NCBI GenBank assembly: GCA_032027145.1
Contig: JAVSMP010000001.1
Span: 1,516,903 to 1,580,902 of the forward strand
Direction of reading: 5' to 3'
From: Ignavibacterium sp.
Lineage (GTDB): Bacteria > Bacteroidota > Ignavibacteria > Ignavibacteriales > Ignavibacteriaceae
DNA: 64,000 nt
Part shown: one piece after another, positions 1 to 64,000 of the stretch
How the letters are laid out: the number at the start of each line of letters is the position of its first letter
How positions within the stretch are numbered: the stretch's first letter is position 1
The notes under the pieces: generated by a model
What the model was told of the DNA's origin: nothing
The model's input: only the letters and a program-made list of their open reading frames with translations
Databases searched by the model: none
Made by a program: the position numbers and the translations under genes

Positions 1-1865
1 TCCAAAGCTGAATAACCTTGCTTGCTTTCAACGACATTTAAAATGTGAACCTGATCTTGTTCGAGATATGCAATTCCAAATGCAACTTCGGCTGCATGCT
101 TTGATGCTTTGCTTCCGTTAGTGGGGACTAAAATACTGCAAGGCTTCCAATCCTCAGATATTTCACTTCTCTGAACAACAATGCTTGTGCAAGGAGATAA
201 CCTGACAAGATTATCAACAATAGGATTAAACAACATATCCGAATTTTTATTTCTTTCAGTTGCACCGACTATCAGAAGATCATAATCTTTTTTTACTTCC
301 TCAAGAATACTTTCGAGCGGATTGCTGCTTACAACAACCTTTTTAGTAACCGGCATTTGAGTAAAAAACTCTCCAAGCATATTAAGATATTGCATACTTG
401 CAGCTTTTTCTTCTTCACTTGAAATAGTAAAGAGTGTAACACTTAAATCAGTTTTTCTGCTTAGTCTTTCCAATATTCTGGCTTCGATTAGCTTTGTTGG
501 GGTTGACTGATTAACTGCTCTTGTTCGGACAGGAAGAAGTACGCGATGAATCTTATTCAAAATATTGTCTTTTAACTTCTCTTCCTTTTCCAGTCTTTTT
601 ATTTCTGCTTCCTCAATCTTAACGTGCTTTAAAGTCCATCTGAGCATAAACGGAGCCATTAGAGAAGTAACTACCGACATAATTATAATTAGAGAAAAAA
701 TTTCTTGTGAGATAATTCCCACAGATAATCCTATCGTAGCAATAATTATTTGAATCGCACCACGGGCATTTAAGCCGGAGCTAAATGATAAAGCTGTCCA
801 ATGATCGCTCTTTCCATATAAACGTGCACCAAGATAAACCCCGGCTATCTTACTTACTGTTGCTATTGCTATTAATCCAATACCAATAATTAAAAGCTCG
901 GGTTCTAACAAAGGGGTAAGATTTACTTTTAATCCGGCAGCAGCAAAAAATATTGGTGCAAAAATTCCAAAAGTAATGCTTTCTAATCTGTCTATTGATT
1001 CTTCAGGAATAGCGGGTATCCGTGAAAATACAATGCCGGCAACAAAAGCTCCAAGCACAGCTTCTAATCTTAAAGACTGGGCAATTGCTCCGAGTCCTAC
1101 ACTGAATAAAATCAAAATTGTTAAAATTTTATATTGACTTTGGATTGAGTTCTGTGCAAAACTGATAGTTTTTGCTGCAATCCATTTGCCGGCAACAAAA
1201 CTTACTGAAATAAACAGCGCAACTTTTCCGATAGAGAATAAAACATTTTGTGCAGTTATTACTCCAAATTCTATTAGTCCAAGTACTATTGATAAAACAA
1301 TCCACGCGGCAGTATCATCTATCATCCCGGCAGCAATTGTAATTTGACCGATATCTCGTCGGATTAAATTTAAATCAATTAATACTTTTGCAATTACAGG
1401 TATTGATGAGACTGAAATTGCAGTTGCAATAAACAAAGAAAAGACAATTCTTTTTGAAGGATCAATTAATAACGAATCGGGTATTAGGAAGCAAAATCCA
1501 AATCCAAGAATCAATGGTAAAATCAAGCCGCCTATAGCAGTTCCAAAAGCTTTTTTAGAATGATGCTTAATCAGAGCAAGGTCAGTTTCGAGACCTGTTA
1601 TCAATAACAGCAGCATTGCTCCAATTAAACTTACAACTTCAAGCAGGTTTGTTCCATCTATTGACTTAACGGACATAAAATCCGAAAATCCCGGGATTGC
1701 CCCAAGCAGCGAAGGACCTAAGATAACACCCGCCAGTATTTCACCAATTACACTTGGCTGTCCGACTTTTAAAAATATCTCACCAAGTATTCTTGCAAAA
1801 AGCAGCAGCAAGAAAAACTGAAAAAGCAGATATAAAATATCGTTATGAAATGATGCTTCAATCAT
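1..1865 (-). CDS. Kef/CPA2-type cation:proton antiporter with C-terminal UspA-like region (3' end outside window)
   Basis: The frame is open from an ATG at 1865 down to the window edge, giving 621 codons and no stop. The first ~400 residues are strongly hydrophobic, with 12 or so membrane segments and motifs usual in Na/H exchanger (CPA2) proteins, such as GEILAGVILGPSLLG near the N-terminus and MIDDTAAW in the middle of the membrane part. After about residue 400 the protein becomes soluble and shows UspA-like segments (LLPVRTRAVNQ, then ILVPTNGSKASKHAAEVA), as in antiporters fused to universal stress domains. It should exchange K+ or Na+ for protons across the inner membrane. It is divergent from enolase, with 261 bp between them. 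The ion cannot be told from sequence. Confidence 0.88.
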   Translation of the reverse strand, partial: MIEASFHNDILYLLFQFFLLLLFARILGEIFLKVGQPSVIGEILAGVILGPSLLGAIPGFSDFMSVKSIDGTNLLEVVSLIGAMLLLLITGLETDLALIKHHSKKAFGTAIGGLILPLILGFGFCFLIPDSLLIDPSKRIVFSLFIATAISVSSIPVIAKVLIDLNLIRRDIGQITIAAGMIDDTAAWIVLSIVLGLIEFGVITAQNVLFSIGKVALFISVSFVAGKWIAAKTISFAQNSIQSQYKILTILILFSVGLGAIAQSLRLEAVLGAFVAGIVFSRIPAIPEESIDRLESITFGIFAPIFFAAAGLKVNLTPLLEPELLIIGIGLIAIATVSKIAGVYLGARLYGKSDHWTALSFSSGLNARGAIQIIIATIGLSVGIISQEIFSLIIIMSVVTSLMAPFMLRWTLKHVKIEEAEIKRLEKEEKLKDNILNKIHRVLLPVRTRAVNQSTPTKLIEARILERLSRKTDLSVTLFTISSEEEKAASMQYLNMLGEFFTQMPVTKKVVVSSNPLESILEEVKKDYDLLIVGATERNKNSDMLFNPIVDNLVRLSPCTSIVVQRSEISEDWKPCSILVPTNGSKASKHAAEVAFGIAYLEQDQVHILNVVESKQGYSAL

Positions 1866-2123
1866 TTGGTTTTCTATCAAGCCTTTAATTTAGTTTTATT
1901 AATAGATTAAATCGAAATAATAATTATTGAATTTAAGATGCAAAGTAACTAAAAGAACTAATATAATAAACGGAGGTAAAGGCTGGTTTAATCACTTATT
2001 CTTATCAGTTAAAAAATTAAAAGAATATGAATGTTAAATATTTCACTTCCATTTTACATTTAGCTAATTTTGATGAGTAAAATAAAGAGATTTTTGAATT
2101 AATAAGAGAAAAATCAGGAGTAA

Positions 2124-3422
<1,299 letters not shown>

Positions 3423-3679
3423 ATTCATTGTGTTTAAGGCTGGTCTTTTTGTTATTACCTGACAATAAAGACTATGAAGAATTTAATGTACTCGATTCCG
3501 AAAGAGAATTTACGATTTAGAAATTCTTTTAGCTTCAGAAGTCTTTTGCTGCAAAGAAGGCGATTATAACAGTAATACTTTATGTATCGTTTCATATACA
3601 AGTATGGATGTCAAATAAATTAACTTTTAATAAAACATTATTATTTCTAAAAATATTTATAAACAACTAAGAGATTAAT

Positions 3680-5062
3680 ATGGTTATTAACTATCTGGAA
3701 AACAGTAAACAAATTATTAAAAAAAATAAAATTGAATTTGTTGACCTGAAAGCAATAGATTTATCTGGAAGACTTCATCATATAACTCTTCCTGTTTATC
3801 CTGATGTTCTGGATAAACTGATAAGTGAGGGGGTAGGGTTTGATGGCTCCAGTTACGGATTCAGAAAAGTTGAAAACAGTGATATGATTTTAATACCTGA
3901 TCTTTCAACCGCAAGAATTGATCCTTTCCGCGAAGCACCAACATTAAGTTTTTATTCTCATATTGTTCTTACCGATGAAAAGAGAAGTCCGTTCAGTCAG
4001 GATGGAAGATATCTTGCGAAAAAAGCTGAAGAGCTTTTAAAGAAAACAACCGGTGCAGATAAATCTTTGTGGGGACCTGAATTTGAATTTTATATCTTCT
4101 CTAAAGTTGAATATGATACAAGAACAGAATCCTCTTTTTACCGCATTGAAAGCGGAGAAGAGTTTTACAAAAAAGGCTATCACGCTGCAAATCCTTTTGA
4201 TGAATTTGATGACTTTAGAGATGAAGCTTGTAAACTCTTAAGAGCACAGGGAGTGGAAGTAAAATATCATCATCACGAAGTTGGTGAAAAGGGACAGCAG
4301 GAAATAGAAACTTATTTTAGTGATTTATTAACAACCGGCGATAACATTGTAACAGCTAAATATATACTCTTCAACTATGCTAAGCAAAAGGGGCTTAACA
4401 TTACCTTTATGCCTAAACCAATGTTTCAACAGGCAGGCAACGGAATGCATCTGCATTTCTATCTTACTAAAAAAGGAAAGAATGCGTTTTATAAAAAAGG
4501 TGAGTATGGAAATATAAACGAACTAGGAAGATATTTTATTGGCGGAATGTTAAAGCACGGACCGGCACTTGCTGCGTTTACTAATCCAAGTACTAACTCT
4601 TATAAAAGATTAGTCCCGGGATTTGAAGCACCTGTTGCATTAACCTATGGGCAGGGGAACAGGGCAAGTGCAATAAGAATTCCAAAATATATTTCTAATC
4701 CTGATGAAACAAGATTTGAATACCGTCCGCCTGATGCTACTGCAAATCCATATTATTGTACTATTGCAATGCTACTAGCTGGTATTGATGGTGTTGTTAA
4801 TAAAATTGATCCGGTTAAAGAAGGATATGGACCAATTGATAAGAATTTTCTTGACCCAAGCTATACTGAAAAGATTCATTTTCTTCCAAGGAATCTTGAA
4901 GAAGCTCTGGACGCTTTGGCAGTTGATAATGATTTCTTAAAACGCGGTGGAATTTTTACAGATGAACTGCTTGATCAATGGGTCAAAATAAAAAATGAAG
5001 AAATTCATTCTATAAACACTATGCCACATCCGTTTGAATTTAAGATGTATTTTAATCTATAA
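3680..5062 (+). CDS. glnA: Glutamine synthetase, type I, without the adenylylation tyrosine
   Basis: The 460-residue protein condenses ammonia and glutamate to glutamine using ATP. Motifs in order: the GFDGSSYGF loop near 55, GPEFEFYIF (metal-ligand glutamates) near 130, GNGMHLHFYL in the middle, NSYKRLVPGFEAP, and RIPKY followed by RFEYRPPDATANPY. The region that carries the adenylylated tyrosine in the enteric I-beta enzymes (NLYDLP type) reads PRNLEEALDAL here, with no tyrosine. This enzyme is therefore probably of the I-alpha class, controlled by feedback or protein binding rather than adenylylation. A strong hairpin terminator follows. A P-II gene lies 3.2 kb downstream on the other strand. 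Confidence 0.96.
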   Translation: MVINYLENSKQIIKKNKIEFVDLKAIDLSGRLHHITLPVYPDVLDKLISEGVGFDGSSYGFRKVENSDMILIPDLSTARIDPFREAPTLSFYSHIVLTDEKRSPFSQDGRYLAKKAEELLKKTTGADKSLWGPEFEFYIFSKVEYDTRTESSFYRIESGEEFYKKGYHAANPFDEFDDFRDEACKLLRAQGVEVKYHHHEVGEKGQQEIETYFSDLLTTGDNIVTAKYILFNYAKQKGLNITFMPKPMFQQAGNGMHLHFYLTKKGKNAFYKKGEYGNINELGRYFIGGMLKHGPALAAFTNPSTNSYKRLVPGFEAPVALTYGQGNRASAIRIPKYISNPDETRFEYRPPDATANPYYCTIAMLLAGIDGVVNKIDPVKEGYGPIDKNFLDPSYTEKIHFLPRNLEEALDALAVDNDFLKRGGIFTDELLDQWVKIKNEEIHSINTMPHPFEFKMYFNL

Positions 5063-5088
5063 ATAGATTTCTTTTCTTCGATTTAACT

Positions 5089-5122
5089 GCCCGTTAATTA
5101 CAAAGTTAACGGGCTTTTTTTT
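5089..5122 (+). terminator. Rho-independent terminator of glnA
   Basis: A perfect 9-bp stem (GCCCGTTAA / TTAACGGGC) with an 8-nt loop is followed directly by eight T residues. It begins 26 nt after the glutamine synthetase stop codon. Confidence 0.93.
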
Positions 5123-5432
5123 GCTTTTTATAATTTATTATTGATATGTGCGGTTGGTATTCTTAAAGAAGTTTGGTGATTTACACTTTTTAATATTTAT
5201 TTGTACCCATATGTTTACTGAAACAGTTTAAGACAAAGTCGAAGGGTAGTTTTTACTCAAGATTATAAATCTGAAAAACGCTCTTAAATTACTATAAGAA
5301 CTCTTAAAGTTTATCACCTTAAATTCTCAAATAGTTTATCAATAGAATATTTATTTCTTTTCTCGTTTAAAAAGGTTACTCGAATTTTATTTAACTATGA
5401 TTAAATATTATTTCAAATTACTGTTTATCCTT
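5123..5432. other. Intergenic, no gene seen
   Basis: About 310 AT-rich bases between the glnA terminator and the transporter gene. I find no coding frame with a plausible start, no tRNA and no clear promoter motif. Confidence 0.6.
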
Positions 5433-6317
5433 ATGTCGTATATTGGTGAGTTAAGCGCAGTTCTTACCGCATTTCTTTGGTCCGGTACTTCATTAGCATT
5501 TTCATCTGCTACTGAAAAAATTGGTTCACTTCAGGTAAATATCAGCAGATTATTGTTAGCGTCAGCCTTTCTTATTGTAACAATATTTTTGATGGGTTAT
5601 AATTTTAATCTGTCTGAATCTCAGTTTGTTAATCTGATTATAAGCGGTGTTATTGGTTTAGTAGTAGGTGATTCATTTCTGTTTAAAAGTTATCAATTAG
5701 TTGGTGCACGGATTAGCATGCTGCTAATGTCCCTTTCGCCGGGAATGTCTGCTATCTTAGCATTTGTATTACTCGAGGAGCGAATAACACCGGTAGGTGT
5801 TTCAGGTATTTTTATAACAATTGCAGGAATAATGCTTGTAGTTCTTGAAAGGAATAATGGATCAAAATATAAAAATTCCAGATTAGGGATAATTTATGGT
5901 TTTATTGCTGCACTTGGGCAGGCAACAGGATTGATATTTGCAAAGTATGCGTTTGATGAAGGATATCTAGCTGCATTTGTTGCTACCTTCGTTAGAATAT
6001 TTTCGTCTGTTCTGATCATTCTGCCGCTGGCATTTTTGTTTAAAAGATTTAGTAATCCATTAACTATGTTTACTAAAAACAAATCAGTATTCGGTTCAAT
6101 ATTTTTAGGGACAATCTTAGGTCCCTATTTGGGAATTACATTTAGTTTAATATCTATTGAATATACAAAAGTTGGAATTGCTGCCACACTTATGGCAACT
6201 CCACCTATAATTATGCTTCCAATGGTAAGATATCTTTACAAAGAAAAATTATCATGGCGTGCTATAATAGGTGCTTTAATTGCAGTTGTTGGTGTTGGTT
6301 TGATGTTCTTAAGCTGA
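5433..6317 (+). CDS. DMT-superfamily (EamA) transporter
   Basis: About 294 residues from the ATG at 5433, almost wholly hydrophobic, with ten predicted membrane segments in two five-helix halves, the usual layout of EamA drug/metabolite transporters. Typical family features are the first helix (ELSAVLTAFLWSGT), a conserved-type GDSFLFKSYQLVGARIS segment at the third and fourth helices, and the end-of-half pattern LLEERITP repeated as LYKEKLSW. It should export or import a small metabolite across the inner membrane; the substrate is unknown. An in-frame ATG at 5397 would add 12 residues, but neither start has a good ribosome-binding site. I chose 5433 because MSYIGEL is where family members usually begin. 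Confidence 0.85.
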   Translation: MSYIGELSAVLTAFLWSGTSLAFSSATEKIGSLQVNISRLLLASAFLIVTIFLMGYNFNLSESQFVNLIISGVIGLVVGDSFLFKSYQLVGARISMLLMSLSPGMSAILAFVLLEERITPVGVSGIFITIAGIMLVVLERNNGSKYKNSRLGIIYGFIAALGQATGLIFAKYAFDEGYLAAFVATFVRIFSSVLIILPLAFLFKRFSNPLTMFTKNKSVFGSIFLGTILGPYLGITFSLISIEYTKVGIAATLMATPPIIMLPMVRYLYKEKLSWRAIIGALIAVVGVGLMFLS

Positions 6318-6848
6318 GAAATGTTATAAGGTTAAAATAATAACTTGCTTTTTAGGTTGTACAAAAAGTAGTAGGCTTTAGCTTGTACAAAATTTACAAA
6401 GTTGCTGAATTAAGGACGCTGAGTTTTTATACTCTTTGTTAACTAAATACCTTCTTAACCTTTCAATATTTTTTTAAAGTTACCTCAGTTAGTAAACAAC
6501 GGAGTTTTCAATCAGAAATTTAAAAAGACAGACTAAATATTTCTTCTTATTTTATAACATAAAACAGGTGGGATAGTTTCTCAATTCCCACTTCAATTCC
6601 AATCACATATTTAAGTACAGAAGCAGCAGCTTCAAGATTTAAACCCACAAGCAATTTTACATCTGAATGGTATGATACAGCTTAAACCATTTAGATCAGT
6701 GAGTTTCAGGTTTAAGATTTGAGTGAGAAAAATTTTAGGATATAGTAAAATCCGCTTGTGTGATTAGTTACAACTTTTAAGCTTATTTAGATTAAATAAA
6801 AATAAAAGATTATATTTGTTCAGTAAACTGTTAAAAAAAAGATAAGTT
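6318..6848. other. Intergenic, one unexplained short open frame on the minus strand
   Basis: 531 AT-rich bases. The minus strand between about 6688 and 6560 is open for some 44 codons without a start and reads as protein-like (for example GLNLEAAASVLKYVIGIE), which may be the decayed end of a lost gene. The complementary segments GTGGGA/TCCCAC around 6569-6592 could form a weak hairpin. No gene can be supported. Confidence 0.4.
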
Positions 6849-7715
6849 ATGAATAAAATAAGTATCAGAAACGGAATTTTTGCGTTTCTTTTAGTGTTAG
6901 TTTTAATGCCGATTGGGCATGCATTAATGGTCTTAAATGATGAACTATTAGCAGATCAAAAATATATTGGAGCTATCGCTTTAGGCTTTTTAGGAATTGT
7001 GCTGCTCATTTCTGGAATAAAAATAAAATCTAACGAAACCACTGCTACAATACTTGGATTTTTAGGAGCAATTCTGGTATGGACTGGTTGGGTGGAATTC
7101 TCGTTTATGTGGATTGCGGAGAAAGAAAATGTTGCCAATCTGGTTAAAGGCGATATTATCATTACAAAACGAGAATATCTCGTAATGTTATCATCACTGG
7201 GTATTTTAATGACTATGACATTTTATTTCCTGTTTACAAGAACTAATTGCACTTTTTTTATCTGGTTTCAAAAAGTGTTTGGATTCAGAGAAGATATCCT
7301 GACACAAACAGGCTATAAAAAACCAAATGCAGTAGTAGTATTTGGAGAAACAATTATGATTGTCTGGTTCTTCTATATTCTCTTATTAATTGTTTACGAT
7401 GATAAAATTGCCGGCGACCATCATTGGGCAACTCTTGTTGCTGCATGGGGTTCATTGCTCTGGTCTATCTATTTGATTAACCGGCTGTTAAGAATTATGT
7501 CATTTGATTATGCAATACGCTATGCAGTTCCAACTGTTGTTATTTTCTGGAATTTCATTGAGATCGTTGGTCGCTGGGGTTTATTTAAAGAAATTTGGGT
7601 ACATCCTTTAGAATACTTGTTTGAAGTTTCTCTGTTCTTTATTTCGTTGGCAGTGCTTTTATTTTTCATTATAAGAAATCCTTCTTTTAACAGAGATCGA
7701 AAGATGACGACTTAA
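6849..7715 (+). CDS. Integral membrane protein of unknown function
   Basis: 288 residues with about seven hydrophobic segments (roughly 8-28, 40-57, 67-85, 115-133, 172-190, 200-222, 255-280). The segment after the third helix is acidic and may face the periplasm. I do not recognise a family. Visible oddities are the aromatic-rich helix WTGWVEFSFMWIA and an HH pair in AGDHHWATLV just before the fifth helix, which could bind a metal or haem, although nothing else supports that. The gene stands alone, with more than 500 bp free on each side. The start has only a weak upstream purine stretch (AAAAAAAGATAAGTT). Confidence 0.75.
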   Translation: MNKISIRNGIFAFLLVLVLMPIGHALMVLNDELLADQKYIGAIALGFLGIVLLISGIKIKSNETTATILGFLGAILVWTGWVEFSFMWIAEKENVANLVKGDIIITKREYLVMLSSLGILMTMTFYFLFTRTNCTFFIWFQKVFGFREDILTQTGYKKPNAVVVFGETIMIVWFFYILLLIVYDDKIAGDHHWATLVAAWGSLLWSIYLINRLLRIMSFDYAIRYAVPTVVIFWNFIEIVGRWGLFKEIWVHPLEYLFEVSLFFISLAVLLFFIIRNPSFNRDRKMTT

Positions 7716-8222
7716 AGTATTTAATTTTTTTCTTCTTTCTTTTGTACTAAAACCACTTCTTTGTTGTTATTAATCTTGGATTAAAATGACAAAGAATTTG
7801 GTTTTTAAAACTTAATCTCATTACCAGAATTAAAACATATTTAGCACTTCAGTTGATTAAATATATTTTAATAATTTCCTCACATATTTCTGTCATTTCC
7901 GATAATTACAGAAGATACAGATGCACTTAATAGAAAAAAGGATTGTTACACTTCTATTTAATAATATTGATAAATCAGTTATCAAAATGCTGTGTTATTG
8001 CTGAAAGTTTGACAAGAGAAAAGTTATAAAAGATTTATGGAATATCAGGTAGTCAGGGTCAGATGATATGTTCATCACTGCGAAAATTTTCTCTGCATCT
8101 TAATATTTCACACCAGTCTAAAATGAGCTATAAGTCTGTTATTTGTTTAATCCCGACAGTGTTAATTCTATATTCTCCCTATTCGTTTCAATCAAAAGTA
8201 CAGAGAAATATATTTGATGTAA
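7716..8222. other. Intergenic, no gene seen
   Basis: 507 AT-rich bases between the membrane protein and the convergent P-II gene. Short frames here have neither a start with a ribosome-binding site nor recognisable protein content. I see no tRNA or strong terminator. Confidence 0.55.
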
Positions 8223-8564
8223 TTACAGCGCTATTTCGCCGCGTTCATTAGTTCTGATCTTAACTACATCATCAACAGTGGTTATAAATATTTTACCATC
8301 GCCCGGGTTATCAGTTTTTGCATTTTCCTGAATTGCTTTAACAACTGCTTCAGCCAGCTTATCATCTACAACCACTTCAACTTTTGTACGAGGAACAAAC
8401 TCAACTTTTTCATAAATCACTTTATCATCAGCTGATTTTGCTCTGCCTTTTCCAAAACCAATTATTTCAGAAATTGTAACTCCGGGTAATCCTTCAATCT
8501 GTTGAAGAGCTTCAATTACTTCCAATAATTTGATTGGTCTGATTATCGCTTTAATCTCTTTCAT
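8223..8564 (-). CDS. P-II family nitrogen regulatory protein
   Basis: 113 residues from the ATG at 8564, which has AGGA a few bases upstream; an in-frame TTG five codons earlier is less likely. The protein matches P-II: MKEIKAIIRP at the start, GVTISEIIGFGKGRAK leading into the T-loop, and the B-loop/C-terminal segment NPGDGKIFITTVDDVVKIRTNERGE. P-II trimers sense ATP/ADP and 2-oxoglutarate and regulate ammonium transport or nitrogen enzymes. The T-loop (SADDKVIYEKVEFVPRTK) does not align a tyrosine with the uridylylation site, Tyr51; its tyrosine lies one residue earlier. No amtB gene is adjacent. The barrel gene at 8790 is divergent. glnB or glnK cannot be decided. Confidence 0.92.
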   Translation of the reverse strand: MKEIKAIIRPIKLLEVIEALQQIEGLPGVTISEIIGFGKGRAKSADDKVIYEKVEFVPRTKVEVVVDDKLAEAVVKAIQENAKTDNPGDGKIFITTVDDVVKIRTNERGEIAL

Positions 8565-8709
8565 TTTTAGGTCCTGCAAAATTGATTAATGTAATTTAAT
8601 TACAACGTGAATTTAAAGAATAATAAGCAATAAATAGTATTATTCTAATAAGTTCTGAATAGCTGGAGAGTATTAGATTTTATCTGATTATCCTCTTGTG
8701 AATAAAGCA

Positions 8710-8762
8710 TGACAATATTTTTACAATTCGCTGACAATTGAGCATAAACAACTTTCTAAATT
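8710..8762 (+). promoter_or_regulatory. Triple 11-bp direct-repeat promoter site, copy 1
   Basis: Three units, TGACA, TTACA and TGACA, have their ACA triplets at 8712, 8723 and 8734, exactly 11 bp apart. Twenty nucleotides after the last unit is TAAATT (8757-8762), a plausible -10 hexamer 28 bp before the GTG start of the barrel gene. The same layout recurs six more times in the window. Spacing of one helical turn is typical of OmpR-family operators such as Pho boxes. Confidence 0.75.
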
Positions 8763-8789
8763 TCCACAAGACCAATTAGAGATATAGAA

Positions 8790-9464
8790 GTGAAAACAAA
8801 AATAATTTTAATTGTATTATTCTTGATTGCCAATCTATTCCCTCAGGTTAGAGAAATTAAATCAATTTCTTTCCTCAGCCAGGGTGATTTTGAAGTTAAT
8901 TTCTCAACGAGTCTCGGTGCGGCATTTTCTCGCTATCATTCAACTAATACAGACAAGTCTTTTAATTTTTATGATTCGACCTACTCTACAAACACATATA
9001 GTTCTGACCATTCCGGCAGAGATTTTCTATTTTTATTAAGTGCATCAATTGGTTATTATTTTATTGATGGATTAAGCTTTGAACCAGAGTTAGAAATTAA
9101 CTTGATTAGTTCTGATGAAATTTCAGTTTCAATATTAGCTAATCTTACTTACAATATTAGAACTTCGAGCAATAAAGTTATTCCTTATATAAAGCTTGGC
9201 TATGGATTGGGTAACTATTTAACCGATTACAATTATTATGGTGGTTCATCTGATAATTCTCTGGACACAAAAGTATTTAATGCTGCCCTCGGTATTAAGC
9301 TGGCACATAATCCGGGGTTAGTAATGCGACTGGAATTAAATTATAAATCCTATAGTAATGTTAACTCATACTCATATAGCAATTCATATAGTCAGACATC
9401 AACTGAAACAGAATCGGGTATAGATGCTCTTTCAATTGCGTTCGGATATTCAATATTATTTTGA
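8790..9464 (+). CDS. Outer-membrane beta-barrel protein, secreted by Sec
   Basis: 224 residues beginning with a signal peptide (MKTKIILIVLFLIANLFP). The rest alternates polar and aromatic/hydrophobic residues, as in a small eight- to ten-stranded barrel, and ends in an aromatic residue after SIAFGYSILF, the usual C-terminal barrel signature. Low-complexity Ser/Tyr/Asn stretches (NSYSYSNSYSQTSTET) probably form external loops. The start is GTG at 8790, with only a weak ribosome-binding site. It heads a three-gene plus-strand run with two lipoproteins and is preceded by the triple-repeat promoter site, so it is probably regulated with the other box-bearing genes. Ligand or function is unknown. 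Confidence 0.72.
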   Translation: MKTKIILIVLFLIANLFPQVREIKSISFLSQGDFEVNFSTSLGAAFSRYHSTNTDKSFNFYDSTYSTNTYSSDHSGRDFLFLLSASIGYYFIDGLSFEPELEINLISSDEISVSILANLTYNIRTSSNKVIPYIKLGYGLGNYLTDYNYYGGSSDNSLDTKVFNAALGIKLAHNPGLVMRLELNYKSYSNVNSYSYSNSYSQTSTETESGIDALSIAFGYSILF

Positions 9465-9485
9465 AAATAATTAGAGAGGACAAAA

Positions 9486-11075
9486 GTGAATAATATTCGA
9501 AATTTTATTAATTCAATTTCCTATCAGTCTATAATTATACTGATTAATATTGGATTAATTTTGCAAACCGCATGCGGAGATTCGAGGATCGGAAGAATAT
9601 TACAACCGCCTGAACAATTTGAACCAATTAAGGGATCGGAGGATTTACCATACTTAAAACTACATATGCAAAATGGAGATCTGTATGTGTTAGAAAATTG
9701 GTTAATAGACACCGATGCTGATACTGTTAATGGTAAAGGTAAACTATTTAATCTAAGCAGAGAGCTGATTGCTGAAAATAATTATAAAGTACCGATGAAG
9801 GATATTGTTTTGGCTGAGACAAATAAAATCAATTCTACTGGCAGTGGATTACTTGCTGCTTTAACAATAATTACAGGAGTATTTACAATTATTTGTATTG
9901 CTAATCCGAAAGCTTGTTTTGGCTCCTGCCCCACTTTTTATACTTTTAATGATGATGATTACATTGTTCAAACTGAAGGATTTTCATCAAGTATTTTACC
10001 ATCTTTAGAAGAAAGAGATCTGGATGCGTTATACAGAGTTAAACCGAATAACCGGAATTTTTCAATTCAATTACGAAATGAGGCATACGAAACACACGTA
10101 ATCCGATCGGCTAATTTATTAGCATTACAAAAACCAGATAATGGAAGGGTATTTTCTACTAAAGATGGAAAGTTTTATCAAGCAGTAAATTTAAGAGAAG
10201 CAAATTCGATTGTTGCTCCGGAAGGAAATATATCAGAAAAGCTTTGTTCGTTTGATGGAGTTGAAAGATTTAGTAATGCTGATTCGATTAATTTAGCTGA
10301 AAGGGAAACTATTGAAGTTGATTTAGATATTCGCGGATCAAACAATCCCGGAATTGTTATTGCCGCACGACAAACATTACTTACTACTTTTCTTTTTTAT
10401 CAGACATTAGCCTATCTCGGATCAACTGCCGGAGATTGGTTAGCTAATGTTGAGCGCAACGGGGCACAGTTCAAATCCCTTCTGGAAAATCCGCGCTCAG
10501 TTCTGGGTAATATTGATGTATTGATGCAGAATGAAAAAGGTGAATGGGAAAAAGTTGGTGAAGTTGGTGAAACTGGTCCGATTGCTACTGATATTAAAAT
10601 AGTTCCATTAAACAAGAATATTTATCGTGGGTCCGAAAGTTCATCATCAAAGATAAGATTGAGAATGGCTAAAGGACTTTGGCGGATAGACTATCTGGCA
10701 ATTGCTGATATTGGCAATGAAGTTAAACCAGTAATGATTCCTCCAACTTCTTCAACACCTTCATCTTTTGATAATAGTAATATAGTTGAGTTGCTTACTA
10801 ATCCGGATTCTGTTTTGATAACATATCCGGGAAATGAGTATTTTCTTAATTACATATTACCTGAAGACTATGATAATTATGAATTATTTATGGAGAGTCA
10901 GGGTTATTATCTTGAATGGATGAGACAGGAATGGTTAGGAGAAGAAAACCCTGATAAAGTTTTTCAAATGCTATTTAATCCACAACAATTTTATAAAGAT
11001 CTTGCACCTCAGTTCAAGAATATTGAAGCTGAGATGGAAGAAAAATTTTGGAGCAGCAAATATGTTTTACCATAA
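9486..11075 (+). CDS. Large lipoprotein of unknown function
   Basis: 529 residues starting with GTG, preceded by AGAGAGGA. The N-terminus is a lipoprotein signal with a lipobox-like LQTAC, placing the lipidated cysteine at about residue 30. Near 140 there is a hydrophobic stretch (LLAALTIITGVFTIICIANP) followed by a cysteine-rich segment CFGSCPTFYTFNDDDY. GSCPTxY segments of this kind occur in uncharacterised surface proteins, but I cannot name a family. It lies 21 bp after the barrel gene and overlaps the next lipoprotein gene by 14 bp, so the three are surely one operon at the envelope. The central hydrophobic stretch could be a second membrane segment. Confidence 0.75.
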   Translation: MNNIRNFINSISYQSIIILINIGLILQTACGDSRIGRILQPPEQFEPIKGSEDLPYLKLHMQNGDLYVLENWLIDTDADTVNGKGKLFNLSRELIAENNYKVPMKDIVLAETNKINSTGSGLLAALTIITGVFTIICIANPKACFGSCPTFYTFNDDDYIVQTEGFSSSILPSLEERDLDALYRVKPNNRNFSIQLRNEAYETHVIRSANLLALQKPDNGRVFSTKDGKFYQAVNLREANSIVAPEGNISEKLCSFDGVERFSNADSINLAERETIEVDLDIRGSNNPGIVIAARQTLLTTFLFYQTLAYLGSTAGDWLANVERNGAQFKSLLENPRSVLGNIDVLMQNEKGEWEKVGEVGETGPIATDIKIVPLNKNIYRGSESSSSKIRLRMAKGLWRIDYLAIADIGNEVKPVMIPPTSSTPSSFDNSNIVELLTNPDSVLITYPGNEYFLNYILPEDYDNYELFMESQGYYLEWMRQEWLGEENPDKVFQMLFNPQQFYKDLAPQFKNIEAEMEEKFWSSKYVLP

Positions 11076-11628
11076 TAAATTACTTTACCTTTTGGCAATT
11101 ATATTTCCAATTATTTTTTTGGGATGTGCAACTAGTTATGCGCCAAACGGATGGCTGTCTGAAGCAGAAGATATACCTACAAATATTTACGGCGGATGGA
11201 TTACAATTGTTACTAAGCCCAATAACTTACAAACTGAAGAAACTTCCATGCAATACAGCGGTGAATTTATTTCAGTTGACAGTACAACAATCTACTTACT
11301 TTACGATTCAGTCTATCAAATTCCTAAAAATATTATAAGAAATAGCACTCTTGAATTATATCAAAAGAAAACAAAGAGTTACTCAGCTTGGACAATTCTG
11401 GGTACACTAAGTACTATTTCAAATGGGTTTTTCCTGGTAGTTACTGCTCCGTTATGGCTTGCAGTGGGAATTCCAGTTACAATTAGTGAATCGTCAAGAG
11501 ATAATTATGAAATGGAATATCCTGATGATGCATATTGGAATGAAGTGAAGCAATTTGCAAGGTTTCCACAAGGAATTGACAAAGCTGACTTAAACCAAAT
11601 TAAGCTTTATTCGAATTTTGAGGAATAG
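11062..11628 (+). CDS. Small lipoprotein of unknown function
   Basis: 188 residues from the ATG at 11062. A longer reading from a TTG at 11002 is possible, but GGAG at 11050-11053 sits correctly for the ATG, and the protein then starts with a clean lipoprotein signal (LLAIIFPIIFLGC, lipobox cysteine near residue 22). The mature part contains a likely single hydrophobic hairpin near 130-150 (ISNGFFLVVTAPLWLAVGIP). It overlaps the end of the preceding lipoprotein gene by 14 bp. The convergent response-regulator gene ends 29 bp downstream. I recognise no family. Confidence 0.75.
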   Translation: MFYHNKLLYLLAIIFPIIFLGCATSYAPNGWLSEAEDIPTNIYGGWITIVTKPNNLQTEETSMQYSGEFISVDSTTIYLLYDSVYQIPKNIIRNSTLELYQKKTKSYSAWTILGTLSTISNGFFLVVTAPLWLAVGIPVTISESSRDNYEMEYPDDAYWNEVKQFARFPQGIDKADLNQIKLYSNFEE

Positions 11629-11657
11629 GATATAAAAATCATTCTGAATATTAATAT

Positions 11658-12338
11658 TCATTTCACAAACTTATATCCTGCTTTATGAATTGTTAACAAG
11701 TGTTTTGGATTTGAATGATCATCTTCTATTTTTTTCCGAAGGTTCATTATAAAGTTATCAACTGTTCTTGTTGAAGGATAGTTTTCATATCCCCATACTT
11801 CATCAAGCAGTTTGTTTCTGTCAATTACTTCACCCTCTCTTTGAACAAAATACTTAATTACTTTGTATTCCAGTACAGAAAAATCAATCGGCTTATCGCC
11901 TTTTTTTGCTTCCTGTTTTTTGAAATTAAAATAAACATCATTAAAAAAGTATTCTTCTATCTCTGGTTTTAATTCATGAGGACGTCTTAATAATGCTTTT
12001 ACTCTTGCAACAACTTCTCTAAGACTGAAAGGTTTTGTTACATAATCATCAGCACCAATTTCAAGACCTATAATTTTATCAATTTCCTCTTTCTTTCCTG
12101 TTAACATTAAAACCGGAGTGCTGATTCCGTTTTTTCTCAAATCTTTACAGATATCAATTCCATTTTTATCCGGCAGGATTAAATCAAGAATGATAAGATC
12201 AAAACTTTCATGCATTGCTTTATCGAATCCCATCTGACCTGACATTGATGTAGTTACCTGAAAGTGTTCTTCTGAAAAAGTTTCTTCGAGTCCTTTTAAG
12301 ATAGCCGGATCATCTTCGATAATTAATAATTTTTTCAT
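11658..12338 (-). CDS. OmpR-family response regulator
   Basis: 226 residues: an N-terminal receiver domain (about 1-115) with acidic pocket IIEDD, phospho-acceptor Asp in LIILDLILPDKNG (about 52), threonine in MLTGKKEE and lysine in DDYVTKPFS; then a C-terminal winged helix (about 130-226) with SVLEYKVIKYF, RNKLLDEVWGYE, TRTVDNFIMNLRKKIE and IHKAGYKFV. This is the OmpR/PhoB DNA-binding architecture, which usually reads two or more direct repeats about 11 bp apart. It is the second gene of an operon with the kinase, 41 bp behind it. It is therefore one of two candidate regulators (with an unseen PhoB homologue) for the triple-repeat sites in this window. Confidence 0.95.
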   Translation of the reverse strand: MKKLLIIEDDPAILKGLEETFSEEHFQVTTSMSGQMGFDKAMHESFDLIILDLILPDKNGIDICKDLRKNGISTPVLMLTGKKEEIDKIIGLEIGADDYVTKPFSLREVVARVKALLRRPHELKPEIEEYFFNDVYFNFKKQEAKKGDKPIDFSVLEYKVIKYFVQREGEVIDRNKLLDEVWGYENYPSTRTVDNFIMNLRKKIEDDHSNPKHLLTIHKAGYKFVK

Positions 12339-12379
12339 CTCGCCTCCTTAATGATTAAATATTCCTATTACCAGACAGA

Positions 12380-14824
12380 CTATTGCTCTATTTTAAAATA
12401 CAATGAAAAGCTGCTTCCTTTATTTAATTCACTTTTAATTTCGATTCTGCCGCAATGCTCATCCATAATATGTTTAACAATTGCAAGACCAAGACCGGTG
12501 CCTTCTATTTTTCGGTTAATATCATCTTTTAATCTTACAAAAGGTTCAAAAACATTTTTTAAATTTTCAGAAGAAATTCCACATCCATTATCAATTACCT
12601 CTACAATCGCACAGTTATTAACTTTTGCAACTGAAAGGATTATTTTACTTTCTTCGCAAGAGTATTTAGAGGCGTTAGTAAGTAAATTCAAAATAGCTCT
12701 TTCAACAGCCGCTTCGTCAGCAAAAATATTTATAGTGTCATCGTTAATTATAAGCTCTAACTTTTGTCTCTTAATCATAAACTGATACTGAACTGAATTA
12801 ACAGCTTGATGAATAACCGGGATCAGATTGATTCGGGATTTATGATAAGTCTGCATTCCTTTTTCGATTTTAGCATAATCCAGAATATTATCAATAAGTC
12901 CGTTAAGTTTTTTGCTCTCACCGTTTATCACCTTCAAATAAAACTCAGATTTATCTTTTGCAGGCAATTGATGGTTTTTCAACTTTTCAGTAAAAATTTT
13001 TATTGAGGTGAGAGGATTTTTAAGTTCGTGAGTAATAGTTTGCATAAAAAACGATTTTAATTCATTCAACTCTTCGAGACGTTCAGCTTCAAGTTTCTGG
13101 CGAATAAGATCTTCTTGCAATAAAATCCTGTCAATCGCAAGTGCGGCAGCAACAGTAACAGTACTTAGTAAGTCAATATCATCTTTATAATATCTTGTTC
13201 CAGCTTTTTTTTCACCCATAACTAAAAATGCATGAATAATTCCTGTAGGTGATTTAATTGGAAATACGAGTGTCATTCCCCATCTTTTAAAAACTCTGAC
13301 ATCAGCTGATTCGATGTTTATGCCTGCTTCTACTTTATCACTTACCGCAACAGGAAGGACAAGATTGTTTTTCAGTTTTTCTGTGTCAAACCTGATACTT
13401 CTGCCGCGAAGCAATTCAAATCCTTTGTCAGAAATAATTCTGATTTTTGAATCAGATTTATCGAGAATAAAAAATCCAATTTTATCTGATGGAATTAAAT
13501 TGGTGGTATTTTTAATAATCAATTCTGCCAGTGAATTTATATCGTAGATATTTTTCATTTCTTCAAAAAATCTTTGCTGTTCTTTCCGGTAATCATATTC
13601 AATTCTGAAAAATCTTTTATCCACAAACTTTTGAATAAGATTTTTAGCTGGTTGAAGCAGAGCAACTGTTGCAATTGCTGTAAGAACAGTTGGTACAGCA
13701 GGATTTAAATTTTCAACGAAAAAAGTAATTACAGATGTAAGTAACACATAAGTGATAATTATTGCAAAGAGCACAACAGTATAAACAAAACTTCTTCTGA
13801 TAATCAGATTAACATCCATAAGATGATACTTAACTATTGCGATACTAAAGGTAATCGGAATAGCAGTAAGAAATATCAAAATAACTGATTCAGGTAAAAG
13901 ACTGTGTTCAAGAAAGAAAAGCGGGATAACCCAAAAAATTATAAAACTGAATGGTCCGATAAAATATCCAAGCAGCAGCCATTGGAGACGTTTTCTTTCA
14001 TCTATCTCTTTTGATGACCTGTAAGCATAAATACAAATTGAAATTGCGATCATAATGCAGGTAATTAAAAACAATCTGAAAAAAGAATCGAAGAAAACAA
14101 CATAGTATCTGATGTATTCGAAATCTCCGCCAAGAGTAGCTTTAAGAAAAAGGTAGCTAAGTATTATTGAATTGGCGAGAGCACTAAAATAAAAATACCA
14201 AAGAATATATCTCATTCGCTTTACTTTTTTCTTGGCGAATGATGAAGTAAAATGAATAAACAGGACCGGAGTAAGGCTGTAAATAAACAGCCAGATTATT
14301 CTGCTAAGGTAACCATAAAACTCAAGATTATATGTTCCGGCTGTTATTACAATAACCACTCCCAGACTAATACTTGCACGATGAAATAATCTGGCAGAAT
14401 AATTTTCCGGGGATCTGATTCTTACAAACATCGCAATACTTATATAAATCAAACCCACAACTGCAATAATTATGAGAGTAAAGAGGTTGTAATAATTTGT
14501 TAGCTGAACTGAAGCAGATTTTATCTGATTATCAGTTTCGATTTTAATATTAACCGTTTCACCAATTCTTTTGCCGTCAAGATAAAGTTCTAATTCTTCC
14601 CAGTCATTAAACTGAAGATTATCAACAGACAAGAGAATACTGCCATCTTTTATACCGGTTAAATTATCATCTACATTAGTAATAATAAGATGACTGTCAC
14701 TGTAATTTAATTCAAACGGCAGATTTGGTTTCAGGACATTAAGGTAGAACCCACCAACACAAACAAGTATAATTATTATCTCGATAAGTAAAAGTGCAGA
14801 CTTTTTGTTAAGTGCACTCTTCAT
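12380..14824 (-). CDS. Membrane sensor histidine kinase with PDZ-like, multi-TM and GAF domains
   Basis: 814 residues. In order: one membrane helix (8-30), a periplasmic PDZ-like segment (about 40-108: GIKDGSILLSVDNLQFNDWEE), a block of about seven more helices (110-360), a GAF domain (about 420-575), a HisKA dimerisation domain with the phospho-histidine in TITHELKNPLTS (about 610), and an HATPase_c domain with NLLTNASKYS (N box), DNGCGIS (G1) and GTGLGLAIVKHI (G2). It should autophosphorylate and pass phosphate to the adjacent response regulator. The start has AGGAGG upstream. The stimulus is unknown. A decayed fragment matching its GAF region lies at about 40086-40365. Confidence 0.93.
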   Translation of the reverse strand: MKSALNKKSALLLIEIIIILVCVGGFYLNVLKPNLPFELNYSDSHLIITNVDDNLTGIKDGSILLSVDNLQFNDWEELELYLDGKRIGETVNIKIETDNQIKSASVQLTNYYNLFTLIIIAVVGLIYISIAMFVRIRSPENYSARLFHRASISLGVVIVITAGTYNLEFYGYLSRIIWLFIYSLTPVLFIHFTSSFAKKKVKRMRYILWYFYFSALANSIILSYLFLKATLGGDFEYIRYYVVFFDSFFRLFLITCIMIAISICIYAYRSSKEIDERKRLQWLLLGYFIGPFSFIIFWVIPLFFLEHSLLPESVILIFLTAIPITFSIAIVKYHLMDVNLIIRRSFVYTVVLFAIIITYVLLTSVITFFVENLNPAVPTVLTAIATVALLQPAKNLIQKFVDKRFFRIEYDYRKEQQRFFEEMKNIYDINSLAELIIKNTTNLIPSDKIGFFILDKSDSKIRIISDKGFELLRGRSIRFDTEKLKNNLVLPVAVSDKVEAGINIESADVRVFKRWGMTLVFPIKSPTGIIHAFLVMGEKKAGTRYYKDDIDLLSTVTVAAALAIDRILLQEDLIRQKLEAERLEELNELKSFFMQTITHELKNPLTSIKIFTEKLKNHQLPAKDKSEFYLKVINGESKKLNGLIDNILDYAKIEKGMQTYHKSRINLIPVIHQAVNSVQYQFMIKRQKLELIINDDTINIFADEAAVERAILNLLTNASKYSCEESKIILSVAKVNNCAIVEVIDNGCGISSENLKNVFEPFVRLKDDINRKIEGTGLGLAIVKHIMDEHCGRIEIKSELNKGSSFSLYFKIEQ

Positions 14825-15024
14825 TTTACCTCCTTAATATAAAGGATTAACTCTGGTTACCTTATTGAGTAAAAAGATGCTGCTAAGAAATTAAGTTTTA
14901 AATCTTTTAAGTGCAATAAGGCTTTTCAAAATATTTAACTTTACTGGAGGCTTGAAGTAATTAATCAGCACCGGCTGACGATTTTTATAGTTTATTAATA
15001 AATATCTGTTATTTATATAATTTC

Positions 15025-15639
15025 TTATACCTTACTTAATCCTGATGGTATATAACTGATAACACTTGATTCAGGTTTTAATATGTTTCTTCGCATTGAT
15101 TTAGCTTTTTTCCTTGCTTCCATATTCATTTTTAGAATCAGTGCAGCAATTCTTATATACGATACTAATACTCTTCTGATAATATTCTTCAGGCTTGTAG
15201 TTTTTGTAAACAGATTTACAAACCCTGCTTCAAGCTCTGCTTTTGATAAACCGGCAGATTTAAAATATGCAATGCTGCAGGGTGCACTGAATTTAGTTTG
15301 TCTGAATTCGTAATCATCGAAATAGTTTTCTAAAATATTTCCATCTGATTTCAGACCTTCTGCCATTGCGGTGCCGGGGATAGGAAAATAAATATGCACA
15401 TACGGAACTTCAATTTTATTTTCCTGAAAAAAAGAATACACATTGTCGAAAGTGAATTCATCATCTTCATCCAAACCAAGCATAAAGAATGCACCAATGT
15501 GAATTCCGGCATTATGTATTCCCTTAACTTGTCTGTGGTAATAATCAACATTCATAGGTTTATTCAACGGAAGTTCTTTAATCAATTTACCATCCTTAAG
15601 GCGGTAAGTTGGCTGAATGATATAAACTTTCTTTTTCAT
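15025..15639 (-). CDS. Internally deleted radical SAM (B12-binding type) protein
   Basis: 204 residues. The first 25 (MKKKVYIIQPTYRLKDGKLIKE) look like the start of B12-binding radical SAM proteins, and from NKPMNVDYYHRQVKGIHNAG onward the protein reads like the C-terminal half of the same family (GAFFMLGLDEDDE, VPYVHIYFPIPGT, FSAPCSIAYFK). The expected middle, with the cobalamin domain and the CxxxCxxC cluster motif, is missing, and the join is in frame. The protein cannot bind an iron-sulfur cluster in the normal way, so it is probably a non-functional deletion derivative or has a changed role. A triple-repeat promoter site precedes it (15668-15723). The HK operon follows downstream. Confidence 0.7.
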   Translation of the reverse strand: MKKKVYIIQPTYRLKDGKLIKELPLNKPMNVDYYHRQVKGIHNAGIHIGAFFMLGLDEDDEFTFDNVYSFFQENKIEVPYVHIYFPIPGTAMAEGLKSDGNILENYFDDYEFRQTKFSAPCSIAYFKSAGLSKAELEAGFVNLFTKTTSLKNIIRRVLVSYIRIAALILKMNMEARKKAKSMRRNILKPESSVISYIPSGLSKV

Positions 15640-15667
15640 ATTATAGATTCTGAAAACTTACCCGTCA

Positions 15668-15723
15668 TAAATGAATGAAAATAAAGAATTAAATGTCATG
15701 AACTTGTCAAAGTGTTGTAAAAA
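15668..15723 (-). promoter_or_regulatory. Triple 11-bp direct-repeat promoter site, copy 2
   Basis: On the minus strand TTTTTACA, TTGACA and ATGACA follow each other with ACA triplets exactly 11 bp apart (plus-strand TGT at 15716, 15705 and 15694). At the place where other copies carry a -10 hexamer (15673-15668) this one reads CATTTA, a poor match, so promoter activity is uncertain. It faces the truncated radical SAM gene, whose ATG is 29 bp further on. Confidence 0.65.
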
Positions 15724-15961
15724 CTCATTATTAAAATGCTCTAATCAGATGAAGTTTGTGATGGTTATTTGAGCTACACAGGATGAACAGGAAGGCTCAT
15801 ATATTCATTAATTCACATTGATTTTTCCTTAAATGAACAAATTATATTCTGCTTACCCGAATTATAATATTGGTTAACTGAAAAAAATCTGATGAAGTAC
15901 TTATCAGATATTTTCAGTCAAATGTATTTTATTACTCGATAAATCAGTGATACGGCACTTT

Positions 15962-16015
15962 TTTACAGCATCATGACAATTCCTTGACAACTGCTTATAA
16001 TCAGAATGTTAGATT
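15962..16015 (+). promoter_or_regulatory. Triple 11-bp direct-repeat promoter site, copy 3 (5'-nucleotidase)
   Basis: TTTACA, ATGACA and TTGACA have ACA triplets at 15965, 15976 and 15987, 11 bp apart. TAGATT follows 20 nt after the last unit (16010-16015). The 5'-nucleotidase ATG is at 16088. A TATAAT string inside the spacer (15996-16001) lies too close to the last TTGACA for a standard promoter. Confidence 0.78.
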
Positions 16016-16087
16016 TCTTACAGCAAAAATAAATCCGGCTTAATGAGATAATTCATATTGAACAAAAAAACACAATGAGGTTAACAC

Positions 16088-17973
16088 ATGTCAAGAACAT
16101 ACTTTTTCGTTATATCGTTATCTTTTTTATTCGTATCAATTGCATTTGCACAGACTGATACAATCACTATTCTCCACATAAACGATACCCATTCTTGTTT
16201 AGCACCATTAGGACCAAGAACTGCTGGATTAGCAGGGACACAAGGTGGAATAAGTCGCGCAGCTTCTATAATCGGTATGACAAAAATGACCGAGCAGAAT
16301 GTTCTTACTCTGCACAGCGGTGATGCTTTTGTCGGTGACTTTTTCTTTAACAAATTCTTTGGTGTTGCTGAGTTTCAGTTAATGGCATCTTTAGGTTTTG
16401 ATGCAATGGCTATAGGAAATACGAGTTTGATTTAACTCCCGCAATACTTGATACAGCTTTAAGAAATTCATTTCCTCCAGGTTCCGGGTTCGCATTTTTA
16501 TCTTCAAATCTTATTCTTGATGATCCGCAGGTGCAGCCATTAAAGGATTACATCTTTCCTTATACTATCATACAATATGGCAGCACTAAGGTTGGAATAT
16601 TCAGTCTTATTACACCGGAGACAAATTATTTTTCACTTCCTTCACCAGCAATAGTTGATACAAATATTGCAGCTACAGCAATGGCAATGCTGGATACACT
16701 TACCAGTAAAGGCTGCAATTTAATTATTTGTCTATCTCATCTTGGAATCCTGTACGATCAGGATTTAGCAGCAAACATTCCTGGTATAAATATTATACTA
16801 AGCGGGCACGACCATTTAAGAACAGATGCACCGGTAGAGGTTACTGATCCGCTTGGAGGAACGACTTACATTGTCCAGGCTGATGCATTTTACAAATGTA
16901 TTGGTAAAATGAAAATTGCAGTTTCGGGTAATAATATGGAATTAATAAATTATACTTTGATAGACCTTGATGAATCTGTTCCTGAAGAGCCAACTGTCAA
17001 AGCAGTTGTAGATGGACTAATGACTGAAATCGAAAACACCTGGGGACCTGTTTATTCTCAGCAGATTGGAACTGCTACAGCCTTCTTTGAAGAAGTTGCC
17101 ACAAATCTCGGTGAAGATGGAGCACACGATACACCTATTGGAAATATTGTAACTGATGCTTACAGATGGAAGACTGAAACAGAAATCGGAATTACTGTCG
17201 GCGGATTGACTGCACAGCCAATTTATGAGGGTCCGCTTGTTGCCGCTGATGCTTTTAGAGTTGTAGGTTATGGTTTTAATGAAGTCAACGGACTTGGATA
17301 CAGGATTGTTAAAATAAAACTTACCGGTGCTGATCTTATTGCGGGATTAGAGTTCGGACTTTCAAATGCTGAATACAATGATGAACTACTCCCACAAGTT
17401 TCAGGTATGAGCTATTCATATAATTTGGAAAATCCGGTTGGTCAAAGAATTGTATGGGTAAAAGTTGGAGATATCCCGCTGGATCCGCAGACGGTGTATT
17501 CTATAACTACCAATGAATTCCTTTATTATGCATTAGGCAACCCTTTTATAATCGGAACAAGCATCAATATTATAGATCCATACCTATACACTGACTCATC
17601 AGAATTTCAGGTATTATCAGAATACATTATCAATAAGCAAACAATTTCACCGGAATATAAAGGAAATGTAGTAACAGATTTAGGATCAATTGATAACGGA
17701 ACAACTCCAAAAGAGTTTAGACTTGAACAGAACTATCCCAATCCGTTTAATCCGACTACGAAGATAAGTTGGCAATCATCGATAGGCAGTTGGCAAATAT
17801 TAAAAGTATATGATGTGCTTGGTCGTGAAGTTTCGGTACTTGTTAATGAATATAAACCTGCGGGAAAATATGAAGTCGAATGGGATGCAAGCAGTGTATC
17901 AAGTGGTGTGTACTTCTACCAGTTGAAAACTAACAGTTATGTTGAAACCAGGAAAATGATTTTAACGAAATAG
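16088..17973 (+). pseudogene. 5'-nucleotidase / cyclic phosphodiesterase family, T9SS cargo, frameshifted
   Basis: Two abutting frames (16088-16435, then the frame that is open to 17973) make one UshA-type protein of about 628 residues. Order: signal peptide ending AFAQ, metallophosphatase start ILHINDTHS, LHSGDAFVGD, then the break, SGHDHLRTDAP, a 5'-nucleotidase C-terminal domain (about 345-520), and a T9SS sorting domain (NYPNPFNP to KMILTK). One base seems to be missing between 16420 and 16421: GGAAATACGAGTTTGAT should be GGAAATCACGAGTTTGAT, coding GNHEFD. The loss removes the metal-binding histidine and shifts the frame. Intact members release phosphate from nucleotides outside the cell. 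It is either a true lesion or a sequencing error. The triple-repeat promoter upstream fits phosphate control. Confidence 0.88.
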
Positions 17974-18282
17974 TGCCAAATGATATCTGAGGTAGAATAA
18001 AACAAAACTACAAGTCAGATTGTGATAAACTAATATATTGGGTGACCACTTCTGACACAACATATTAAATTATTTGAAGAGTCATATTATTACTGTGCCA
18101 TATTCTTGGTGTTGTACTGATAAGAAAACCGGACTAATGAGCAAACTTAAATAATAAAGTAAAAGATATTGTTGAGATATTAAAATTACTCGTTGTTGAA
18201 AATATAAACCCAGCATTGTTATTAGTTTGATTCAGCTGATAAAATAAGTGAAAAATCTTATGGTAAATCAGGAGAATATTTA
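17974..18282. other. Intergenic, no gene seen
   Basis: 309 bases between two T9SS cargo genes. There is no open frame of note, no hairpin terminator and no triple-repeat site. The sequence just before 18283 holds a good ribosome-binding site (AGGAGA). Confidence 0.55.
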
Positions 18283-19770
18283 ATGAAAATTTATAAAACT
18301 GTTTACTTTGTGTTTATAATGACATCAGAAATTTTACTGCCGCATTCACAACATGTTCATCAATATATCGTTACTGAGGCTTATCAGCTACTGGTAAACC
18401 AATTAGGCGGAATCATATTTGATATGAATGAACACATAGGTGGAATTGGCTCAGAATTTTATGGAGATTATGCATGGCAGAAACCTTTTATTAGTACAGG
18501 TGCCTGGCGAGAGGATATTGAAGACCCAATATTCAATTATGATTTTGTTTTTGTTCAGGGTGTAAATATTGCATTAGTAAGTATCACACACTTTTGGGAT
18601 GCTGATGATGGTGATCTAACAGAAAATCTTTTTCCCATTGTACTGCCGTTTCCTCCATATCCATCATTTAACATCGGACCATACGAAAATGCTTATGATA
18701 AATTGTTAAGATATTCAAACGGTGATTGGGTTTTATGGTTCCCTGATTCTCTTTGGTGTGTAAATAAGATAAATGGACATCAACTGGTTATCATACCTGA
18801 TATAGTTACACCTCCAGCAAGATTCGGAATACCTCTAAAATATTTTTCAATTACCGAATTCTATAAGTACCATGAAATGAATTTACTTACAGATCAGAGC
18901 GGAGAATATTTCGTGTTTGATCTTAATACACTTCAATTCATTAACCCTGAAGAAGCACCCGAAATCGTAGTGACAAATAACATTCGAGATAGAATAGCAT
19001 GGGAAGTGCTTGGAAGAATGTGTCATCTTTTAGCCGACCAAAGTGTTCCTGCACATACTCACAGAGATGAGCATGGTTTATTATCCGATAGTTATGAAAA
19101 CTGGATGGGTGGTTCAAGTCAACCTTACCTTCAATGGAATTCTTCCAACGCAGGAAATTATATCAACCCGTATACAACTGATAATGATCCATTACACTTT
19201 TTGATTTACACGATGCAGCAGCAATCAGATCATTTTGGAAGCAATGGACCTGATGAAATTGGAAATGGAAATAATAATTTATTCGGAAACTCAAGATCGC
19301 AGGAATTAGATTTTCTTAATTCGTTAAACATTTCGGGTTATGGCGATCCAACTACATGGAACGGACCGTGGAGCAATACAAATCTGGAAAACATTCGGGA
19401 TAAAACTTTTCCTTATGCTATTCGTGCAACTGCGGGTTTGCTTTTCTGGTTTGCGATAGAAACAGGGCTAATAACTTCAGTACCGGATGAGCAATCTGAG
19501 GTTCTGAATGAATTCATTCTAAAACAAAACTACCCCAACCCTTTTAACCCAAGTACAAAAATTAGTTGGCAGTCACCAGTAGGCAGTCATCAAACTTTAA
19601 AAGTTTACGATGTACTTGGTAATGAAGTTGCTACACTTGTTAATGAATATAAACCAGCAGGTAGTTATGAAGTTGAGTGGGATGCTAGTGCATTCCCAAG
19701 TGGTGTGTACTTCTATCAGTTGAAAGCTGAAAGTTTTGTTGATACAAGGAAAATGATTTTAATAAAATAG
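18283..19770 (+). CDS. Zinc-dependent phospholipase C-like secreted protein with T9SS sorting domain
   Basis: 495 residues with an N-terminal signal peptide. Spaced histidine/aspartate motifs resemble the zinc-dependent phospholipase C/S1-P1 nuclease fold: HVHQYIVTEAY near residue 27, TGAWREDIED near 78, SITHFWDADD near 105, and LGRMCHLLADQSVPAHTHRDEH near 250. The last ~85 residues are a T9SS sorting domain (NYPNPFNPSTKISW to KMILIK), so the protein should cross the outer membrane and be surface-attached or released. The substrate may be phospholipid, which would fit a phosphate-scavenging setting, but this is inference. The enzyme assignment rests on metal-ligand spacing only. Confidence 0.72.
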   Translation: MKIYKTVYFVFIMTSEILLPHSQHVHQYIVTEAYQLLVNQLGGIIFDMNEHIGGIGSEFYGDYAWQKPFISTGAWREDIEDPIFNYDFVFVQGVNIALVSITHFWDADDGDLTENLFPIVLPFPPYPSFNIGPYENAYDKLLRYSNGDWVLWFPDSLWCVNKINGHQLVIIPDIVTPPARFGIPLKYFSITEFYKYHEMNLLTDQSGEYFVFDLNTLQFINPEEAPEIVVTNNIRDRIAWEVLGRMCHLLADQSVPAHTHRDEHGLLSDSYENWMGGSSQPYLQWNSSNAGNYINPYTTDNDPLHFLIYTMQQQSDHFGSNGPDEIGNGNNNLFGNSRSQELDFLNSLNISGYGDPTTWNGPWSNTNLENIRDKTFPYAIRATAGLLFWFAIETGLITSVPDEQSEVLNEFILKQNYPNPFNPSTKISWQSPVGSHQTLKVYDVLGNEVATLVNEYKPAGSYEVEWDASAFPSGVYFYQLKAESFVDTRKMILIK

Positions 19771-19806
19771 CTATACATATGAAATTAATAATGAGAAGAG
19801 GTTAAA

Positions 19807-21177
19807 ATGAAAATGATATTAACAACAGTATCTATCTTGATTCTGATTCTACTGGAAACAAAAGTAATTTATTCACAGGAACAATATCAGGTGTTCAGGA
19901 ACTCTATTAATACGATAAATCAAAGATTGTTAGGAAATGAAGACAGTACTCTTAGTAAAGTTATTTCATTCATAAATCCCGAAGGAAAATTAGTACCTAA
20001 TAATTCGTTTATGGACAATTGGTTTTTGAATGATCTTACCTTTCAAAAATGGAATGGTGTAAACTGGATAAACGATTCAAATGTTGTTTTCACTTACAAT
20101 GAATACTCTTTAATCAGTGAGGAACTGGATAAAGACTGGGTAGGCTCTCAATGGGTTGAAATTCTTAAACATCTTTACGATTATAATTCATCTCTGAATT
20201 TAAACCAGGTGAAATTACAATACCTATCAGGCAGTGTATGGACTGATTCATTAAAAAGTGTCTATAACTATAATTCCTTTGGTCAGGTTTCGACCATCAC
20301 TACTTACGATTGGGATAATAATTCCTGGATAAATTACCAACTGATGACAGCTACATATAACAATAATCAGCTTGCTCAAGAGGTTTATAAGTTATGGGAC
20401 GGAATAGGCTGGGAAAATTCGGAACGAAATGTTTACACTTATACAGATAATAGTCTTTCAATATCAGTTTCTTTCTGGATATTCGGAACCTGGATTAATG
20501 TATTAAAGCTGGTTGCGAATTACAATCAATCCGGGTATTTGAGTGAAATTTTATTACAGTATTGGAACCCTTTTGGTGGTTGGGAAAATATAACTCATCT
20601 GCTATTCGCTTATGATCAGAATAATAATATAGTGGAAGGATTGTGGCAGGACTGGGACTCAGGATCAAGTTCATGGATAAACTACTCCCGTACTACAACT
20701 ACGTACCGTTCTGTTAATATTCCTTTAAATGATTTAACAGAATTATGGTCTAACAACAACTGGTATATCAATTCCCTTTGGACATATGAATATGACGGAA
20801 ATTCAAATTTGACTCACAGGATTTATCAGATTTGGAACGGCACATGGGTTAACGATAGTAGACAAATTCTTTTATACACAACAACAGATGTTGATAACGA
20901 AGAGATTAATCCTTTAGTTTTCTCTTTGTATCAAAACTACCCCAACCCTTTTAACCCAAGCACTAAAATTAGGTGGCAGTCACCGGTAGGCAGTCATCAA
21001 ACTTTAAAAGTTTACGATGTGCTTGGTAATGAAATCACAACTCTTGTTGATGAATATAAACCTGCAGGTAGTTATGAAGTTGAGTGGGATGCACGTGATC
21101 ATCCAACTGGTGTTTATTTCTATCAGTTGAAGACTGAAAACTTTTTGGAAACTAAAAAAATGATTTTAATCAAGTAA
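19807..21177 (+). CDS. Secreted repeat protein with T9SS sorting domain
   Basis: 456 residues: a short signal peptide (to about residue 24), then roughly residues 60-360 made of tandem imperfect repeats of some 35-40 residues built on Trp/Tyr-rich units (W-x-G-x-x-W-x-N-x, then Y-x-Y-x-x-x-x; for example LWDGIGWENSERNVYTY, YWNPFGGWENITHLLFAY, IWNGTWVNDSRQILLY). This looks like beta-rich YD/RHS-type repeat material. The final ~85 residues are a T9SS sorting domain almost identical to its neighbours. No enzyme motif is visible; a binding or adhesive surface role is the reasonable guess. AGAGG precedes the ATG. It lies 36 bp after the phospholipase-like gene and 31 bp before the next cargo gene. 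Confidence 0.78.
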   Translation: MKMILTTVSILILILLETKVIYSQEQYQVFRNSINTINQRLLGNEDSTLSKVISFINPEGKLVPNNSFMDNWFLNDLTFQKWNGVNWINDSNVVFTYNEYSLISEELDKDWVGSQWVEILKHLYDYNSSLNLNQVKLQYLSGSVWTDSLKSVYNYNSFGQVSTITTYDWDNNSWINYQLMTATYNNNQLAQEVYKLWDGIGWENSERNVYTYTDNSLSISVSFWIFGTWINVLKLVANYNQSGYLSEILLQYWNPFGGWENITHLLFAYDQNNNIVEGLWQDWDSGSSSWINYSRTTTTYRSVNIPLNDLTELWSNNNWYINSLWTYEYDGNSNLTHRIYQIWNGTWVNDSRQILLYTTTDVDNEEINPLVFSLYQNYPNPFNPSTKIRWQSPVGSHQTLKVYDVLGNEITTLVDEYKPAGSYEVEWDARDHPTGVYFYQLKTENFLETKKMILIK

Positions 21178-21208
21178 CTAATAAACAAGAAAATTGATGG
21201 AGGATTAA

Positions 21209-23473
21209 ATGGAGTATAAAATGTATTTGTATTTGTTTTGCAGCTGTCTTCTTTGGACGCTATCAACAAAATATTTTGATGCCATCGCACAACAAGGTTG
21301 GATTAGCCAAACTCCTAAGCCTCAAGGAAGTCATCTTTTATCTGTCTGCTACAGAAATGAAAATGATATCTGGACAGTGGGAAATAACGGAGTGGTTTTG
21401 AACTCAACCGATAGTGGATATAATTGGAATTTAAGTACCATTAATCCTAAATGTAATTTTTTTAGGATCCAATTTGTAAATGAGAATTTCGGGATTATTT
21501 GTGGGAGAGAAAGAGAATATGAACCTAGTGCTTTGATTAAGGAATATGGTATCATTCTGACAACAGCAGACGCTGGTATATCTTGGACTAAAAAATTTAA
21601 GGTAAGTGATTTACTGCAAGATGCATTCTTCTTCGATCAAATGAACGGTTGGGCAGCTGCTGACTCTGGTAAAGTGTTTAAAACTACAGATGGAGGAAAC
21701 AGTTGGATTAAATACTATTGTGGAGCAAATGTTTGGCTACAAGAAATTTATTTTTCTGATTTATTGAACGGATGGTGTGTAGGCTATGGAAGCGGAGGAG
21801 GTGTTTACAAATCTACAGATGGTGGAGCAACATGGATAAACGTAACACCATTATATCAAGCCTATTTCCATTCTTTGAACTTTATTAACAAAAGCACTGG
21901 TTGGGTTTGTGGAACCGAAATATTTAAAACAACCGATGCAGGTGTAACCTGGCAGCAGTTAACCACATCAGGAGGAATGGAATCATTTTCTGATATTTAC
22001 TTCATTGATGAAAATGTGGGGTGGCTACTGTGGTCTAGCTCTTTTCCTAATCCAATTACCTCTATTTCTAAATCTACAGATGGTGGACTTAATTGGTCAG
22101 CGCAGAAAGATAGTGTAAATACGAGTAATTTGGAATTTACGAATGCAAATCTCGGTTGTGCTGTTGGATCCTGGGGAACCATTGAGACAACTTTAGACGG
22201 TGGTGAAAATTGGGCACTGAAGACTGAATGGTTATCCTTCTCATTGAACAAAGTTGACTTTCCTTCCTTAGAGATTGGGTTTGTAACTGCTCGCAAAGGT
22301 TCAGGTACTTCAGCTACTTTCTATGTGCTTAAAACCACTGACAGTGGAAGTAACTGGATAATCTCAGATAGTACCACAGATTCCTGGTTTCTGGATTTGG
22401 ATTTTGTAAATGAATCTACCGGATGGATTGTTGGAGTTAATTACTTGACTTACGAAGGTACCATCCGCAGAACTACCGATAATGGTAATACTTGGGTGAA
22501 TCAATATTCATTTCCCGGACATGGAATTTCTTCTATACAATTTATAAACAATTATTATGGTTGGGCAAGTGTTGGCGGTAATAATGGTGAGTTACTTTTT
22601 ACAACAAATGCCGGAGAAAATTGGAACATAGTATCAACAGGATATTCATTTAATCCGGCAAAAATATGTTTTATTAACCTGGATGTTGGATGGGTCATTG
22701 GCTATTCAAGCAATGCAGCAAGAATAATAAAAACGACTGACGGTGCTCAAAGCTGGATAGATGTTTCACCTCAGAACCTTCCCGATCTTTTATACGATAT
22801 TGATTTTATTAATGAACAGACTGGCTATGTAGTTGGTGAACATGGCATTGTCATAAAAACTACAGATGGTGGGAATATATGGAACCAAATTTCGCCCGAC
22901 CCTTGGCCATTGGGTCCGGCATTTACCTCAATACAATTTGTAAATGAAAACTATGGATGGATTCTGACTGATGAAATTTACAATTCTTTAGGTTCATCGT
23001 TATTCTGTACAACAGATGGTGGATCTAGTTGGGATTTACAGGCCTTTTTACCCGGAACTAGAAGTTCAATTTTCATTTACGATCTAAATACTGGTTGGTA
23101 TGTCGCTGGTAATAATATTGCTGGAGAACCAACGATTGGATTTGTTTACAAAACTACTAATGGCGGAAGTACATTCATAGAAAGCAATAATTTTACCAAT
23201 CAATTCCCTAATAATTTTTTATTATTTCAAAACTTCCCAAACCCATTTAATCCAAGAACTGTAATCAGTTATCAGTTACCAGTAAGCAGTAATATTAAAT
23301 TAAAAGTTTTTGATGTGCTTGGTAATGAAATTGCAACACTCGTTGATGAGTATAAATCAGCAGGTAGTTATGAAGTTGAGTGGGATGCTAGTGTATTCCC
23401 AAGTGGTGTGTACTTCTATCAACTTCAATCAGGAAATTTTAATGAGGCTAAAAAAATGATTTTAATGAAATAA
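21209..23473 (+). CDS. YCF48-like beta-propeller secreted protein with T9SS sorting domain (first of two)
   Basis: 754 residues. After the signal peptide come at least twelve repeats with the core TTDGGxxW (for example KTTDGGNSWIKY, KSTDGGATWINV, CTTDGGSSWDLQ), alternating with FVNENxGW segments. This is the pattern of YCF48/BNR-type propeller blades found in sialidase-like and photosystem II assembly proteins. The C-terminal ~85 residues are a T9SS sorting domain (NFPNPFNPRTVISY to KMILMK). GGAGGA at 21199-21204 fixes the ATG at 21209. No catalytic residues of sialidases are apparent, so this is probably a structural or binding protein on the cell surface. It is directly followed by a related gene. 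Confidence 0.86.
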   Translation: MEYKMYLYLFCSCLLWTLSTKYFDAIAQQGWISQTPKPQGSHLLSVCYRNENDIWTVGNNGVVLNSTDSGYNWNLSTINPKCNFFRIQFVNENFGIICGREREYEPSALIKEYGIILTTADAGISWTKKFKVSDLLQDAFFFDQMNGWAAADSGKVFKTTDGGNSWIKYYCGANVWLQEIYFSDLLNGWCVGYGSGGGVYKSTDGGATWINVTPLYQAYFHSLNFINKSTGWVCGTEIFKTTDAGVTWQQLTTSGGMESFSDIYFIDENVGWLLWSSSFPNPITSISKSTDGGLNWSAQKDSVNTSNLEFTNANLGCAVGSWGTIETTLDGGENWALKTEWLSFSLNKVDFPSLEIGFVTARKGSGTSATFYVLKTTDSGSNWIISDSTTDSWFLDLDFVNESTGWIVGVNYLTYEGTIRRTTDNGNTWVNQYSFPGHGISSIQFINNYYGWASVGGNNGELLFTTNAGENWNIVSTGYSFNPAKICFINLDVGWVIGYSSNAARIIKTTDGAQSWIDVSPQNLPDLLYDIDFINEQTGYVVGEHGIVIKTTDGGNIWNQISPDPWPLGPAFTSIQFVNENYGWILTDEIYNSLGSSLFCTTDGGSSWDLQAFLPGTRSSIFIYDLNTGWYVAGNNIAGEPTIGFVYKTTNGGSTFIESNNFTNQFPNNFLLFQNFPNPFNPRTVISYQLPVSSNIKLKVFDVLGNEIATLVDEYKSAGSYEVEWDASVFPSGVYFYQLQSGNFNEAKKMILMK

Positions 23474-23493
23474 CTATTAACTCAGGAGGCATA

Positions 23494-25659
23494 ATGAAAC
23501 ATTTAATTAAACTCTCTGTTCTAATTTTAATCTTCCACTATGATATATTTCCACAAGAAGAGTGGTTCTGGCAAAATCCATTACCTCAGGGTAATCACAT
23601 CCGGGATATCATTGCCCTTGATGAAAATAATATAGTCGCTGGAGGATTATCAGGTGTTCTTACTAAATCTACGGACAGCGGATTAACTTGGAATATTTCT
23701 TATATAAGTGAAAATATTTTTTTTGCAAATTTAAAGTATTTCGACTCGGTTAATTATTTGTTTGCCCTCGCTTTTGATTTATCTCTTAGCGGAACAAAAT
23801 TGTATAAATCAGAAGATATAGGACTCAGTTGGGATTCAACATTTACTTTCAACAATTTGTATATAACTGATTTAGATAAAAATTCTGAAGACGTCTTTTA
23901 CGCAATCGGAAGTTCTGGTAAAATATTTAGATCTACTGACAGCGGATATAACTGGCAAAATATTTCTTCACCTACAAATAAAAATCTAAGTGGTATACAA
24001 TTTTTTGATGATCAAAATGGTTGTATCATAGGAAATGACGGTTTAATTCTGAGAACTTCTGATAATGGAGAGAATTGGTCAATCGTGCAGTCTGGTACAA
24101 ACAACGATATAGCTGCTATAGATTTTTTCGATTCAATGAATGGAATAGCTGTAGGACAAAATTGGAATCAATCAGAAAACACTATTCTTAAAACGACTGA
24201 TGGTGGTCTGGTTTGGACAAAAATTGCGGTATCCGATACTCTACAAGAACTACTTGACGTTGAATTCATCGATTTACAAAACATTATGATCGTTGGTGGT
24301 AATGATGATTATTTTGGTGGAAGGGAGCCAATCGCTCTACGATCCAGCGATGGTGGAGAAACCTGGACAGATTTATCATTCCAATTTCTGAGAGGACTTA
24401 ATAGCATATCATTTATTAATTCGAACAATGCAGTTTGTGGTGGTTTTGCAGGTGGAATTTATAAAACTAATGACTCAGGCAATAATTGGATTAGATTAAG
24501 CAGCGGATTTTTTCCATCATTTACGGATATCAGCACTTTTGACTCTTCAAGTTTTTATACAGTCGGTACAGATTTTTATGAAAACGAAACAATATTACTA
24601 CATACAGATAATGGAGGGGAGACCTGGATAAAGAAAAATTCTCCGTTAATTTATTCCACGGCAAGCATTGATTTTTTAAATGAAAATTATGGAATGATCA
24701 TTGGTGATTATCTTATATTCTATACAGAAGACGGATGTAGTACTTGGCACCAAGGTACCATTCCTCCTAATATTTATTTGAATGACGTGGAAATTATTTC
24801 AAGCAACAAAGCATTCTTATCAGGATATCAAGGAACATTATTAAAGTCCACAGATGGTGGATCTAACTGGTTTTCAGTCAATAGCAATACAAGCGGGAAT
24901 TTAGAAAAAATAATATTTAAGGATCAGTCAAATGGAATTATTATTGCCAATGCAGGGTCATCAATTATTACCACAGATGGTGGAGATAATTGGAATCCAA
25001 TTAATTTTAGTTTTGGATGGTTATGGAATGGAACATTCTTTGGAAATAGTAACATCGCTTTATCGGGATCAGGTGGAAAAATTTATATATCAAAAGATGC
25101 GGGACAAACCTGGAATGAAAAAATAGTTGCAGGCTCTGGTACATATATATCAGGAATTGCTTTTAAGGATCCATTAAATGGTACCGCTGTTGGAGAAACA
25201 GGCTTAATATTATATACAACTGACGGAGGAGATACCTGGAATCAACAGTTCAGCCCTACTTTAATAGACTTTTATGATATTAGATTTTCAGAGAATAATA
25301 ATGCTGTAGTCATAGGAGAAGAAGGTGTAATCTTAGGTACAAAAAAAGGAATTCAAATTGTTCATGTAGAAGATAACATAACAAATTCATTGCCAAATGA
25401 TTTTTTTCTAAAACAAAACTATCCCAACCCGTTTAACCCAAGCACTAAAATTAGTTGGCAGTCACCGGTAGGCAGTCATCAAACTTTAAAAGTTTACGAT
25501 GTACTTGGTAATGAAGTTGCAACACTTGTTAATGAATATAAACCAGCAGGTAGTTATGAAGTTGAGTGGGATGCTAGTGTATTCCCAAGTGGTGTGTACT
25601 TCTATCAGTTGAAAGTTGAAAATTATATTGAGACGAAGAAGATGATTCTGTTGAGATAA
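23494..25659 (+). CDS. YCF48-like beta-propeller secreted protein with T9SS sorting domain (second of two)
   Basis: 721 residues and a paralogue of the gene before it: signal peptide, WFWQNPLPQGNHIRDI start, about twelve TTDGG/STDGG-x-x-W blades (KTTDGGLVWTKI, RSSDGGETWTDL, YTTDGGDTWNQQ), then the sorting domain. Its start has AGGAGG eight bases upstream, and only 20 bp separate it from the preceding stop, so the two are co-transcribed. Its sorting-domain DNA is about 96 percent identical to that of the gene at 18283, whereas the propeller parts are much more diverged, which points to shuffling or gene conversion of the tail. Function beyond surface display is unknown. Confidence 0.86.
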   Translation: MKHLIKLSVLILIFHYDIFPQEEWFWQNPLPQGNHIRDIIALDENNIVAGGLSGVLTKSTDSGLTWNISYISENIFFANLKYFDSVNYLFALAFDLSLSGTKLYKSEDIGLSWDSTFTFNNLYITDLDKNSEDVFYAIGSSGKIFRSTDSGYNWQNISSPTNKNLSGIQFFDDQNGCIIGNDGLILRTSDNGENWSIVQSGTNNDIAAIDFFDSMNGIAVGQNWNQSENTILKTTDGGLVWTKIAVSDTLQELLDVEFIDLQNIMIVGGNDDYFGGREPIALRSSDGGETWTDLSFQFLRGLNSISFINSNNAVCGGFAGGIYKTNDSGNNWIRLSSGFFPSFTDISTFDSSSFYTVGTDFYENETILLHTDNGGETWIKKNSPLIYSTASIDFLNENYGMIIGDYLIFYTEDGCSTWHQGTIPPNIYLNDVEIISSNKAFLSGYQGTLLKSTDGGSNWFSVNSNTSGNLEKIIFKDQSNGIIIANAGSSIITTDGGDNWNPINFSFGWLWNGTFFGNSNIALSGSGGKIYISKDAGQTWNEKIVAGSGTYISGIAFKDPLNGTAVGETGLILYTTDGGDTWNQQFSPTLIDFYDIRFSENNNAVVIGEEGVILGTKKGIQIVHVEDNITNSLPNDFFLKQNYPNPFNPSTKISWQSPVGSHQTLKVYDVLGNEVATLVNEYKPAGSYEVEWDASVFPSGVYFYQLKVENYIETKKMILLR

Positions 25660-25699
25660 AATCATATTGAAATAAAATTTATAAAAGAAAGATTCATAA

Positions 25700-27277
25700 A
25701 TGAAATCTTTGTACAAAATCATCGCCATCAGTCTAATATCGGGTTCACACTATTTTTCTCAAACTCTCGATTCACTTCCTGTTATTTACGTTCCTGGAAT
25801 AATGGCTTCTCCGCTCTACGATGATATTAATAATAATAACCAGTTGGCTCCAGATGAGAAAGCCTGGTTCGGTCCTCAATTTATCACTCATTGTCTTTGG
25901 TTGAAGACAAATGGAATTGATCCGGACGGGAACTACAATATCAAAGTTGCACCTTTGCGAAATGATACTGCAAACACGCTCAGAGATGAATTGCTTGATG
26001 TACCCATGGATTTATTCAAAGGATTTTTTGATAATATGGAAGCTAATGGATATCTCCTTGATGACTATGATGATAATCATAATGAAGGAGAAAATTTATT
26101 TTGCTTTACTTACGACTGGAGAAAAAATAATTCAACGAATGCAGAACTTTTATCCTTTTTTATTGATAGTGTAAGAAACTGGACAGGTATCAATCAGGTT
26201 AATTTAGTTGGACACAGTATGGGTGGAATTGTTTCCAAAACTTGTATAAATAATTTCGATAAGTTCAGAATAAAAAATATAGTATTCATTGCAACTCCAA
26301 ATCTCGGTGCACCTGAAGTATTAACAGTAATGTTAAAAGGAAAACTTTTTGAGTGGCTTAATTTTGTTAATGAAATTGAATGGCCAGTAACAAGATCATT
26401 AGCAAGAAATCTTCCGTCGTGTTATCAGTTAATTCCCAGTTCCAGCTATTTTGATTTATCATTTAATAATGGTGTTTCTACTGATATAGATATATATACA
26501 CAATGTTTTCAAATACCTGGTGGTAATTATTTAAACTACTCGGAACTTATTAACTACCTCCGTGATTATGAAACTTGTCTTTTGGGAATTGAGACATTAA
26601 ATGACGGGCTACTCGATGCATCAGAAATATTCAAAGAAAATATAGATACTGTTGATTTCGGTCAGATAAATGTTTTCAATATAGTTGGACACAACCAACT
26701 AACCATTGGAAAGAATACGATAATTACTGGTGGTTTCCCCACATATTGCAATTCGGTTGAATATTCCCGAAATCTGAATGGAGATTTTACGGTTCCATTG
26801 CGCAGTGCAGAGTTAATTAATGGTAAAATTTTTGAACACACTTATTATGTTTCCAACATAAAACATCACGAACTGCCGGGTTCTCAGGAAACGCTTGAAA
26901 TTCTGTTAGGTGTTTTTAGTAATCCACAGATAACAAATTTTCCTGAATTCGCTTCTCCACCACCAAGTTATAAAAATTTGATAGTAAATGTTATTGATGA
27001 AACCAGTACTCCAAATTCATTTTATCTATCTCAAAATTTTCCAAATCCATTTAATCCTTCAACAACGATTATATATTCATTGCCTCAAACAACAAATGTT
27101 TCTTTAAAAATATTTGATGTTCTTGGAAAAGAAATCGTTACGCTGGTTAACGAAGAAAAACCTGCTGGCAGCTATGAGATTGTTTTTTCACTGGGTAAAA
27201 TCGTAAGTGGTCCATATTTCTATCAACTTAAAACAGATTCATTCACTGAAACAAAACATATGCTTTTAATAAAGTAA
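25700..27277 (+). CDS. Secreted LCAT-like lipase/esterase with T9SS sorting domain
   Basis: 525 residues. A signal peptide is followed by LPVIYVPGIMASPL, the oxyanion-side start of LCAT/PGAP1-like alpha/beta hydrolases, FCFTYDWRKNN, and the nucleophile elbow LVGHSMGGIVSK (serine at about residue 173). The catalytic aspartate and histidine are probably in LNDGLLDASE and NIVGHNQL or the later HTYYVSNIKHHELPG region. The last ~90 residues are a T9SS sorting domain (NFPNPFNPSTTIIY to HMLLIK) that is more diverged than those upstream. It should cleave ester-linked lipids outside the cell. The ribosome-binding site is weak (AAGAAAG). It ends the cargo run; the next box-bearing promoter lies immediately after its stop. 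Confidence 0.85.
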   Translation: MKSLYKIIAISLISGSHYFSQTLDSLPVIYVPGIMASPLYDDINNNNQLAPDEKAWFGPQFITHCLWLKTNGIDPDGNYNIKVAPLRNDTANTLRDELLDVPMDLFKGFFDNMEANGYLLDDYDDNHNEGENLFCFTYDWRKNNSTNAELLSFFIDSVRNWTGINQVNLVGHSMGGIVSKTCINNFDKFRIKNIVFIATPNLGAPEVLTVMLKGKLFEWLNFVNEIEWPVTRSLARNLPSCYQLIPSSSYFDLSFNNGVSTDIDIYTQCFQIPGGNYLNYSELINYLRDYETCLLGIETLNDGLLDASEIFKENIDTVDFGQINVFNIVGHNQLTIGKNTIITGGFPTYCNSVEYSRNLNGDFTVPLRSAELINGKIFEHTYYVSNIKHHELPGSQETLEILLGVFSNPQITNFPEFASPPPSYKNLIVNVIDETSTPNSFYLSQNFPNPFNPSTTIIYSLPQTTNVSLKIFDVLGKEIVTLVNEEKPAGSYEIVFSLGKIVSGPYFYQLKTDSFTETKHMLLIK

Positions 27278-27284
27278 AAATAAC

Positions 27285-27339
27285 TTTTACAAATTCATGA
27301 CAATTCTCAGAAAAAGGATGATTGTTAAAAAACTATAAT
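27285..27339 (+). promoter_or_regulatory. Triple 11-bp direct-repeat promoter site, copy 4
   Basis: TTTTACA (ACA at 27289) and ATGACA (27300) are 11 bp apart; the third unit (27311) is degenerate (CAGAAA). A perfect TATAAT lies at 27334-27339, 20 nt after it. The site sits 8 bp past the lipase stop codon and faces the FxLYD lipoprotein gene. It is a clear sister of the site at 40365, sharing flanking sequence. Confidence 0.72.
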
Positions 27340-27418
27340 CGCATAGCGATAAGATAGATATGTGAAGGTAAGCAGATATCTTATCAATTTTAATTTAATG
27401 ATCAATCAAGGTAATAAA

Positions 27419-27820
27419 ATGAAAAAAATATCAACAATCCTTTTTGTATTGATTTCTTTACTATTTACTTACTGTGATGAAAGTGAACCAGTTGTTGGCT
27501 CAAAAGACGATACTTCTATTCCAAATCTGTCATTTGCAGTGGACACTACTTATCTGGATTCACCTAATAGCAGGCTGGTTGCAAAAGGAACTGTAAAGAA
27601 TAAAAGCAGCTCACAAGTAACCTCTCCGTGGTATGTTGAGTGCCAGTTTTATACCAACTCATCAAAGACAACAAAACTTGGAGGAAACTATACGCAGATT
27701 GGAGTTCCACTTGCTAAAAATGAATCCACATTCTGGACCATCACTTACTCTTCCTCAAATGTGAATGTAAATGATTATCCGAATTTTGCTGTTGGAAATC
27801 TTAGAGGAATTTATAAATGA
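27419..27820 (+). CDS. FxLYD-like lipoprotein, paralogue A
   Basis: 133 residues from the ATG at 27419. An in-frame ATG at 27362 would add 19 residues, but AAGG precedes 27419, and this start matches the paralogue at 40499. Lipoprotein-like signal MKKISTILFVLISLLFTYC, with cysteine 19 as the lipidation site, though Tyr before it is unusual (the paralogue has TSC). The mature part (about 50-133) has the pattern of an FxLYD-type beta-sandwich (LVAKGTVKNKSSS, YVECQFYTNSS, ESTFWTITY). From about 27610 to the stop and on into the next gene's leader, the DNA is about 95 percent identical to the paralogue. It precedes a small barrel gene. Confidence 0.78.
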   Translation: MKKISTILFVLISLLFTYCDESEPVVGSKDDTSIPNLSFAVDTTYLDSPNSRLVAKGTVKNKSSSQVTSPWYVECQFYTNSSKTTKLGGNYTQIGVPLAKNESTFWTITYSSSNVNVNDYPNFAVGNLRGIYK

Positions 27821-27854
27821 ATTTAGTTAGTTTGTTTTTAAGGGAGACTTAAAA

Positions 27855-28364
27855 ATGAAATTTTTTATTTATCTATCAATTATTTTTTCGATTTTAAATT
27901 TAACTCAGCAGAATAATTTATCAGCTCAAACTCAGCAATCTGCTGACAGGGTTAATCAACTCTATCTCGAGTTAGGTGGAAATGGTCTCATTTATTCCGT
28001 CAACTATGAAAGATTTTTATCAGATAATTTCACTATAAGAGGAGGATTCGGTATTACACCCGGGATAATTTTCGCCGAGGGTACTTTCATTCATATTCCA
28101 TTTACAATAAGCTATCTCATCGGTGGTGTGTCTTCAAAATTCGAAGCTGGTTTAGGTGCTACTTACTTTTCAGGAACTGATGTTGAGATTTTTGGTCTGC
28201 CTGCTGGCGATCAATCATTAATTTTTATGACCGGTGTTATTGGATATAGATACACGAGCCCAGCCGGTTTTGCATTCAGAATCTTTTTTACTCCACTGTA
28301 TAGTAAAGAGTCTGATCCTGATTTTATTCCAACAGGCGGACTGAGTTTTGGTTTCCTGTTTTAA
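27855..28364 (+). CDS. Small outer-membrane barrel protein, paralogue A
   Basis: 169 residues with a signal peptide ending near LSAQ, then alternating beta-strand pattern and a terminal aromatic (LSFGFLF), as in eight-stranded outer-membrane barrels. It is paralogous to the gene at 40937 (shared LYLELGGNGLIYSVNYE-type start, GYRY segment near 135, GGLSFGF end). GGGAGA precedes the ATG. The 34-bp gap and conserved order with the FxLYD lipoprotein in both copies suggest that the two products work together in the outer membrane. The function is unknown. Confidence 0.78.
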   Translation: MKFFIYLSIIFSILNLTQQNNLSAQTQQSADRVNQLYLELGGNGLIYSVNYERFLSDNFTIRGGFGITPGIIFAEGTFIHIPFTISYLIGGVSSKFEAGLGATYFSGTDVEIFGLPAGDQSLIFMTGVIGYRYTSPAGFAFRIFFTPLYSKESDPDFIPTGGLSFGFLF

Positions 28365-28391
28365 TTAACAATTAATCAAATGGAGGTAAAT

Positions 28392-28787
28392 ATGCTTTTA
28401 AGATTTTTTATATCGCTCCTAATTATATCAATTCTCAATTTAGGCGGCTGTTATTATTCGGCTGTGATGAACAAGGAAGAATTAGATAAAGGTAATTATC
28501 AATTAGATTTTAATGAAGAACTTTTCTGCACAACTAATGATTCTACAAGATATCATTTTGCGCCCGGGAACTTTTCAATCTCTAATGATTCACTTTTTGG
28601 AAAAGGAGCAATCGAGAGTCTTAGTCCCATTATTCCGTTTAAGGGTTCAATTCCAATAAAAGACATTACCAGCTTTGAACAAAAAAAATTTAATAATGGA
28701 GCAACCATCGGTCTAGTTGCTGGAGTTATTGTTGTAGGAGTGAGTGTGTTCACCTTAAGAATATTATCTGAATTCGAAGTCAATTAA
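28392..28787 (+). CDS. Small lipoprotein/membrane protein of unknown function
   Basis: 131 residues from the ATG at 28392. An upstream in-frame ATG at 28380 overlaps the GGAGG ribosome-binding site, so the later start is right. Signal with lipobox-like NLGGC near residue 20; a second hydrophobic segment near the C-terminus (GATIGLVAGVIVVGVSVFTL, about 105-125) could be a glycine-rich membrane helix. No family is recognised. It is 27 bp after the barrel gene and 25 bp before the next lipoprotein gene, so it is part of the same operon. Confidence 0.7.
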   Translation: MLLRFFISLLIISILNLGGCYYSAVMNKEELDKGNYQLDFNEELFCTTNDSTRYHFAPGNFSISNDSLFGKGAIESLSPIIPFKGSIPIKDITSFEQKKFNNGATIGLVAGVIVVGVSVFTLRILSEFEVN

Positions 28788-28812
28788 CACAATAGAAAGG
28801 AGCAATCGTCAA

Positions 28813-29802
28813 ATGAAAAACATTATTAAGAATTTTATCTTTTTACTTTTTTTTACTGTTTTTTTAATTGGATGCTCAACAGTTGAAAGACTTTATCTTC
28901 AGGATGTTGAAGTTACAGGTCCAATAAATCAATCACCTATTCATATTTCAGATAGTACTGATACACCCTCTGTTTCTTTTTCGATGCGATTTGCATATAA
29001 TCCTCAAAAAGAAGTAAAAGCAAAAACTGAAGGAACACCTATGGTAAATTCTCAGGGATTTTATCAGGTAGATACTATTTATCACAACGATGGAACTATT
29101 TCATATGAAAAAACTCCAGGTGTAAACAATTATCCCTATAAAGGACAAAACCTGACTTGGTCTTTCGCTAATGTTACTGCAGGATTAGATATCGATTTCA
29201 AAGTCAGTCGCAACTTCGCACTTTTTGCAGGAGTCAGTTATGCCAGCGGTAACGATAAATCACTATGGGGAGGTTCGGGTGGAATAGGATTATTTGGAGT
29301 AAAAAACGGAATGGCTTACCGGCTCGATGTTGGATTGCATATTCAAAGCATTTCTTACGATGCAAGTACTATAGCTGAAGTTAAAACAACTGCTTTGTGG
29401 GGTCCCTCCTATGATTATGTGATGTTTTATCATGATATTGATCAGGAAACCTATTTTGATCCGTTTATAAATTTTACATTCAATACAGCAAAACATAATT
29501 GGCTGCTGAATATTTTTATAAACGGTGGTTATAGTGTTCAATCATTATTAGACTTTCAACCACAAACAGTTGATTACGATTGGTTCTTTCTTCCTCCTTT
29601 TGTATTTAATGAAACAATTACTAATGACTATCGGGGAGAAACATCCGCAGGGTTCGTCCACTTTACCCCAGGGATTTATTTCAATTTCAATGAGTATAGT
29701 AGATTACTAATTGGTGTACGAGTGTTTTTGGAAACTAGATTAAATAAGTCAACTGAAAATTTATTTATTCTGCCAATGATGCAGGTTGATTTTACGTTAT
29801 AA
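28813..29802 (+). CDS. Lipoprotein with predicted barrel-like mature part
   Basis: 329 residues with a clear lipoprotein signal (FFTVFLIGC, cysteine at 21). The mature protein has aromatic-rich alternating strands (FALFAGVSYASG, GMAYRLDVGLHIQS, YFNFNEYSRLLIGVRVFLETR) and ends MMQVDFTL, like an outer-membrane barrel; a lipoprotein signal combined with a barrel is unusual. AAAGGAG precedes the ATG by ten bases. It ends a four-gene run that begins with the FxLYD lipoprotein. Downstream is a zone of decayed genes. The specific function is unknown. Confidence 0.72.
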   Translation: MKNIIKNFIFLLFFTVFLIGCSTVERLYLQDVEVTGPINQSPIHISDSTDTPSVSFSMRFAYNPQKEVKAKTEGTPMVNSQGFYQVDTIYHNDGTISYEKTPGVNNYPYKGQNLTWSFANVTAGLDIDFKVSRNFALFAGVSYASGNDKSLWGGSGGIGLFGVKNGMAYRLDVGLHIQSISYDASTIAEVKTTALWGPSYDYVMFYHDIDQETYFDPFINFTFNTAKHNWLLNIFINGGYSVQSLLDFQPQTVDYDWFFLPPFVFNETITNDYRGETSAGFVHFTPGIYFNFNEYSRLLIGVRVFLETRLNKSTENLFILPMMQVDFTL

Positions 29803-30119
29803 TAATTCGAAACCCTGAATATGAAACAGATGATTAAAATATTAGAAAGAAATTATTTTTTTTCGACAATTGATTAATTATTGATTACTAATCTTATATC
29901 CTAATTCAAGAGATTATGCAATGAGAATGCGCGAGTGGGCATTCCTCAAAGCTTAAACTATTTCAGTTCCGCAAATTGAACCAATCCAAAATATGCTTCT
30001 AAAGTCAGCTGAAAATATTTAATCAAGCTAGCTATGGAGGATTTAACAGATTACCCGATTTCAAAGCCACTTATTCAGATTTGTAATGTTCCTGTTGATA
30101 AAGGACTGGTTCAATGAGA
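29803..30119. other. Non-coding, no intact gene
   Basis: About 317 AT-rich bases with many stops in all frames, leading into the decayed acyl-CoA synthetase fragment. No terminator hairpin is obvious after the lipoprotein gene. Confidence 0.5.
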
Positions 30120-30525
30120 TATTCTGAATATCACTCACGATTCTGATTCATTTACAGAAGAAAGAAAAATGCTTTTATTGCTGACAATGGGGAAAATGTT
30201 TATCCGGAACAAGTAGAAGATTTAATAAGCCGCAATCAGTTTGTGCTCGAATTGATGGTTTATGGTGAGAAAGATGAAAAGCACGATGAGAGAAAAACAG
30301 CTTTTGTTGTTCCTGACACAACAGCGTCATTGAACACTTAACAAAAAATAGAATAGAGATAACACCAGAGTTGATTACCAGATTATTACAGATGCAGTTA
30401 AAGAAACAAATAGCCAACTGTCAGCCTTCAGGCAAATTAAAAAGTTTTATATTTAAAAGAATGAACTGGAAAAAACGACTACGCAAAAAGTTAAAAGATA
30501 CGTGGTTAGTATTGCAGTAACACAG
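30120..30525 (+). pseudogene. Decayed C-terminal end of an AMP-forming acyl-CoA synthetase
   Basis: Frame-broken plus-strand text reads EERKMLLL, then after a shift ADNGENVYPEQVEDLI, FVLELMVYGEKDEKHDERKT, AFVVPD up to a stop at 30339. After another shift comes TDAVKETNSQLSAFRQIKKF and ELEKTTTQKVKRYVV. These are the C-terminal (A8-A10 side) motifs of long-chain acyl-CoA synthetases, where NGENVYPxxVE and the final K-KRY segment with the catalytic lysine are typical. The adenylation domain upstream is gone, and there are at least two frameshifts and an internal stop, so this is a dead remnant. Confidence 0.75.
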
Positions 30526-30534
30526 AACCAATAA

Positions 30535-30723
30535 ATGGAAATTTTTTATAAGACTGAAAAACACGAAGATCAGATAGATACCTGTGTTTTTCTTGCATCA
30601 GATGAATCGAGATACATTACTGGTCAAGTTTTTTCCTTAAATGGTTTAGAGACGAGAAATAATCTGCTTTATATATCACCCCTGACGGGGTTTAATCTTT
30701 TATTTCTCTGTATCCAACTATAA
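30535..30723 (+). pseudogene. Decayed C-terminal end of a short-chain dehydrogenase/reductase
   Basis: The frame from 30535 contains HEDQIDTCVFLASDESRYI followed by TGQVFSLNG. This is the near-C-terminal signature of SDR enzymes such as 3-oxoacyl-ACP reductase (E-DIA--V-FLASD-SRYITGQ---VNG). Everything upstream (Rossmann fold, YxxxK) is missing, and the rest of the frame, which overlaps a small ACCCC-TGAC-GGGGT hairpin near 30680, is not SDR-like. It directly follows the acyl-CoA synthetase remnant, so the two were probably neighbours in a lost fatty-acyl operon. Confidence 0.7.
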
Positions 30724-30967
30724 ATATTCAATCGCTATGGGATTAGTAACAAAAAAAACAAGGAATGAGTATATGAATGCTCTGTTAGGGGCAAAATATT
30801 TCTAAAAAAATTTGACCACCAATAAGCAAAGATCCATAGGGACTAAATAGTCTTTCATTAAGCAAACACTCTTACATACATTTTACTTATAGCAGACAAT
30901 TACAGTTTCTTCATTAATTAAGTTTCTATTGAATTCAATTCAATATTAACAATATTATGGAGGCACA
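30724..30967. other. Non-coding, leader of the HEAT-repeat gene
   Basis: AT-rich spacer with no open frame of note, no terminator and no triple-repeat site. Confidence 0.45.
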
Positions 30968-31423
30968 ATGTTTTACTCAAAATCAATCGCAGTGGTTCTT
31001 TTCGCATTACTTTCATTCTTTATCTTTGTTGATGAAAACTCTGCTCAATCATCAGCCACAAAGATGAAAGATTTAAGCGAGAACACAATTGCAAGTCTCA
31101 TACAGGGTTTAAACTCTGATAACGATGGATTACAATCAAGCTGTGCTTATCAGCTTGGCGAGTTAGGAATAGAAGATGCTGTTATTCCATTACAGAGAGT
31201 TTTGAATAATGACGAGTCTGAATCGGTAAGAATAAGTGCAGCTTTGGCACTGTTCAAAATCGGAACACCAAAAGCAATCTTCTCAGTTAAACAAGCCGGA
31301 AGGTTCGATGAAAGTGATCGGGTAAGGAGACTTTCATCTATTTTCTATTTGGCTTATCTGGATCAATTAGAAGAAAATGAAAATCAAATTGAGGAAAAAG
31401 GATGGCTTGCAAGGAAAAATTAA
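30968..31423 (+). CDS. Secreted HEAT-repeat protein
   Basis: 151 residues with a signal peptide (to about 27, VDENSAQ) followed by about two to three HEAT/PBS-lyase type repeats: LQSSCAYQLGELGIEDAVIPLQRVL and VRISAALALFKIGTPKAIFSVKQA, then VRRLSSIFYLAY. Such alpha-solenoids bind other proteins; here probably in the periplasm. GGAGG precedes the ATG. A strong terminator follows at 31445. The gene stands alone between decayed genes and the lipid operon. Confidence 0.83.
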   Translation: MFYSKSIAVVLFALLSFFIFVDENSAQSSATKMKDLSENTIASLIQGLNSDNDGLQSSCAYQLGELGIEDAVIPLQRVLNNDESESVRISAALALFKIGTPKAIFSVKQAGRFDESDRVRRLSSIFYLAYLDQLEENENQIEEKGWLARKN

Positions 31424-31444
31424 ATTGCCTGGAAAACTAACTGA

Positions 31445-31473
31445 GCCTGCATTCGTTAAGTGCAGGCTTTTTT
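31445..31473 (+). terminator. Rho-independent terminator of the HEAT-repeat gene
   Basis: A perfect 7-bp stem GCCTGCA / TGCAGGC with a 9-nt loop is followed by six T residues, 21 nt after the stop codon. Confidence 0.92.
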
Positions 31474-31745
31474 ATTTCTGGACTACAAATTTTTATTATA
31501 CTCCAACAGCTCATTATCAATTTTTCACTGCCGCTCAATTATAATATTTGCAGAAAAACCAATCAATAAAGAATAACTAAAAAGTTCAACCAAAAGTAAA
31601 AAAGTAGTAATAGTCGTTGTGGTTAGTTTGGGAGGGATTTGATAAGAAAAGCAATCTTCCATCTGTATGAAGGCTGGAAACTTAATATCTGCAATAAAAA
31701 CTCCACAATAATAATTCAAATCCCTCAGAGAGCAAATGGACTTTT
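31474..31745. other. Intergenic, convergent end of the lipid operon
   Basis: About 270 bases between the HEAT terminator and the last gene of the minus-strand operon. A 64-codon minus-strand frame (31525-31719) lacks a ribosome-binding site and family features and is not called. Confidence 0.5.
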
Positions 31746-32435
31746 TTAAGCATTAATAATTCTACCATCTTCTAAATAAATTATTCTATCAGCATATTCT
31801 TTCAAACGCAGATCGTGGCTTACAACTATCACACATTTATTTTTTATTTTCGCATAGGCATTAAGCAGTTCAATAATTATTGAACCATTTTCTGTATCCA
31901 AACTTGCGGTTGGTTCATCAGCCAAAATCAATTCGGCATTGTTTGCGATTGCTCTTGCAACCGCTGCTCTTTGTTTTTCTCCCTGGCTCATTGCAGTTGG
32001 AAGTTTATCAGCGAGATACTCGATATTCAATTCTCTAAAAATATTTTCTGCAATTCTTCTGGCTTCTCTTTTACTTTTGGAAGCAAACTTTAGAACAAGT
32101 TCAACATTTTGCAAAGCCGTAAGTGAATCAATCAAAAGAAAAGTCTGAAAAATAAATCCTAATCTTTCAGCTCTGAGCTTTTGTAATTCTGAAACTGAAT
32201 AAGATTCGATTGGCTTATGAAACAAATTAATTATACCATTTGATGGTTTAAGAAGTCCGGCGATTAGTGTAAGCAGCGTTGTTTTTCCACTTCCGCTTGG
32301 ACCGAGAAACAAAACAAGCTCACCATGTTTTGCTTCAAAGGTAATATCTGTTACTCCAACTGAAGAATGCTCATTTATCCTATATGACTTACTCACATTT
32401 TGAAGTGATACAATATTTTCATTTTCATCTTTCAT
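31746..32435 (-). CDS. ABC transporter ATPase, LolD/MacB/DevA type
   Basis: 229 residues, typical for this subfamily. Walker A GPSGSGKTT near 46, Q-loop FQTFLLIDS, signature MSQGEKQRAAVARAI near 150, Walker B LILADEPTASLD, and the H-loop histidine in VVSHDLR. LolD/MacB-type ATPases drive FtsX-like permeases that move lipoproteins, lipids or drugs out of the inner membrane rather than importing solutes. It overlaps the permease gene by 11 bp, so they form one transporter. It is the last gene of the seven-gene operon starting at 39967. The cargo may be the lipid that the operon seems to make. Confidence 0.92.
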   Translation of the reverse strand: MKDENENIVSLQNVSKSYRINEHSSVGVTDITFEAKHGELVLFLGPSGSGKTTLLTLIAGLLKPSNGIINLFHKPIESYSVSELQKLRAERLGFIFQTFLLIDSLTALQNVELVLKFASKSKREARRIAENIFRELNIEYLADKLPTAMSQGEKQRAAVARAIANNAELILADEPTASLDTENGSIIIELLNAYAKIKNKCVIVVSHDLRLKEYADRIIYLEDGRIINA

Positions 32436-33534
32436 AAAACACTTCCAGCGGATAAATTTTTCTCAATCTGCTTAATGCAATGATAGAACTCAGGACACCC
32501 ATCAACAAACCAACTATCAGCACTATAAGAATTTGTGATAGAGTTGTAATCGTACTTACTTCCGGAGAAAGTTTTTCAATAATTGATACAAGCGGAAAGT
32601 AAAGTATTAAACTTAGTCCTCCTGAAATCAAACTGATAAATACAGCCTGCTGAATAATTAATTTAGGCAGAAATCCTGAAGGCGAACCAAGAATTTTCAT
32701 TACTGCAAAATCTTTTTTCCTTTCAAGGATGTTGATTGAAAGTATAAGGCTCAAAACTGTAGTTAACACTATTGCGCCGAGTGAAGCAACAGCATAAAGT
32801 ATTGGAAGAAATCCCGATTCCATTTCCTTGATATTATTTTCAAGAAAATCATTGTGGTTATAAACCACAGAGCCAGCAATTAATTCCTGAATTTCTGCTG
32901 CTGTTTCGTTCACATCACTTCCATTTTTCAATTTAACCAGATAACAAGTAACGATTCCCGGAAAGCCCAACAGCGATTGCGCTTCTGCAAGCGTTGTAAA
33001 GGCATATTGAATAACAAACGCATTTGTGCCGCTGCTAATTCCACAGACTTTCAATGTGTCTTCGAGAATAATAAGTTCATCTCCGACATTAAATCCATTA
33101 TTTAATGCAAAAGAATTATCAAGTACAATCTCATTATCAGCATTAACATTTTTTCCTTTGATTAGTTTCGGTGGTCCGCCAAGTCCAGTTTCAATATCAT
33201 AACCAGCTAAAAAAATAGTTGAACGTTTTCCGCTGTTTTTAACAGTAGTTAGCAAAAGCAAAGCCGGCGACACCTCTATTACGTTTTCATTCTTTTTGAT
33301 TCTTCCGGTTTGATAAGCTGAAAGAATCGAAGTGCCTCTCAAAATATTTGTCGAATTTCTCTGAAGTACCCACAAATCAACTTTATTCTCGCGAATGTAT
33401 TCAACAGATCCATCAGCAACTCCTTTATAAATTCCGAAAAGAAAAAGCATAAGTATCATACAAAGTGCAATTCCAATAACTGTAAGAATAAATCTCGTTG
33501 GATGATTGAGTAATATTTTTATTGTATAAAACAT
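32425..33534 (-). CDS. FtsX-like ABC permease (possibly DevC-like lipid exporter)
   Basis: 369 residues with one N-terminal membrane helix (about 13-37, FILTVIGIALCMILMLFLFGIY), a large extracytoplasmic domain (about 45-235), and three C-terminal helices (about 245-275, 295-320, 335-360), the MacB/FtsX topology. The short N-terminal region and single permease gene resemble DevC, which exports glycolipids in heterocyst-forming cyanobacteria, but that is a loose likeness. It overlaps the ATPase gene by 11 bp and starts 2 bp after the aldolase gene, so it is translationally coupled. I infer export of a lipid or lipoprotein across the periplasm. Confidence 0.87.
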   Translation of the reverse strand: MFYTIKILLNHPTRFILTVIGIALCMILMLFLFGIYKGVADGSVEYIRENKVDLWVLQRNSTNILRGTSILSAYQTGRIKKNENVIEVSPALLLLTTVKNSGKRSTIFLAGYDIETGLGGPPKLIKGKNVNADNEIVLDNSFALNNGFNVGDELIILEDTLKVCGISSGTNAFVIQYAFTTLAEAQSLLGFPGIVTCYLVKLKNGSDVNETAAEIQELIAGSVVYNHNDFLENNIKEMESGFLPILYAVASLGAIVLTTVLSLILSINILERKKDFAVMKILGSPSGFLPKLIIQQAVFISLISGGLSLILYFPLVSIIEKLSPEVSTITTLSQILIVLIVGLLMGVLSSIIALSRLRKIYPLEVFYER

Positions 33535-33536
33535 GA

Positions 33537-34619
33537 TTATGCGAACATTTTAACTTCTCTTACAAGTTTCGTTGAAAATTTTTCAAATATTTCCTTCAGA
33601 TTTTTTCCTGTGATAGTTAACCCATGATTTTTTAGTCCTACTGCCGTTGAAACAGGATTATCCGTTCTGCTGATCAGATCCAAAACTTCCTGGGCAAGTT
33701 CAATTGTTCCGCAAGGATAATTTTGTCTTGTACAAAAAACTCCGTTTATCCATGCATGCACATGTATTATTGCACCAATTTCCGGAAATGTTTTATAAAT
33801 CATAGAATGTTCAACTGCATCAACAGAAACTCTTGCTTTCGGATTAAAATTCGACGGCATACTTAATATTGCTTCACGATTATTGTAATCGAAATCTTTA
33901 ACAAGTAAAATATCTTTCCCTATTATTTGAAGATTAGATTTATCCACTCCTCTTCCTGTCATCCAAAACGTATCATTACTCAATTCAGGAATTCTTTCTC
34001 TTGCGCTCAGATTTCCGTAGCTGGCTCCTGTTATTCCATAAATTTTGTAAAGCTGTTTCATTTGCGATTCAGTTAAAAATTCTTTTAACGGAAAAGGTAA
34101 GGGTAAAACTCCGAGCTTATCCAATACCTTTCCATAGTGACTTATCTGTTTAGTGATTTCACTTCCGTTCCAGAATCTTTCAGGGAGATCCTGAACAAAT
34201 TTATTATCTGTAGCAAAGTTTGAACTGATGATCGGTTTTATTTTCTCATAAATTTCATCCGGATTAAAATAGATTCGATAAAAACCTGCTTCGGGTGTGG
34301 TGAAAAAAGTTTCCAGGTTCGGAGCAATATATATTAAAAGATTAGACAACGATTTTACCAGTGCATTATATGAAAGAACTTTTATCTTATCTTCTTCTTC
34401 TGCAGAAACATTTCCTGATATAAAAGTTATTACAAATAGTGAACGTGATTTTCTTCTTACCGATTTCGGGTCTTCGATTGTTGTAAAATTCAAAGCATAA
34501 TTTGATTGTTCAGTTGTACCTATAATTTGATCGCCCTTCCTGACACAGCCATCCATCAGAGATTCAAGAAGATTTTCTCTGAAAGTATTTGAATCATTTC
34601 TGACTACTGCAAATTTCAT
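33537..34619 (-). CDS. Class II aldolase/adducin-family protein with an N-terminal extension
   Basis: 360 residues. The C-terminal half (about 170-355) is the class II aldolase/adducin fold: TGASYGNLSAR, FWMTGRGVDKS, HSMIYKTFPEIGAIIHVHAWING (the HxH zinc ligands) and VGLKNHGLTI (third histidine). The first ~165 residues are an extra domain I do not recognise. Family members are aldolases, epimerases or dehydratases acting on (phospho)sugars or methylthioribulose-1-phosphate. It overlaps the preceding decarboxylase gene by 26 bp. BtaA-type reactions release methylthioadenosine, so a salvage role is conceivable, but a direct role in head-group chemistry is equally possible. Confidence 0.82.
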   Translation of the reverse strand: MKFAVVRNDSNTFRENLLESLMDGCVRKGDQIIGTTEQSNYALNFTTIEDPKSVRRKSRSLFVITFISGNVSAEEEDKIKVLSYNALVKSLSNLLIYIAPNLETFFTTPEAGFYRIYFNPDEIYEKIKPIISSNFATDNKFVQDLPERFWNGSEITKQISHYGKVLDKLGVLPLPFPLKEFLTESQMKQLYKIYGITGASYGNLSARERIPELSNDTFWMTGRGVDKSNLQIIGKDILLVKDFDYNNREAILSMPSNFNPKARVSVDAVEHSMIYKTFPEIGAIIHVHAWINGVFCTRQNYPCGTIELAQEVLDLISRTDNPVSTAVGLKNHGLTITGKNLKEIFEKFSTKLVREVKMFA

Positions 34620-36012
34620 GGTAATTCTCCTTCTGATTAGGAATCTTTTTATTATTATCTCTCTCTATCATATCTGAAAAAGTTTCTCTTCTCCTTACTA
34701 TTTTGCAATTTTCTCCGTTGATTGAAACAATTGCTGGTTTGTTAAAATTGAATGAAGACTCAAGAGTGTTGAAATAAGCACCTGTATCCATAAGAGCAAG
34801 GATATCTCCTTCATTTACTTTTGGAAGCAATTTGTTTTTGTAAACAAGATCAGAAGCAAAACAACAGGGACCAGTAACTGTTACTTTTTCTTGCGGGTTT
34901 CTTTTAAATTCATTACATAGAAACATCTCATGATATTCGTAATAAGTCGGCATTGTTATGGTTCCCAAACCGCCATCTGTGATGAGCCATTTTTTTCCGT
35001 CACGAATCTTTACCCGATAAACTTTTAAAAGCAGAAATTGTGCTGGACTTACAATACATCTTCCCGGTTCAAAAAATATCTTTGGTGATTTTGATCCGAA
35101 GAAACCCATAACCGATTTGTTAATTTCAGTCATGTAATCTTCGAACGAATAAAATTTCTGATTTCCAAATTTCAGTTGATATCTACTAACAGCCTGATAT
35201 GCCAGCATTTCAAACGAAGACAATTCTCTTGTAGTCATTGAAGCGAAACCACCACCGACATCAATTATTTCAATTTCTAATCCAAGTGATTTTATTTTTC
35301 TGAAAAGCGGATATAATTTCTTAACTACTTTGTTGAACGATTTAGGATTCCTGATCCCAGTTCCGATGTGAAAATGAATTCCTCTGAACTTGAAATTAGG
35401 ATAGTTCTCAATGATTTTAAGTGCTTGAATAATTTCTCTTTCATTTAATCCGAATGAGCAGGATTTAGATCCGGTAGCACTGCTTTTGCTTAATCCCTTT
35501 GGAATGAAATCCGGATTGACTCTTAAAAGAAGATTTACTTTAGAAGAACTTGAATCGGGTATTTTTGTAAGGCTAAGCAGTTCACTTATTGAATCAATAA
35601 CGATCAGACTAACTTTACTTTTAATACAGTTGAAAAGAAACCGATCGGTTTTACAAGGACCATTGACAATTATTTCAGATGGATCAAATCCACTTTTTAG
35701 TGCGAGTTCGAGTTCAAACTCGGTCATAACTTCAGCAGAAAGTCCGGCGAGTTTAACAGCCTCAACAACTGCTGGAACGGAATTACATTTGAATGGATAG
35801 TAAACAGAGGAATTTCCGTTAAAAATTCTTAAAGAATTATTCTTAAATTTTTCTACATTGTCAGTGAGCATTTTTTCATTAAGAATGTACAACGGGGTGC
35901 CATACCGGCTTGCTAAATCAATCAGCTTAAATTTGTTAAATTTTAATTCGCCAGAAGAATCATAACTCAAGTTCCAATCTTCCGGATTTAATATTTTTTT
36001 TCCCGTTGACAT
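34594..36012 (-). CDS. PLP-dependent fold-type III decarboxylase (Orn/Lys/DAP decarboxylase family)
   Basis: 472 residues. PLP-lysine segment YYPFKCNS (normally YAxKAN) near 73, FHIGTG near 197, a glycine-rich phosphate-binding DVGGGFAS, EPGRCIV near 305, and C-terminal GPCCFASD and DTGAYF, the cross-subunit active-site cysteine and tyrosine regions. Family members decarboxylate meso-diaminopimelate, ornithine, arginine or peptide-like/siderophore intermediates. This one is not obviously LysA: the lysine motif is changed, and it sits in a lipid operon rather than with lysine genes. The natural substrate is therefore open; a homoserine- or amino-acid-bearing head-group is possible. A triple-repeat promoter site lies directly upstream (36042-36096). 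The ribosome-binding site is poor. Confidence 0.86.
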   Translation of the reverse strand: MSTGKKILNPEDWNLSYDSSGELKFNKFKLIDLASRYGTPLYILNEKMLTDNVEKFKNNSLRIFNGNSSVYYPFKCNSVPAVVEAVKLAGLSAEVMTEFELELALKSGFDPSEIIVNGPCKTDRFLFNCIKSKVSLIVIDSISELLSLTKIPDSSSSKVNLLLRVNPDFIPKGLSKSSATGSKSCSFGLNEREIIQALKIIENYPNFKFRGIHFHIGTGIRNPKSFNKVVKKLYPLFRKIKSLGLEIEIIDVGGGFASMTTRELSSFEMLAYQAVSRYQLKFGNQKFYSFEDYMTEINKSVMGFFGSKSPKIFFEPGRCIVSPAQFLLLKVYRVKIRDGKKWLITDGGLGTITMPTYYEYHEMFLCNEFKRNPQEKVTVTGPCCFASDLVYKNKLLPKVNEGDILALMDTGAYFNTLESSFNFNKPAIVSINGENCKIVRRRETFSDMIERDNNKKIPNQKENYHEICSSQK

Positions 36013-36041
36013 TAAGGTTTAATTGTCCTTTCTCTATTGTA

Positions 36042-36096
36042 AATATGATATAAAAGACCAAGAGAAATGTCAGAGAATTGTCAGCAGGTTGTAAAA
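36042..36096 (-). promoter_or_regulatory. Triple 11-bp direct-repeat promoter site, copy 5 (internal promoter of lipid operon)
   Basis: On the minus strand TTTTACA, CTGACA and CTGACA have ACA triplets exactly 11 bp apart (plus-strand TGT at 36090, 36079 and 36068). CATATT stands at the usual -10 place (36047-36042), a moderate match; TACAAT six bases further on is an alternative. It faces the decarboxylase ATG at 36012 within the 87-bp gap behind the GNAT gene. Confidence 0.75.
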
Positions 36097-36099
36097 GGT

Positions 36100-37212
36100 T
36101 CAGTTACTGATATTTTTGAAATAGACGAGGAATTCTTTATCTCTTTTTAGACCGAGTCTTTCGGCAAGCGATATTATAGTTTTGTTTTCATCATACATCC
36201 AGGTAGTTTCTAAAGATCTGAATTTTCTTGCAATCTCAACTGTTGCATTGAACAGAAGATGCTTTACCCCGGAATTCCGGAAATTCTTTTTTATTCCGAT
36301 TGCAAATACTATCGCTTTATTAATCTTCTTTCTCTTGAATAAAAATTTAATGTAATTACTAAAACTTTTCTCGCCTTTAAATCTTTTTAAAAGAGGATTT
36401 ATATCAAGAACAAAATGAACAGCAGCCACTGGTTCACCTTTATATTCAACAAACTGAAGTAGATCAGGTGGAGTAACAAGCTTGAGGTGTTTTGAAGCAA
36501 ACGCATATTCCTCATTACTTACCGGAGTAAAATGCCAGTTATCCGAAAATGCATCGTTAAAAATATTTCTGAGATGTTCAAGATCCTGTTCCTTATTTTT
36601 TTCATTAAAGCTTCGAACTGATAAACTTTCCAGTTCAAGATTGAGTGGCTTTGGGAAATGATAATTCAGATAACTATCAGAATTTGGATTTGACCGTGTA
36701 TGAAGTGTTTCTAATAACTCGAAACCATTTTCTTTTAGTAAAGAATGATAGTACTCAGGATTATAAGTTTGAAAAAAAGTTACAGGATAATCATATTTAT
36801 CTAACAGTAAACCAAGCTCTGAGTATAGATTTGGATTGAATGGTCCTTCGATTCTCCGGATGCCTTTATTCCGGCAAAATTCTAAAATTACTTTAAATAA
36901 AGTTCTGACAGCTTGTGGATTATTGTATGATTCGAAGAAGCCGAAGAAAGCTGTTCTCGTACCAGATTTATCACAATAACTTTTATTAACTGAAAGAAAG
37001 ATTCTTGAAATAACTTCATTACCAGAATAGCAGTTGAATAAATCGATTGTAGCAAATTTGAAGTATGGATTTCTTCGCGGATCTAAAACTTTTACCAGTT
37101 CGGATTTTATTGGTGCTACCCAGTTTTTATCATCTTTATAAATTTTAAACGGAAGAGTTATAAAATCTTTCAGTTCTTCACGTGTTGATACTCTACTAAC
37201 TCTGTAAGACAT
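36100..37212 (-). CDS. GNAT-fold acyltransferase, large (370 residues)
   Basis: 370 residues, about twice a simple GNAT enzyme. An N-terminal part with KNWVAPIKSE, DPRRNPYF and FGFFESYNN is followed by RRIEGPFNPNLYSELGLLLDKYD, then a C-terminal acetyl-CoA-type fold with IKKNFRNSGVKHLLFNATVE (pyrophosphate-loop equivalent, about 300-320). The family is uncharacterised in the main. Some large GNAT-like proteins in bacteria N-acylate long-chain bases or amino lipids, which would fit the operon, but the donor and acceptor are unknown. AAGGA sits properly before the ATG at 37212, and the gene overlaps the methyltransferase/BtaA fusion gene by 43 bp, so translational coupling is certain. Confidence 0.78.
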   Translation of the reverse strand: MSYRVSRVSTREELKDFITLPFKIYKDDKNWVAPIKSELVKVLDPRRNPYFKFATIDLFNCYSGNEVISRIFLSVNKSYCDKSGTRTAFFGFFESYNNPQAVRTLFKVILEFCRNKGIRRIEGPFNPNLYSELGLLLDKYDYPVTFFQTYNPEYYHSLLKENGFELLETLHTRSNPNSDSYLNYHFPKPLNLELESLSVRSFNEKNKEQDLEHLRNIFNDAFSDNWHFTPVSNEEYAFASKHLKLVTPPDLLQFVEYKGEPVAAVHFVLDINPLLKRFKGEKSFSNYIKFLFKRKKINKAIVFAIGIKKNFRNSGVKHLLFNATVEIARKFRSLETTWMYDENKTIISLAERLGLKRDKEFLVYFKNISN

Positions 37213-39032
37213 TTTCCTTCTTTCTTAATAATTTTTTCAACTACGTATTTATTATAAATAAAAGAAAGATCCTTTTCATGAAGCCGGTCAGCAAATGTTT
37301 TATGAGGGATGATCTGGTCAGAAAGTATCTCCGGTCGTTCACGGGGAACAAGTAAATTTCTGTAAGTAATAACAGCTCCATCCATTGCAACTCTGATTGT
37401 CTCTTTCAACAAATTCTCAAATACATCTTCCGATATCCACTCAAATATATTTGAGAAATTGAATTTTGATATAGATCCATCCGGAAGCTGTCTGAAGTAA
37501 TTGTCACAACTGTCAGTTATGATTTGTATTCTGTTCAATCTGCTTTTTATAATCTCAAAATTTTCTTTTCGCAGATAGTATGGAAGACATTCTTCATTGT
37601 GATTACCGAGCAGAATATATCTCAGAAAATAATTTTGTTTAATCGGCAATTCGGTCAATGCTCGCTTCGTTTTTTCAGCAAAATGATTTCCAAATGAAAA
37701 ATCTTCTTTGAGGTATTTGAAGAATGCTTTGTCAAATAGCAAGCTCATCGTTCTTCTGCTTAGCAAAACTTTGGTGAAAAGTTTCCATCGCAAGGTATTC
37801 CACTTTCTTTCATACAAATTCACTCTTTCATCTTTGTCTTCGATTTCAAAAAACTTTTTAACTGTTCTTTTAGTTACCAGAAGTCTCATAAAATTTCTTA
37901 ACAGCCTCATATAATCTTCGTATCGTCCGCAGTGAATAATCCCGCGTTCAATTTTATCAATGTTCTCATTCCAGTATTGATATGCTTCCTCAGATAAAGA
38001 ATATTTTAATGAATTATAAATTTTTTTTCTGCTTTTAGATTTTTGTACTCCAACGAACTCGAGCACTTCTTCATACGTTAAAAATTTAAATGCTGCAACT
38101 TTTAGTTCAAGTAAATAATTCTGATAAGGATTCAAATCCAATGCGATAACAGATTTTGGATCATCAACTAAAAAAGTTAGCAGGTTGCAGCCGCCTGATG
38201 TAACTGAGAAGACTACATCATCTTTCTGAATATTGAAAGCCTCTCTGTCAATCTGAGGATCTTCCCAGCATTGTGAATACAGAACTTTACTGAAAACTTT
38301 ACTCTTTTTTTGTTTGGAAGATTTTGGCAATCCGATTTTTGTATGGACAATTCCCCAATCAATAACTGCCGGAATTCCGATTAATGCAGTTAATAAAAAT
38401 GATTCGGTAAAATAACCTGCCACAAATCCAGGAATGAATAAAATAAAGAGTGCATTATGTCTTACTCCATCTTTATTCAAATAGATTTTTGGTTTTGTTT
38501 TTGCAAATTGTCTTGCACTTTTTATTGAAGGAATGAGTCTCGGAACTTTTTTCAAATAATCGGAATAACCTTCAGTATGAATTTTATGGAATGACCGTTC
38601 TTCATACTTAATTAGCTGGATGTAATGTATATAAAACAATATCGGCATCAGCAATCCTGATATTGGAAGAAACAGACTCAAAACAGTTAACGCGAGCAAA
38701 TCAGAAAAATAAATCGGATTTCTGACAAACAAATATGGACCAGATAAAATAATTGAATCACTCTGAACTTTAAATGACATTACAGTTTTGGAAGAAAGCA
38801 GACTTCCAGCCCACATTCTCAAAACGGAAGCCAGTACCATTAATAATGCAGCAAACAAATAAGCATATTTTGAATACTCTTCAATGCCAACTGATCGAAA
38901 AATAAAAATGTAGTTTGAAGGGAAATCAGCAAAAAGTATAATTGAGATAAGACAGGTTATAATCACAATTGAAAATGAAACGAATATTCGGGCTTCAAAT
39001 TCAATCTGATTTATTTTTTCCTTGAGTTTCAT
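37170..39032 (-). CDS. Fusion of an ICMT/PEMT-like membrane methyltransferase and a BtaA-like (DUF3419) aminocarboxypropyl transferase
   Basis: 620 residues in two parts. Residues 1-220 hold several membrane helices and the isoprenylcysteine/phospholipid methyltransferase signature: GPYLFVRNPIYFSD near 93, then KYEERSF and EGYSDYLKKVPRLIPS, where the paired glutamates help bind SAM. Residues ~250-610 match the DUF3419/BtaA family: LYSQCWEDPQIDREAF, VTSGGCNLLTFLVDDPKSVIALDLNPYQ (SAM fold) and, near the end, AVITYRNLLVPRERP. BtaA moves the 3-amino-3-carboxypropyl group of SAM to diacylglycerol, the first step to the betaine lipid DGTS; methylation then needs a second enzyme (BtaB). A methyltransferase of another fold, fused ahead of BtaA, could do that step. 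It is 11 bp after the lipid-kinase-like gene. Confidence 0.85.
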   Translation of the reverse strand: MKLKEKINQIEFEARIFVSFSIVIITCLISIILFADFPSNYIFIFRSVGIEEYSKYAYLFAALLMVLASVLRMWAGSLLSSKTVMSFKVQSDSIILSGPYLFVRNPIYFSDLLALTVLSLFLPISGLLMPILFYIHYIQLIKYEERSFHKIHTEGYSDYLKKVPRLIPSIKSARQFAKTKPKIYLNKDGVRHNALFILFIPGFVAGYFTESFLLTALIGIPAVIDWGIVHTKIGLPKSSKQKKSKVFSKVLYSQCWEDPQIDREAFNIQKDDVVFSVTSGGCNLLTFLVDDPKSVIALDLNPYQNYLLELKVAAFKFLTYEEVLEFVGVQKSKSRKKIYNSLKYSLSEEAYQYWNENIDKIERGIIHCGRYEDYMRLLRNFMRLLVTKRTVKKFFEIEDKDERVNLYERKWNTLRWKLFTKVLLSRRTMSLLFDKAFFKYLKEDFSFGNHFAEKTKRALTELPIKQNYFLRYILLGNHNEECLPYYLRKENFEIIKSRLNRIQIITDSCDNYFRQLPDGSISKFNFSNIFEWISEDVFENLLKETIRVAMDGAVITYRNLLVPRERPEILSDQIIPHKTFADRLHEKDLSFIYNKYVVEKIIKKEGKCLTELVEYQHVKN

Positions 39033-39043
39033 TGTACTGATTC

Positions 39044-39967
39044 CTAATTGTTTGAAATAACATTTAAAACAGAGTGTAAAACTTCAATGCCAACACACTT
39101 GCTGTTTATTAACTCACCATCAGACGATAATAATACTCCATCCTGATAATTAAATTCAATATTCTTCACCTTGTGCAGCTCAAAAGCATCAAGATCAATA
39201 TGTTTTCCGGAATAAATTTTTGAGAAGCTGATATACCTTTGTGATAACGGCATGTCTTTAATTACAAGCACATCGAACAAGCCATCATCAAGTAAAGCAT
39301 TCGGAGTTAACCTCATTCCACCACCAGTAAACTCACCGTTTGCAATAACAACTCCGATAATTTTTTCATTAATAGTTTTTCCATTAATGAGTATTTGTAA
39401 TTCATCAGCTTCGTAACTGAATAAAGTTTTTACAGCTTCGAAACCGAAAGCAAATTTTCTCAGGATTTTTTTTGTTTTAGGTGAGATTGTTTTGTTTATA
39501 GATCCACCTATCCCAACCTGGAATTCATTTAGAAAATATTTTGGTAAGTAGTTATCATTAAAATGGATTTTACCGATATCAATCGATTTTGTAGGATTTT
39601 CTTTAATTAATTTTACCTGAGATGAAAGGTCTGCTGGTAATCCAAGACTTTGAGCAAACCCCTGACCCGTACCAAATCCAATTACACCAAGTGCTACATC
39701 CGGATTAATATAAATTCCGTTATGAAAAAAACCATTAATTACCTGGTTAAGTGTTCCATCTCCACCAACTGCGACAATAGTTTCACTACCATTTTCTATC
39801 GCTTTTTGTACGAATGAAGTTGCATTTGATTCGGATGTCGTTTCAGAAAAGATATATCCATCACCAAAATAAAATTTTATTTGATGCAGCAACTTTTCTT
39901 TTTCTTGCTTTGTTCTCCCACCGGCTGAAGCAGGATTAAATATGATTTGTATTTTTTTGTTGGACAT
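39044..39967 (-). CDS. Diacylglycerol-kinase-catalytic-domain lipid kinase (YegS/DgkB-like)
   Basis: 307 residues, the usual length. IIFNPASAGGR at the start, VAVGGDGTLNQVINGF near 65 (the ATP-binding GGDGT signature), GVIGFGTGQGFAQSLGLP, and C-terminal NGEFTGGGMRLTPNALLDDGLFDVLVI. Members phosphorylate diacylglycerol, ceramide or similar lipids in the membrane. As first gene of the lipid operon it could control the diacylglycerol that BtaA would consume, or phosphorylate another lipid. GTGQGFA replaces the more common GTxNDFA. The triple-repeat promoter with a good -10 lies 21 bp upstream of its ATG. Confidence 0.92.
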   Translation of the reverse strand: MSNKKIQIIFNPASAGGRTKQEKEKLLHQIKFYFGDGYIFSETTSESNATSFVQKAIENGSETIVAVGGDGTLNQVINGFFHNGIYINPDVALGVIGFGTGQGFAQSLGLPADLSSQVKLIKENPTKSIDIGKIHFNDNYLPKYFLNEFQVGIGGSINKTISPKTKKILRKFAFGFEAVKTLFSYEADELQILINGKTINEKIIGVVIANGEFTGGGMRLTPNALLDDGLFDVLVIKDMPLSQRYISFSKIYSGKHIDLDAFELHKVKNIEFNYQDGVLLSSDGELINSKCVGIEVLHSVLNVISNN

Positions 39968-39987
39968 TATTCCTTTTCTCCTGCTTA

Positions 39988-40042
39988 ATTGTATATAGAA
40001 GTCAAGACTCAGATGTCATGAAAAAGTCAAAGAGTAGTAAAA
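39988..40042 (-). promoter_or_regulatory. Triple 11-bp direct-repeat promoter site, copy 6 (lipid operon promoter)
   Basis: On the minus strand TTTTACT, TTGACT and ATGACA are spaced 11 bp apart (plus-strand AGT at 40036 and 40025, TGT at 40014). TACAAT follows exactly 20 nt later (39993-39988), about 20 bp before the lipid-kinase ATG. Two of the three triplets read ACT rather than ACA. Confidence 0.78.
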
Positions 40043-40085
40043 GATTTTTTGAATAATTAAAAATATATTGAACATGATTTTTTAG

Positions 40086-40365
40086 AACCAGAAGCTAAAA
40101 ATGCGTGCACTGTTCCGGTTGGCGATTCACAGGAAAGATGAGTGCCATTCTCTATCTTTAAAAACTTTTACATCCGCTGATTCCACTTTAAGACCAGTCT
40201 CTATTTTACCATCAACAGCAATGAGCAGCGGAAGATCTGTTTTAAGATTTTCGATTTCAAACCGTACACTGTTGCCTTTAAGCAAATCCTAACCTCGGTT
40301 TGCATCGTATTGATTGAATTGTCCAGCTAACTAATGATAAAGAATCCAAGATTATCAGCAGAACT
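40086..40365 (-). pseudogene. Decayed GAF-domain fragment of a histidine kinase
   Basis: The minus strand here resembles the GAF portion of the kinase gene at 13200-13480: shared stretches include AAAAATGCATG-like, ACATCAGCTGATTC-like and, near the end, ATCCAA--TTATC-like segments, with many substitutions and indels. The frame is broken (stop codons inside), and neither the kinase domains nor a start remain. It is probably the last trace of a paralogous two-component gene lost next to the regulatory site at 40365. Confidence 0.65.
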
Positions 40366-40419
40366 TTTACAATTGAATGACAATTCTCTGACAAAAGATG
40401 TTTGTTAAATAACTACAAT
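40365..40419 (+). promoter_or_regulatory. Triple 11-bp direct-repeat promoter site, copy 7
   Basis: TTTTACA, ATGACA and CTGACA have ACA triplets at 40369, 40380 and 40391, exactly 11 bp apart; TACAAT lies 20 nt after the last (40414-40419). It faces the second FxLYD/barrel cassette. The flanks match copy 4 (27285-27339) over about 120 bp, up to the ATG. Confidence 0.8.
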
Positions 40420-40498
40420 TACATAGGCTAAGATGGATCTGTGAGAGTTAAGCAGATATCTTAACAGTTTTATATTAACAATCAATCGAGGTGATAAA

Positions 40499-40903
40499 AT
40501 GAAAAAAACAGCAGCAATACTTTTTGCAGTGATATCATTACTATTAACTTCCTGTGAGGAAAATAATGAATCAGTTGTTGGCTCAACAAGCGATACTTCT
40601 ATTCCAAATCTGTCATTTGCAGTTGACACTACTTATCTCAATGCCGCAAATAACCAGTTGGTTGCAAAGGGAACCGTAATAAATGCTGGTAACTCAAAGG
40701 TAACCTCTCCGTGGTATGTTGAGTGCCAGTTTTATACCAACTCATCAAAGACGACAAAACTTGGAGGAAACTATACACAGATTGGAGTTCCACTTGCTAA
40801 AAATGAATCAACGTTTTGGACAATCACTTACTCTTCCTCAAATGTGAATGTAAATGATTATCCGAATTTTGCTGTCGGCAATCTCAGAGGAATTTATAAA
40901 TGA
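40499..40903 (+). CDS. FxLYD-like lipoprotein, paralogue B
   Basis: 134 residues. Lipoprotein signal MKKTAAILFAVISLLLTSC (cysteine 19), then the same FxLYD-like beta domain as the gene at 27419. GAGG in ATCGAGGTGATAAA precedes the ATG. The N-terminal third differs clearly from paralogue A, but the last ~80 codons and the following 45 bases are about 95 percent identical in DNA. Under control of triple-repeat site 7. Followed 34 bp later by barrel paralogue B. Role unknown, probably at the outer membrane. Confidence 0.8.
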   Translation: MKKTAAILFAVISLLLTSCEENNESVVGSTSDTSIPNLSFAVDTTYLNAANNQLVAKGTVINAGNSKVTSPWYVECQFYTNSSKTTKLGGNYTQIGVPLAKNESTFWTITYSSSNVNVNDYPNFAVGNLRGIYK

Positions 40904-40936
40904 ATTTAGTTAGTTTGTTTTTATAGGAGACTTAAA

Positions 40937-41464
40937 ATGAAAAATAATCAATTGCTGATTATTTGCATTTGCTTGTCTTTATTTTGTAATTATTCATTAT
41001 ATGGACAGAACCAAGAGACTTCAACTAATGGAAAAATAAAATCTAACAGTTTATATTTCGAAGCATTTGGTAATGGCTTATTATATTCTATCAACTATGA
41101 ACATCTTTTTACAGATAATATGGGCGGCAGAATAGGATTTATGTATTTGCCTTCGTTAAATGTAGTAATTTCTTCTACTAAAGACTTAATTACTATTCCA
41201 CTTATTTTTAATTATTTCATTGGTGAAAATCATAAACTTGAATTAGGCGGCGGCATCGTCTATGTATCTGCTGGTGAAGTTAATTCTTTATTTGGACTAA
41301 TGAATGATGATCGTGGAGTATCGGCAGTAATCGGAACCGCAGTTGTTGGGTATAGATATCAGCCAAGAAACAGTGGCTTCTTGTTCAAAATTGGTTTAAC
41401 TCCTTTTTTTAATAAGCGAGGCGCTATTATTTCGGGTGGAGTTAGTATTGGTTTTAACTTTTGA
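40937..41464 (+). CDS. Small outer-membrane barrel protein, paralogue B
   Basis: 175 residues with a signal peptide ending near YGQN and a barrel-like pattern ending GGVSIGFNF. It is homologous to the gene at 27855 in its start (NSLYFEAFGNGLLYSINYEH), the GYRYQPRNSG segment and its end, but the DNA is much more diverged than that of the lipoprotein gene before it. TAGGAGA precedes the ATG. Paired with FxLYD paralogue B as in the other cassette. Confidence 0.78.
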   Translation: MKNNQLLIICICLSLFCNYSLYGQNQETSTNGKIKSNSLYFEAFGNGLLYSINYEHLFTDNMGGRIGFMYLPSLNVVISSTKDLITIPLIFNYFIGENHKLELGGGIVYVSAGEVNSLFGLMNDDRGVSAVIGTAVVGYRYQPRNSGFLFKIGLTPFFNKRGAIISGGVSIGFNF

Positions 41465-41680
41465 GATAATGATAACTTTAAGAGTTAAGAATATAATTCA
41501 ATTTATTAAATCAAATATTATTCAACAAACTGCTTCAAAGTAATATGTGCCGTATCCACAGTTTATTTGAGTGAAGTAATATTAAAAAAGATGATATTAT
41601 TTAGATAAATAATTTCTTATTTGGCAGAGTAAGGTAACTTAAATATTTAAATGTAAGTTTGTAACAAATTAAAAGTTTTT

Positions 41681-42811
41681 ATGAAGTCAGCGGCGAATAA
41701 AAAGGTTTATATCGTCTTATTTTTTTGCTTCAGTCATTCATTTAGTTTTTTTGCTCAGTCTGATTCCTCCAATCGTGCAGAAACTGAGGTACTTCCAATT
41801 TTAAGTTACGATACTGATACCGGATTTGGTTATGGAGCTAAGGCTTTTCTTTATAACAAATTTAACATTCAGGAAAGCTTTGATTTAATTCTCTTCAACA
41901 GCACAAAGGGGGAACAATGGTATAAAGTTGTTTTTTCTTTACCTGATTTTGAAACCAGACAAGGTACAGAATTTCCATTTGCATTGGATTTAATATTTGA
42001 ATACGATAAATGGAAGAAATATAATATCTATTATTACGGAAAAAGTCCTTTTGAAAAATCAAATCAGCAAGTTGAATACAATGATAAGTGTGTTTATGAG
42101 TTTATTGAAGCAAGAGTCCTGTTTAATCTTGCTCTGAGAAAAGATATAACAGGCTGGTTTGGGATAAAGTTTAATTCAGTTGCATCATATAATTATCAAA
42201 GAGATAATGGAATAGATACTACATTAATAGTTGAGAATATCTTTTTAGAAATTCCTTCTGTAAAATATTTATCAGCTAACATAAATTGTAAGTGGGATAC
42301 AAGAAACAGTTATATTAACCCTTCAAATGGATATGTATTGGAAATGGAACTTGAGTTTGCACCTGATATTTTTAGTGGAAATAATTCTTTTTTCAGAGAG
42401 GCATTTATTATTAGATATTATCAGAATATATTATTTGAAAATCTTGTTCTTGCCGGCAGAGCGATGGAGCAGATTTTAATCTCTGAAACCGGCTCGTCAC
42501 CATTTCTTGCAATACCGGTAGGCGGAAACAATACACTACGCGGTGTTTCAGTCGATAAGTTCAGATTCAAATCTTTATTGCTTTTTAATAACGAATTAAG
42601 ATATCAGTTCTGGTGGCGTTTTGGTTTAATTACCGGACTGGATATCGGGCATGGATCAAATAAAAATCTTTATACTGAAAAAAGAATTGACTGGATTATT
42701 ACTCCTGTTATCGGACTTCGTTTCTTTATGGATAATTTTATTGTAAGAGCTGATGTTGGTTTTTATAAAAACGATATCGGCTTTTATCTAAATTTCGGTC
42801 ACATTTATTAG
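41681..42811 (+). CDS. BamA/TamA-like (Omp85 surface antigen) barrel protein, no POTRA domains
   Basis: 376 residues: signal peptide ending FFAQ, then a barrel with features of the bacterial surface antigen (D15) family: YDTDTGFGYGAKAF near 42, CKWDTRNSYINPSNGYVLEMELEFA near 205, PVGGNNTLRGVSVDKFR near 280 (the conserved RG-x-x motif of lid loop 6) and FRFFMDNFIVRADVGFY with terminal aromatic. POTRA domains, usual in BamA, are absent, so it is a short single-barrel Omp85 member, perhaps for lipid or protein export through the outer membrane. There is no clear ribosome-binding site (TTAAAAGTTTTT). Its neighbourhood is envelope genes. Confidence 0.8.
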   Translation: MKSAANKKVYIVLFFCFSHSFSFFAQSDSSNRAETEVLPILSYDTDTGFGYGAKAFLYNKFNIQESFDLILFNSTKGEQWYKVVFSLPDFETRQGTEFPFALDLIFEYDKWKKYNIYYYGKSPFEKSNQQVEYNDKCVYEFIEARVLFNLALRKDITGWFGIKFNSVASYNYQRDNGIDTTLIVENIFLEIPSVKYLSANINCKWDTRNSYINPSNGYVLEMELEFAPDIFSGNNSFFREAFIIRYYQNILFENLVLAGRAMEQILISETGSSPFLAIPVGGNNTLRGVSVDKFRFKSLLLFNNELRYQFWWRFGLITGLDIGHGSNKNLYTEKRIDWIITPVIGLRFFMDNFIVRADVGFYKNDIGFYLNFGHIY

Positions 42812-42879
42812 AAATTTTTAAATCCAATAAGTTTGATCTCGCTTATATTTTTTTGAAGCAAACTGATATAAAATAATAC

Positions 42880-43389
42880 TTATTTATTCAGCACATTTTG
42901 ATATACACTATAATCATGCTCGCTAAAACAAACAAAAATTATTTTCTCTACAGAGTCTTTCTTCTCTAAAAATATTTTTACTTCAGCTGCTGCAATCTTT
43001 GCTGCTCTTTCCAAAGGAAAACGATAAACACCTGTGCTGATTGCAGGGAAAGCGATCGTTCTGATTTTATTTTCAACTGCAAGCTTTAAAGAATTGTTGT
43101 AACAGTTTGCGAGTAATTTATCTTCATTATTATTTCCTCCATTCCAAACGGGACCAACCGTATGAATAATAAACTTTGCCGGTAGATTGAATCCGGGAGA
43201 AATTTTTGCTTCACCTGTTTTACATCCGCCAAGTTTTCGGTTGAACTCTAATAATTCTGGTCCTGCTGCACGATGAATTGCACCATCAACACCGCCGCCT
43301 CCAAGAAGTGAAGTGTTTGCTGCATTAACTATAGCATCAACTTTTAGTTTGGTGATATCTCCAAGCAGAATCTGGATTTTGTCTTTCAT
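42880..43389 (-). CDS. Macro-domain protein (YmdB-like ADP-ribose processing)
   Basis: 169 residues with the macro-domain signatures IVNAANTSLLGGGGVDGAIHRAAG (residues 20-43), AKFIIHTVGPVW near 71 and FPAISTGVYRFPLERAA near 112. These domains bind ADP-ribose and remove ADP-ribose or O-acetyl groups from proteins, RNA or O-acetyl-ADP-ribose. The sequence is close to YmdB-type enzymes. It lies behind kbl on the same strand, separated by a hairpin, so it may have its own transcript. Confidence 0.93.
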   Translation of the reverse strand: MKDKIQILLGDITKLKVDAIVNAANTSLLGGGGVDGAIHRAAGPELLEFNRKLGGCKTGEAKISPGFNLPAKFIIHTVGPVWNGGNNNEDKLLANCYNNSLKLAVENKIRTIAFPAISTGVYRFPLERAAKIAAAEVKIFLEKKDSVEKIIFVCFSEHDYSVYQNVLNK

Positions 43390-43410
43390 TTGTTTGAAAT
43401 GCTTATATAT

Positions 43411-43432
43411 AAAACCCCTCTTGTAGAGGGGC
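43411..43432 (-). terminator. Hairpin between kbl and the macro-domain gene
   Basis: On the minus strand CCCCTC-TACAA-GAGGGG followed by TTTTATAT; six perfect GC-rich pairs. It comes just after the kbl stop (43444) and would terminate or attenuate kbl transcription. Confidence 0.7.
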
Positions 43433-43443
43433 TTGATGAAACT

Positions 43444-44634
43444 TCAAATTCCCATCTCTTTTTTTACTTCAGAAAATTTTTCAACAGCAAAATCTAAATC
43501 TTCTTTTGAATGTGCTGCAGAGATCTGAACACGGATTCTCGCTGTTCCTTTTGGTACGACAGGGAAGAAGAATCCAATTACATAAACACCTTTCTCAAGC
43601 ATCTTTGCAGCCATTGTTTGAGCTAATACTGCATCACCAAGCATAATCGGTACAATAGGGTGAATTCCTTCTTTAATATTAAATCCTGCGGCTTTAATTT
43701 TTTCTCTGAAATATTTTGTGTTCTCTTCAAGTTTATCTCTTAATCTTGTTGTGGAACTTAACATATCGAAAACTTTTAACGATGCAGCAACAATATTTGG
43801 AGCTACAGTATTTGAAAACAAATATGGTCTGGAGCGTTGACGAAGCAGATCAACAATTTCCTGTCGTGCTGAAGTATAACCGCCGCTTGCACCGCCAAGC
43901 GCTTTACCGAGTGTTCCGGTAATGATGTCAACTCTTCCAGCAACATTGTTGTGCTCGTGTGTTCCTTTACCGTGTTTACCCATAAAACCAACTGCGTGTG
44001 AGTCATCTACCATCACCATTGCATCGTATTTATCTGCAAGATCACAAATTTCATTTAGTGGAGCTATAAATCCATCCATTGAAAAAACACCGTCAGTAGC
44101 AACTAAAATATTTCTTGCATTATTTGATTTTGCTTCTTTAAGTTTTTCTTCAAGATCGTTCATATTGCAATTTTTATAACGGTAACGCTGAGCTTTGCTT
44201 AATCTTATTCCATCAATTATACTTGCGTGATTAAGTTCATCGCTTACAATTGCATCTTCCTCGCCGAGTAAAGTTTCAAACAATCCGCCGTTTGCATCAA
44301 AGCAGGATGTGTAAAGAATAGTATCTTCCATTCCAAGAAATTCAGAAATTTTCTTTTCTAATTCTTTGTGGATTTCCTGAGTGCCGCAAATAAATCTGAC
44401 TGAGGACATTCCAAATCCCCATTTATCAAGGCTGTCTTTTGCTGCCTGGATGATTTCCTTATTATCAGCCAATCCCAGATAATTATTGGCACACATATTT
44501 AACACTTGCTGACCGGTTGTTACTTTAATATGTGCACTTTGCGGAGTAGTGATTATTCTTTCTTTTTTGTAAAGACCTTCCTTTTCAATTCCTGAAAGAA
44601 TATCCGAGTAATGTTTTTTTGTTTGCTGTTTCAT
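43444..44634 (-). CDS. kbl: Glycine C-acetyltransferase (2-amino-3-ketobutyrate CoA ligase)
   Basis: 396 residues, PLP-dependent alpha-oxoamine synthase family. [12 protein letters not shown] near 50, the PLP-binding [15 protein letters not shown] with lysine near 242, [19 protein letters not shown] near 207, [12 protein letters not shown] near 270 and C-terminal [11 protein letters not shown]. Its length and motifs are those of Kbl, which with CoA splits 2-amino-3-ketobutyrate from threonine into glycine and acetyl-CoA. Tdh (59550-60584) supplies that substrate; the two genes are usually adjacent but here are 15 kb apart, with the defence island between. Serine palmitoyltransferase is related, but the family-specific start makes it less likely. 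Confidence 0.94.
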
Positions 44635-44860
44635 AATAATTCCTAAGTTTTAAAAAGAATTGAAGAACACTGCAAAATTAAGTGCAAAAATTGTTTTTAA
44701 CACTGATAAAATAATAAACTAAGAGATATTAAACTTATCTGATTATTTTTTTAATTTGTAATGCAATTTTTAATAATCATTGTTCGTATGAATCGGTATT
44801 GCAGATTGTGATGAGATTACACTCCCTTCAATTTCCCTAATTAGATTTTGGGGGTGATGA

Positions 44861-47773
44861 GTTGATGATTTTAATAATATAACATCAATTAGAAAGCAAT
44901 TAGACCTGACACCGTATCACGCAAAATATTTTGCATACGAGCTCACAAAAAAAATATCTTCTGATAATGTTCAGAAATTTGCTTCTACACTGCTTGATGC
45001 ACAAGTTGACTTGAACCCTCACCAGGTGGAAGCAGCTTTATTTGCTTTCCGATCACCGCTCTCTAATGGTGCAATCCTAGCTGATGAAGTTGGATTAGGA
45101 AAAACAATCGAGGCAGGTTTAGTTATTTCTCAGAAATGGGCAGAACGAAAAAGGAAAATTCTGATTATTGTTCCCTCAAATCTTCGTAAACAATGGAATC
45201 AGGAACTACAAGATAAATTCTTCTTGCCTTCAATCATTCTTGAAACAAAATCATTCAATAATTTTATCAAAGAAGGTAAGTTAAATCCGTTTGATCAGAC
45301 GTATATCATTATTTGCTCATATCAGTTTGCCAGAAAACAAGAAGCTTATATAAAGCACACTAAATGGGATTTGGTTGTTATAGATGAAGCTCACCGTTTA
45401 AGGAATGTTTATAAGCCTTCAAACAAAATAGCGAACTCAATTAAGTCTTCAGTTGCTGCCTGTCCTAAAATTCTTCTAACCGCCACACCGCTGCAAAATT
45501 CTTTATTGGAGTTATATGGGCTTGTCAGCATAATTGATGAATATTCATTCGGAGATCTGAAAAGTTACAAGAATCAATACTTAAGACTAAATGATGATTC
45601 TATTTATGATGAACTTAAATCAAGACTGAAACCTGTTTGTATTAGAACTCTTAGAAGACAGGTGCTTGAATATGTAAGGTATACAAACCGCATCCCGATT
45701 ACACAGGAATTTTATCCAACTCCGGAAGAGCAGAAGCTTTATGAATTAGTATCTGATTATTTGCAGAATGAAAAACTGTATGCCTTACCTCCAAGCCAAA
45801 GATCATTGATGACTTTAGTTTTACGAAGATTGCTTGCGTCATCGACTTATGCAATCTCTGGAACATTAGAGGCTTTAGCTAATAAGCTGGATACCATAAT
45901 CACTGAACAGTCTGCTGAAAATAATCAGCTTGAAGAGAACATCTCGGATAACTATGAAGAATTTGATGAATTAAAAGATGAATGGACAGAAGATGAAGAG
46001 GGTGATGAAGTAAAAGTTTATACTCCTGAAGAAATAGAAGAGATGAGAGACGAGTCAAATAAGCTTAAAGAATTTTTTAATCTTGCTTACTCCATCAAGA
46101 AGAATTCTAAGGGTGAAGTTTTACTAACGGCACTAAAACGGGGCTTTACCGAAGCAGGAAAATTAGGGGCAAATCGTAAAGCTATTATCTTCACTGAGTC
46201 AACACGAACACAAAAATATTTATTTGAACTGCTTGAGCAGACAGAGTTTGCAGGAAAAATTGTATTGTTCAATGGTTCCAATAACGACCAGAAATCCAAG
46301 GCGATCTATAATCAGTGGTTTACGAAGTATAAAGGAACAGACAGAGTTTCTGGTTCTAAGAGTGCGGACATCAGAGCTGCAATAATTGATTATTTCAAAG
46401 ATGATGCAGAGATTATGATTGCTACAGAAGCAGCGGCTGAGGGTGTTAACCTTCAATTCTGTTCACTTGTAGTAAATTATGATCTTCCCTGGAATCCACA
46501 AAGAATTGAACAGCGAATCGGAAGGTGTCACAGATACGGACAGAAGTATGATGTGGTTGTTGTGAACTTCCTGAACAAAAGTAATGCGGCAGATCAAAGA
46601 GTTTATCAATTGCTGTCTGAAAAGTTCAAATTATTTGAAGGTGTATTCGGTGCAAGCGATGAAGTGCTCGGAGTGATTGAATCGGGAGTGGATTTTGAAA
46701 AACGCATTGCAAGCATATATCAAAATTGCAGAACAGTTGAACAGATTGAGTTAGCATTTGATGAATTGCAAAAATCATTTGAAGAACAAATAGATGAAAC
46801 AATCAGTAGAACAAGACAACAATTACTTGAAAACTTTGATCAAGAAGTTACAGAAAAGTTAAAAGTCAACCTTAAAGCAAGTCGAGAGTATTTATCAAAA
46901 TATGAAGAGTGGCTATGGGATTTAAGCAGATATTATTTGGCAGATTACGCTCACTTTGATAATAAAGAATATTCTTTCTATCTAAAGAGCAATCCCTTTC
47001 CAGAGGAAATAATTCACCCTGGACCCTACCGAATTGGTAAAGATATAAATGATGCAAACATATACCGCATTGGACATCCGCTTGCGCAAAGAATAATAAA
47101 TGAATGCAAAAGAAACCAAACTGATAATGCAGAAATTATATTTGATTATTCTGGAGTGCCTGATAGAAAAATTACAATTCTAGAGCCCTTCATTGGTAAA
47201 TCAGGATGGTTATCGCTATCACTTTTATCAATATCTTCATTTGAAACTGAAGAACATTTATTGTTTTCAGGAATAACCAATGATGGAATTGAATTAGACC
47301 AGGAAGCTATTTCAAGAATGTTTACCCTGCCAGCACAAATTGTTCAGACGCCCATTTATGAATCTCAGGAAGTTCTGCGAATAATAAACCAAATCAGAGA
47401 GAAACTAAAATTGGGTATTATGCAGACTAATGCTGAAAGGAATTCGAAATTTTTTGACCAGGAAATGGAGAAGCTTGATGATTGGGCTGAGGATAAAAAG
47501 AATAGTCTGGAGATTGAGTTAAAAGACTTGGATAAAGAAATAAAACTCTGTAAAGCAGAATCAAAGAAGATTCTGAATCTTGAAGAAAAGGTTGCAATGC
47601 AAAGGCAAATAAAGGAAATGGAAAAGAAGAAAAATGAATTACGATTGGAACTATTCAAATCCCAGGATGAAATAGATAATGCGAAAGAAAACTTAATAAA
47701 TGATATTGAAAAAAGATTAAAACAGAATACTGTTTTAGACCAATTATTTTTAATTAAATGGAGTTTAATCTAG
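44861..47773 (+). CDS. SNF2-family DEAD/DEAH helicase of a defence system (start uncertain)
   Basis: About 970 residues if read from the in-frame stop at 44858; only a TTG (45011) and a CTG (44906) are ordinary starts in this frame, yet the 50 codons before 45011 look real (LDLTPYHAKYFAYELTKK, LDAQVDLNPHQVEAAL). Motifs: Walker A-type ADEVGLGKTIEAG, IDEAHRLRN (motif II), LTATPLQN (III), then helicase C with IATEAAAEGVNLQ and QRIGRCHRYGQ (VI). The C-terminus is a long acidic coiled coil (about 800-940). It is the first gene of a co-directional defence island and would translocate on DNA, perhaps to move a nuclease or sense foreign DNA. GGGGGT at 44850-44855 would be its ribosome-binding site. 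Confidence 0.86.
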   Translation, partial: VDDFNNITSIRKQLDLTPYHAKYFAYELTKKISSDNVQKFASTLLDAQVDLNPHQVEAALFAFRSPLSNGAILADEVGLGKTIEAGLVISQKWAERKRKILIIVPSNLRKQWNQELQDKFFLPSIILETKSFNNFIKEGKLNPFDQTYIIICSYQFARKQEAYIKHTKWDLVVIDEAHRLRNVYKPSNKIANSIKSSVAACPKILLTATPLQNSLLELYGLVSIIDEYSFGDLKSYKNQYLRLNDDSIYDELKSRLKPVCIRTLRRQVLEYVRYTNRIPITQEFYPTPEEQKLYELVSDYLQNEKLYALPPSQRSLMTLVLRRLLASSTYAISGTLEALANKLDTIITEQSAENNQLEENISDNYEEFDELKDEWTEDEEGDEVKVYTPEEIEEMRDESNKLKEFFNLAYSIKKNSKGEVLLTALKRGFTEAGKLGANRKAIIFTESTRTQKYLFELLEQTEFAGKIVLFNGSNNDQKSKAIYNQWFTKYKGTDRVSGSKSADIRAAIIDYFKDDAEIMIATEAAAEGVNLQFCSLVVNYDLPWNPQRIEQRIGRCHRYGQKYDVVVVNFLNKSNAADQRVYQLLSEKFKLFEGVFGASDEVLGVIESGVDFEKRIASIYQNCRTVEQIELAFDELQKSFEEQIDETISRTRQQLLENFDQEVTEKLKVNLKASREYLSKYEEWLWDLSRYYLADYAHFDNKEYSFYLKSNPFPEEIIHPGPYRIGKDINDANIYRIGHPLAQRIINECKRNQTDNAEIIFDYSGVPDRKITILEPFIGKSGWLSLSLLSISSFETEEHLLFSGITNDGIELDQEAISRMFTLPAQIVQTPIYESQEVLRIINQIREKLKLGIMQTNAERNSKFFDQEMEKLDDWAEDKKNSLEIELKDLDKEIKLCKAESKKILNLEEKVAMQRQIKEMEKKKNELRLELFKSQDEIDNAKENLINDIEKRLKQNTVLDQLFLIKWSLI

Positions 47774-47781
47774 GAGGAATT

Positions 47782-47979
47782 ATGAATGATAATCCTGACC
47801 AGGAATTATTAACAAGAATTTCTGATAAAATCCAAGGCGCAGAATTATTCACACCTGATGATCTTGAAACTTTTCGAACAAAAATTTTGAACAATTCAAT
47901 GACAACAGAGGATCTTATTTTATATTTAGAAAATAAAATTATACTGGACAATCAACCTAATGGGGGTGGTAATGAGTAA
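47782..47979 (+). CDS. Small protein of the defence island, unknown
   Basis: 65 residues from the ATG at 47782, preceded by TAGGAGGAATT, a very good ribosome-binding site; an in-frame ATG at 47758 lies inside the helicase gene. Acidic, with helix-like segments (ELLTRISDKIQGAELFT, EDLILYLENKIIL) and no membrane helix or Zn motif. The last codons overlap the start of the ATPase gene (ATGAGTAA), so translation is coupled. I do not recognise it; a specificity or inhibitor/accessory subunit for helicase or ATPase is a guess. Confidence 0.72.
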   Translation: MNDNPDQELLTRISDKIQGAELFTPDDLETFRTKILNNSMTTEDLILYLENKIILDNQPNGGGNE

Positions 47980-50293
47980 ATTACAGAGCATTAAGTTGGA
48001 ATCCTTAAAAGGAGCTACGAACGAAATTGTTATTGATTTTGAGCCCAGAACAAATCTAACAGTTATTTATGGTGAAAATGGAACTGGCAAGACATCTATT
48101 GTTGATGCTTTTGATATAGTGTGTAATAATAAAATTGGTTCTTTAGAGACAAAAAGTGTTGGAACTCAGAAAGGAAAATATTTAATTGCTTTAAGAAAAA
48201 GAAGACAAGATTTTAAGGTATCATTACAGTATCATCATAATCAATGGCAATCGAGTCTTGGAAATAATTTTCAACCAACTACAATAGGCCCTGATAATAA
48301 ACCCCGAGTTTCAATTTTATGGAGAGAAAAAATTCAGGAGTTTATTTCAGCACAACCTAATAAAAGATATGAAGCGATTAAATCATTTATTGAAACACCC
48401 AAATGTGAAAGAACAGAAAATCTTATAAATGAACTTAAGAAATCAAATGAAGAAAATTTAGAAAATTCCACAAATGCTTTGGTGGAAGCCGAAGAAGCGC
48501 TCAAAAACCTTTGGCAGTTGGAAGGTCAACAGAATGATGATTATCTAACTTGGGCCCAAAGTAAAATTTCACGTAGTACTGAAGAATTAGAAAGCGAAAT
48601 ATCCCGTTATAAAAATATTATAGAATTAACTTCTTCGACTAAATCTAAAAAACAGATATTTGACAATACAGTTAATTCTGTTACTGAGGTAGCAGAGTTA
48701 TTTAATGCTACTAATCGTGAGTTCGAAAATAAAGCTGTTGGGATGGAGCAAAATATCTCACTTTTGATTGACTTGTTAAATGATGCGGAAAAATATATAG
48801 AGCTTACTAATGTTTTAGAAAATTGTCCAGTATGTGAACAATCTGTACAAAGGGGTGACTTGTTGGAACGAGTTAAGAGCAGACTAACTTCAAAAAGTGA
48901 TTTAGTTATATTAAAAAACGATCTGATCAGACTTGAAGGGAGAAAAAATTCAGCTCAGACTCAATTACAAAGATACCAGGATGATTATATTGAATCTGCA
49001 AGTAAACTATATCGATCAGTTAGAGATTTTACTCCTCAAGAATTAGTCGATAATCAATTCCAAATATCAGAGTACTCTGCCTTAGATGAATCCTCACAAA
49101 ATACAATTGAAGAAAAAATAGAAGTAACATCTTCACTTTTAACGAAAATTGAAGAATCAATAACATTGATGAATAATAAAAAAGATGAATTGATCGCGAA
49201 TAAGAATCAGATAAACGCTATAACCAACCATCTAAACACTATTGAACAAAAGAGGAATACTGCTGAACATTTGGCATTGATGAAAAATAAGATTACTGAA
49301 TTATATGATATATTTGTTGAAGAACGACAGCTCTATGTAAAAAGATTACTTGAACTTATTTCAGATGATATTGATAGAATGTATTCTAATATTCATCCAA
49401 ATGAAAATATTGGCAGGATTAAACTTACTCCCGAACGACGTGCTTCAATAGAACTAAAAGCTATGTTTGAAAATCAGGATGATATTTTACCACAAGCCTA
49501 CTATAGTGAATCGCATTTAGATACTCTTGGTATATGTCTATTCATTGCTCTAGCAAAACTTTTCCGCGACGAAGACACTATATTGATTTTTGATGATGTT
49601 ATTACATCTGCTGATCAGATTCATCTTACAAGATTCTTAAGAATGTTGGAGGGTGAACTTGGACATTTTCAACACACAATAATTACAACTCATTACCAGG
49701 TGTGGAGGGATAAATATAGATATGGTGGAGGAAATAACGTACAGACAGTTGAGCTACTAAGATGGACTTTTGATAGAGGAATAAGACATACCAAAACAAA
49801 GTTGTACATTGAAGAGTTGAATCATTATCTTAGCCAAGAACCAATGGATAAACAAATTGTAGCTTCCAAATCTGGAATTTTTCTTGAGTTAATTTTAGAT
49901 AATTTAGCTTTGATGTACAGATGTAAACTTCCAAGAAAGGCCGATCCATTTTACACCTTAGGTGAGTTTATGGGAGCATTTGACTCAAGTTTGAAAAGAA
50001 GATTGAAGGTTGAAATTGTTAATGAGGGGGACACTAACCAAGAAATTCAACTAGCCTCCTGTTTTAATGTGCTTCCAGAAGATAGTCAACTTCGTAATGA
50101 GGTAGGGTGCCACTTTAATACTATTGGCGAACATTTCTCTGAAGATGATATTCGTATTTTAGCTAATAACACAATCACTTTTGCTGATGCACTAATTTGC
50201 GCTGATTGTGGCGAGTTCCCCTACAGAAAACGATCAGGGAGTTATTACGAATGTGGTTGCAGCAAAAAGCGATTACATCCTTTTGCCGATTAG
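47972..50293 (+). CDS. Rad50/SMC-like AAA ATPase with zinc hook and C-terminal zinc ribbon
   Basis: 773 residues from the ATG at 47972, with GGGGGTGGT just upstream; the more upstream ATG at 47960 would fall within that site. Walker A YGENGTGKTSIVD near 33, a coiled coil (about 150-440) that carries CPVCEQS, a CxxC hook like Rad50, then Walker B with DTILIFDDVITSADQ and the switch TTHYQVW. The C-terminal end has CADCGEFPYR and CGCSKK, a zinc-ribbon-like pair. Such ATPases act on DNA ends or sense phage DNA structures. It overlaps the 65-residue gene by 8 bp. It seems to be a core component of the system with the AIPR gene downstream. Confidence 0.9.
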   Translation: MSKLQSIKLESLKGATNEIVIDFEPRTNLTVIYGENGTGKTSIVDAFDIVCNNKIGSLETKSVGTQKGKYLIALRKRRQDFKVSLQYHHNQWQSSLGNNFQPTTIGPDNKPRVSILWREKIQEFISAQPNKRYEAIKSFIETPKCERTENLINELKKSNEENLENSTNALVEAEEALKNLWQLEGQQNDDYLTWAQSKISRSTEELESEISRYKNIIELTSSTKSKKQIFDNTVNSVTEVAELFNATNREFENKAVGMEQNISLLIDLLNDAEKYIELTNVLENCPVCEQSVQRGDLLERVKSRLTSKSDLVILKNDLIRLEGRKNSAQTQLQRYQDDYIESASKLYRSVRDFTPQELVDNQFQISEYSALDESSQNTIEEKIEVTSSLLTKIEESITLMNNKKDELIANKNQINAITNHLNTIEQKRNTAEHLALMKNKITELYDIFVEERQLYVKRLLELISDDIDRMYSNIHPNENIGRIKLTPERRASIELKAMFENQDDILPQAYYSESHLDTLGICLFIALAKLFRDEDTILIFDDVITSADQIHLTRFLRMLEGELGHFQHTIITTHYQVWRDKYRYGGGNNVQTVELLRWTFDRGIRHTKTKLYIEELNHYLSQEPMDKQIVASKSGIFLELILDNLALMYRCKLPRKADPFYTLGEFMGAFDSSLKRRLKVEIVNEGDTNQEIQLASCFNVLPEDSQLRNEVGCHFNTIGEHFSEDDIRILANNTITFADALICADCGEFPYRKRSGSYYECGCSKKRLHPFAD

Positions 50294-50349
50294 AGAGTAG
50301 TGACTTAATACTTCTAAAGAAAATTTAATTTAATTAGAGAGAAAAGTAA

Positions 50350-52110
50350 ATGAACCTTAAAAAAATTGAACCTGAAGATTTCTCTGCATTTCAAAAAGAA
50401 ATTGAAAAAATTCGAAATACAGTTGACAGGACATTAAATCTGTCCTGGTTTTATATGTATGCTCGCTTCAGGATGACCCAAGGAGAATTTCAAAGTACAT
50501 TCAGTGTTGATGGTCGTAATGATGGTGGAATTGATTGTTATTTCAAAGAAGGTAATACTTTTTATATCATTCAATCAAAGTATCACATTAAGAGTCAGAA
50601 AGAAAGTTCTGCTAATATAAAACAAGAACTACAAAAAATTGAAAAAACAATCGTTGCTGAAAACACTAATAAATCTGCTGAAGAGTTTATTAACGGTTTA
50701 CGTAGAGAAGTAAAGAATGATAACTTTTACCTGGAAATAATATGGCTCACTACCAATGAGATTACTGAAAAGGTTAGGGCTGAATCACAAGAATACTTGG
50801 ATAAAATTTTAAGTAATCGAAGTTGGGAAATAAATGCCGAGATAAATTTTATTGATCGATTTGCACTTGAGGGAGTTATTTATGATATAAAACACGGCTA
50901 TGTTCCCCATACAGGTAAAAAGTCTCTGAAAATTGAAGCTGGTGAATATATGAAGATAGGTAAGGATCGAAATAATATTGAAGGAATAGTATGTAACATT
51001 AAAGCGAAAGAAATTTTAAGCTGGTTTAATTCCGCAACTGATATCAATACATTTTTGCAAAAGAACGTGCGTGAATCAGTTGGAGATAAATCGACAATCA
51101 ATAAAGCCATTCGAAGAAGTTATAAAGAAGATCCTACATTATTCTGGTATAAACACAATGGAATAATTGTTTTTGCTGATTGGATCGATATAAATGCACA
51201 GAATACAGTCATCAGCATTAGAAATCCTCAGATAGTAAATGGCGGGCAAACAGTGACTCAACTTTATAAAGCATTTGATGAGGATAGAAACTCAAATAAT
51301 CCAACAAAGTTACTGGTAAGGATTTACAGGTTACCATATGAAGATGCAGAAACTTACAAAAGGAGTATCGACATTATCGCGGCACTCAATACTCAAAATA
51401 AAATTAAATCATCGGATCTTCATTCGACTGATCCTCGCCAGGTTATGTTGGAAAATAGACTTGATGAACTAGGTACAAGTTACAGATATTATCGTAAGCG
51501 AAGTGATCAGGGAAAAATTTCAAGTCCGAATAATATTTTTATGACGAAATTAGCATTGTATTATTATGTATGTGAGTATCGAAAGCCAGATGAAGGAATT
51601 GCGGGAGAGATTGAAACATTTTTTGAAGAACAAAAAAGATATGATGATTCATTCCCCGCATCATTAATTAAAAAACCCTTATCAAAAGGCGTGGATCATA
51701 TTATATATAATTATGTGGAATGCTGGAATTTACATTTCTTAATCCATAGACATTTTTCCTGGGAAATAACCAAAAAGCAAGAGGAATATTTTTTGTATGT
51801 GTCCTGGTATTTATTAGTTGATATATACCAGCAGATTCAGAATTGGAAAGAAAAAGTATACACAGGAACAGGCAGGGAATGGCTTGAATTTATTGATAGT
51901 CCAGAGTTTAGAAATGGAATAATAAAATATTCAAAGTTGCGTTATAATATTTATATGAAGATGCTACCAAAACGTGAATTGGAGCCAAGAAATTTTTATA
52001 AATCTGTTGAAGGACGTAAAAAATTTCTTTCAAATTCAGGTAACATTAATCAATTCAAATCATTATTAAAAAAATCTTATGAGTTATTTAGAAAGCACAA
52101 CCAATATTAG
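50350..52110 (+). CDS. AIPR-family (abortive infection phage resistance) protein
   Basis: 586 residues. The N-terminal part contains GRNDGGIDCYFKE followed by FYIIQSKYH, a PD-(D/E)xK-like restriction fold pattern (D...Q-x-K) near 50-80. The central part has FWYKHNGIIVFADW and IRNPQIVNGGQTVTQL near 295, the landmark of the AIPR family. AIPR proteins are phage-defence factors; some work with DNA modification genes. GAGAGAAAAG precedes the ATG. It sits 56 bp after the ATPase gene and 6 bp before the methyltransferase gene. The likely action is nucleolytic attack on phage DNA or abortive infection. Confidence 0.9.
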   Translation: MNLKKIEPEDFSAFQKEIEKIRNTVDRTLNLSWFYMYARFRMTQGEFQSTFSVDGRNDGGIDCYFKEGNTFYIIQSKYHIKSQKESSANIKQELQKIEKTIVAENTNKSAEEFINGLRREVKNDNFYLEIIWLTTNEITEKVRAESQEYLDKILSNRSWEINAEINFIDRFALEGVIYDIKHGYVPHTGKKSLKIEAGEYMKIGKDRNNIEGIVCNIKAKEILSWFNSATDINTFLQKNVRESVGDKSTINKAIRRSYKEDPTLFWYKHNGIIVFADWIDINAQNTVISIRNPQIVNGGQTVTQLYKAFDEDRNSNNPTKLLVRIYRLPYEDAETYKRSIDIIAALNTQNKIKSSDLHSTDPRQVMLENRLDELGTSYRYYRKRSDQGKISSPNNIFMTKLALYYYVCEYRKPDEGIAGEIETFFEEQKRYDDSFPASLIKKPLSKGVDHIIYNYVECWNLHFLIHRHFSWEITKKQEEYFLYVSWYLLVDIYQQIQNWKEKVYTGTGREWLEFIDSPEFRNGIIKYSKLRYNIYMKMLPKRELEPRNFYKSVEGRKKFLSNSGNINQFKSLLKKSYELFRKHNQY

Positions 52111-52116
52111 AATACT

Positions 52117-53772
52117 ATGAACCACAAACCCAAACTTGAATTAACCTGGATTGGCAAAGACGAGCAGCCAAAGCTTGAACCGCGCATTTTAATTGAAGAT
52201 CCAGAAAAGTCCTACGGTGATAAGAATAGTGAAAATATGCTAATTTATGGTGATAACCTCTTAGCTCTTAAAGCTCTTGAACAGGATTTTACTGGCAAGA
52301 TAAAATGCATATATATAGATCCTCCATATAATACAGGGAATGCATTTGAGCATTATGATGATGGAGTGGAACATTCTTTATGGTTGAGCTTGATGAAACC
52401 TCGTCTTGAAATTCTAAAAAATTTATTAAGTGAGGACGGTAGTATATGGATATCCATTGATGCTGATGAAAGTCACTATCTTAAAGTTCTTTGTGATGAA
52501 ATCTTCGGACGAAATAACTTTGTTGACGAAGTAATTTGGCAAAGAGCATTCTCGCCAATAAACTTGAAGAAAACGCTTTCAAGAAGTCACGACGCTATTT
52601 TGGTATATAGTAAAAATAGTTATGGTTTTAATCTAAATCAGATTCCGAGACGTGCAGAACAATTAAAAAACTATAAAAATCCAGATGAAGATCCGAGAGG
52701 GCTGTGGGCATCTGGTGGAATTGATGTTGGTCCAATTGTCCCATCGCAAGTCTATGAAATTATCACTCCGAGTGGTCGAAAAGTATTACCACCTGATGGT
52801 TATTGTTGGAGATTCAAAAAAGAAAAATTCTTAGAATTAGTAACGGATAATAGAATTTGGTTCGGCAAGAATGGGGATAATGTTCCTAGAATTAAAAGGT
52901 TCTTATCTGAAGTCAAAGAAGGTGTTACGGCAATGACATTATGGTTAAGAGAAGAAGTTGGCGACAATCAAGAAGCTAAACGTGAAGTCAAACAAATTAT
53001 CGAAACTGATGTCTTTACTACCCCTAAACCTGAAAGACTATTACAGAGAATTTTAACTCTATCTTCCAATAATGGCGATTGGATTCTAGATTCATTTCTT
53101 GGTTCTGGCACAACTTCGGCAGTAGCACATAAAATGAATCGCAGATGGATTGGAATTGAGTTGGGCGACCATTGTCATACTCATTGTATTCCTCGTTTAC
53201 AAAAAGTTTGTGACGGCGCTGATCAGGGTGGTATTTCTGAGGCTGTTAATTGGAAAGGCGGTGGTGGTTTCAAATACTATTACCTTGCACCGAGCTTACT
53301 CAAGCAGGATAAATATGGCAACTGGATAATAGAAGAAAAATATAATGCTGATATGCTTGCAGCGGCAATGGCAAAGCATAATAACTTCAACTATCAACCA
53401 AGCGAAGAGGTTTATTGGAAGCAAGGACAATCAACAGAGAAAGATTTTATTTATACAACAACTCAATTTATTACTGTTGAAAAATTGGATCATATTCACG
53501 AAGAAATGCAGCCTGACGAAAGCTTGCTTATTTGCTGTAAGAAATTCTCCAAACCCTGTGAAAACAGATATTCAAACATCACAATTAAAAAAATACCACA
53601 AATGCTTTTAGGCAAGTGTGAATTTGGCAAAGAAGATTACAGCTTAAATATTATCTCAATGCCGAGAAATGAAAACGAGCCTGAGTTTGTTCCCAAAGGA
53701 CCGGAAAAGAAAGCAAAGAAAACAGAAAAGGACAGCAGTCCTGGTTTATTTACAAATGAAGACCAGGTGTAA
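52117..53772 (+). CDS. Beta-class DNA methyltransferase, type III Mod-like
   Basis: 551 residues. Motif IV DPPYNTGNAFEHYDD near 69 comes before motif I DSFLGSGTTSAVAHKMNRRWIGIEL near 327, so the order is the beta class; the type III Mod family is the best match (start ENMLIYGDNLLALKAL, ISIDADESHYLK). It should methylate adenine N6 (the DPPY form) in a short asymmetric site and so protect host DNA from the Res-like nuclease two genes on. Target-recognition region between about 140 and 300. The stop is followed after 2 bp by the DUF1016 gene. Residues 500-551 are a Lys/Glu-rich tail. Confidence 0.92.
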   Translation: MNHKPKLELTWIGKDEQPKLEPRILIEDPEKSYGDKNSENMLIYGDNLLALKALEQDFTGKIKCIYIDPPYNTGNAFEHYDDGVEHSLWLSLMKPRLEILKNLLSEDGSIWISIDADESHYLKVLCDEIFGRNNFVDEVIWQRAFSPINLKKTLSRSHDAILVYSKNSYGFNLNQIPRRAEQLKNYKNPDEDPRGLWASGGIDVGPIVPSQVYEIITPSGRKVLPPDGYCWRFKKEKFLELVTDNRIWFGKNGDNVPRIKRFLSEVKEGVTAMTLWLREEVGDNQEAKREVKQIIETDVFTTPKPERLLQRILTLSSNNGDWILDSFLGSGTTSAVAHKMNRRWIGIELGDHCHTHCIPRLQKVCDGADQGGISEAVNWKGGGGFKYYYLAPSLLKQDKYGNWIIEEKYNADMLAAAMAKHNNFNYQPSEEVYWKQGQSTEKDFIYTTTQFITVEKLDHIHEEMQPDESLLICCKKFSKPCENRYSNITIKKIPQMLLGKCEFGKEDYSLNIISMPRNENEPEFVPKGPEKKAKKTEKDSSPGLFTNEDQV

Positions 53773-53774
53773 CA

Positions 53775-54926
53775 ATGTCATCAAAGAAAAGTCTTTCCAA
53801 AAATATTTATAATGACATAAAGCAGGTTATTGACGATGCCCGGAGCAGAAGTTTTCGTGCAGTTAATTTTCTAATAGTAGAAGCCTATTGGAATATAGGG
53901 CGTTTAATTGTAGAAGAGGAACAAAAAGGAAAAAAGCGGGCAGAATACGGCAGTTATCTGATAAAAGAATTATCGGAAAGATTAACAAAAGATTTTGGAA
54001 GGGGATTTACGGAGAGTAATATCAAGTATTTTAGATTATTCTACTTGAGTTTTCCAATTCGTCACGCATTGAGTGACGAATTGGAACATTCAAAACTCCA
54101 CGCATTGAGTGGAGAATCTGTTACTTCAAAACAGGTAATTCCTCACGCAACCCGTCACGAATCTATTGAACTAAAAAATTATCTTCGTCCGGAACTGAGC
54201 TGGACTCATTACCGTATCTTACTCAAATTAGAAAAAGAAAAAGCCAGATTATTTTATATGAACGAAGCTGCAAACTCTAATTGGAGCACAAGAGAACTTG
54301 ATCGTCAGATTAATTCTCTCCTCTTTGAACGCTTATCATTAAGTAAGAATAAAAAAGCAGTTTTAAGGATGGCAAAAAGAGGTCAGATAATCAATAAACC
54401 AAATGATTTAATTAAAGACCCCTATGTACTGGAATTTCTTGGGTTAGAAAACCGTGAAAAATATTATGAAGCAGATTTGGAAAAAGCATTGATAGACCAT
54501 TTGCAAAAATTTTTATTGGAGTTAGGTAAGGGTTTTTCTTTCATTTCCCGTCAGAAGAGAGTTACACTCGATAGCGAGCATTTTTATATTGATCTTGTTT
54601 TTTATAACCGGCTAACTAAAAGCCATATACTCTTTGATCTTAAAGTCGGAAAATTAACTCATCAGGACATAGGTCAGATGCAGATGTATGTGAATTATTT
54701 TAATAGAGAAATCAAATTGAAAGAAGAAAATGAAACTATCGGCATAATACTCTGTGCAGAGAAGAATAATGCAGTCATCAAATATACTTTGCCGCCGAAG
54801 CAGAAACAGATTTTTATTTCCAGATACATCCCGTATCTGCCTACCGAAGATGAGCTAAAGAATGAGATAATGAAAGAAAAATTGAATTTTGAAACCAGGT
54901 CAAATTATTTAAAGGGGAAGCGGTGA
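53775..54926 (+). CDS. DUF1016/YhcG-like PD-(D/E)xK nuclease
   Basis: 383 residues. N-terminal helical part (AVNFLIVEAYWNIGRLIVEEEQ, RLTKDFGRGFTESNIKYFR), then SWTHYRILLKLE near 137, and a C-terminal PD-(D/E)xK nuclease core: EHFYIDLVFYNRLTKSHILFDLKVGKL near 275, with D and D-x-K catalytic positions, then GQMQMYVNYF. Between FPIRHALS and LSWTHYR it holds an extra ~35 residues coded by a palindromic DNA insert (54052-54114). Members occur beside type I and III restriction genes. It overlaps the Res gene by 4 bp (GTGA) and starts 2 bp after the methyltransferase stop. Confidence 0.9.
   Translation: MSSKKSLSKNIYNDIKQVIDDARSRSFRAVNFLIVEAYWNIGRLIVEEEQKGKKRAEYGSYLIKELSERLTKDFGRGFTESNIKYFRLFYLSFPIRHALSDELEHSKLHALSGESVTSKQVIPHATRHESIELKNYLRPELSWTHYRILLKLEKEKARLFYMNEAANSNWSTRELDRQINSLLFERLSLSKNKKAVLRMAKRGQIINKPNDLIKDPYVLEFLGLENREKYYEADLEKALIDHLQKFLLELGKGFSFISRQKRVTLDSEHFYIDLVFYNRLTKSHILFDLKVGKLTHQDIGQMQMYVNYFNREIKLKEENETIGIILCAEKNNAVIKYTLPPKQKQIFISRYIPYLPTEDELKNEIMKEKLNFETRSNYLKGKR
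54052..54114 (+). repeat. Two palindromes sharing one loop, inside the DUF1016 gene
   Basis: A perfect 14-bp stem (54052-54065 pairing with 54073-54086) encloses the loop GCATTGA. A second hairpin, CTCCAC-GCATTGA-GTGGAG (54096-54114), has the same loop. The 13-mer CACGCATTGAGTG is thus repeated 36 bp apart. The reading frame stays open (HALSDELE ... HALSGES). Confidence 0.9.
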
Positions 54927-57598
54927 GCAATAATACATTATACATTCGCAACAGATTAAGTTTAAGAAAGCCACAGGAAGACAGCTTATTTATTCTAACT
55001 GAATTAGCGGACAGGCTTGAACTAAAAAAGAATTGTAATCTTGAACAGGAATTAGAAAAAGTAAAAAGCTCTTATCCAACCTGCACGGACTTTGAAAGAA
55101 ATTTTCCTTCAATATGTTTTGCTCTTGCTACTGGTGTTGGTAAAACCCGTTTAATGGGTGCGTTTATTGCTTATCTTTATTTAGAAAAGAAAATTAAAAA
55201 CTACTTTGTGCTTGCACCAAATCTCACCATCTATAATAAACTGATTACAGATTTTTCTGATTCATCACATCCGAAATATGTTTTTCAGGGAATTGGCGAG
55301 TTTGTTCATAACAAACCAGTCATTGTAACTGGTGATAATTATCAATATGCAAAAACACTTTTTGATCAATTTGAAATAAGAATAAATGTATTCAATATTT
55401 CCAAGATAAATGCTGAGACCAGGGGTGGAAATATACCGCGTATAAAGAGGCTCTCAGAATATCTTGGCGAATCTTACTTCGAATACCTTGTTGGTTTAGA
55501 TGATTTAGTGCTGCTGATGGATGAATCACATCATTACCGCGCTGATAGAGGTATGGAAGTGATAAATGAATTAAAACCGATTCTTGGATTAGAGCTAACT
55601 GCCACACCACAGGTTGAAAGAGGCAGCAATACAATAAAGTTTAAGAATGTTGTATATGAATATTCGTTGGCTAAAGCAATTCGTGATGGTTTTGTTAAGG
55701 AGCCAGCAGTCGCTACACGAAAAGATTTTGATCCGAGCAAGTATCAAGTAGAAGAATTGGATCGAATCAAACTTGAAGATGGCATTCGCATTCACGAGGA
55801 CACAAAAGTTGCGTTAGATATTTACTATCGTGATAGTAAAACAAAGTTAGTAAAACCTTTTGTCCTGGTTGTAGCTAAGGATACAGACCACGCCACTCAG
55901 CTTCGGCAGCTTATCCAATCAAAAGCATTCTTTGATGGCAGATATGCAGATAAAGTAATGGAAATCCACTCAAGTCAACGTGGAGAAGAAAAAGAAGAGA
56001 ACATTCAGCAGCTTCTTTCATTAGAAGACCCAAACAATAAAATAGAAATTGTAATTCACGTTAATATGTTGAAGGAAGGTTGGGATGTAACAAACCTTTA
56101 TACAATAGTACCTCTGAGAACAGCAGCTTCAACTACTTTAAGAGAACAGACCATCGGCAGAGGATTACGTTTACCATTTGGCAGAAAAACCGGATCAAAA
56201 AAAGTAGATACTTTGACTATAGTATCACACGATAAATTCCAGGAGATAATTGATGAAGCAAATAAACCAGACTCAATTATTAAACAGGAAAATGTTATCG
56301 TAATTGATGAGCTAGAACTCGGAAGACCAAAAGAAGTTGTTACTTCCACTTCAAGTTTTGAAAGACATATTCAGGAAGAAGAGAAAAGAATTGAAGCAAT
56401 AGTTGAACCTGAAAAGAAGCAGGAAGAAAAATTAAAACTTGAAATTAAAAAAGATATTTACACTACCATCCCAACCCTTAATACAGCAGTAAGAAATGTA
56501 ACTGATCTGAAACAAGAAGAAGTGAGAAAAGTTGCTGTAGATAATTTCAAACAAAGGATAATGAGTGATCCTCAGCAATCAATGTTTGTTGATGAAAGAA
56601 TTAAGGAATTCACAGACCATTATGATGCGGTTGTAGATGAATTCACTAAAAATTTAATTGAAATCCCTCGTATTACAATCCAACCAACAGGAGTAATTAA
56701 AACAGGATTCAAAGATTTTGAACTTGATACGAACTTCCTGAATTATCAACCCGTATCTGAAGAAATATTAAGGAAGACTTTGCGCGAGCAGGAAATTGAT
56801 ATTATTGCCGGCAATCATTTTGGAGGGATTAAAAATGATTCACCTGAAAATTTAATTGTCAACGAATTAATAAACTATCCAGAAGTTGACTATGATGAAC
56901 AAGCTGAGTTTTTATTCAGGCTTGCTAACAGTGCAACTAATAAATTCAGACAGTATTTGAATGAGGGTGATGTAGAGAGTGTAGTGCAATATCATAAATC
57001 TGAAATTGGAAGGTTCATCTATCAGCAGTTGATGGAACATTTTTATGTAGAAGCTCCGGAGTTTGAAAAACCTGTTATTGATGTAAAAGCTTTTACAAAG
57101 ATTGAGGATCACAATTACTCAAAATATTCTCAGGACCAGATATACGATTATAAAGAAACAGTCAATCCAACCTCAGCAATTCCAACGAAGATATTTGCAG
57201 GATTCAGAAAAGCGTATCATCTGCTTTATAAATTTGATTCAAAAACAGAGAAGGATTTTTCAATAATTCTTGAACAAGATAACGATGTTGAAAAATGGTT
57301 AAGACCGGCACACAATCAGTTTAGAATATATTGGGCGCATAATTCAAAACAATATCATCCTGATTTTGTTGTGGAAAGTAAGGATTCAATTTTCATTATA
57401 GAAACAAAAAAACAAGACGCAATGAGTGATGATGAGGTTAAAGATAAAGCAAGAGCGGCACTTGAATATTGTAAATATGCCTCTGAATATACTTCTGCTA
57501 ATGAAGGGAAGCCCTGGAAGTATGTTTTAATTCCACATAACGCTGTGCAAACGAATATGAGTTTTAAGCATCTGGTTGAGCAGTTTGAAAGAAGTTAA
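54923..57598 (+). CDS. Type III restriction Res-like subunit (DEAD helicase + nuclease)
   Basis: 891 residues, started by GTG at 54923 with AGGGGAAG upstream. SF2 helicase: Walker A ALATGVGKTRLMGAF near 70, motif II LLMDESHHY near 199, LELTATPQ (III) near 224, then NMLKEGWDVTNLY and TIGRGLRLPFG (VI) near 410. The C-terminus holds a PD-(D/E)xK nuclease: YHPDFVVESKDSIFIIETKKQ (about 812-832; D, E and K visible). This is the restriction subunit of a type III-like system; it would cut DNA when paired with the Mod subunit (52117). The intervening DUF1016 gene breaks the normal mod-res pair. It is the last gene of the plus-strand defence run. Confidence 0.94.
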   Translation: MSNNTLYIRNRLSLRKPQEDSLFILTELADRLELKKNCNLEQELEKVKSSYPTCTDFERNFPSICFALATGVGKTRLMGAFIAYLYLEKKIKNYFVLAPNLTIYNKLITDFSDSSHPKYVFQGIGEFVHNKPVIVTGDNYQYAKTLFDQFEIRINVFNISKINAETRGGNIPRIKRLSEYLGESYFEYLVGLDDLVLLMDESHHYRADRGMEVINELKPILGLELTATPQVERGSNTIKFKNVVYEYSLAKAIRDGFVKEPAVATRKDFDPSKYQVEELDRIKLEDGIRIHEDTKVALDIYYRDSKTKLVKPFVLVVAKDTDHATQLRQLIQSKAFFDGRYADKVMEIHSSQRGEEKEENIQQLLSLEDPNNKIEIVIHVNMLKEGWDVTNLYTIVPLRTAASTTLREQTIGRGLRLPFGRKTGSKKVDTLTIVSHDKFQEIIDEANKPDSIIKQENVIVIDELELGRPKEVVTSTSSFERHIQEEEKRIEAIVEPEKKQEEKLKLEIKKDIYTTIPTLNTAVRNVTDLKQEEVRKVAVDNFKQRIMSDPQQSMFVDERIKEFTDHYDAVVDEFTKNLIEIPRITIQPTGVIKTGFKDFELDTNFLNYQPVSEEILRKTLREQEIDIIAGNHFGGIKNDSPENLIVNELINYPEVDYDEQAEFLFRLANSATNKFRQYLNEGDVESVVQYHKSEIGRFIYQQLMEHFYVEAPEFEKPVIDVKAFTKIEDHNYSKYSQDQIYDYKETVNPTSAIPTKIFAGFRKAYHLLYKFDSKTEKDFSIILEQDNDVEKWLRPAHNQFRIYWAHNSKQYHPDFVVESKDSIFIIETKKQDAMSDDEVKDKARAALEYCKYASEYTSANEGKPWKYVLIPHNAVQTNMSFKHLVEQFERS

Positions 57599-57620
57599 TA
57601 TTAATTCTTAAAGTATATTA

Positions 57621-57896
57621 TCAATATATTGATTGGATACAGATTAGATTTATTTTGTTATTATATTCTTTTGCATTAGCTATATCATTATCTAGTTCTT
57701 CGGGTGGGAAGTTAAAAACAGAAACATTATAGTTGCCGAGCAGTTCCATAAATGTTTTTTTAGAATAACCTGCAAGTTCTGCTGCCTGTCCCAGGGAAAG
57801 TTTCCCGGATTCATATAATTTAGCAGCAAGCAGAGTAACTGTTTCTTTAGGAGAAAGATCAAATTTATCAGGAAGATGTATTGTTAATGTTTTCAT
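57621..57896 (-). CDS. UPF0175-family (antitoxin-like) small protein
   Basis: 91 residues. MKTLTIHLPDKFDLSP followed by EAAELAGYSK-like text (LSLGQAAELAGYSKKTFMELLGNYNVSVFNFPPEEL), which is the UPF0175 signature with its helix-turn-helix-like core. Members are often antitoxins encoded with a DUF3368 PIN-like toxin. No toxin partner follows on this strand; the gene runs tail-to-tail into the Res gene. It is therefore an orphan, marking the end of the defence run. Ribosome-binding site not obvious. Confidence 0.85.
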   Translation of the reverse strand: MKTLTIHLPDKFDLSPKETVTLLAAKLYESGKLSLGQAAELAGYSKKTFMELLGNYNVSVFNFPPEELDNDIANAKEYNNKINLICIQSIY

Positions 57897-57930
57897 AACA
57901 GTTCTAAAATAAGGAAATTCACATTCAATT

Positions 57931-58023
57931 TCACCTCTATACCAATTTCATTATTTGTAAGCCGCCAATAATTTTCATTAGCAATTTGGAAGTGATACTA
58001 TTTACCGTAGAACCAAATGTTCT
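57931..58023. repeat. Flanking repeat R1 (left of AAA ATPase gene)
   Basis: This stretch resembles 59410-59536: shared segments include CGCCAATAATTTT, GATACTAT-TACCG-AGAAC and AAATGTTC. It lies upstream of the ATPase gene, the other copy downstream. A small hairpin CCCC-TTT-GGGG follows near 58037. Confidence 0.6.
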
Positions 58024-58215
58024 AGATACTGCTTGCCCCTTTGGGGGATACCGGATACCAGATAATGATAGTCTCCTAATCGTTTCTCTTCCTGCCTTTG
58101 ATTAGTTGATTTAGCAAATCCATAACAATAAGCGATCATAATCGAAAAATCTTATAAGAATTTGTGATCGTAATCGAAATATCTTATGTTTGAGACCAGA
58201 ATTGAGGATAAAAAA
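58024..58215. other. Leader of the AAA ATPase gene
   Basis: AT-rich spacer with short near-repeats (CATAATCGAAAAATCTTATAA and ATCGTAATCGAAATATCTTAT at about 58137-58185), which may be an operator or promoter region. No gene. Confidence 0.45.
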
Positions 58216-59346
58216 ATGATTAAAAGAGAAATTCAGGATTCAATCGAATCCAGACTGTTCAAGGGAAAACTCATCGTAATTTATGGTGCAAGGCAGGTCG
58301 GTAAAACTACTCTTATAAAAGAGATTGGTAGAAAATTTTCTGACCAGGAAGTTTATCTCAACTGTGATGAGCCGGATATAAGAGAGCTATTAATTGATGC
58401 AACCTCAACAAAACTTAAAAATGTTGTTGGACAGAAAAAACTTGTATTAATTGACGAGGCTCAGCGAGTAAAAAATATTGGCATCACGTTAAAACTTTTT
58501 GTGGATGAATTAAAGGGTGCTCAGGTAATTGCAACCGGTTCATCAGCATTTGAATTATCAAATGAAATCAATGAGCCATTAACAGGAAGAAAATTTGAAT
58601 ACTCTCTTTATCCATTATCAATGAGAGAACTGAGTAGTGAATTTGGTTGGCTGGAGACAAATAGACTTTTGGAAGAGCGAATACTTTATGGTATGTATCC
58701 GGATGTTGTTCTCAATCCTAATGAAAAGAAAAATCTGTTAAAATATCTGACACGGAGTTATCTTTTTAAAGATGTATTAAGCTATCAGGGGGTTCGTAAA
58801 CCTGAAGTGCTGGATAAACTTTTGCTTGCTCTTGCTGCGCAAATTGGAAGCGAAGTTTCTTATAATGAGTTAGCAGGAACTGTCGGGATAGATAAAGATA
58901 CCATAAACAAATACCTCGACATTCTTGAGAAAGCATTTGTTATTTTCCGTCTGCATCCGTTTAGTCGAAGTGTCAGAACGGAGATTACGAAGATGAGAAA
59001 AGTCTATTTTTATGATACCGGGATTCGGAATGCACTTGTTTCAAATTTTAATTCGCTTGCTTCAAGAAATGATAAAGGAGCTTTGTGGGAAAATTTTTTG
59101 GTATCTGAGAAGCTTAAAATGAATTCTTATTTGAATATTGATGCAAAAACATTTTTTTGGAGAACGTCACAGCAACAGGAAATTGATTACATTGAAGAAA
59201 AAGAAAATAAATTATTTGCTTATGAGTTTTCCTGGAATGTCAATAAGAAAAAGAAAATCCCGCTTACTTTCCTGAAAGCTTATAGTACGAAAGAATCTGA
59301 AATAATTACTAAAGAAAATTATGAGAAGTTTTTGGGTATTGTTTAG
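58216..59346 (+). CDS. AAA ATPase with DUF4143 C-terminal domain
   Basis: 376 residues from the ATG at 58216; GAGGATAAAAAA precedes it, and an in-frame ATG at 58186 would add ten residues. Walker A YGARQVGKTTLIKE near 26, Walker B KLVLIDEAQRV near 86, ATGSSAFEL sensor region, GRKFEYSLYPLSMREL, and the DUF4143 part (about 200-376) with LSYQGVRKPEVLDKLLLALA, LDILEKAFVIFRL, VYFYDTGIRNALV and an end like a PD-(D/E)xK fold (EIDYIEE). This is a common mobile, frequently recombining ATPase family of unknown role. It is flanked by direct repeats R1 and R2. Confidence 0.9.
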   Translation: MIKREIQDSIESRLFKGKLIVIYGARQVGKTTLIKEIGRKFSDQEVYLNCDEPDIRELLIDATSTKLKNVVGQKKLVLIDEAQRVKNIGITLKLFVDELKGAQVIATGSSAFELSNEINEPLTGRKFEYSLYPLSMRELSSEFGWLETNRLLEERILYGMYPDVVLNPNEKKNLLKYLTRSYLFKDVLSYQGVRKPEVLDKLLLALAAQIGSEVSYNELAGTVGIDKDTINKYLDILEKAFVIFRLHPFSRSVRTEITKMRKVYFYDTGIRNALVSNFNSLASRNDKGALWENFLVSEKLKMNSYLNIDAKTFFWRTSQQQEIDYIEEKENKLFAYEFSWNVNKKKKIPLTFLKAYSTKESEIITKENYEKFLGIV

Positions 59347-59409
59347 AGCAAATTTAATGTCAGAGTAGATATTTGTCATCCCTGACTTTTTTGTTGCCTG
59401 ATTTTCATT

Positions 59410-59536
59410 TCACTTCTAATTCAATTTCAATATTTTTGAATCGCCAATAATTTTTTGAGCCAGTGGCTCATCAGCCTTTGGCTGAATTAACTAACAAACA
59501 TTAAGGGATACTATGTACCGCAGAACAAAATGTTCA
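59410..59536. repeat. Flanking repeat R2 (right of AAA ATPase gene), with two small hairpins
   Basis: Resembles R1 at both ends. Between the similar parts it has two perfect short palindromes, GAGCCA-G-TGGCTC (59457-59469) and CAGCC-TTT-GGCTG (59472-59484), like REP elements. It adjoins the tdh stop at 59550. Confidence 0.6.
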
Positions 59537-59549
59537 GGGTGTGAGAAAA

Positions 59550-60584
59550 CTACATCCAATCCAAAATAACTTTTCCCGAATTACCCGATTTCATAATTTC
59601 AAAACCTTCTATGTAATCATCAACCTTATAACGATGAGTAATGATTGGACTAATAGGTAAACCGCTTTGAACCATTGCCTGCATCTTGAACCAGGTTTCA
59701 AACATCATTCTACCATATATACCACGGATAGTTAATCCGTTGAATATAACTTTTCCCCAGTTGATGCCAGCTTGTTCAGGAAGAATGCCGAGTAATGCAA
59801 TCTTACCTCCGTGATACATTACATCAATCATATCGTTGAAAGCATGAATACTGCCGCTCATTTCCAAGCCGACATCAAAACCGCCAACCATTCCAAGTTC
59901 TTTTACAACATCAGATAGTTTTTCTTTTGTTACATCAACAGCTCTTGTAACTCCCATTTTTTTTGCAAGCTCTAAACGATATGGATTCATATCAGTGATA
60001 ACAACATTTCTAGCACCTGAATGTCTTACAACTACTGCCGCCATTATTCCGATAGGACCAGCTCCAGTAATAAGTACATCTTCACCAAGAACATCAAATG
60101 ATAATGCTGTATGAACTGCATTTCCAAGCGGATCAAATATTGAAAATATTTCTTTCGGAAGTTTAGGATCGCAATGCCAGATGTTTGAAACAGGAATTAC
60201 GAGATATTCAGCAAAACATCCGGGACGATTAACTCCAACTCCTTTTGTGTTCGGACAAAGATGACCTCTTCCTTCACGGCAATTTCTACAGGTTCCGCAA
60301 ACAATGTGTCCTTCTCCGCTGACAAGTTCACCAACTTTTACATCGTGAACGTTGCTGCCAAATGCTTCAACAGTTCCAACATATTCGTGTCCGACATGCA
60401 TTGGAACTGGAATAGTTTTTTTTGCCCATTCATCCCAATTATAAATGTGAATATCAGTACCGCAAATTGAAGTTTTGTGGATTTTTATAAGTACATCATT
60501 TGGTCCGTATTCAGGAACAGGAACTTCATCCATCCAGATACCGGGTTTAGCATATTTTTTAACGAGGGCTTTCATTTTTTTCAT
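59550..60584 (-). CDS. tdh: L-threonine 3-dehydrogenase
   Basis: 344 residues, zinc alcohol-dehydrogenase fold. [16 protein letters not shown] near 40 (catalytic zinc cysteine), GHEYVGTVE near 67, [15 protein letters not shown] near 96 (structural zinc cysteines), [13 protein letters not shown] type segment, NAD-binding [12 protein letters not shown] near 176, and MSGSIHAF. It oxidises threonine to 2-amino-3-ketobutyrate, which Kbl (43444-44634, same strand) cleaves. The usual tdh-kbl neighbourhood is broken here by the defence island. A TAAGGTCC sequence upstream of the ATG is a weak ribosome-binding site. Confidence 0.95.
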
Positions 60585-60707
60585 GGTAAGGTCCTTAGAG
60601 ATATGAATTATAATAATGGTTAAACTTTTTTAAAATATCTAACCAAAATTAGAGATTAGGTAAGAAATCAACAAAGAAAAAATCTAAAAATAAAATTCAG
60701 AGATAAA

Positions 60708-61121
60708 TCAAATAATTGAAAATAGAGCAAACTCTCTGTTTAAAAACGATCCTTTAATATTTTGATGCTGACTGATTTGTTTTTCGATAAGGTCTGAGTT
60801 CAAATCGTTTACAAAAGCTACGCTTTTTAACCATTCAATTTCGTCTTTTGTAACAAGTTTATTAACACAAGCTAAACTAATCGCATCCTGAAGGAAAGAG
60901 GTTGCTATACTTTTATCCGAGAAAACAATCGGGTCGGAATCAATATATTTGTTTGTGAGAAGATTTCTGATTGTTTCTTCAAAAAAATCTGATGCGAATC
61001 CTAATTTTTCTGAAATAGTCTTTAACATTTCCTTTTCTTTTGAGCTTAATTCTTTATCAAGCCTGGCGGTTATTAATAAGCCTTTTAGGTAATTGCTTCG
61101 GTCAATTAAGGGTATGTTCAT
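60708..61121 (-). CDS. TerB-like small helical protein, unknown function
   Basis: 137 residues, all-helical by composition: LKGLLITARLDKELSSKEKEMLKTISEKLG, then FLQDAISLACVNKLVTKDEIEWLKSVA. The acidic repeats with GxxD/E-like helix starts resemble the TerB/tellurite-resistance or DjlA N-terminal-like helical domain. No catalytic motif. It stands alone upstream of tdh, probably with its own promoter. Ribosome-binding site weak (AGGATGAA). Confidence 0.68.
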   Translation of the reverse strand: MNIPLIDRSNYLKGLLITARLDKELSSKEKEMLKTISEKLGFASDFFEETIRNLLTNKYIDSDPIVFSDKSIATSFLQDAISLACVNKLVTKDEIEWLKSVAFVNDLNSDLIEKQISQHQNIKGSFLNREFALFSII

Positions 61122-61586
61122 TTCATCCTATAAAATAAGTTTTAGATAGTAGAAATAATCAATGTAGCCTCACAACTATTATGCCTTCAAATTTTCTATT
61201 ACTAAAATATCATTTTTTATATAAAACGCTATGGAAATATAAATCTCATTGATTCTGCACACAAAAATCATCTCAAATCAGATAAAAGTTCTAATCAATT
61301 TCTAATTATAAGGCACTGGCTAAAGTTTTCTTAACTTCCCTCGAATATATATGGCTTAATTTTTCAGTAAAGATAAATAACTGGTAAATGCTCAGTAATA
61401 ATTTATATGAGAGATTGAAAAATTTTCCGTTTTTTTTGGCATAATAATCATTCCTGTAAGAAAAACATCCTTGATAACTCAACATTTTATGGATTAAAAC
61501 GATAGTTAATTAGATAAGTTTAAAAATTAATGTGCGTTTAATATCCAATTCAAACTAAATTAATATTAATAGTTGGAAACAGATGA
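61122..61586. other. Intergenic, divergent, no gene seen
   Basis: 465 AT-rich bases between the TerB-like gene and the kinase gene; both genes presumably have promoters here. No terminator, RNA gene or triple-repeat site. Confidence 0.55.
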
Positions 61587-62744
61587 ATGCTGCCAAAAAT
61601 AAAAAACATAGAATCATTTAATCCGACTTCCAATCTGATTCCTATCCAACCACAGTCTAATAACGGAATAGCTCATGATCCGGTCATAAAACAAATTCTT
61701 GAATGTTTTCCTGATCCTGTTTTGATTCTTGATAAAGACAGGCAAATAGTTACTTATAATGATAAAGCAAAAAATTTTTTTAATCATATAATTACAATTG
61801 ATGTAGCAGCAAAAAAAATTGGTGAAGCACTTGGATGTGTGTATGCTTTAAGAAAAAAAAATATATGTGGTGAAACTGAGTATTGCTCTCGATGTGGTGT
61901 AAATAAAACTTTTTCTGATGTATTAATAAAACCAGGAAATTATGAGAATGAATTTGCGATAAAAGTGAATAATAATGGGCTTGAAACAACAATTGATTTT
62001 AGAACTTATATCTCAAATCTGAATTACGAGGATAAGGAATATGTAGTTCTGTCAGTTAAAAGTCTTGAAAGTGAAAAACGCAGGGAGCTTTTAGAAAGGA
62101 TTTTTTTTCATGATGTATTAAATACAGCTTCAATTATTTTTGGTATATCTGGTATGATCTCCGAGGCTGATATTAACAAAGATCTGGAAAGATATACTGT
62201 AATACTTCAGAATATTTCTGAGCAGTTAATTCAGGAAATTCAGGCTCAAAGGGATTTAATCAATGCCGAAGCAGGCAATTTAATTATCTATCCTGCAGTA
62301 GATACAGTAAAAGATATTCTTGAAAAAACTTATCAGCTTTATCAGGATAATATTCTTACCAAAGGAAAAGAATTTGTTTGTGAATATCCCGAGGATACAT
62401 TAATAATTGAAACTGATCATCATTTTATAATCAGATCTTTGGGTAATCTTATAAAGAATGCTCTTGAGGCAATCAATCCGGGCGGTAAAGTTTCTTTAAC
62501 TGCAAAAGATTACGGCGATAATGTCCGTTTTGTTGTTTCTAATGATGGGGTTATTCCAAAGCATATTCAGCTGCAGATATTTAACCGCTCATTTAGTACC
62601 AAAGCAAAAAAGGGAAGAGGCATTGGTACTTACAGTGTAAAACTATTGATTGAAAATTATCTTAAGGGGAAAGTAAGTTTTATTTCAGATGAAGAAAATC
62701 AGACTAAGTTTATAATCGAATTACCTAAAAAATTCTCTGAGTAA
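61587..62744 (+). CDS. Soluble PAS-domain sensor histidine kinase with cysteine-rich PAS
   Basis: 385 residues and no membrane helix. PAS-like domain (about 30-150: PDPVLILDKDRQIVTYNDKA), with CGETEYCSRCGVNK (Cys at about 93, 99 and 102), so it might bind a metal, an iron-sulfur cluster or haem. The H box is RIFFHDVLNTAS (about 175), a divergent FHDxxN type, and the ATPase domain has SLGNLIKNALEAI (N box), VSNDG (G1-like) and KGRGIGTYSVKLL (G2). The start at 61587 fits GGAAACAG spacing; the ATG at 61583 is in another frame. No response regulator is adjacent, so it is an orphan. Confidence 0.86.
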   Translation: MLPKIKNIESFNPTSNLIPIQPQSNNGIAHDPVIKQILECFPDPVLILDKDRQIVTYNDKAKNFFNHIITIDVAAKKIGEALGCVYALRKKNICGETEYCSRCGVNKTFSDVLIKPGNYENEFAIKVNNNGLETTIDFRTYISNLNYEDKEYVVLSVKSLESEKRRELLERIFFHDVLNTASIIFGISGMISEADINKDLERYTVILQNISEQLIQEIQAQRDLINAEAGNLIIYPAVDTVKDILEKTYQLYQDNILTKGKEFVCEYPEDTLIIETDHHFIIRSLGNLIKNALEAINPGGKVSLTAKDYGDNVRFVVSNDGVIPKHIQLQIFNRSFSTKAKKGRGIGTYSVKLLIENYLKGKVSFISDEENQTKFIIELPKKFSE

Positions 62745-62920
62745 GTATTTTCCTGCCGCAGCCTTCAAACCAATTTAATCTTGCTTCATTTATCATAAGT
62801 AGTTGACTAAATTTCATCAAAATTATTTTAAGTCTGGATAAAGTATATCTAAAATAAAATAGTAGTATTTTTAAATCATTAGATAAATAATTTTTCCAAA
62901 ATTTTATACTGGAGTTAATC

Positions 62921-64000
62921 ATGAGTTACCGGATTGAAAAAGATACAATGGGTGAAATTCAGGTACCTGCAGATAAATATTACGGCGCACAAACTGCAAG
63001 ATCGTTAATGAATTTCAAAATAGGCGGAGATAGATTTCCGCGTGAACTTATTCGTGCTTTAGGTATTCTCAAAAAAGCTGCTGCATTAACCAATAAAGAA
63101 CTCGGCACTCTTCCTTCAGACAAAGCTGATCTAATTGTAAAAGCTGCAGATGAAGTAATTGAAGGCAAACTTGATGAACATTTTCCTTTAGTTGTCTGGC
63201 AAACCGGCAGCGGTACACAAACCAATATGAATTCAAACGAGGTAATCTCAAATCGTGCAATAGAACTAGCAGGTGGTGAAATGGGGAGTAAAAAACCAAT
63301 TCATCCTAACGATGATGTCAATAAAGCTCAATCATCAAACGATACTTTTCCAACAGCAATGCACATCGCAGCAGTAGAGGAGATTCATAGAAGATTAATT
63401 CCGATGGTTACAAAACTTCGTGATGCACTTGCAGCTAAAGAAAAAGAATTTAAGGATATAATTAAAATCGGCAGAACTCATTTGATGGATGCTGTTCCAT
63501 TAACACTTGGTCAGGAATTCAGCGGATATGTTCAAATGTTATCAAATGGTCTGGATAGAATCAATGCCTCGCTGCCAAGATTATATGAATTAGCTTTAGG
63601 AGGTACTGCAGTTGGAACAGGGTTAAACACTCATCCTCAATTTGCAGTTAAATCCGCTGAACACATTGCAAAAATTACAGGTAAAAAATTTGTTACAGCT
63701 CCAAATAAGTTTGAAGCATTAGCAGCACACGATGCACTTGTTGAGTTTAGCGGAGTATTAAAAACTCTTGCTGCTTCTTTGATGAAAATAGCAAACGATA
63801 TAAGATTTCTTGGTTCAGGTCCGCGCTGTGGTTTAGGTGAACTTAATCTTCCTGAGAATGAACCCGGCAGTTCAATTATGCCCGGCAAAGTGAATCCAAC
63901 ACAAAGTGAAGCTTTAACAATGGTTTGTGCACAGGTGTTTGGAAATGATGTGGCTGTTAATTTCGGCGGTGCAACAGGACATTTTGAACTTAATGTTTTT
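62921..64000 (+). CDS. fumC: Fumarate hydratase class II (3' end outside window)
   Basis: 360 codons of the usual ~460 are inside the window. [22 protein letters not shown] at the start, [16 protein letters not shown] near 98, [22 protein letters not shown] near 127, [19 protein letters not shown] near 185, and the fumarase/aspartase signature [13 protein letters not shown] near 318. It interconverts fumarate and malate in the TCA cycle; class II, so no iron-sulfur cluster. Ribosome-binding site GGAG, eight bases before the ATG. Confidence 0.97.

Follow-up and report, generated by a model that had tools for sequence, protein, structure and literature searches.

The BtaA-BtaB system, which yields DGTS, begins with a DUF3419 3-amino-3-carboxypropyl transferase that is partnered by a SAM methyltransferase, and phosphate-linked control has been reported for btaA-btaB clusters (PMC4796936). 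In eukaryotic Bta1 the BtaA and BtaB domains are fused, in two known configurations, one of which has the methyltransferase first (PMC10685587). A third point of comparison is the PssA-Psd-PEMT route, in which an amino-acid head group is decarboxylated and then N-methylated.

The locus described here, a seven-gene cassette within the window (the whole 64-kb stretch of Ignavibacterium DNA that was analysed), shares features with all three. Like the BtaA-BtaB system, it combines a DUF3419 transferase with a SAM methyltransferase; however, the cassette has no gene for a BtaB-type soluble methyltransferase, and in BtaB's place a PEMT-type membrane methyltransferase is fused to the N-terminus of BtaA. 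The cassette also adds a decarboxylase, an aldolase, a GNAT, a kinase and an exporter. As in Bta1, methyltransferase and BtaA lie in a single protein, but the methyltransferase domain comes from an unrelated integral-membrane family, so this fusion is independent of that in Bta1. The resemblance to the PssA-Psd-PEMT route extends to sister cassettes with a genuine PS-decarboxylase homologue. In contrast to that route, the head group here would be SAM-derived and ether-linked rather than attached via phosphate, and the decarboxylase is of PLP fold III.

All seven of the tightly spaced or overlapping minus-strand genes proposed in the initial annotation are present, running from 39967 to 31746 with neighbours that abut or overlap and Pfam support for each (Table 1). 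Pfam and NCBIfam searches bear out the families given for the lipid kinase-like protein, the fusion, the PLP decarboxylase, the class II aldolase and the FtsX/DevC-LolD pair, while the protein described as a large GNAT is predicted to be a tandem GNAT. The mismatch with the classical btaA-btaB pair was also correctly seen: what we find is a conserved BtaA-based cluster that differs from it. Surveying genomes for whether the genes stay neighbours showed them together in relatives, with the complete cassette in identical order at 13 loci and a further four loci cut by contig ends. The refuting case put forward in the initial annotation on the genomic side, genes that are never neighbours in relatives, therefore did not arise. 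One scan of genome contigs extended this beyond the window's own phylum, the seven-gene order being kept in Ignavibacteria, Aminicenantes/Acidobacteriota and other lineages, from at least three phyla. Between distant lineages the cassette proteins are about 31-60% identical.

Table 1. Features of the cassette and of the associated regulatory genes and repeat sites
Feature	Position	Strand	Evidence or context	Junction with next gene
YegS/BmrU-family lipid kinase, 307 aa	39044..39967	-	TIGR00147, DAGK_cat, YegS_C	11 bp apart
PEMT/ICMT-type membrane methyltransferase (N-term) + BtaA/DUF3419 (C-term) fusion, 620 aa	37170..39032	-	PF04191, PF11899	43 bp overlap
Tandem-GNAT acyl/aminoacyl transferase, 370 aa	36100..37212	-	weak PF00583; AlphaFold model	87 bp gap, contains repeat site
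LysA-like fold-III PLP decarboxylase, 472 aa	34594..36012	-	family match, residue comparison	26 bp overlap
Two-domain class II aldolase, 360 aa	33537..34619	-	PF00596	2 bp apart
FtsX/MacB-type ABC permease	32425..33534	-	PF12704, PF02687	11 bp overlap
LolD/DevA-type ABC ATPase	31746..32435	-	PF00005; best NCBIfam models DevA, LolD	
Triple 11-bp direct repeat TTAC-N7-TGAC-N7-TGAC	40015..40040	-	upstream of YegS, -73 to ATG	
Triple 11-bp direct repeat	36069..36094	-	upstream of LysA-like gene, -82	
Triple repeat	40367..40392	+	faces divergent small lipoprotein gene at 40499	
Triple repeat	15695..15720	-	upstream of radical-SAM remnant, kinase and regulator genes	
Triple repeat	15963..15988	+	upstream of 5'-nucleotidase	
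OmpR/PhoB-family response regulator	11661..12338	-	PF00072, PF00486	
Sensor histidine kinase with PDZ-like domain	12383..14824	-	PF02518, PF00512, PF13180	
Radical-SAM protein remnant	15028..15639	-	tblastn: residues 276-457 only of L041 protein (466 aa)	
Secreted 5'-nucleotidase	16088..17970	+	PF02872; split by small frameshift here, intact in L041	
Histidine-kinase C-terminus relic	40060..40303	-	two tblastn fragments, 50-53% identity, E 3.7e-14	

Our preferred reading, which we hold tentatively and with somewhat less than even confidence, is that the cassette serves to synthesise and export an aminolipid free of phosphorus, along a route parallel to that from PS via PE to PC. The genes present and their conserved order, the domains, the catalytic residues, the repeat sites and a linked regulator are observed, and beside them we infer all substrates and products, the order of reactions and the inducing signal. 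SAM would donate its 3-amino-3-carboxypropyl group, which the BtaA domain would attach to a lipid alcohol such as diacylglycerol; the products would be a lipid with an ether-linked homoserine head group and methylthioadenosine (MTA). Decarboxylation of this head group by the LysA-like enzyme would leave a 3-aminopropyl ether that mimics PE, and N-methylation by the fused PEMT domain would turn it into a choline-like mimic of PC. Decarboxylation is placed ahead of full methylation because PLP requires a primary amine. Once MTA has been phosphorolysed and isomerised, the two-domain aldolase would help to dispose of it and give back DHAP. The FtsX/LolD-type ABC pair would remove the lipid from the inner leaflet or deliver it to the outer membrane. 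A two-component system acting via the 11-bp repeats would govern the cassette, probably under low phosphate.

The C-terminal part of the fusion protein, which is the only DUF3419 in the genome, belongs to the 3-amino-3-carboxypropyl transferase family (PF11899, 265.5 bits against 28.2, model positions 3-382 of 385). Its N-terminal part matches PF04191 with 28.3 bits (cut-off 25), and the SAM-site motifs RNPIY and EE are nearly invariant. A standard DUF3419 domain of this kind would equally serve ordinary DGTS synthesis, DGTS being the product established for BtaA together with a methyltransferase, and a BtaA-methyltransferase fusion is known from eukaryotic Bta1 (PMC10685587). The PEMT domain would in that case stand in for BtaB and trimethylate diacylglyceryl-homoserine with its carboxylate kept, leaving decarboxylase, aldolase and GNAT in accessory roles such as by-product handling. 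We consider this unlikely. The known PEMT-type lipid methyltransferases work on aminoalkyl head groups rather than amino acids, which speaks against this reading. Ordinary DGTS synthesis also leaves unexplained a dedicated, divergent decarboxylase that is linked to the cassette as strictly as BtaA itself and is mirrored by a PS decarboxylase in sister cassettes.

In the LysA-like family the hallmarks of fold-III PLP decarboxylases are invariant, namely K75 (the PLP lysine), C384 (catalytic) and E315-R318 (EPGR). The protein scores under the TIGR01048 equivalog cut-off (293.3 against 297.9), and a true lysA lies elsewhere in the genome (499.6 bits). Throughout the family CESGD is replaced by CFASD and the Arg of NDxxRP is gone, at positions aligned with those that grip the distal end of DAP in LysA. 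A canonical lysA duplicate is ruled out by the score below the cut-off and by these changed residues; judged on its sequence, the protein is a decarboxylase other than DAP decarboxylase. Carboxyspermidine carries a terminal 3-amino-3-carboxypropyl group whose carboxyl is removed by fold-III enzymes, and amino acids that bear a bulky group at the far end are substrates of the family members BtrK and N-citrylornithine decarboxylase. Carboxyspermidine decarboxylases are placed in the fold-III family (PMC11999265). For a soluble PLP enzyme, a membrane lipid would be an unusual substrate, and this counts against the aminolipid model.

At loci L045 and L046 a PS-decarboxylase homologue immediately precedes an unfused BtaA. 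The L046 genome has an additional psd at another place and this, together with the linkage of the LysA-like gene, indicates that decarboxylases of two unrelated families have become tied to BtaA. The modified head group suggested in the initial annotation is thus likely, on the strength of a dedicated decarboxylase that is swapped for a PS-decarboxylase homologue in the sister cassette. The sister-cassette decarboxylase is set among different neighbours (UbiA and a PEP-utilising enzyme), so its substrate may differ, which counts against the aminolipid model. At two other loci (L056 and L057), DUF3419 is followed by a soluble methyltransferase.

It is possible, although we advance it with more reserve than the pathway itself, that several phyla make a new lipid class comprising diacylglyceryl-O-(3-aminopropyl) ethers and their N-methylated forms, with a second lineage using a repurposed PS decarboxylase for the equivalent decarboxylation. 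Such ethers would be cationic, phosphorus-free substitutes for PE and PC. In the open-access literature, to which the search was confined (subscription papers lay outside it), we found no description of a PEMT-BtaA fusion or of a decarboxylated BtaA lipid. If the proposal is true, the main phospholipid pathway has a phosphorus-free mirror, equipped with an exporter, a regulator and a by-product disposal of its own, in lineages known mainly from metagenomes. It could then explain unassigned aminolipids in environmental lipidomes, and could open membrane remodelling to experiment in phyla in which it has received little study, with the conserved gene order and shared operator as a genomic marker for the lipid.

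MTA is a by-product of BtaA, and the genome contains mtnA. The cassette aldolase has an intact and invariant metal triad (H286/H288/H332), and D267 is likewise invariant. Its best structural matches are the deoxyribose-phosphate aldolases 6btd/6btg (Z 17.2; rmsd 2.9 over 160 residues for 6btd), level with FucA, from which it differs in having Asp at the position of FucA Glu73. MtnB is its best NCBIfam match, though at 39.5 bits against an equivalog cut-off of 137. Class II aldolases cleave methylthioribulose-1-phosphate (PMC6302742), and in its aldolase with metal triad, genomic mtnA and MTA-producing BtaA the system resembles the MTA-DHAP shunt. Unlike that shunt, the cassette has no phosphorylase, and its aldolase carries an additional N-terminal domain of about 145 residues ahead of the aldolase domain. 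This domain gave no clear fold match, flavodoxin-like and CoaB-like chains appearing at E values of about 0.006-0.03. A divergent relative of the aldolase adjoins a homocysteine methyltransferase-MTHFR gene and a second class II aldolase. MTA disposal probably fits the aldolase better than head-group chemistry does; it could nevertheless have another role, which counts against the aminolipid model.

The lipid kinase and the tandem GNAT receive no step in our scheme, and this too counts against it. The kinase, encoded by the first cassette gene in relatives, passes the TIGR00147 subfamily cut-off (162.1 bits against 118.65). The AlphaFold model of the GNAT (pLDDT 89.9) has tandem GNATs as its structural matches, and a Pfam search at E <= 0.01 returned PF00583 alone. 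PF13444 is the domain of OlsB-type aminolipid N-acyltransferases (PMC11631085). An OlsB-type assignment is ruled out for the GNAT, which leaves PF13444 unmatched and has no close sequence relative in the PDB. Both proteins are constant partners, sister cassettes included, as would be expected of a composite lipid. Here the BtaA product would be coupled to a second component, soluble or acylated, that the decarboxylase, aldolase and GNAT make separately, and the final lipid could for example be N-acylated or carry a polyol. The metal triad and unexplained extra domain of the aldolase also favour such a product, as does a LysA family that works mostly on soluble amino acids. We judge it distinctly unlikely, since the cassette lacks a ligase or glycosyltransferase for joining the two parts and the GNAT does not match PF13444.

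For the aminolipid model, export would fall to the FtsX/MacB-type permease and its ATPase, which scores under both the DevA (197.9 of 295.8) and the LolD (181.6 of 307.75) cut-offs. The idea of a dedicated transporter stands in so far as the exporter genes are strictly linked to the cassette, with lipid as its presumed cargo. MacB/DevC-type exporters carry many different substrates, and fold-III decarboxylases occur in siderophore and polyamine pathways. Both facts would suit a non-lipid product of the metallophore or polyamine type, formed by a BtaA-like transfer onto a small molecule, decarboxylated and exported by the MacB-like pump. This is very improbable: DUF3419/BtaA, PEMT and YegS are each families that act on lipids, and the triple repeat found at the cassette also precedes a PAP2 phosphatase operon.

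The two triple-repeat sites reported at the cluster are real. The pattern TKAC-N7-TGAC-N7-TGAC has eight copies genome-wide against none in the control. Five of these, all exact, fall in the window, for which the expectation is 0.23 even when one mismatch is tolerated. The site upstream of YegS is kept in the related locus L041 and in further cassettes, and that before the LysA-like gene is kept in L041 and L033 and partially in L031. Scans for sigma-70 promoters and terminators gave no excess over shuffled sequence. The E. coli pho box is TGTCA-N6-TGTCA (PMC10294691), of which the repeat half-site TGACA-N6-TGACA is the reverse complement.

The response regulator in the window is a candidate for reading these repeats. 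It is 91% identical to the L041 regulator directly ahead of YegS, and homologues lie beside the cassettes in L037, L092 and L101, while in L046 one stands ahead of the sister cassette. The sensor kinase, in turn, is about 90% identical to the kinase preceding the L041 cassette, and the kinase relic before YegS suggests that this was the ancestral position of the regulator. The system resembles a Pho regulon in its 11-bp direct repeats with TGACA half-sites, its OmpR-family regulator and the 5'-nucleotidase among its putative targets. In contrast to the Pho regulon it has three repeats rather than two, a regulator below the PhoB equivalog cut-off (TIGR02154, 186.1 of 296.2) and a sensor that is not PhoR-like and has a PDZ-like domain (PF13180, 26.5 bits against a cut-off of 27). 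PhoU, a marker of the classical Pst/Pho system, is absent from the genome, which, like the regulator score and the type of sensor, counts against our reading. Low-phosphate control of the cassette is plausible. The radical-SAM remnant, too, lies downstream of a repeat site.

The seven-gene minus-strand cluster described in the initial annotation proved stronger than claimed, with all ORFs present and their order kept in relatives, where the seven genes are lasting neighbours. Of the six gene boundaries, four are overlaps or 2-bp spacers; another spans 11 bp, and the longest, of 87 bp, lies 5' of the LysA-like gene. The genome is a single contig of 3,665,746 bases and holds one DUF3419 gene, the cassette copy (genome-wide search). 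A single scan with the fusion protein against 84,980 species genomes found the PEMT-DUF3419 fusion at 13 loci, with an identical set of neighbours in identical order at all 13, save for missing or cut ends. These loci fall in Ignavibacteria (L031, L041), records titled Bacteroidetes (L033, L040), Aminicenantes (L032, L034, L037, L038), Acidobacteriota (L036, L039), a Trueperaceae chromosome (L035, without the exporter pair though the locus runs on) and cut contigs of Cyclobacteriaceae (L042) and Nitrospirota (L043). The fusion of L041, a close relative labelled Ignavibacteriota, is 84% identical to the window's; between distant lineages cassette identity is roughly 31-60%.

Coordinates of the cassette and associated features (window positions unless a locus is named)
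Feature	Position	Strand	Content
Seven cassette ORFs	39967 to 31746	minus	YegS-type lipid kinase, PEMT-DUF3419 fusion, GNAT, LysA-like PLP decarboxylase, class II aldolase, FtsX/MacB-type permease, LolD/DevA-type ATPase
Kinase relic	40060-40303
Displaced regulatory genes	11661-17970		regulator, kinase, radical-SAM, 5'-nucleotidase
Radical-SAM remnant	15028-15639	minus
Secreted 5'-nucleotidase	16088-17970	plus
Small lipoprotein	27362-27817	plus
Small lipoprotein	40499-40903	plus
Sister cassette, L046	2897-10628		YegS kinase, UbiA-family, PPDK/PEP-utilising enzyme, GNAT, phosphatidylserine decarboxylase, unfused BtaA, one run
Sister cassette, L045	243-9774		as L046
Repeat-preceded operon, L124	2102-6612		DUF3108-PAP2-SDR

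A separate aldolase search found carriers in 16 of 391 genomes of the window's class, 10 of them with close copies, every one within a cassette or a contig fragment of one, and added four cassette lineages (L092, L094, L095, L101); in a wider phylum sample one of 395 genomes was positive, namely the window's own. With few carriers in these searches yet neighbours kept, the cassette is thus rare and patchy yet cohesive. L042 and L043, short contigs of metagenome bins, could be mis-binned, and L043 is placed by a tree within the Aminicenantes/Acidobacteriota clade; the firmer phyla are therefore Bacteroidota/Ignavibacteriota, Acidobacteriota and Deinococcota.

We class the cassette as BtaA-type lipid synthesis in a new variant form. 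The BtaA domain of the fusion matches the DUF3419 model over its full length in a profile search, and BtaA converts diacylglycerol (DAG) and SAM to diacylglycerol-O-homoserine and methylthioadenosine (MTA) (PMC6302742; PMC10685587). In all relatives the RNPIY and EE motifs of the PEMT domain are conserved. In the proposed route, BtaA would put 3-amino-3-carboxypropyl onto DAG, the decarboxylase would convert the head group to 3-aminopropyl, and the PEMT domain would methylate the amine, steps that would mirror the PS, PE, PC series, an ether replacing the phosphodiester. The lipid reading of the initial annotation is well supported as to class; the exact head group we infer, as we do the cargo of the FtsX/LolD-type transporter, the latter from gene linkage alone.

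Decarboxylases from two unrelated families are tied to BtaA, and no other evidence points as strongly to decarboxylation of the BtaA head group. The LysA-like protein falls narrowly under the lysA cut-off (293.3 vs 297.9), and a proper lysA (499.6 bits) lies separately in the genome. Its PLP lysine, catalytic cysteine and EPGR are intact, but CFASD stands in place of CESGD and the NDxxRP stretch no longer has its arginine. From DAP decarboxylase structures we take these residues to grip the far end of DAP, and since they are changed or gone, the substrate probably lacks that end. Carboxyspermidine decarboxylase removes the carboxyl from a terminal 3-amino-3-carboxypropyl group. That enzyme is a precedent within the decarboxylase superfamily (PMC11999265).

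The second family, phosphatidylserine decarboxylase, occurs in a sister cassette at L046 (genome G136, of the same family as the window's) and L045 (a Bacteroidetes record). Because G136 has another psd elsewhere, beside a pssA-like gene, and the window's genome also has psd, the sister-cassette copy is extra. L045 additionally holds FtsX and ABC genes about 50% identical to the window's, and a 5'-nucleotidase gene bearing the triple repeat. Bacteroidota and WOR-3 show a third BtaA context (L044, L047, L049-L052, L054), an unfused DUF3419 with UbiA and a PEP-utilising enzyme; in most of these loci the DUF3419 gene is also surrounded by genes of HMG-CoA reductase-like, dolichol-kinase-like, GNAT-like and CoA-ligase type.

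MTA would arise stoichiometrically as the BtaA by-product; the window's genome has mtnA and nucleoside phosphorylases, and methylthioribulose-1-phosphate is cleaved by class II aldolases (PMC6302742). The cassette aldolase keeps, in all relatives, the metal triad H286/H288/H332 and D267, an acid at what we judge by eye to be the FucA Glu73 position. Its best structural neighbours tie: the 6btd/6btg deoxyribose-phosphate aldolase (Z 17.2), which deals with a radical-SAM by-product, and FucA. A divergent two-domain relative occurs in six cassette-free genomes among the 391. In the four surroundings examined, its neighbours are a second class II aldolase and a gene for homocysteine methyltransferase-MTHFR, which makes a second link to methionine metabolism. 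Loci L096-L100 carry this divergent aldolase, and at the four with those neighbours the genes may form an anaerobic methionine-salvage operon. Structure comparison of the predicted model makes the cassette GNAT a tandem GNAT.

The 11-bp triple repeats, initially proposed as promoter sites, held up: the pattern TKAC-N7-TGAC-N7-TGAC has eight exact copies genome-wide, against none for the reversed control, and five lie in the window, where 0.23 would be expected even allowing one mismatch. Those five precede YegS, the LysA-like gene, the divergent lipoprotein gene, the radical-SAM remnant and the 5'-nucleotidase; one outside precedes a DUF3108-PAP2 phosphatase operon. The DUF3108-PAP2-SDR operon (L124, elsewhere in this genome) may be a source of DAG or of a different lipid. 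In relatives the region 5' of YegS carries the pattern, unaltered or changed at one position, usually 62 to 78 bp ahead of the start; a second site lies about 82 bp ahead of the LysA-like gene in L041 and L033, and in part in L031. For most of these matches shuffles never did as well. Across the relatives' upstream regions searched, no clear site was found 5' of YegS in L031 and L042, nor the second site in most distant relatives. On the opposite strand the half-site TGACA-N6-TGACA reads as the E. coli pho box (PMC10294691). Phosphate control of the cassette would fit, but the regulator scores under the PhoB cut-off in a profile test, and PhoU was not found in the window's genome.

Directly 5' of YegS, L041 has genes for a radical-SAM protein, a sensor kinase of PDZ type and an OmpR-family regulator; the 5'-nucleotidase is divergent to them. 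Because the window's counterparts lie some 25 kb from the cassette and a kinase relic persists (see table), the locus has been rearranged there. Regulator homologues (51-59%) adjoin cassettes in L037, L092 and L101 and also precede the sister cassette in L046, where a thioester-reductase-like gene likewise lies upstream. Radical-SAM genes also precede the cassette in L036 and L042. The window's radical-SAM gene is down to about 204 residues (466 aa in L041), apparently by internal deletion. The window's 5'-nucleotidase, intact in L041, is broken by a small indel and so is a genuine pseudogene or else reflects an error in sequencing. The two small lipoproteins are similar, sharing a nearly identical stretch (..TSPWYVECQFYTNSSKTTKLGGNYTQIGVPLAKN..), and each gene is followed by one for an outer-membrane-like protein.
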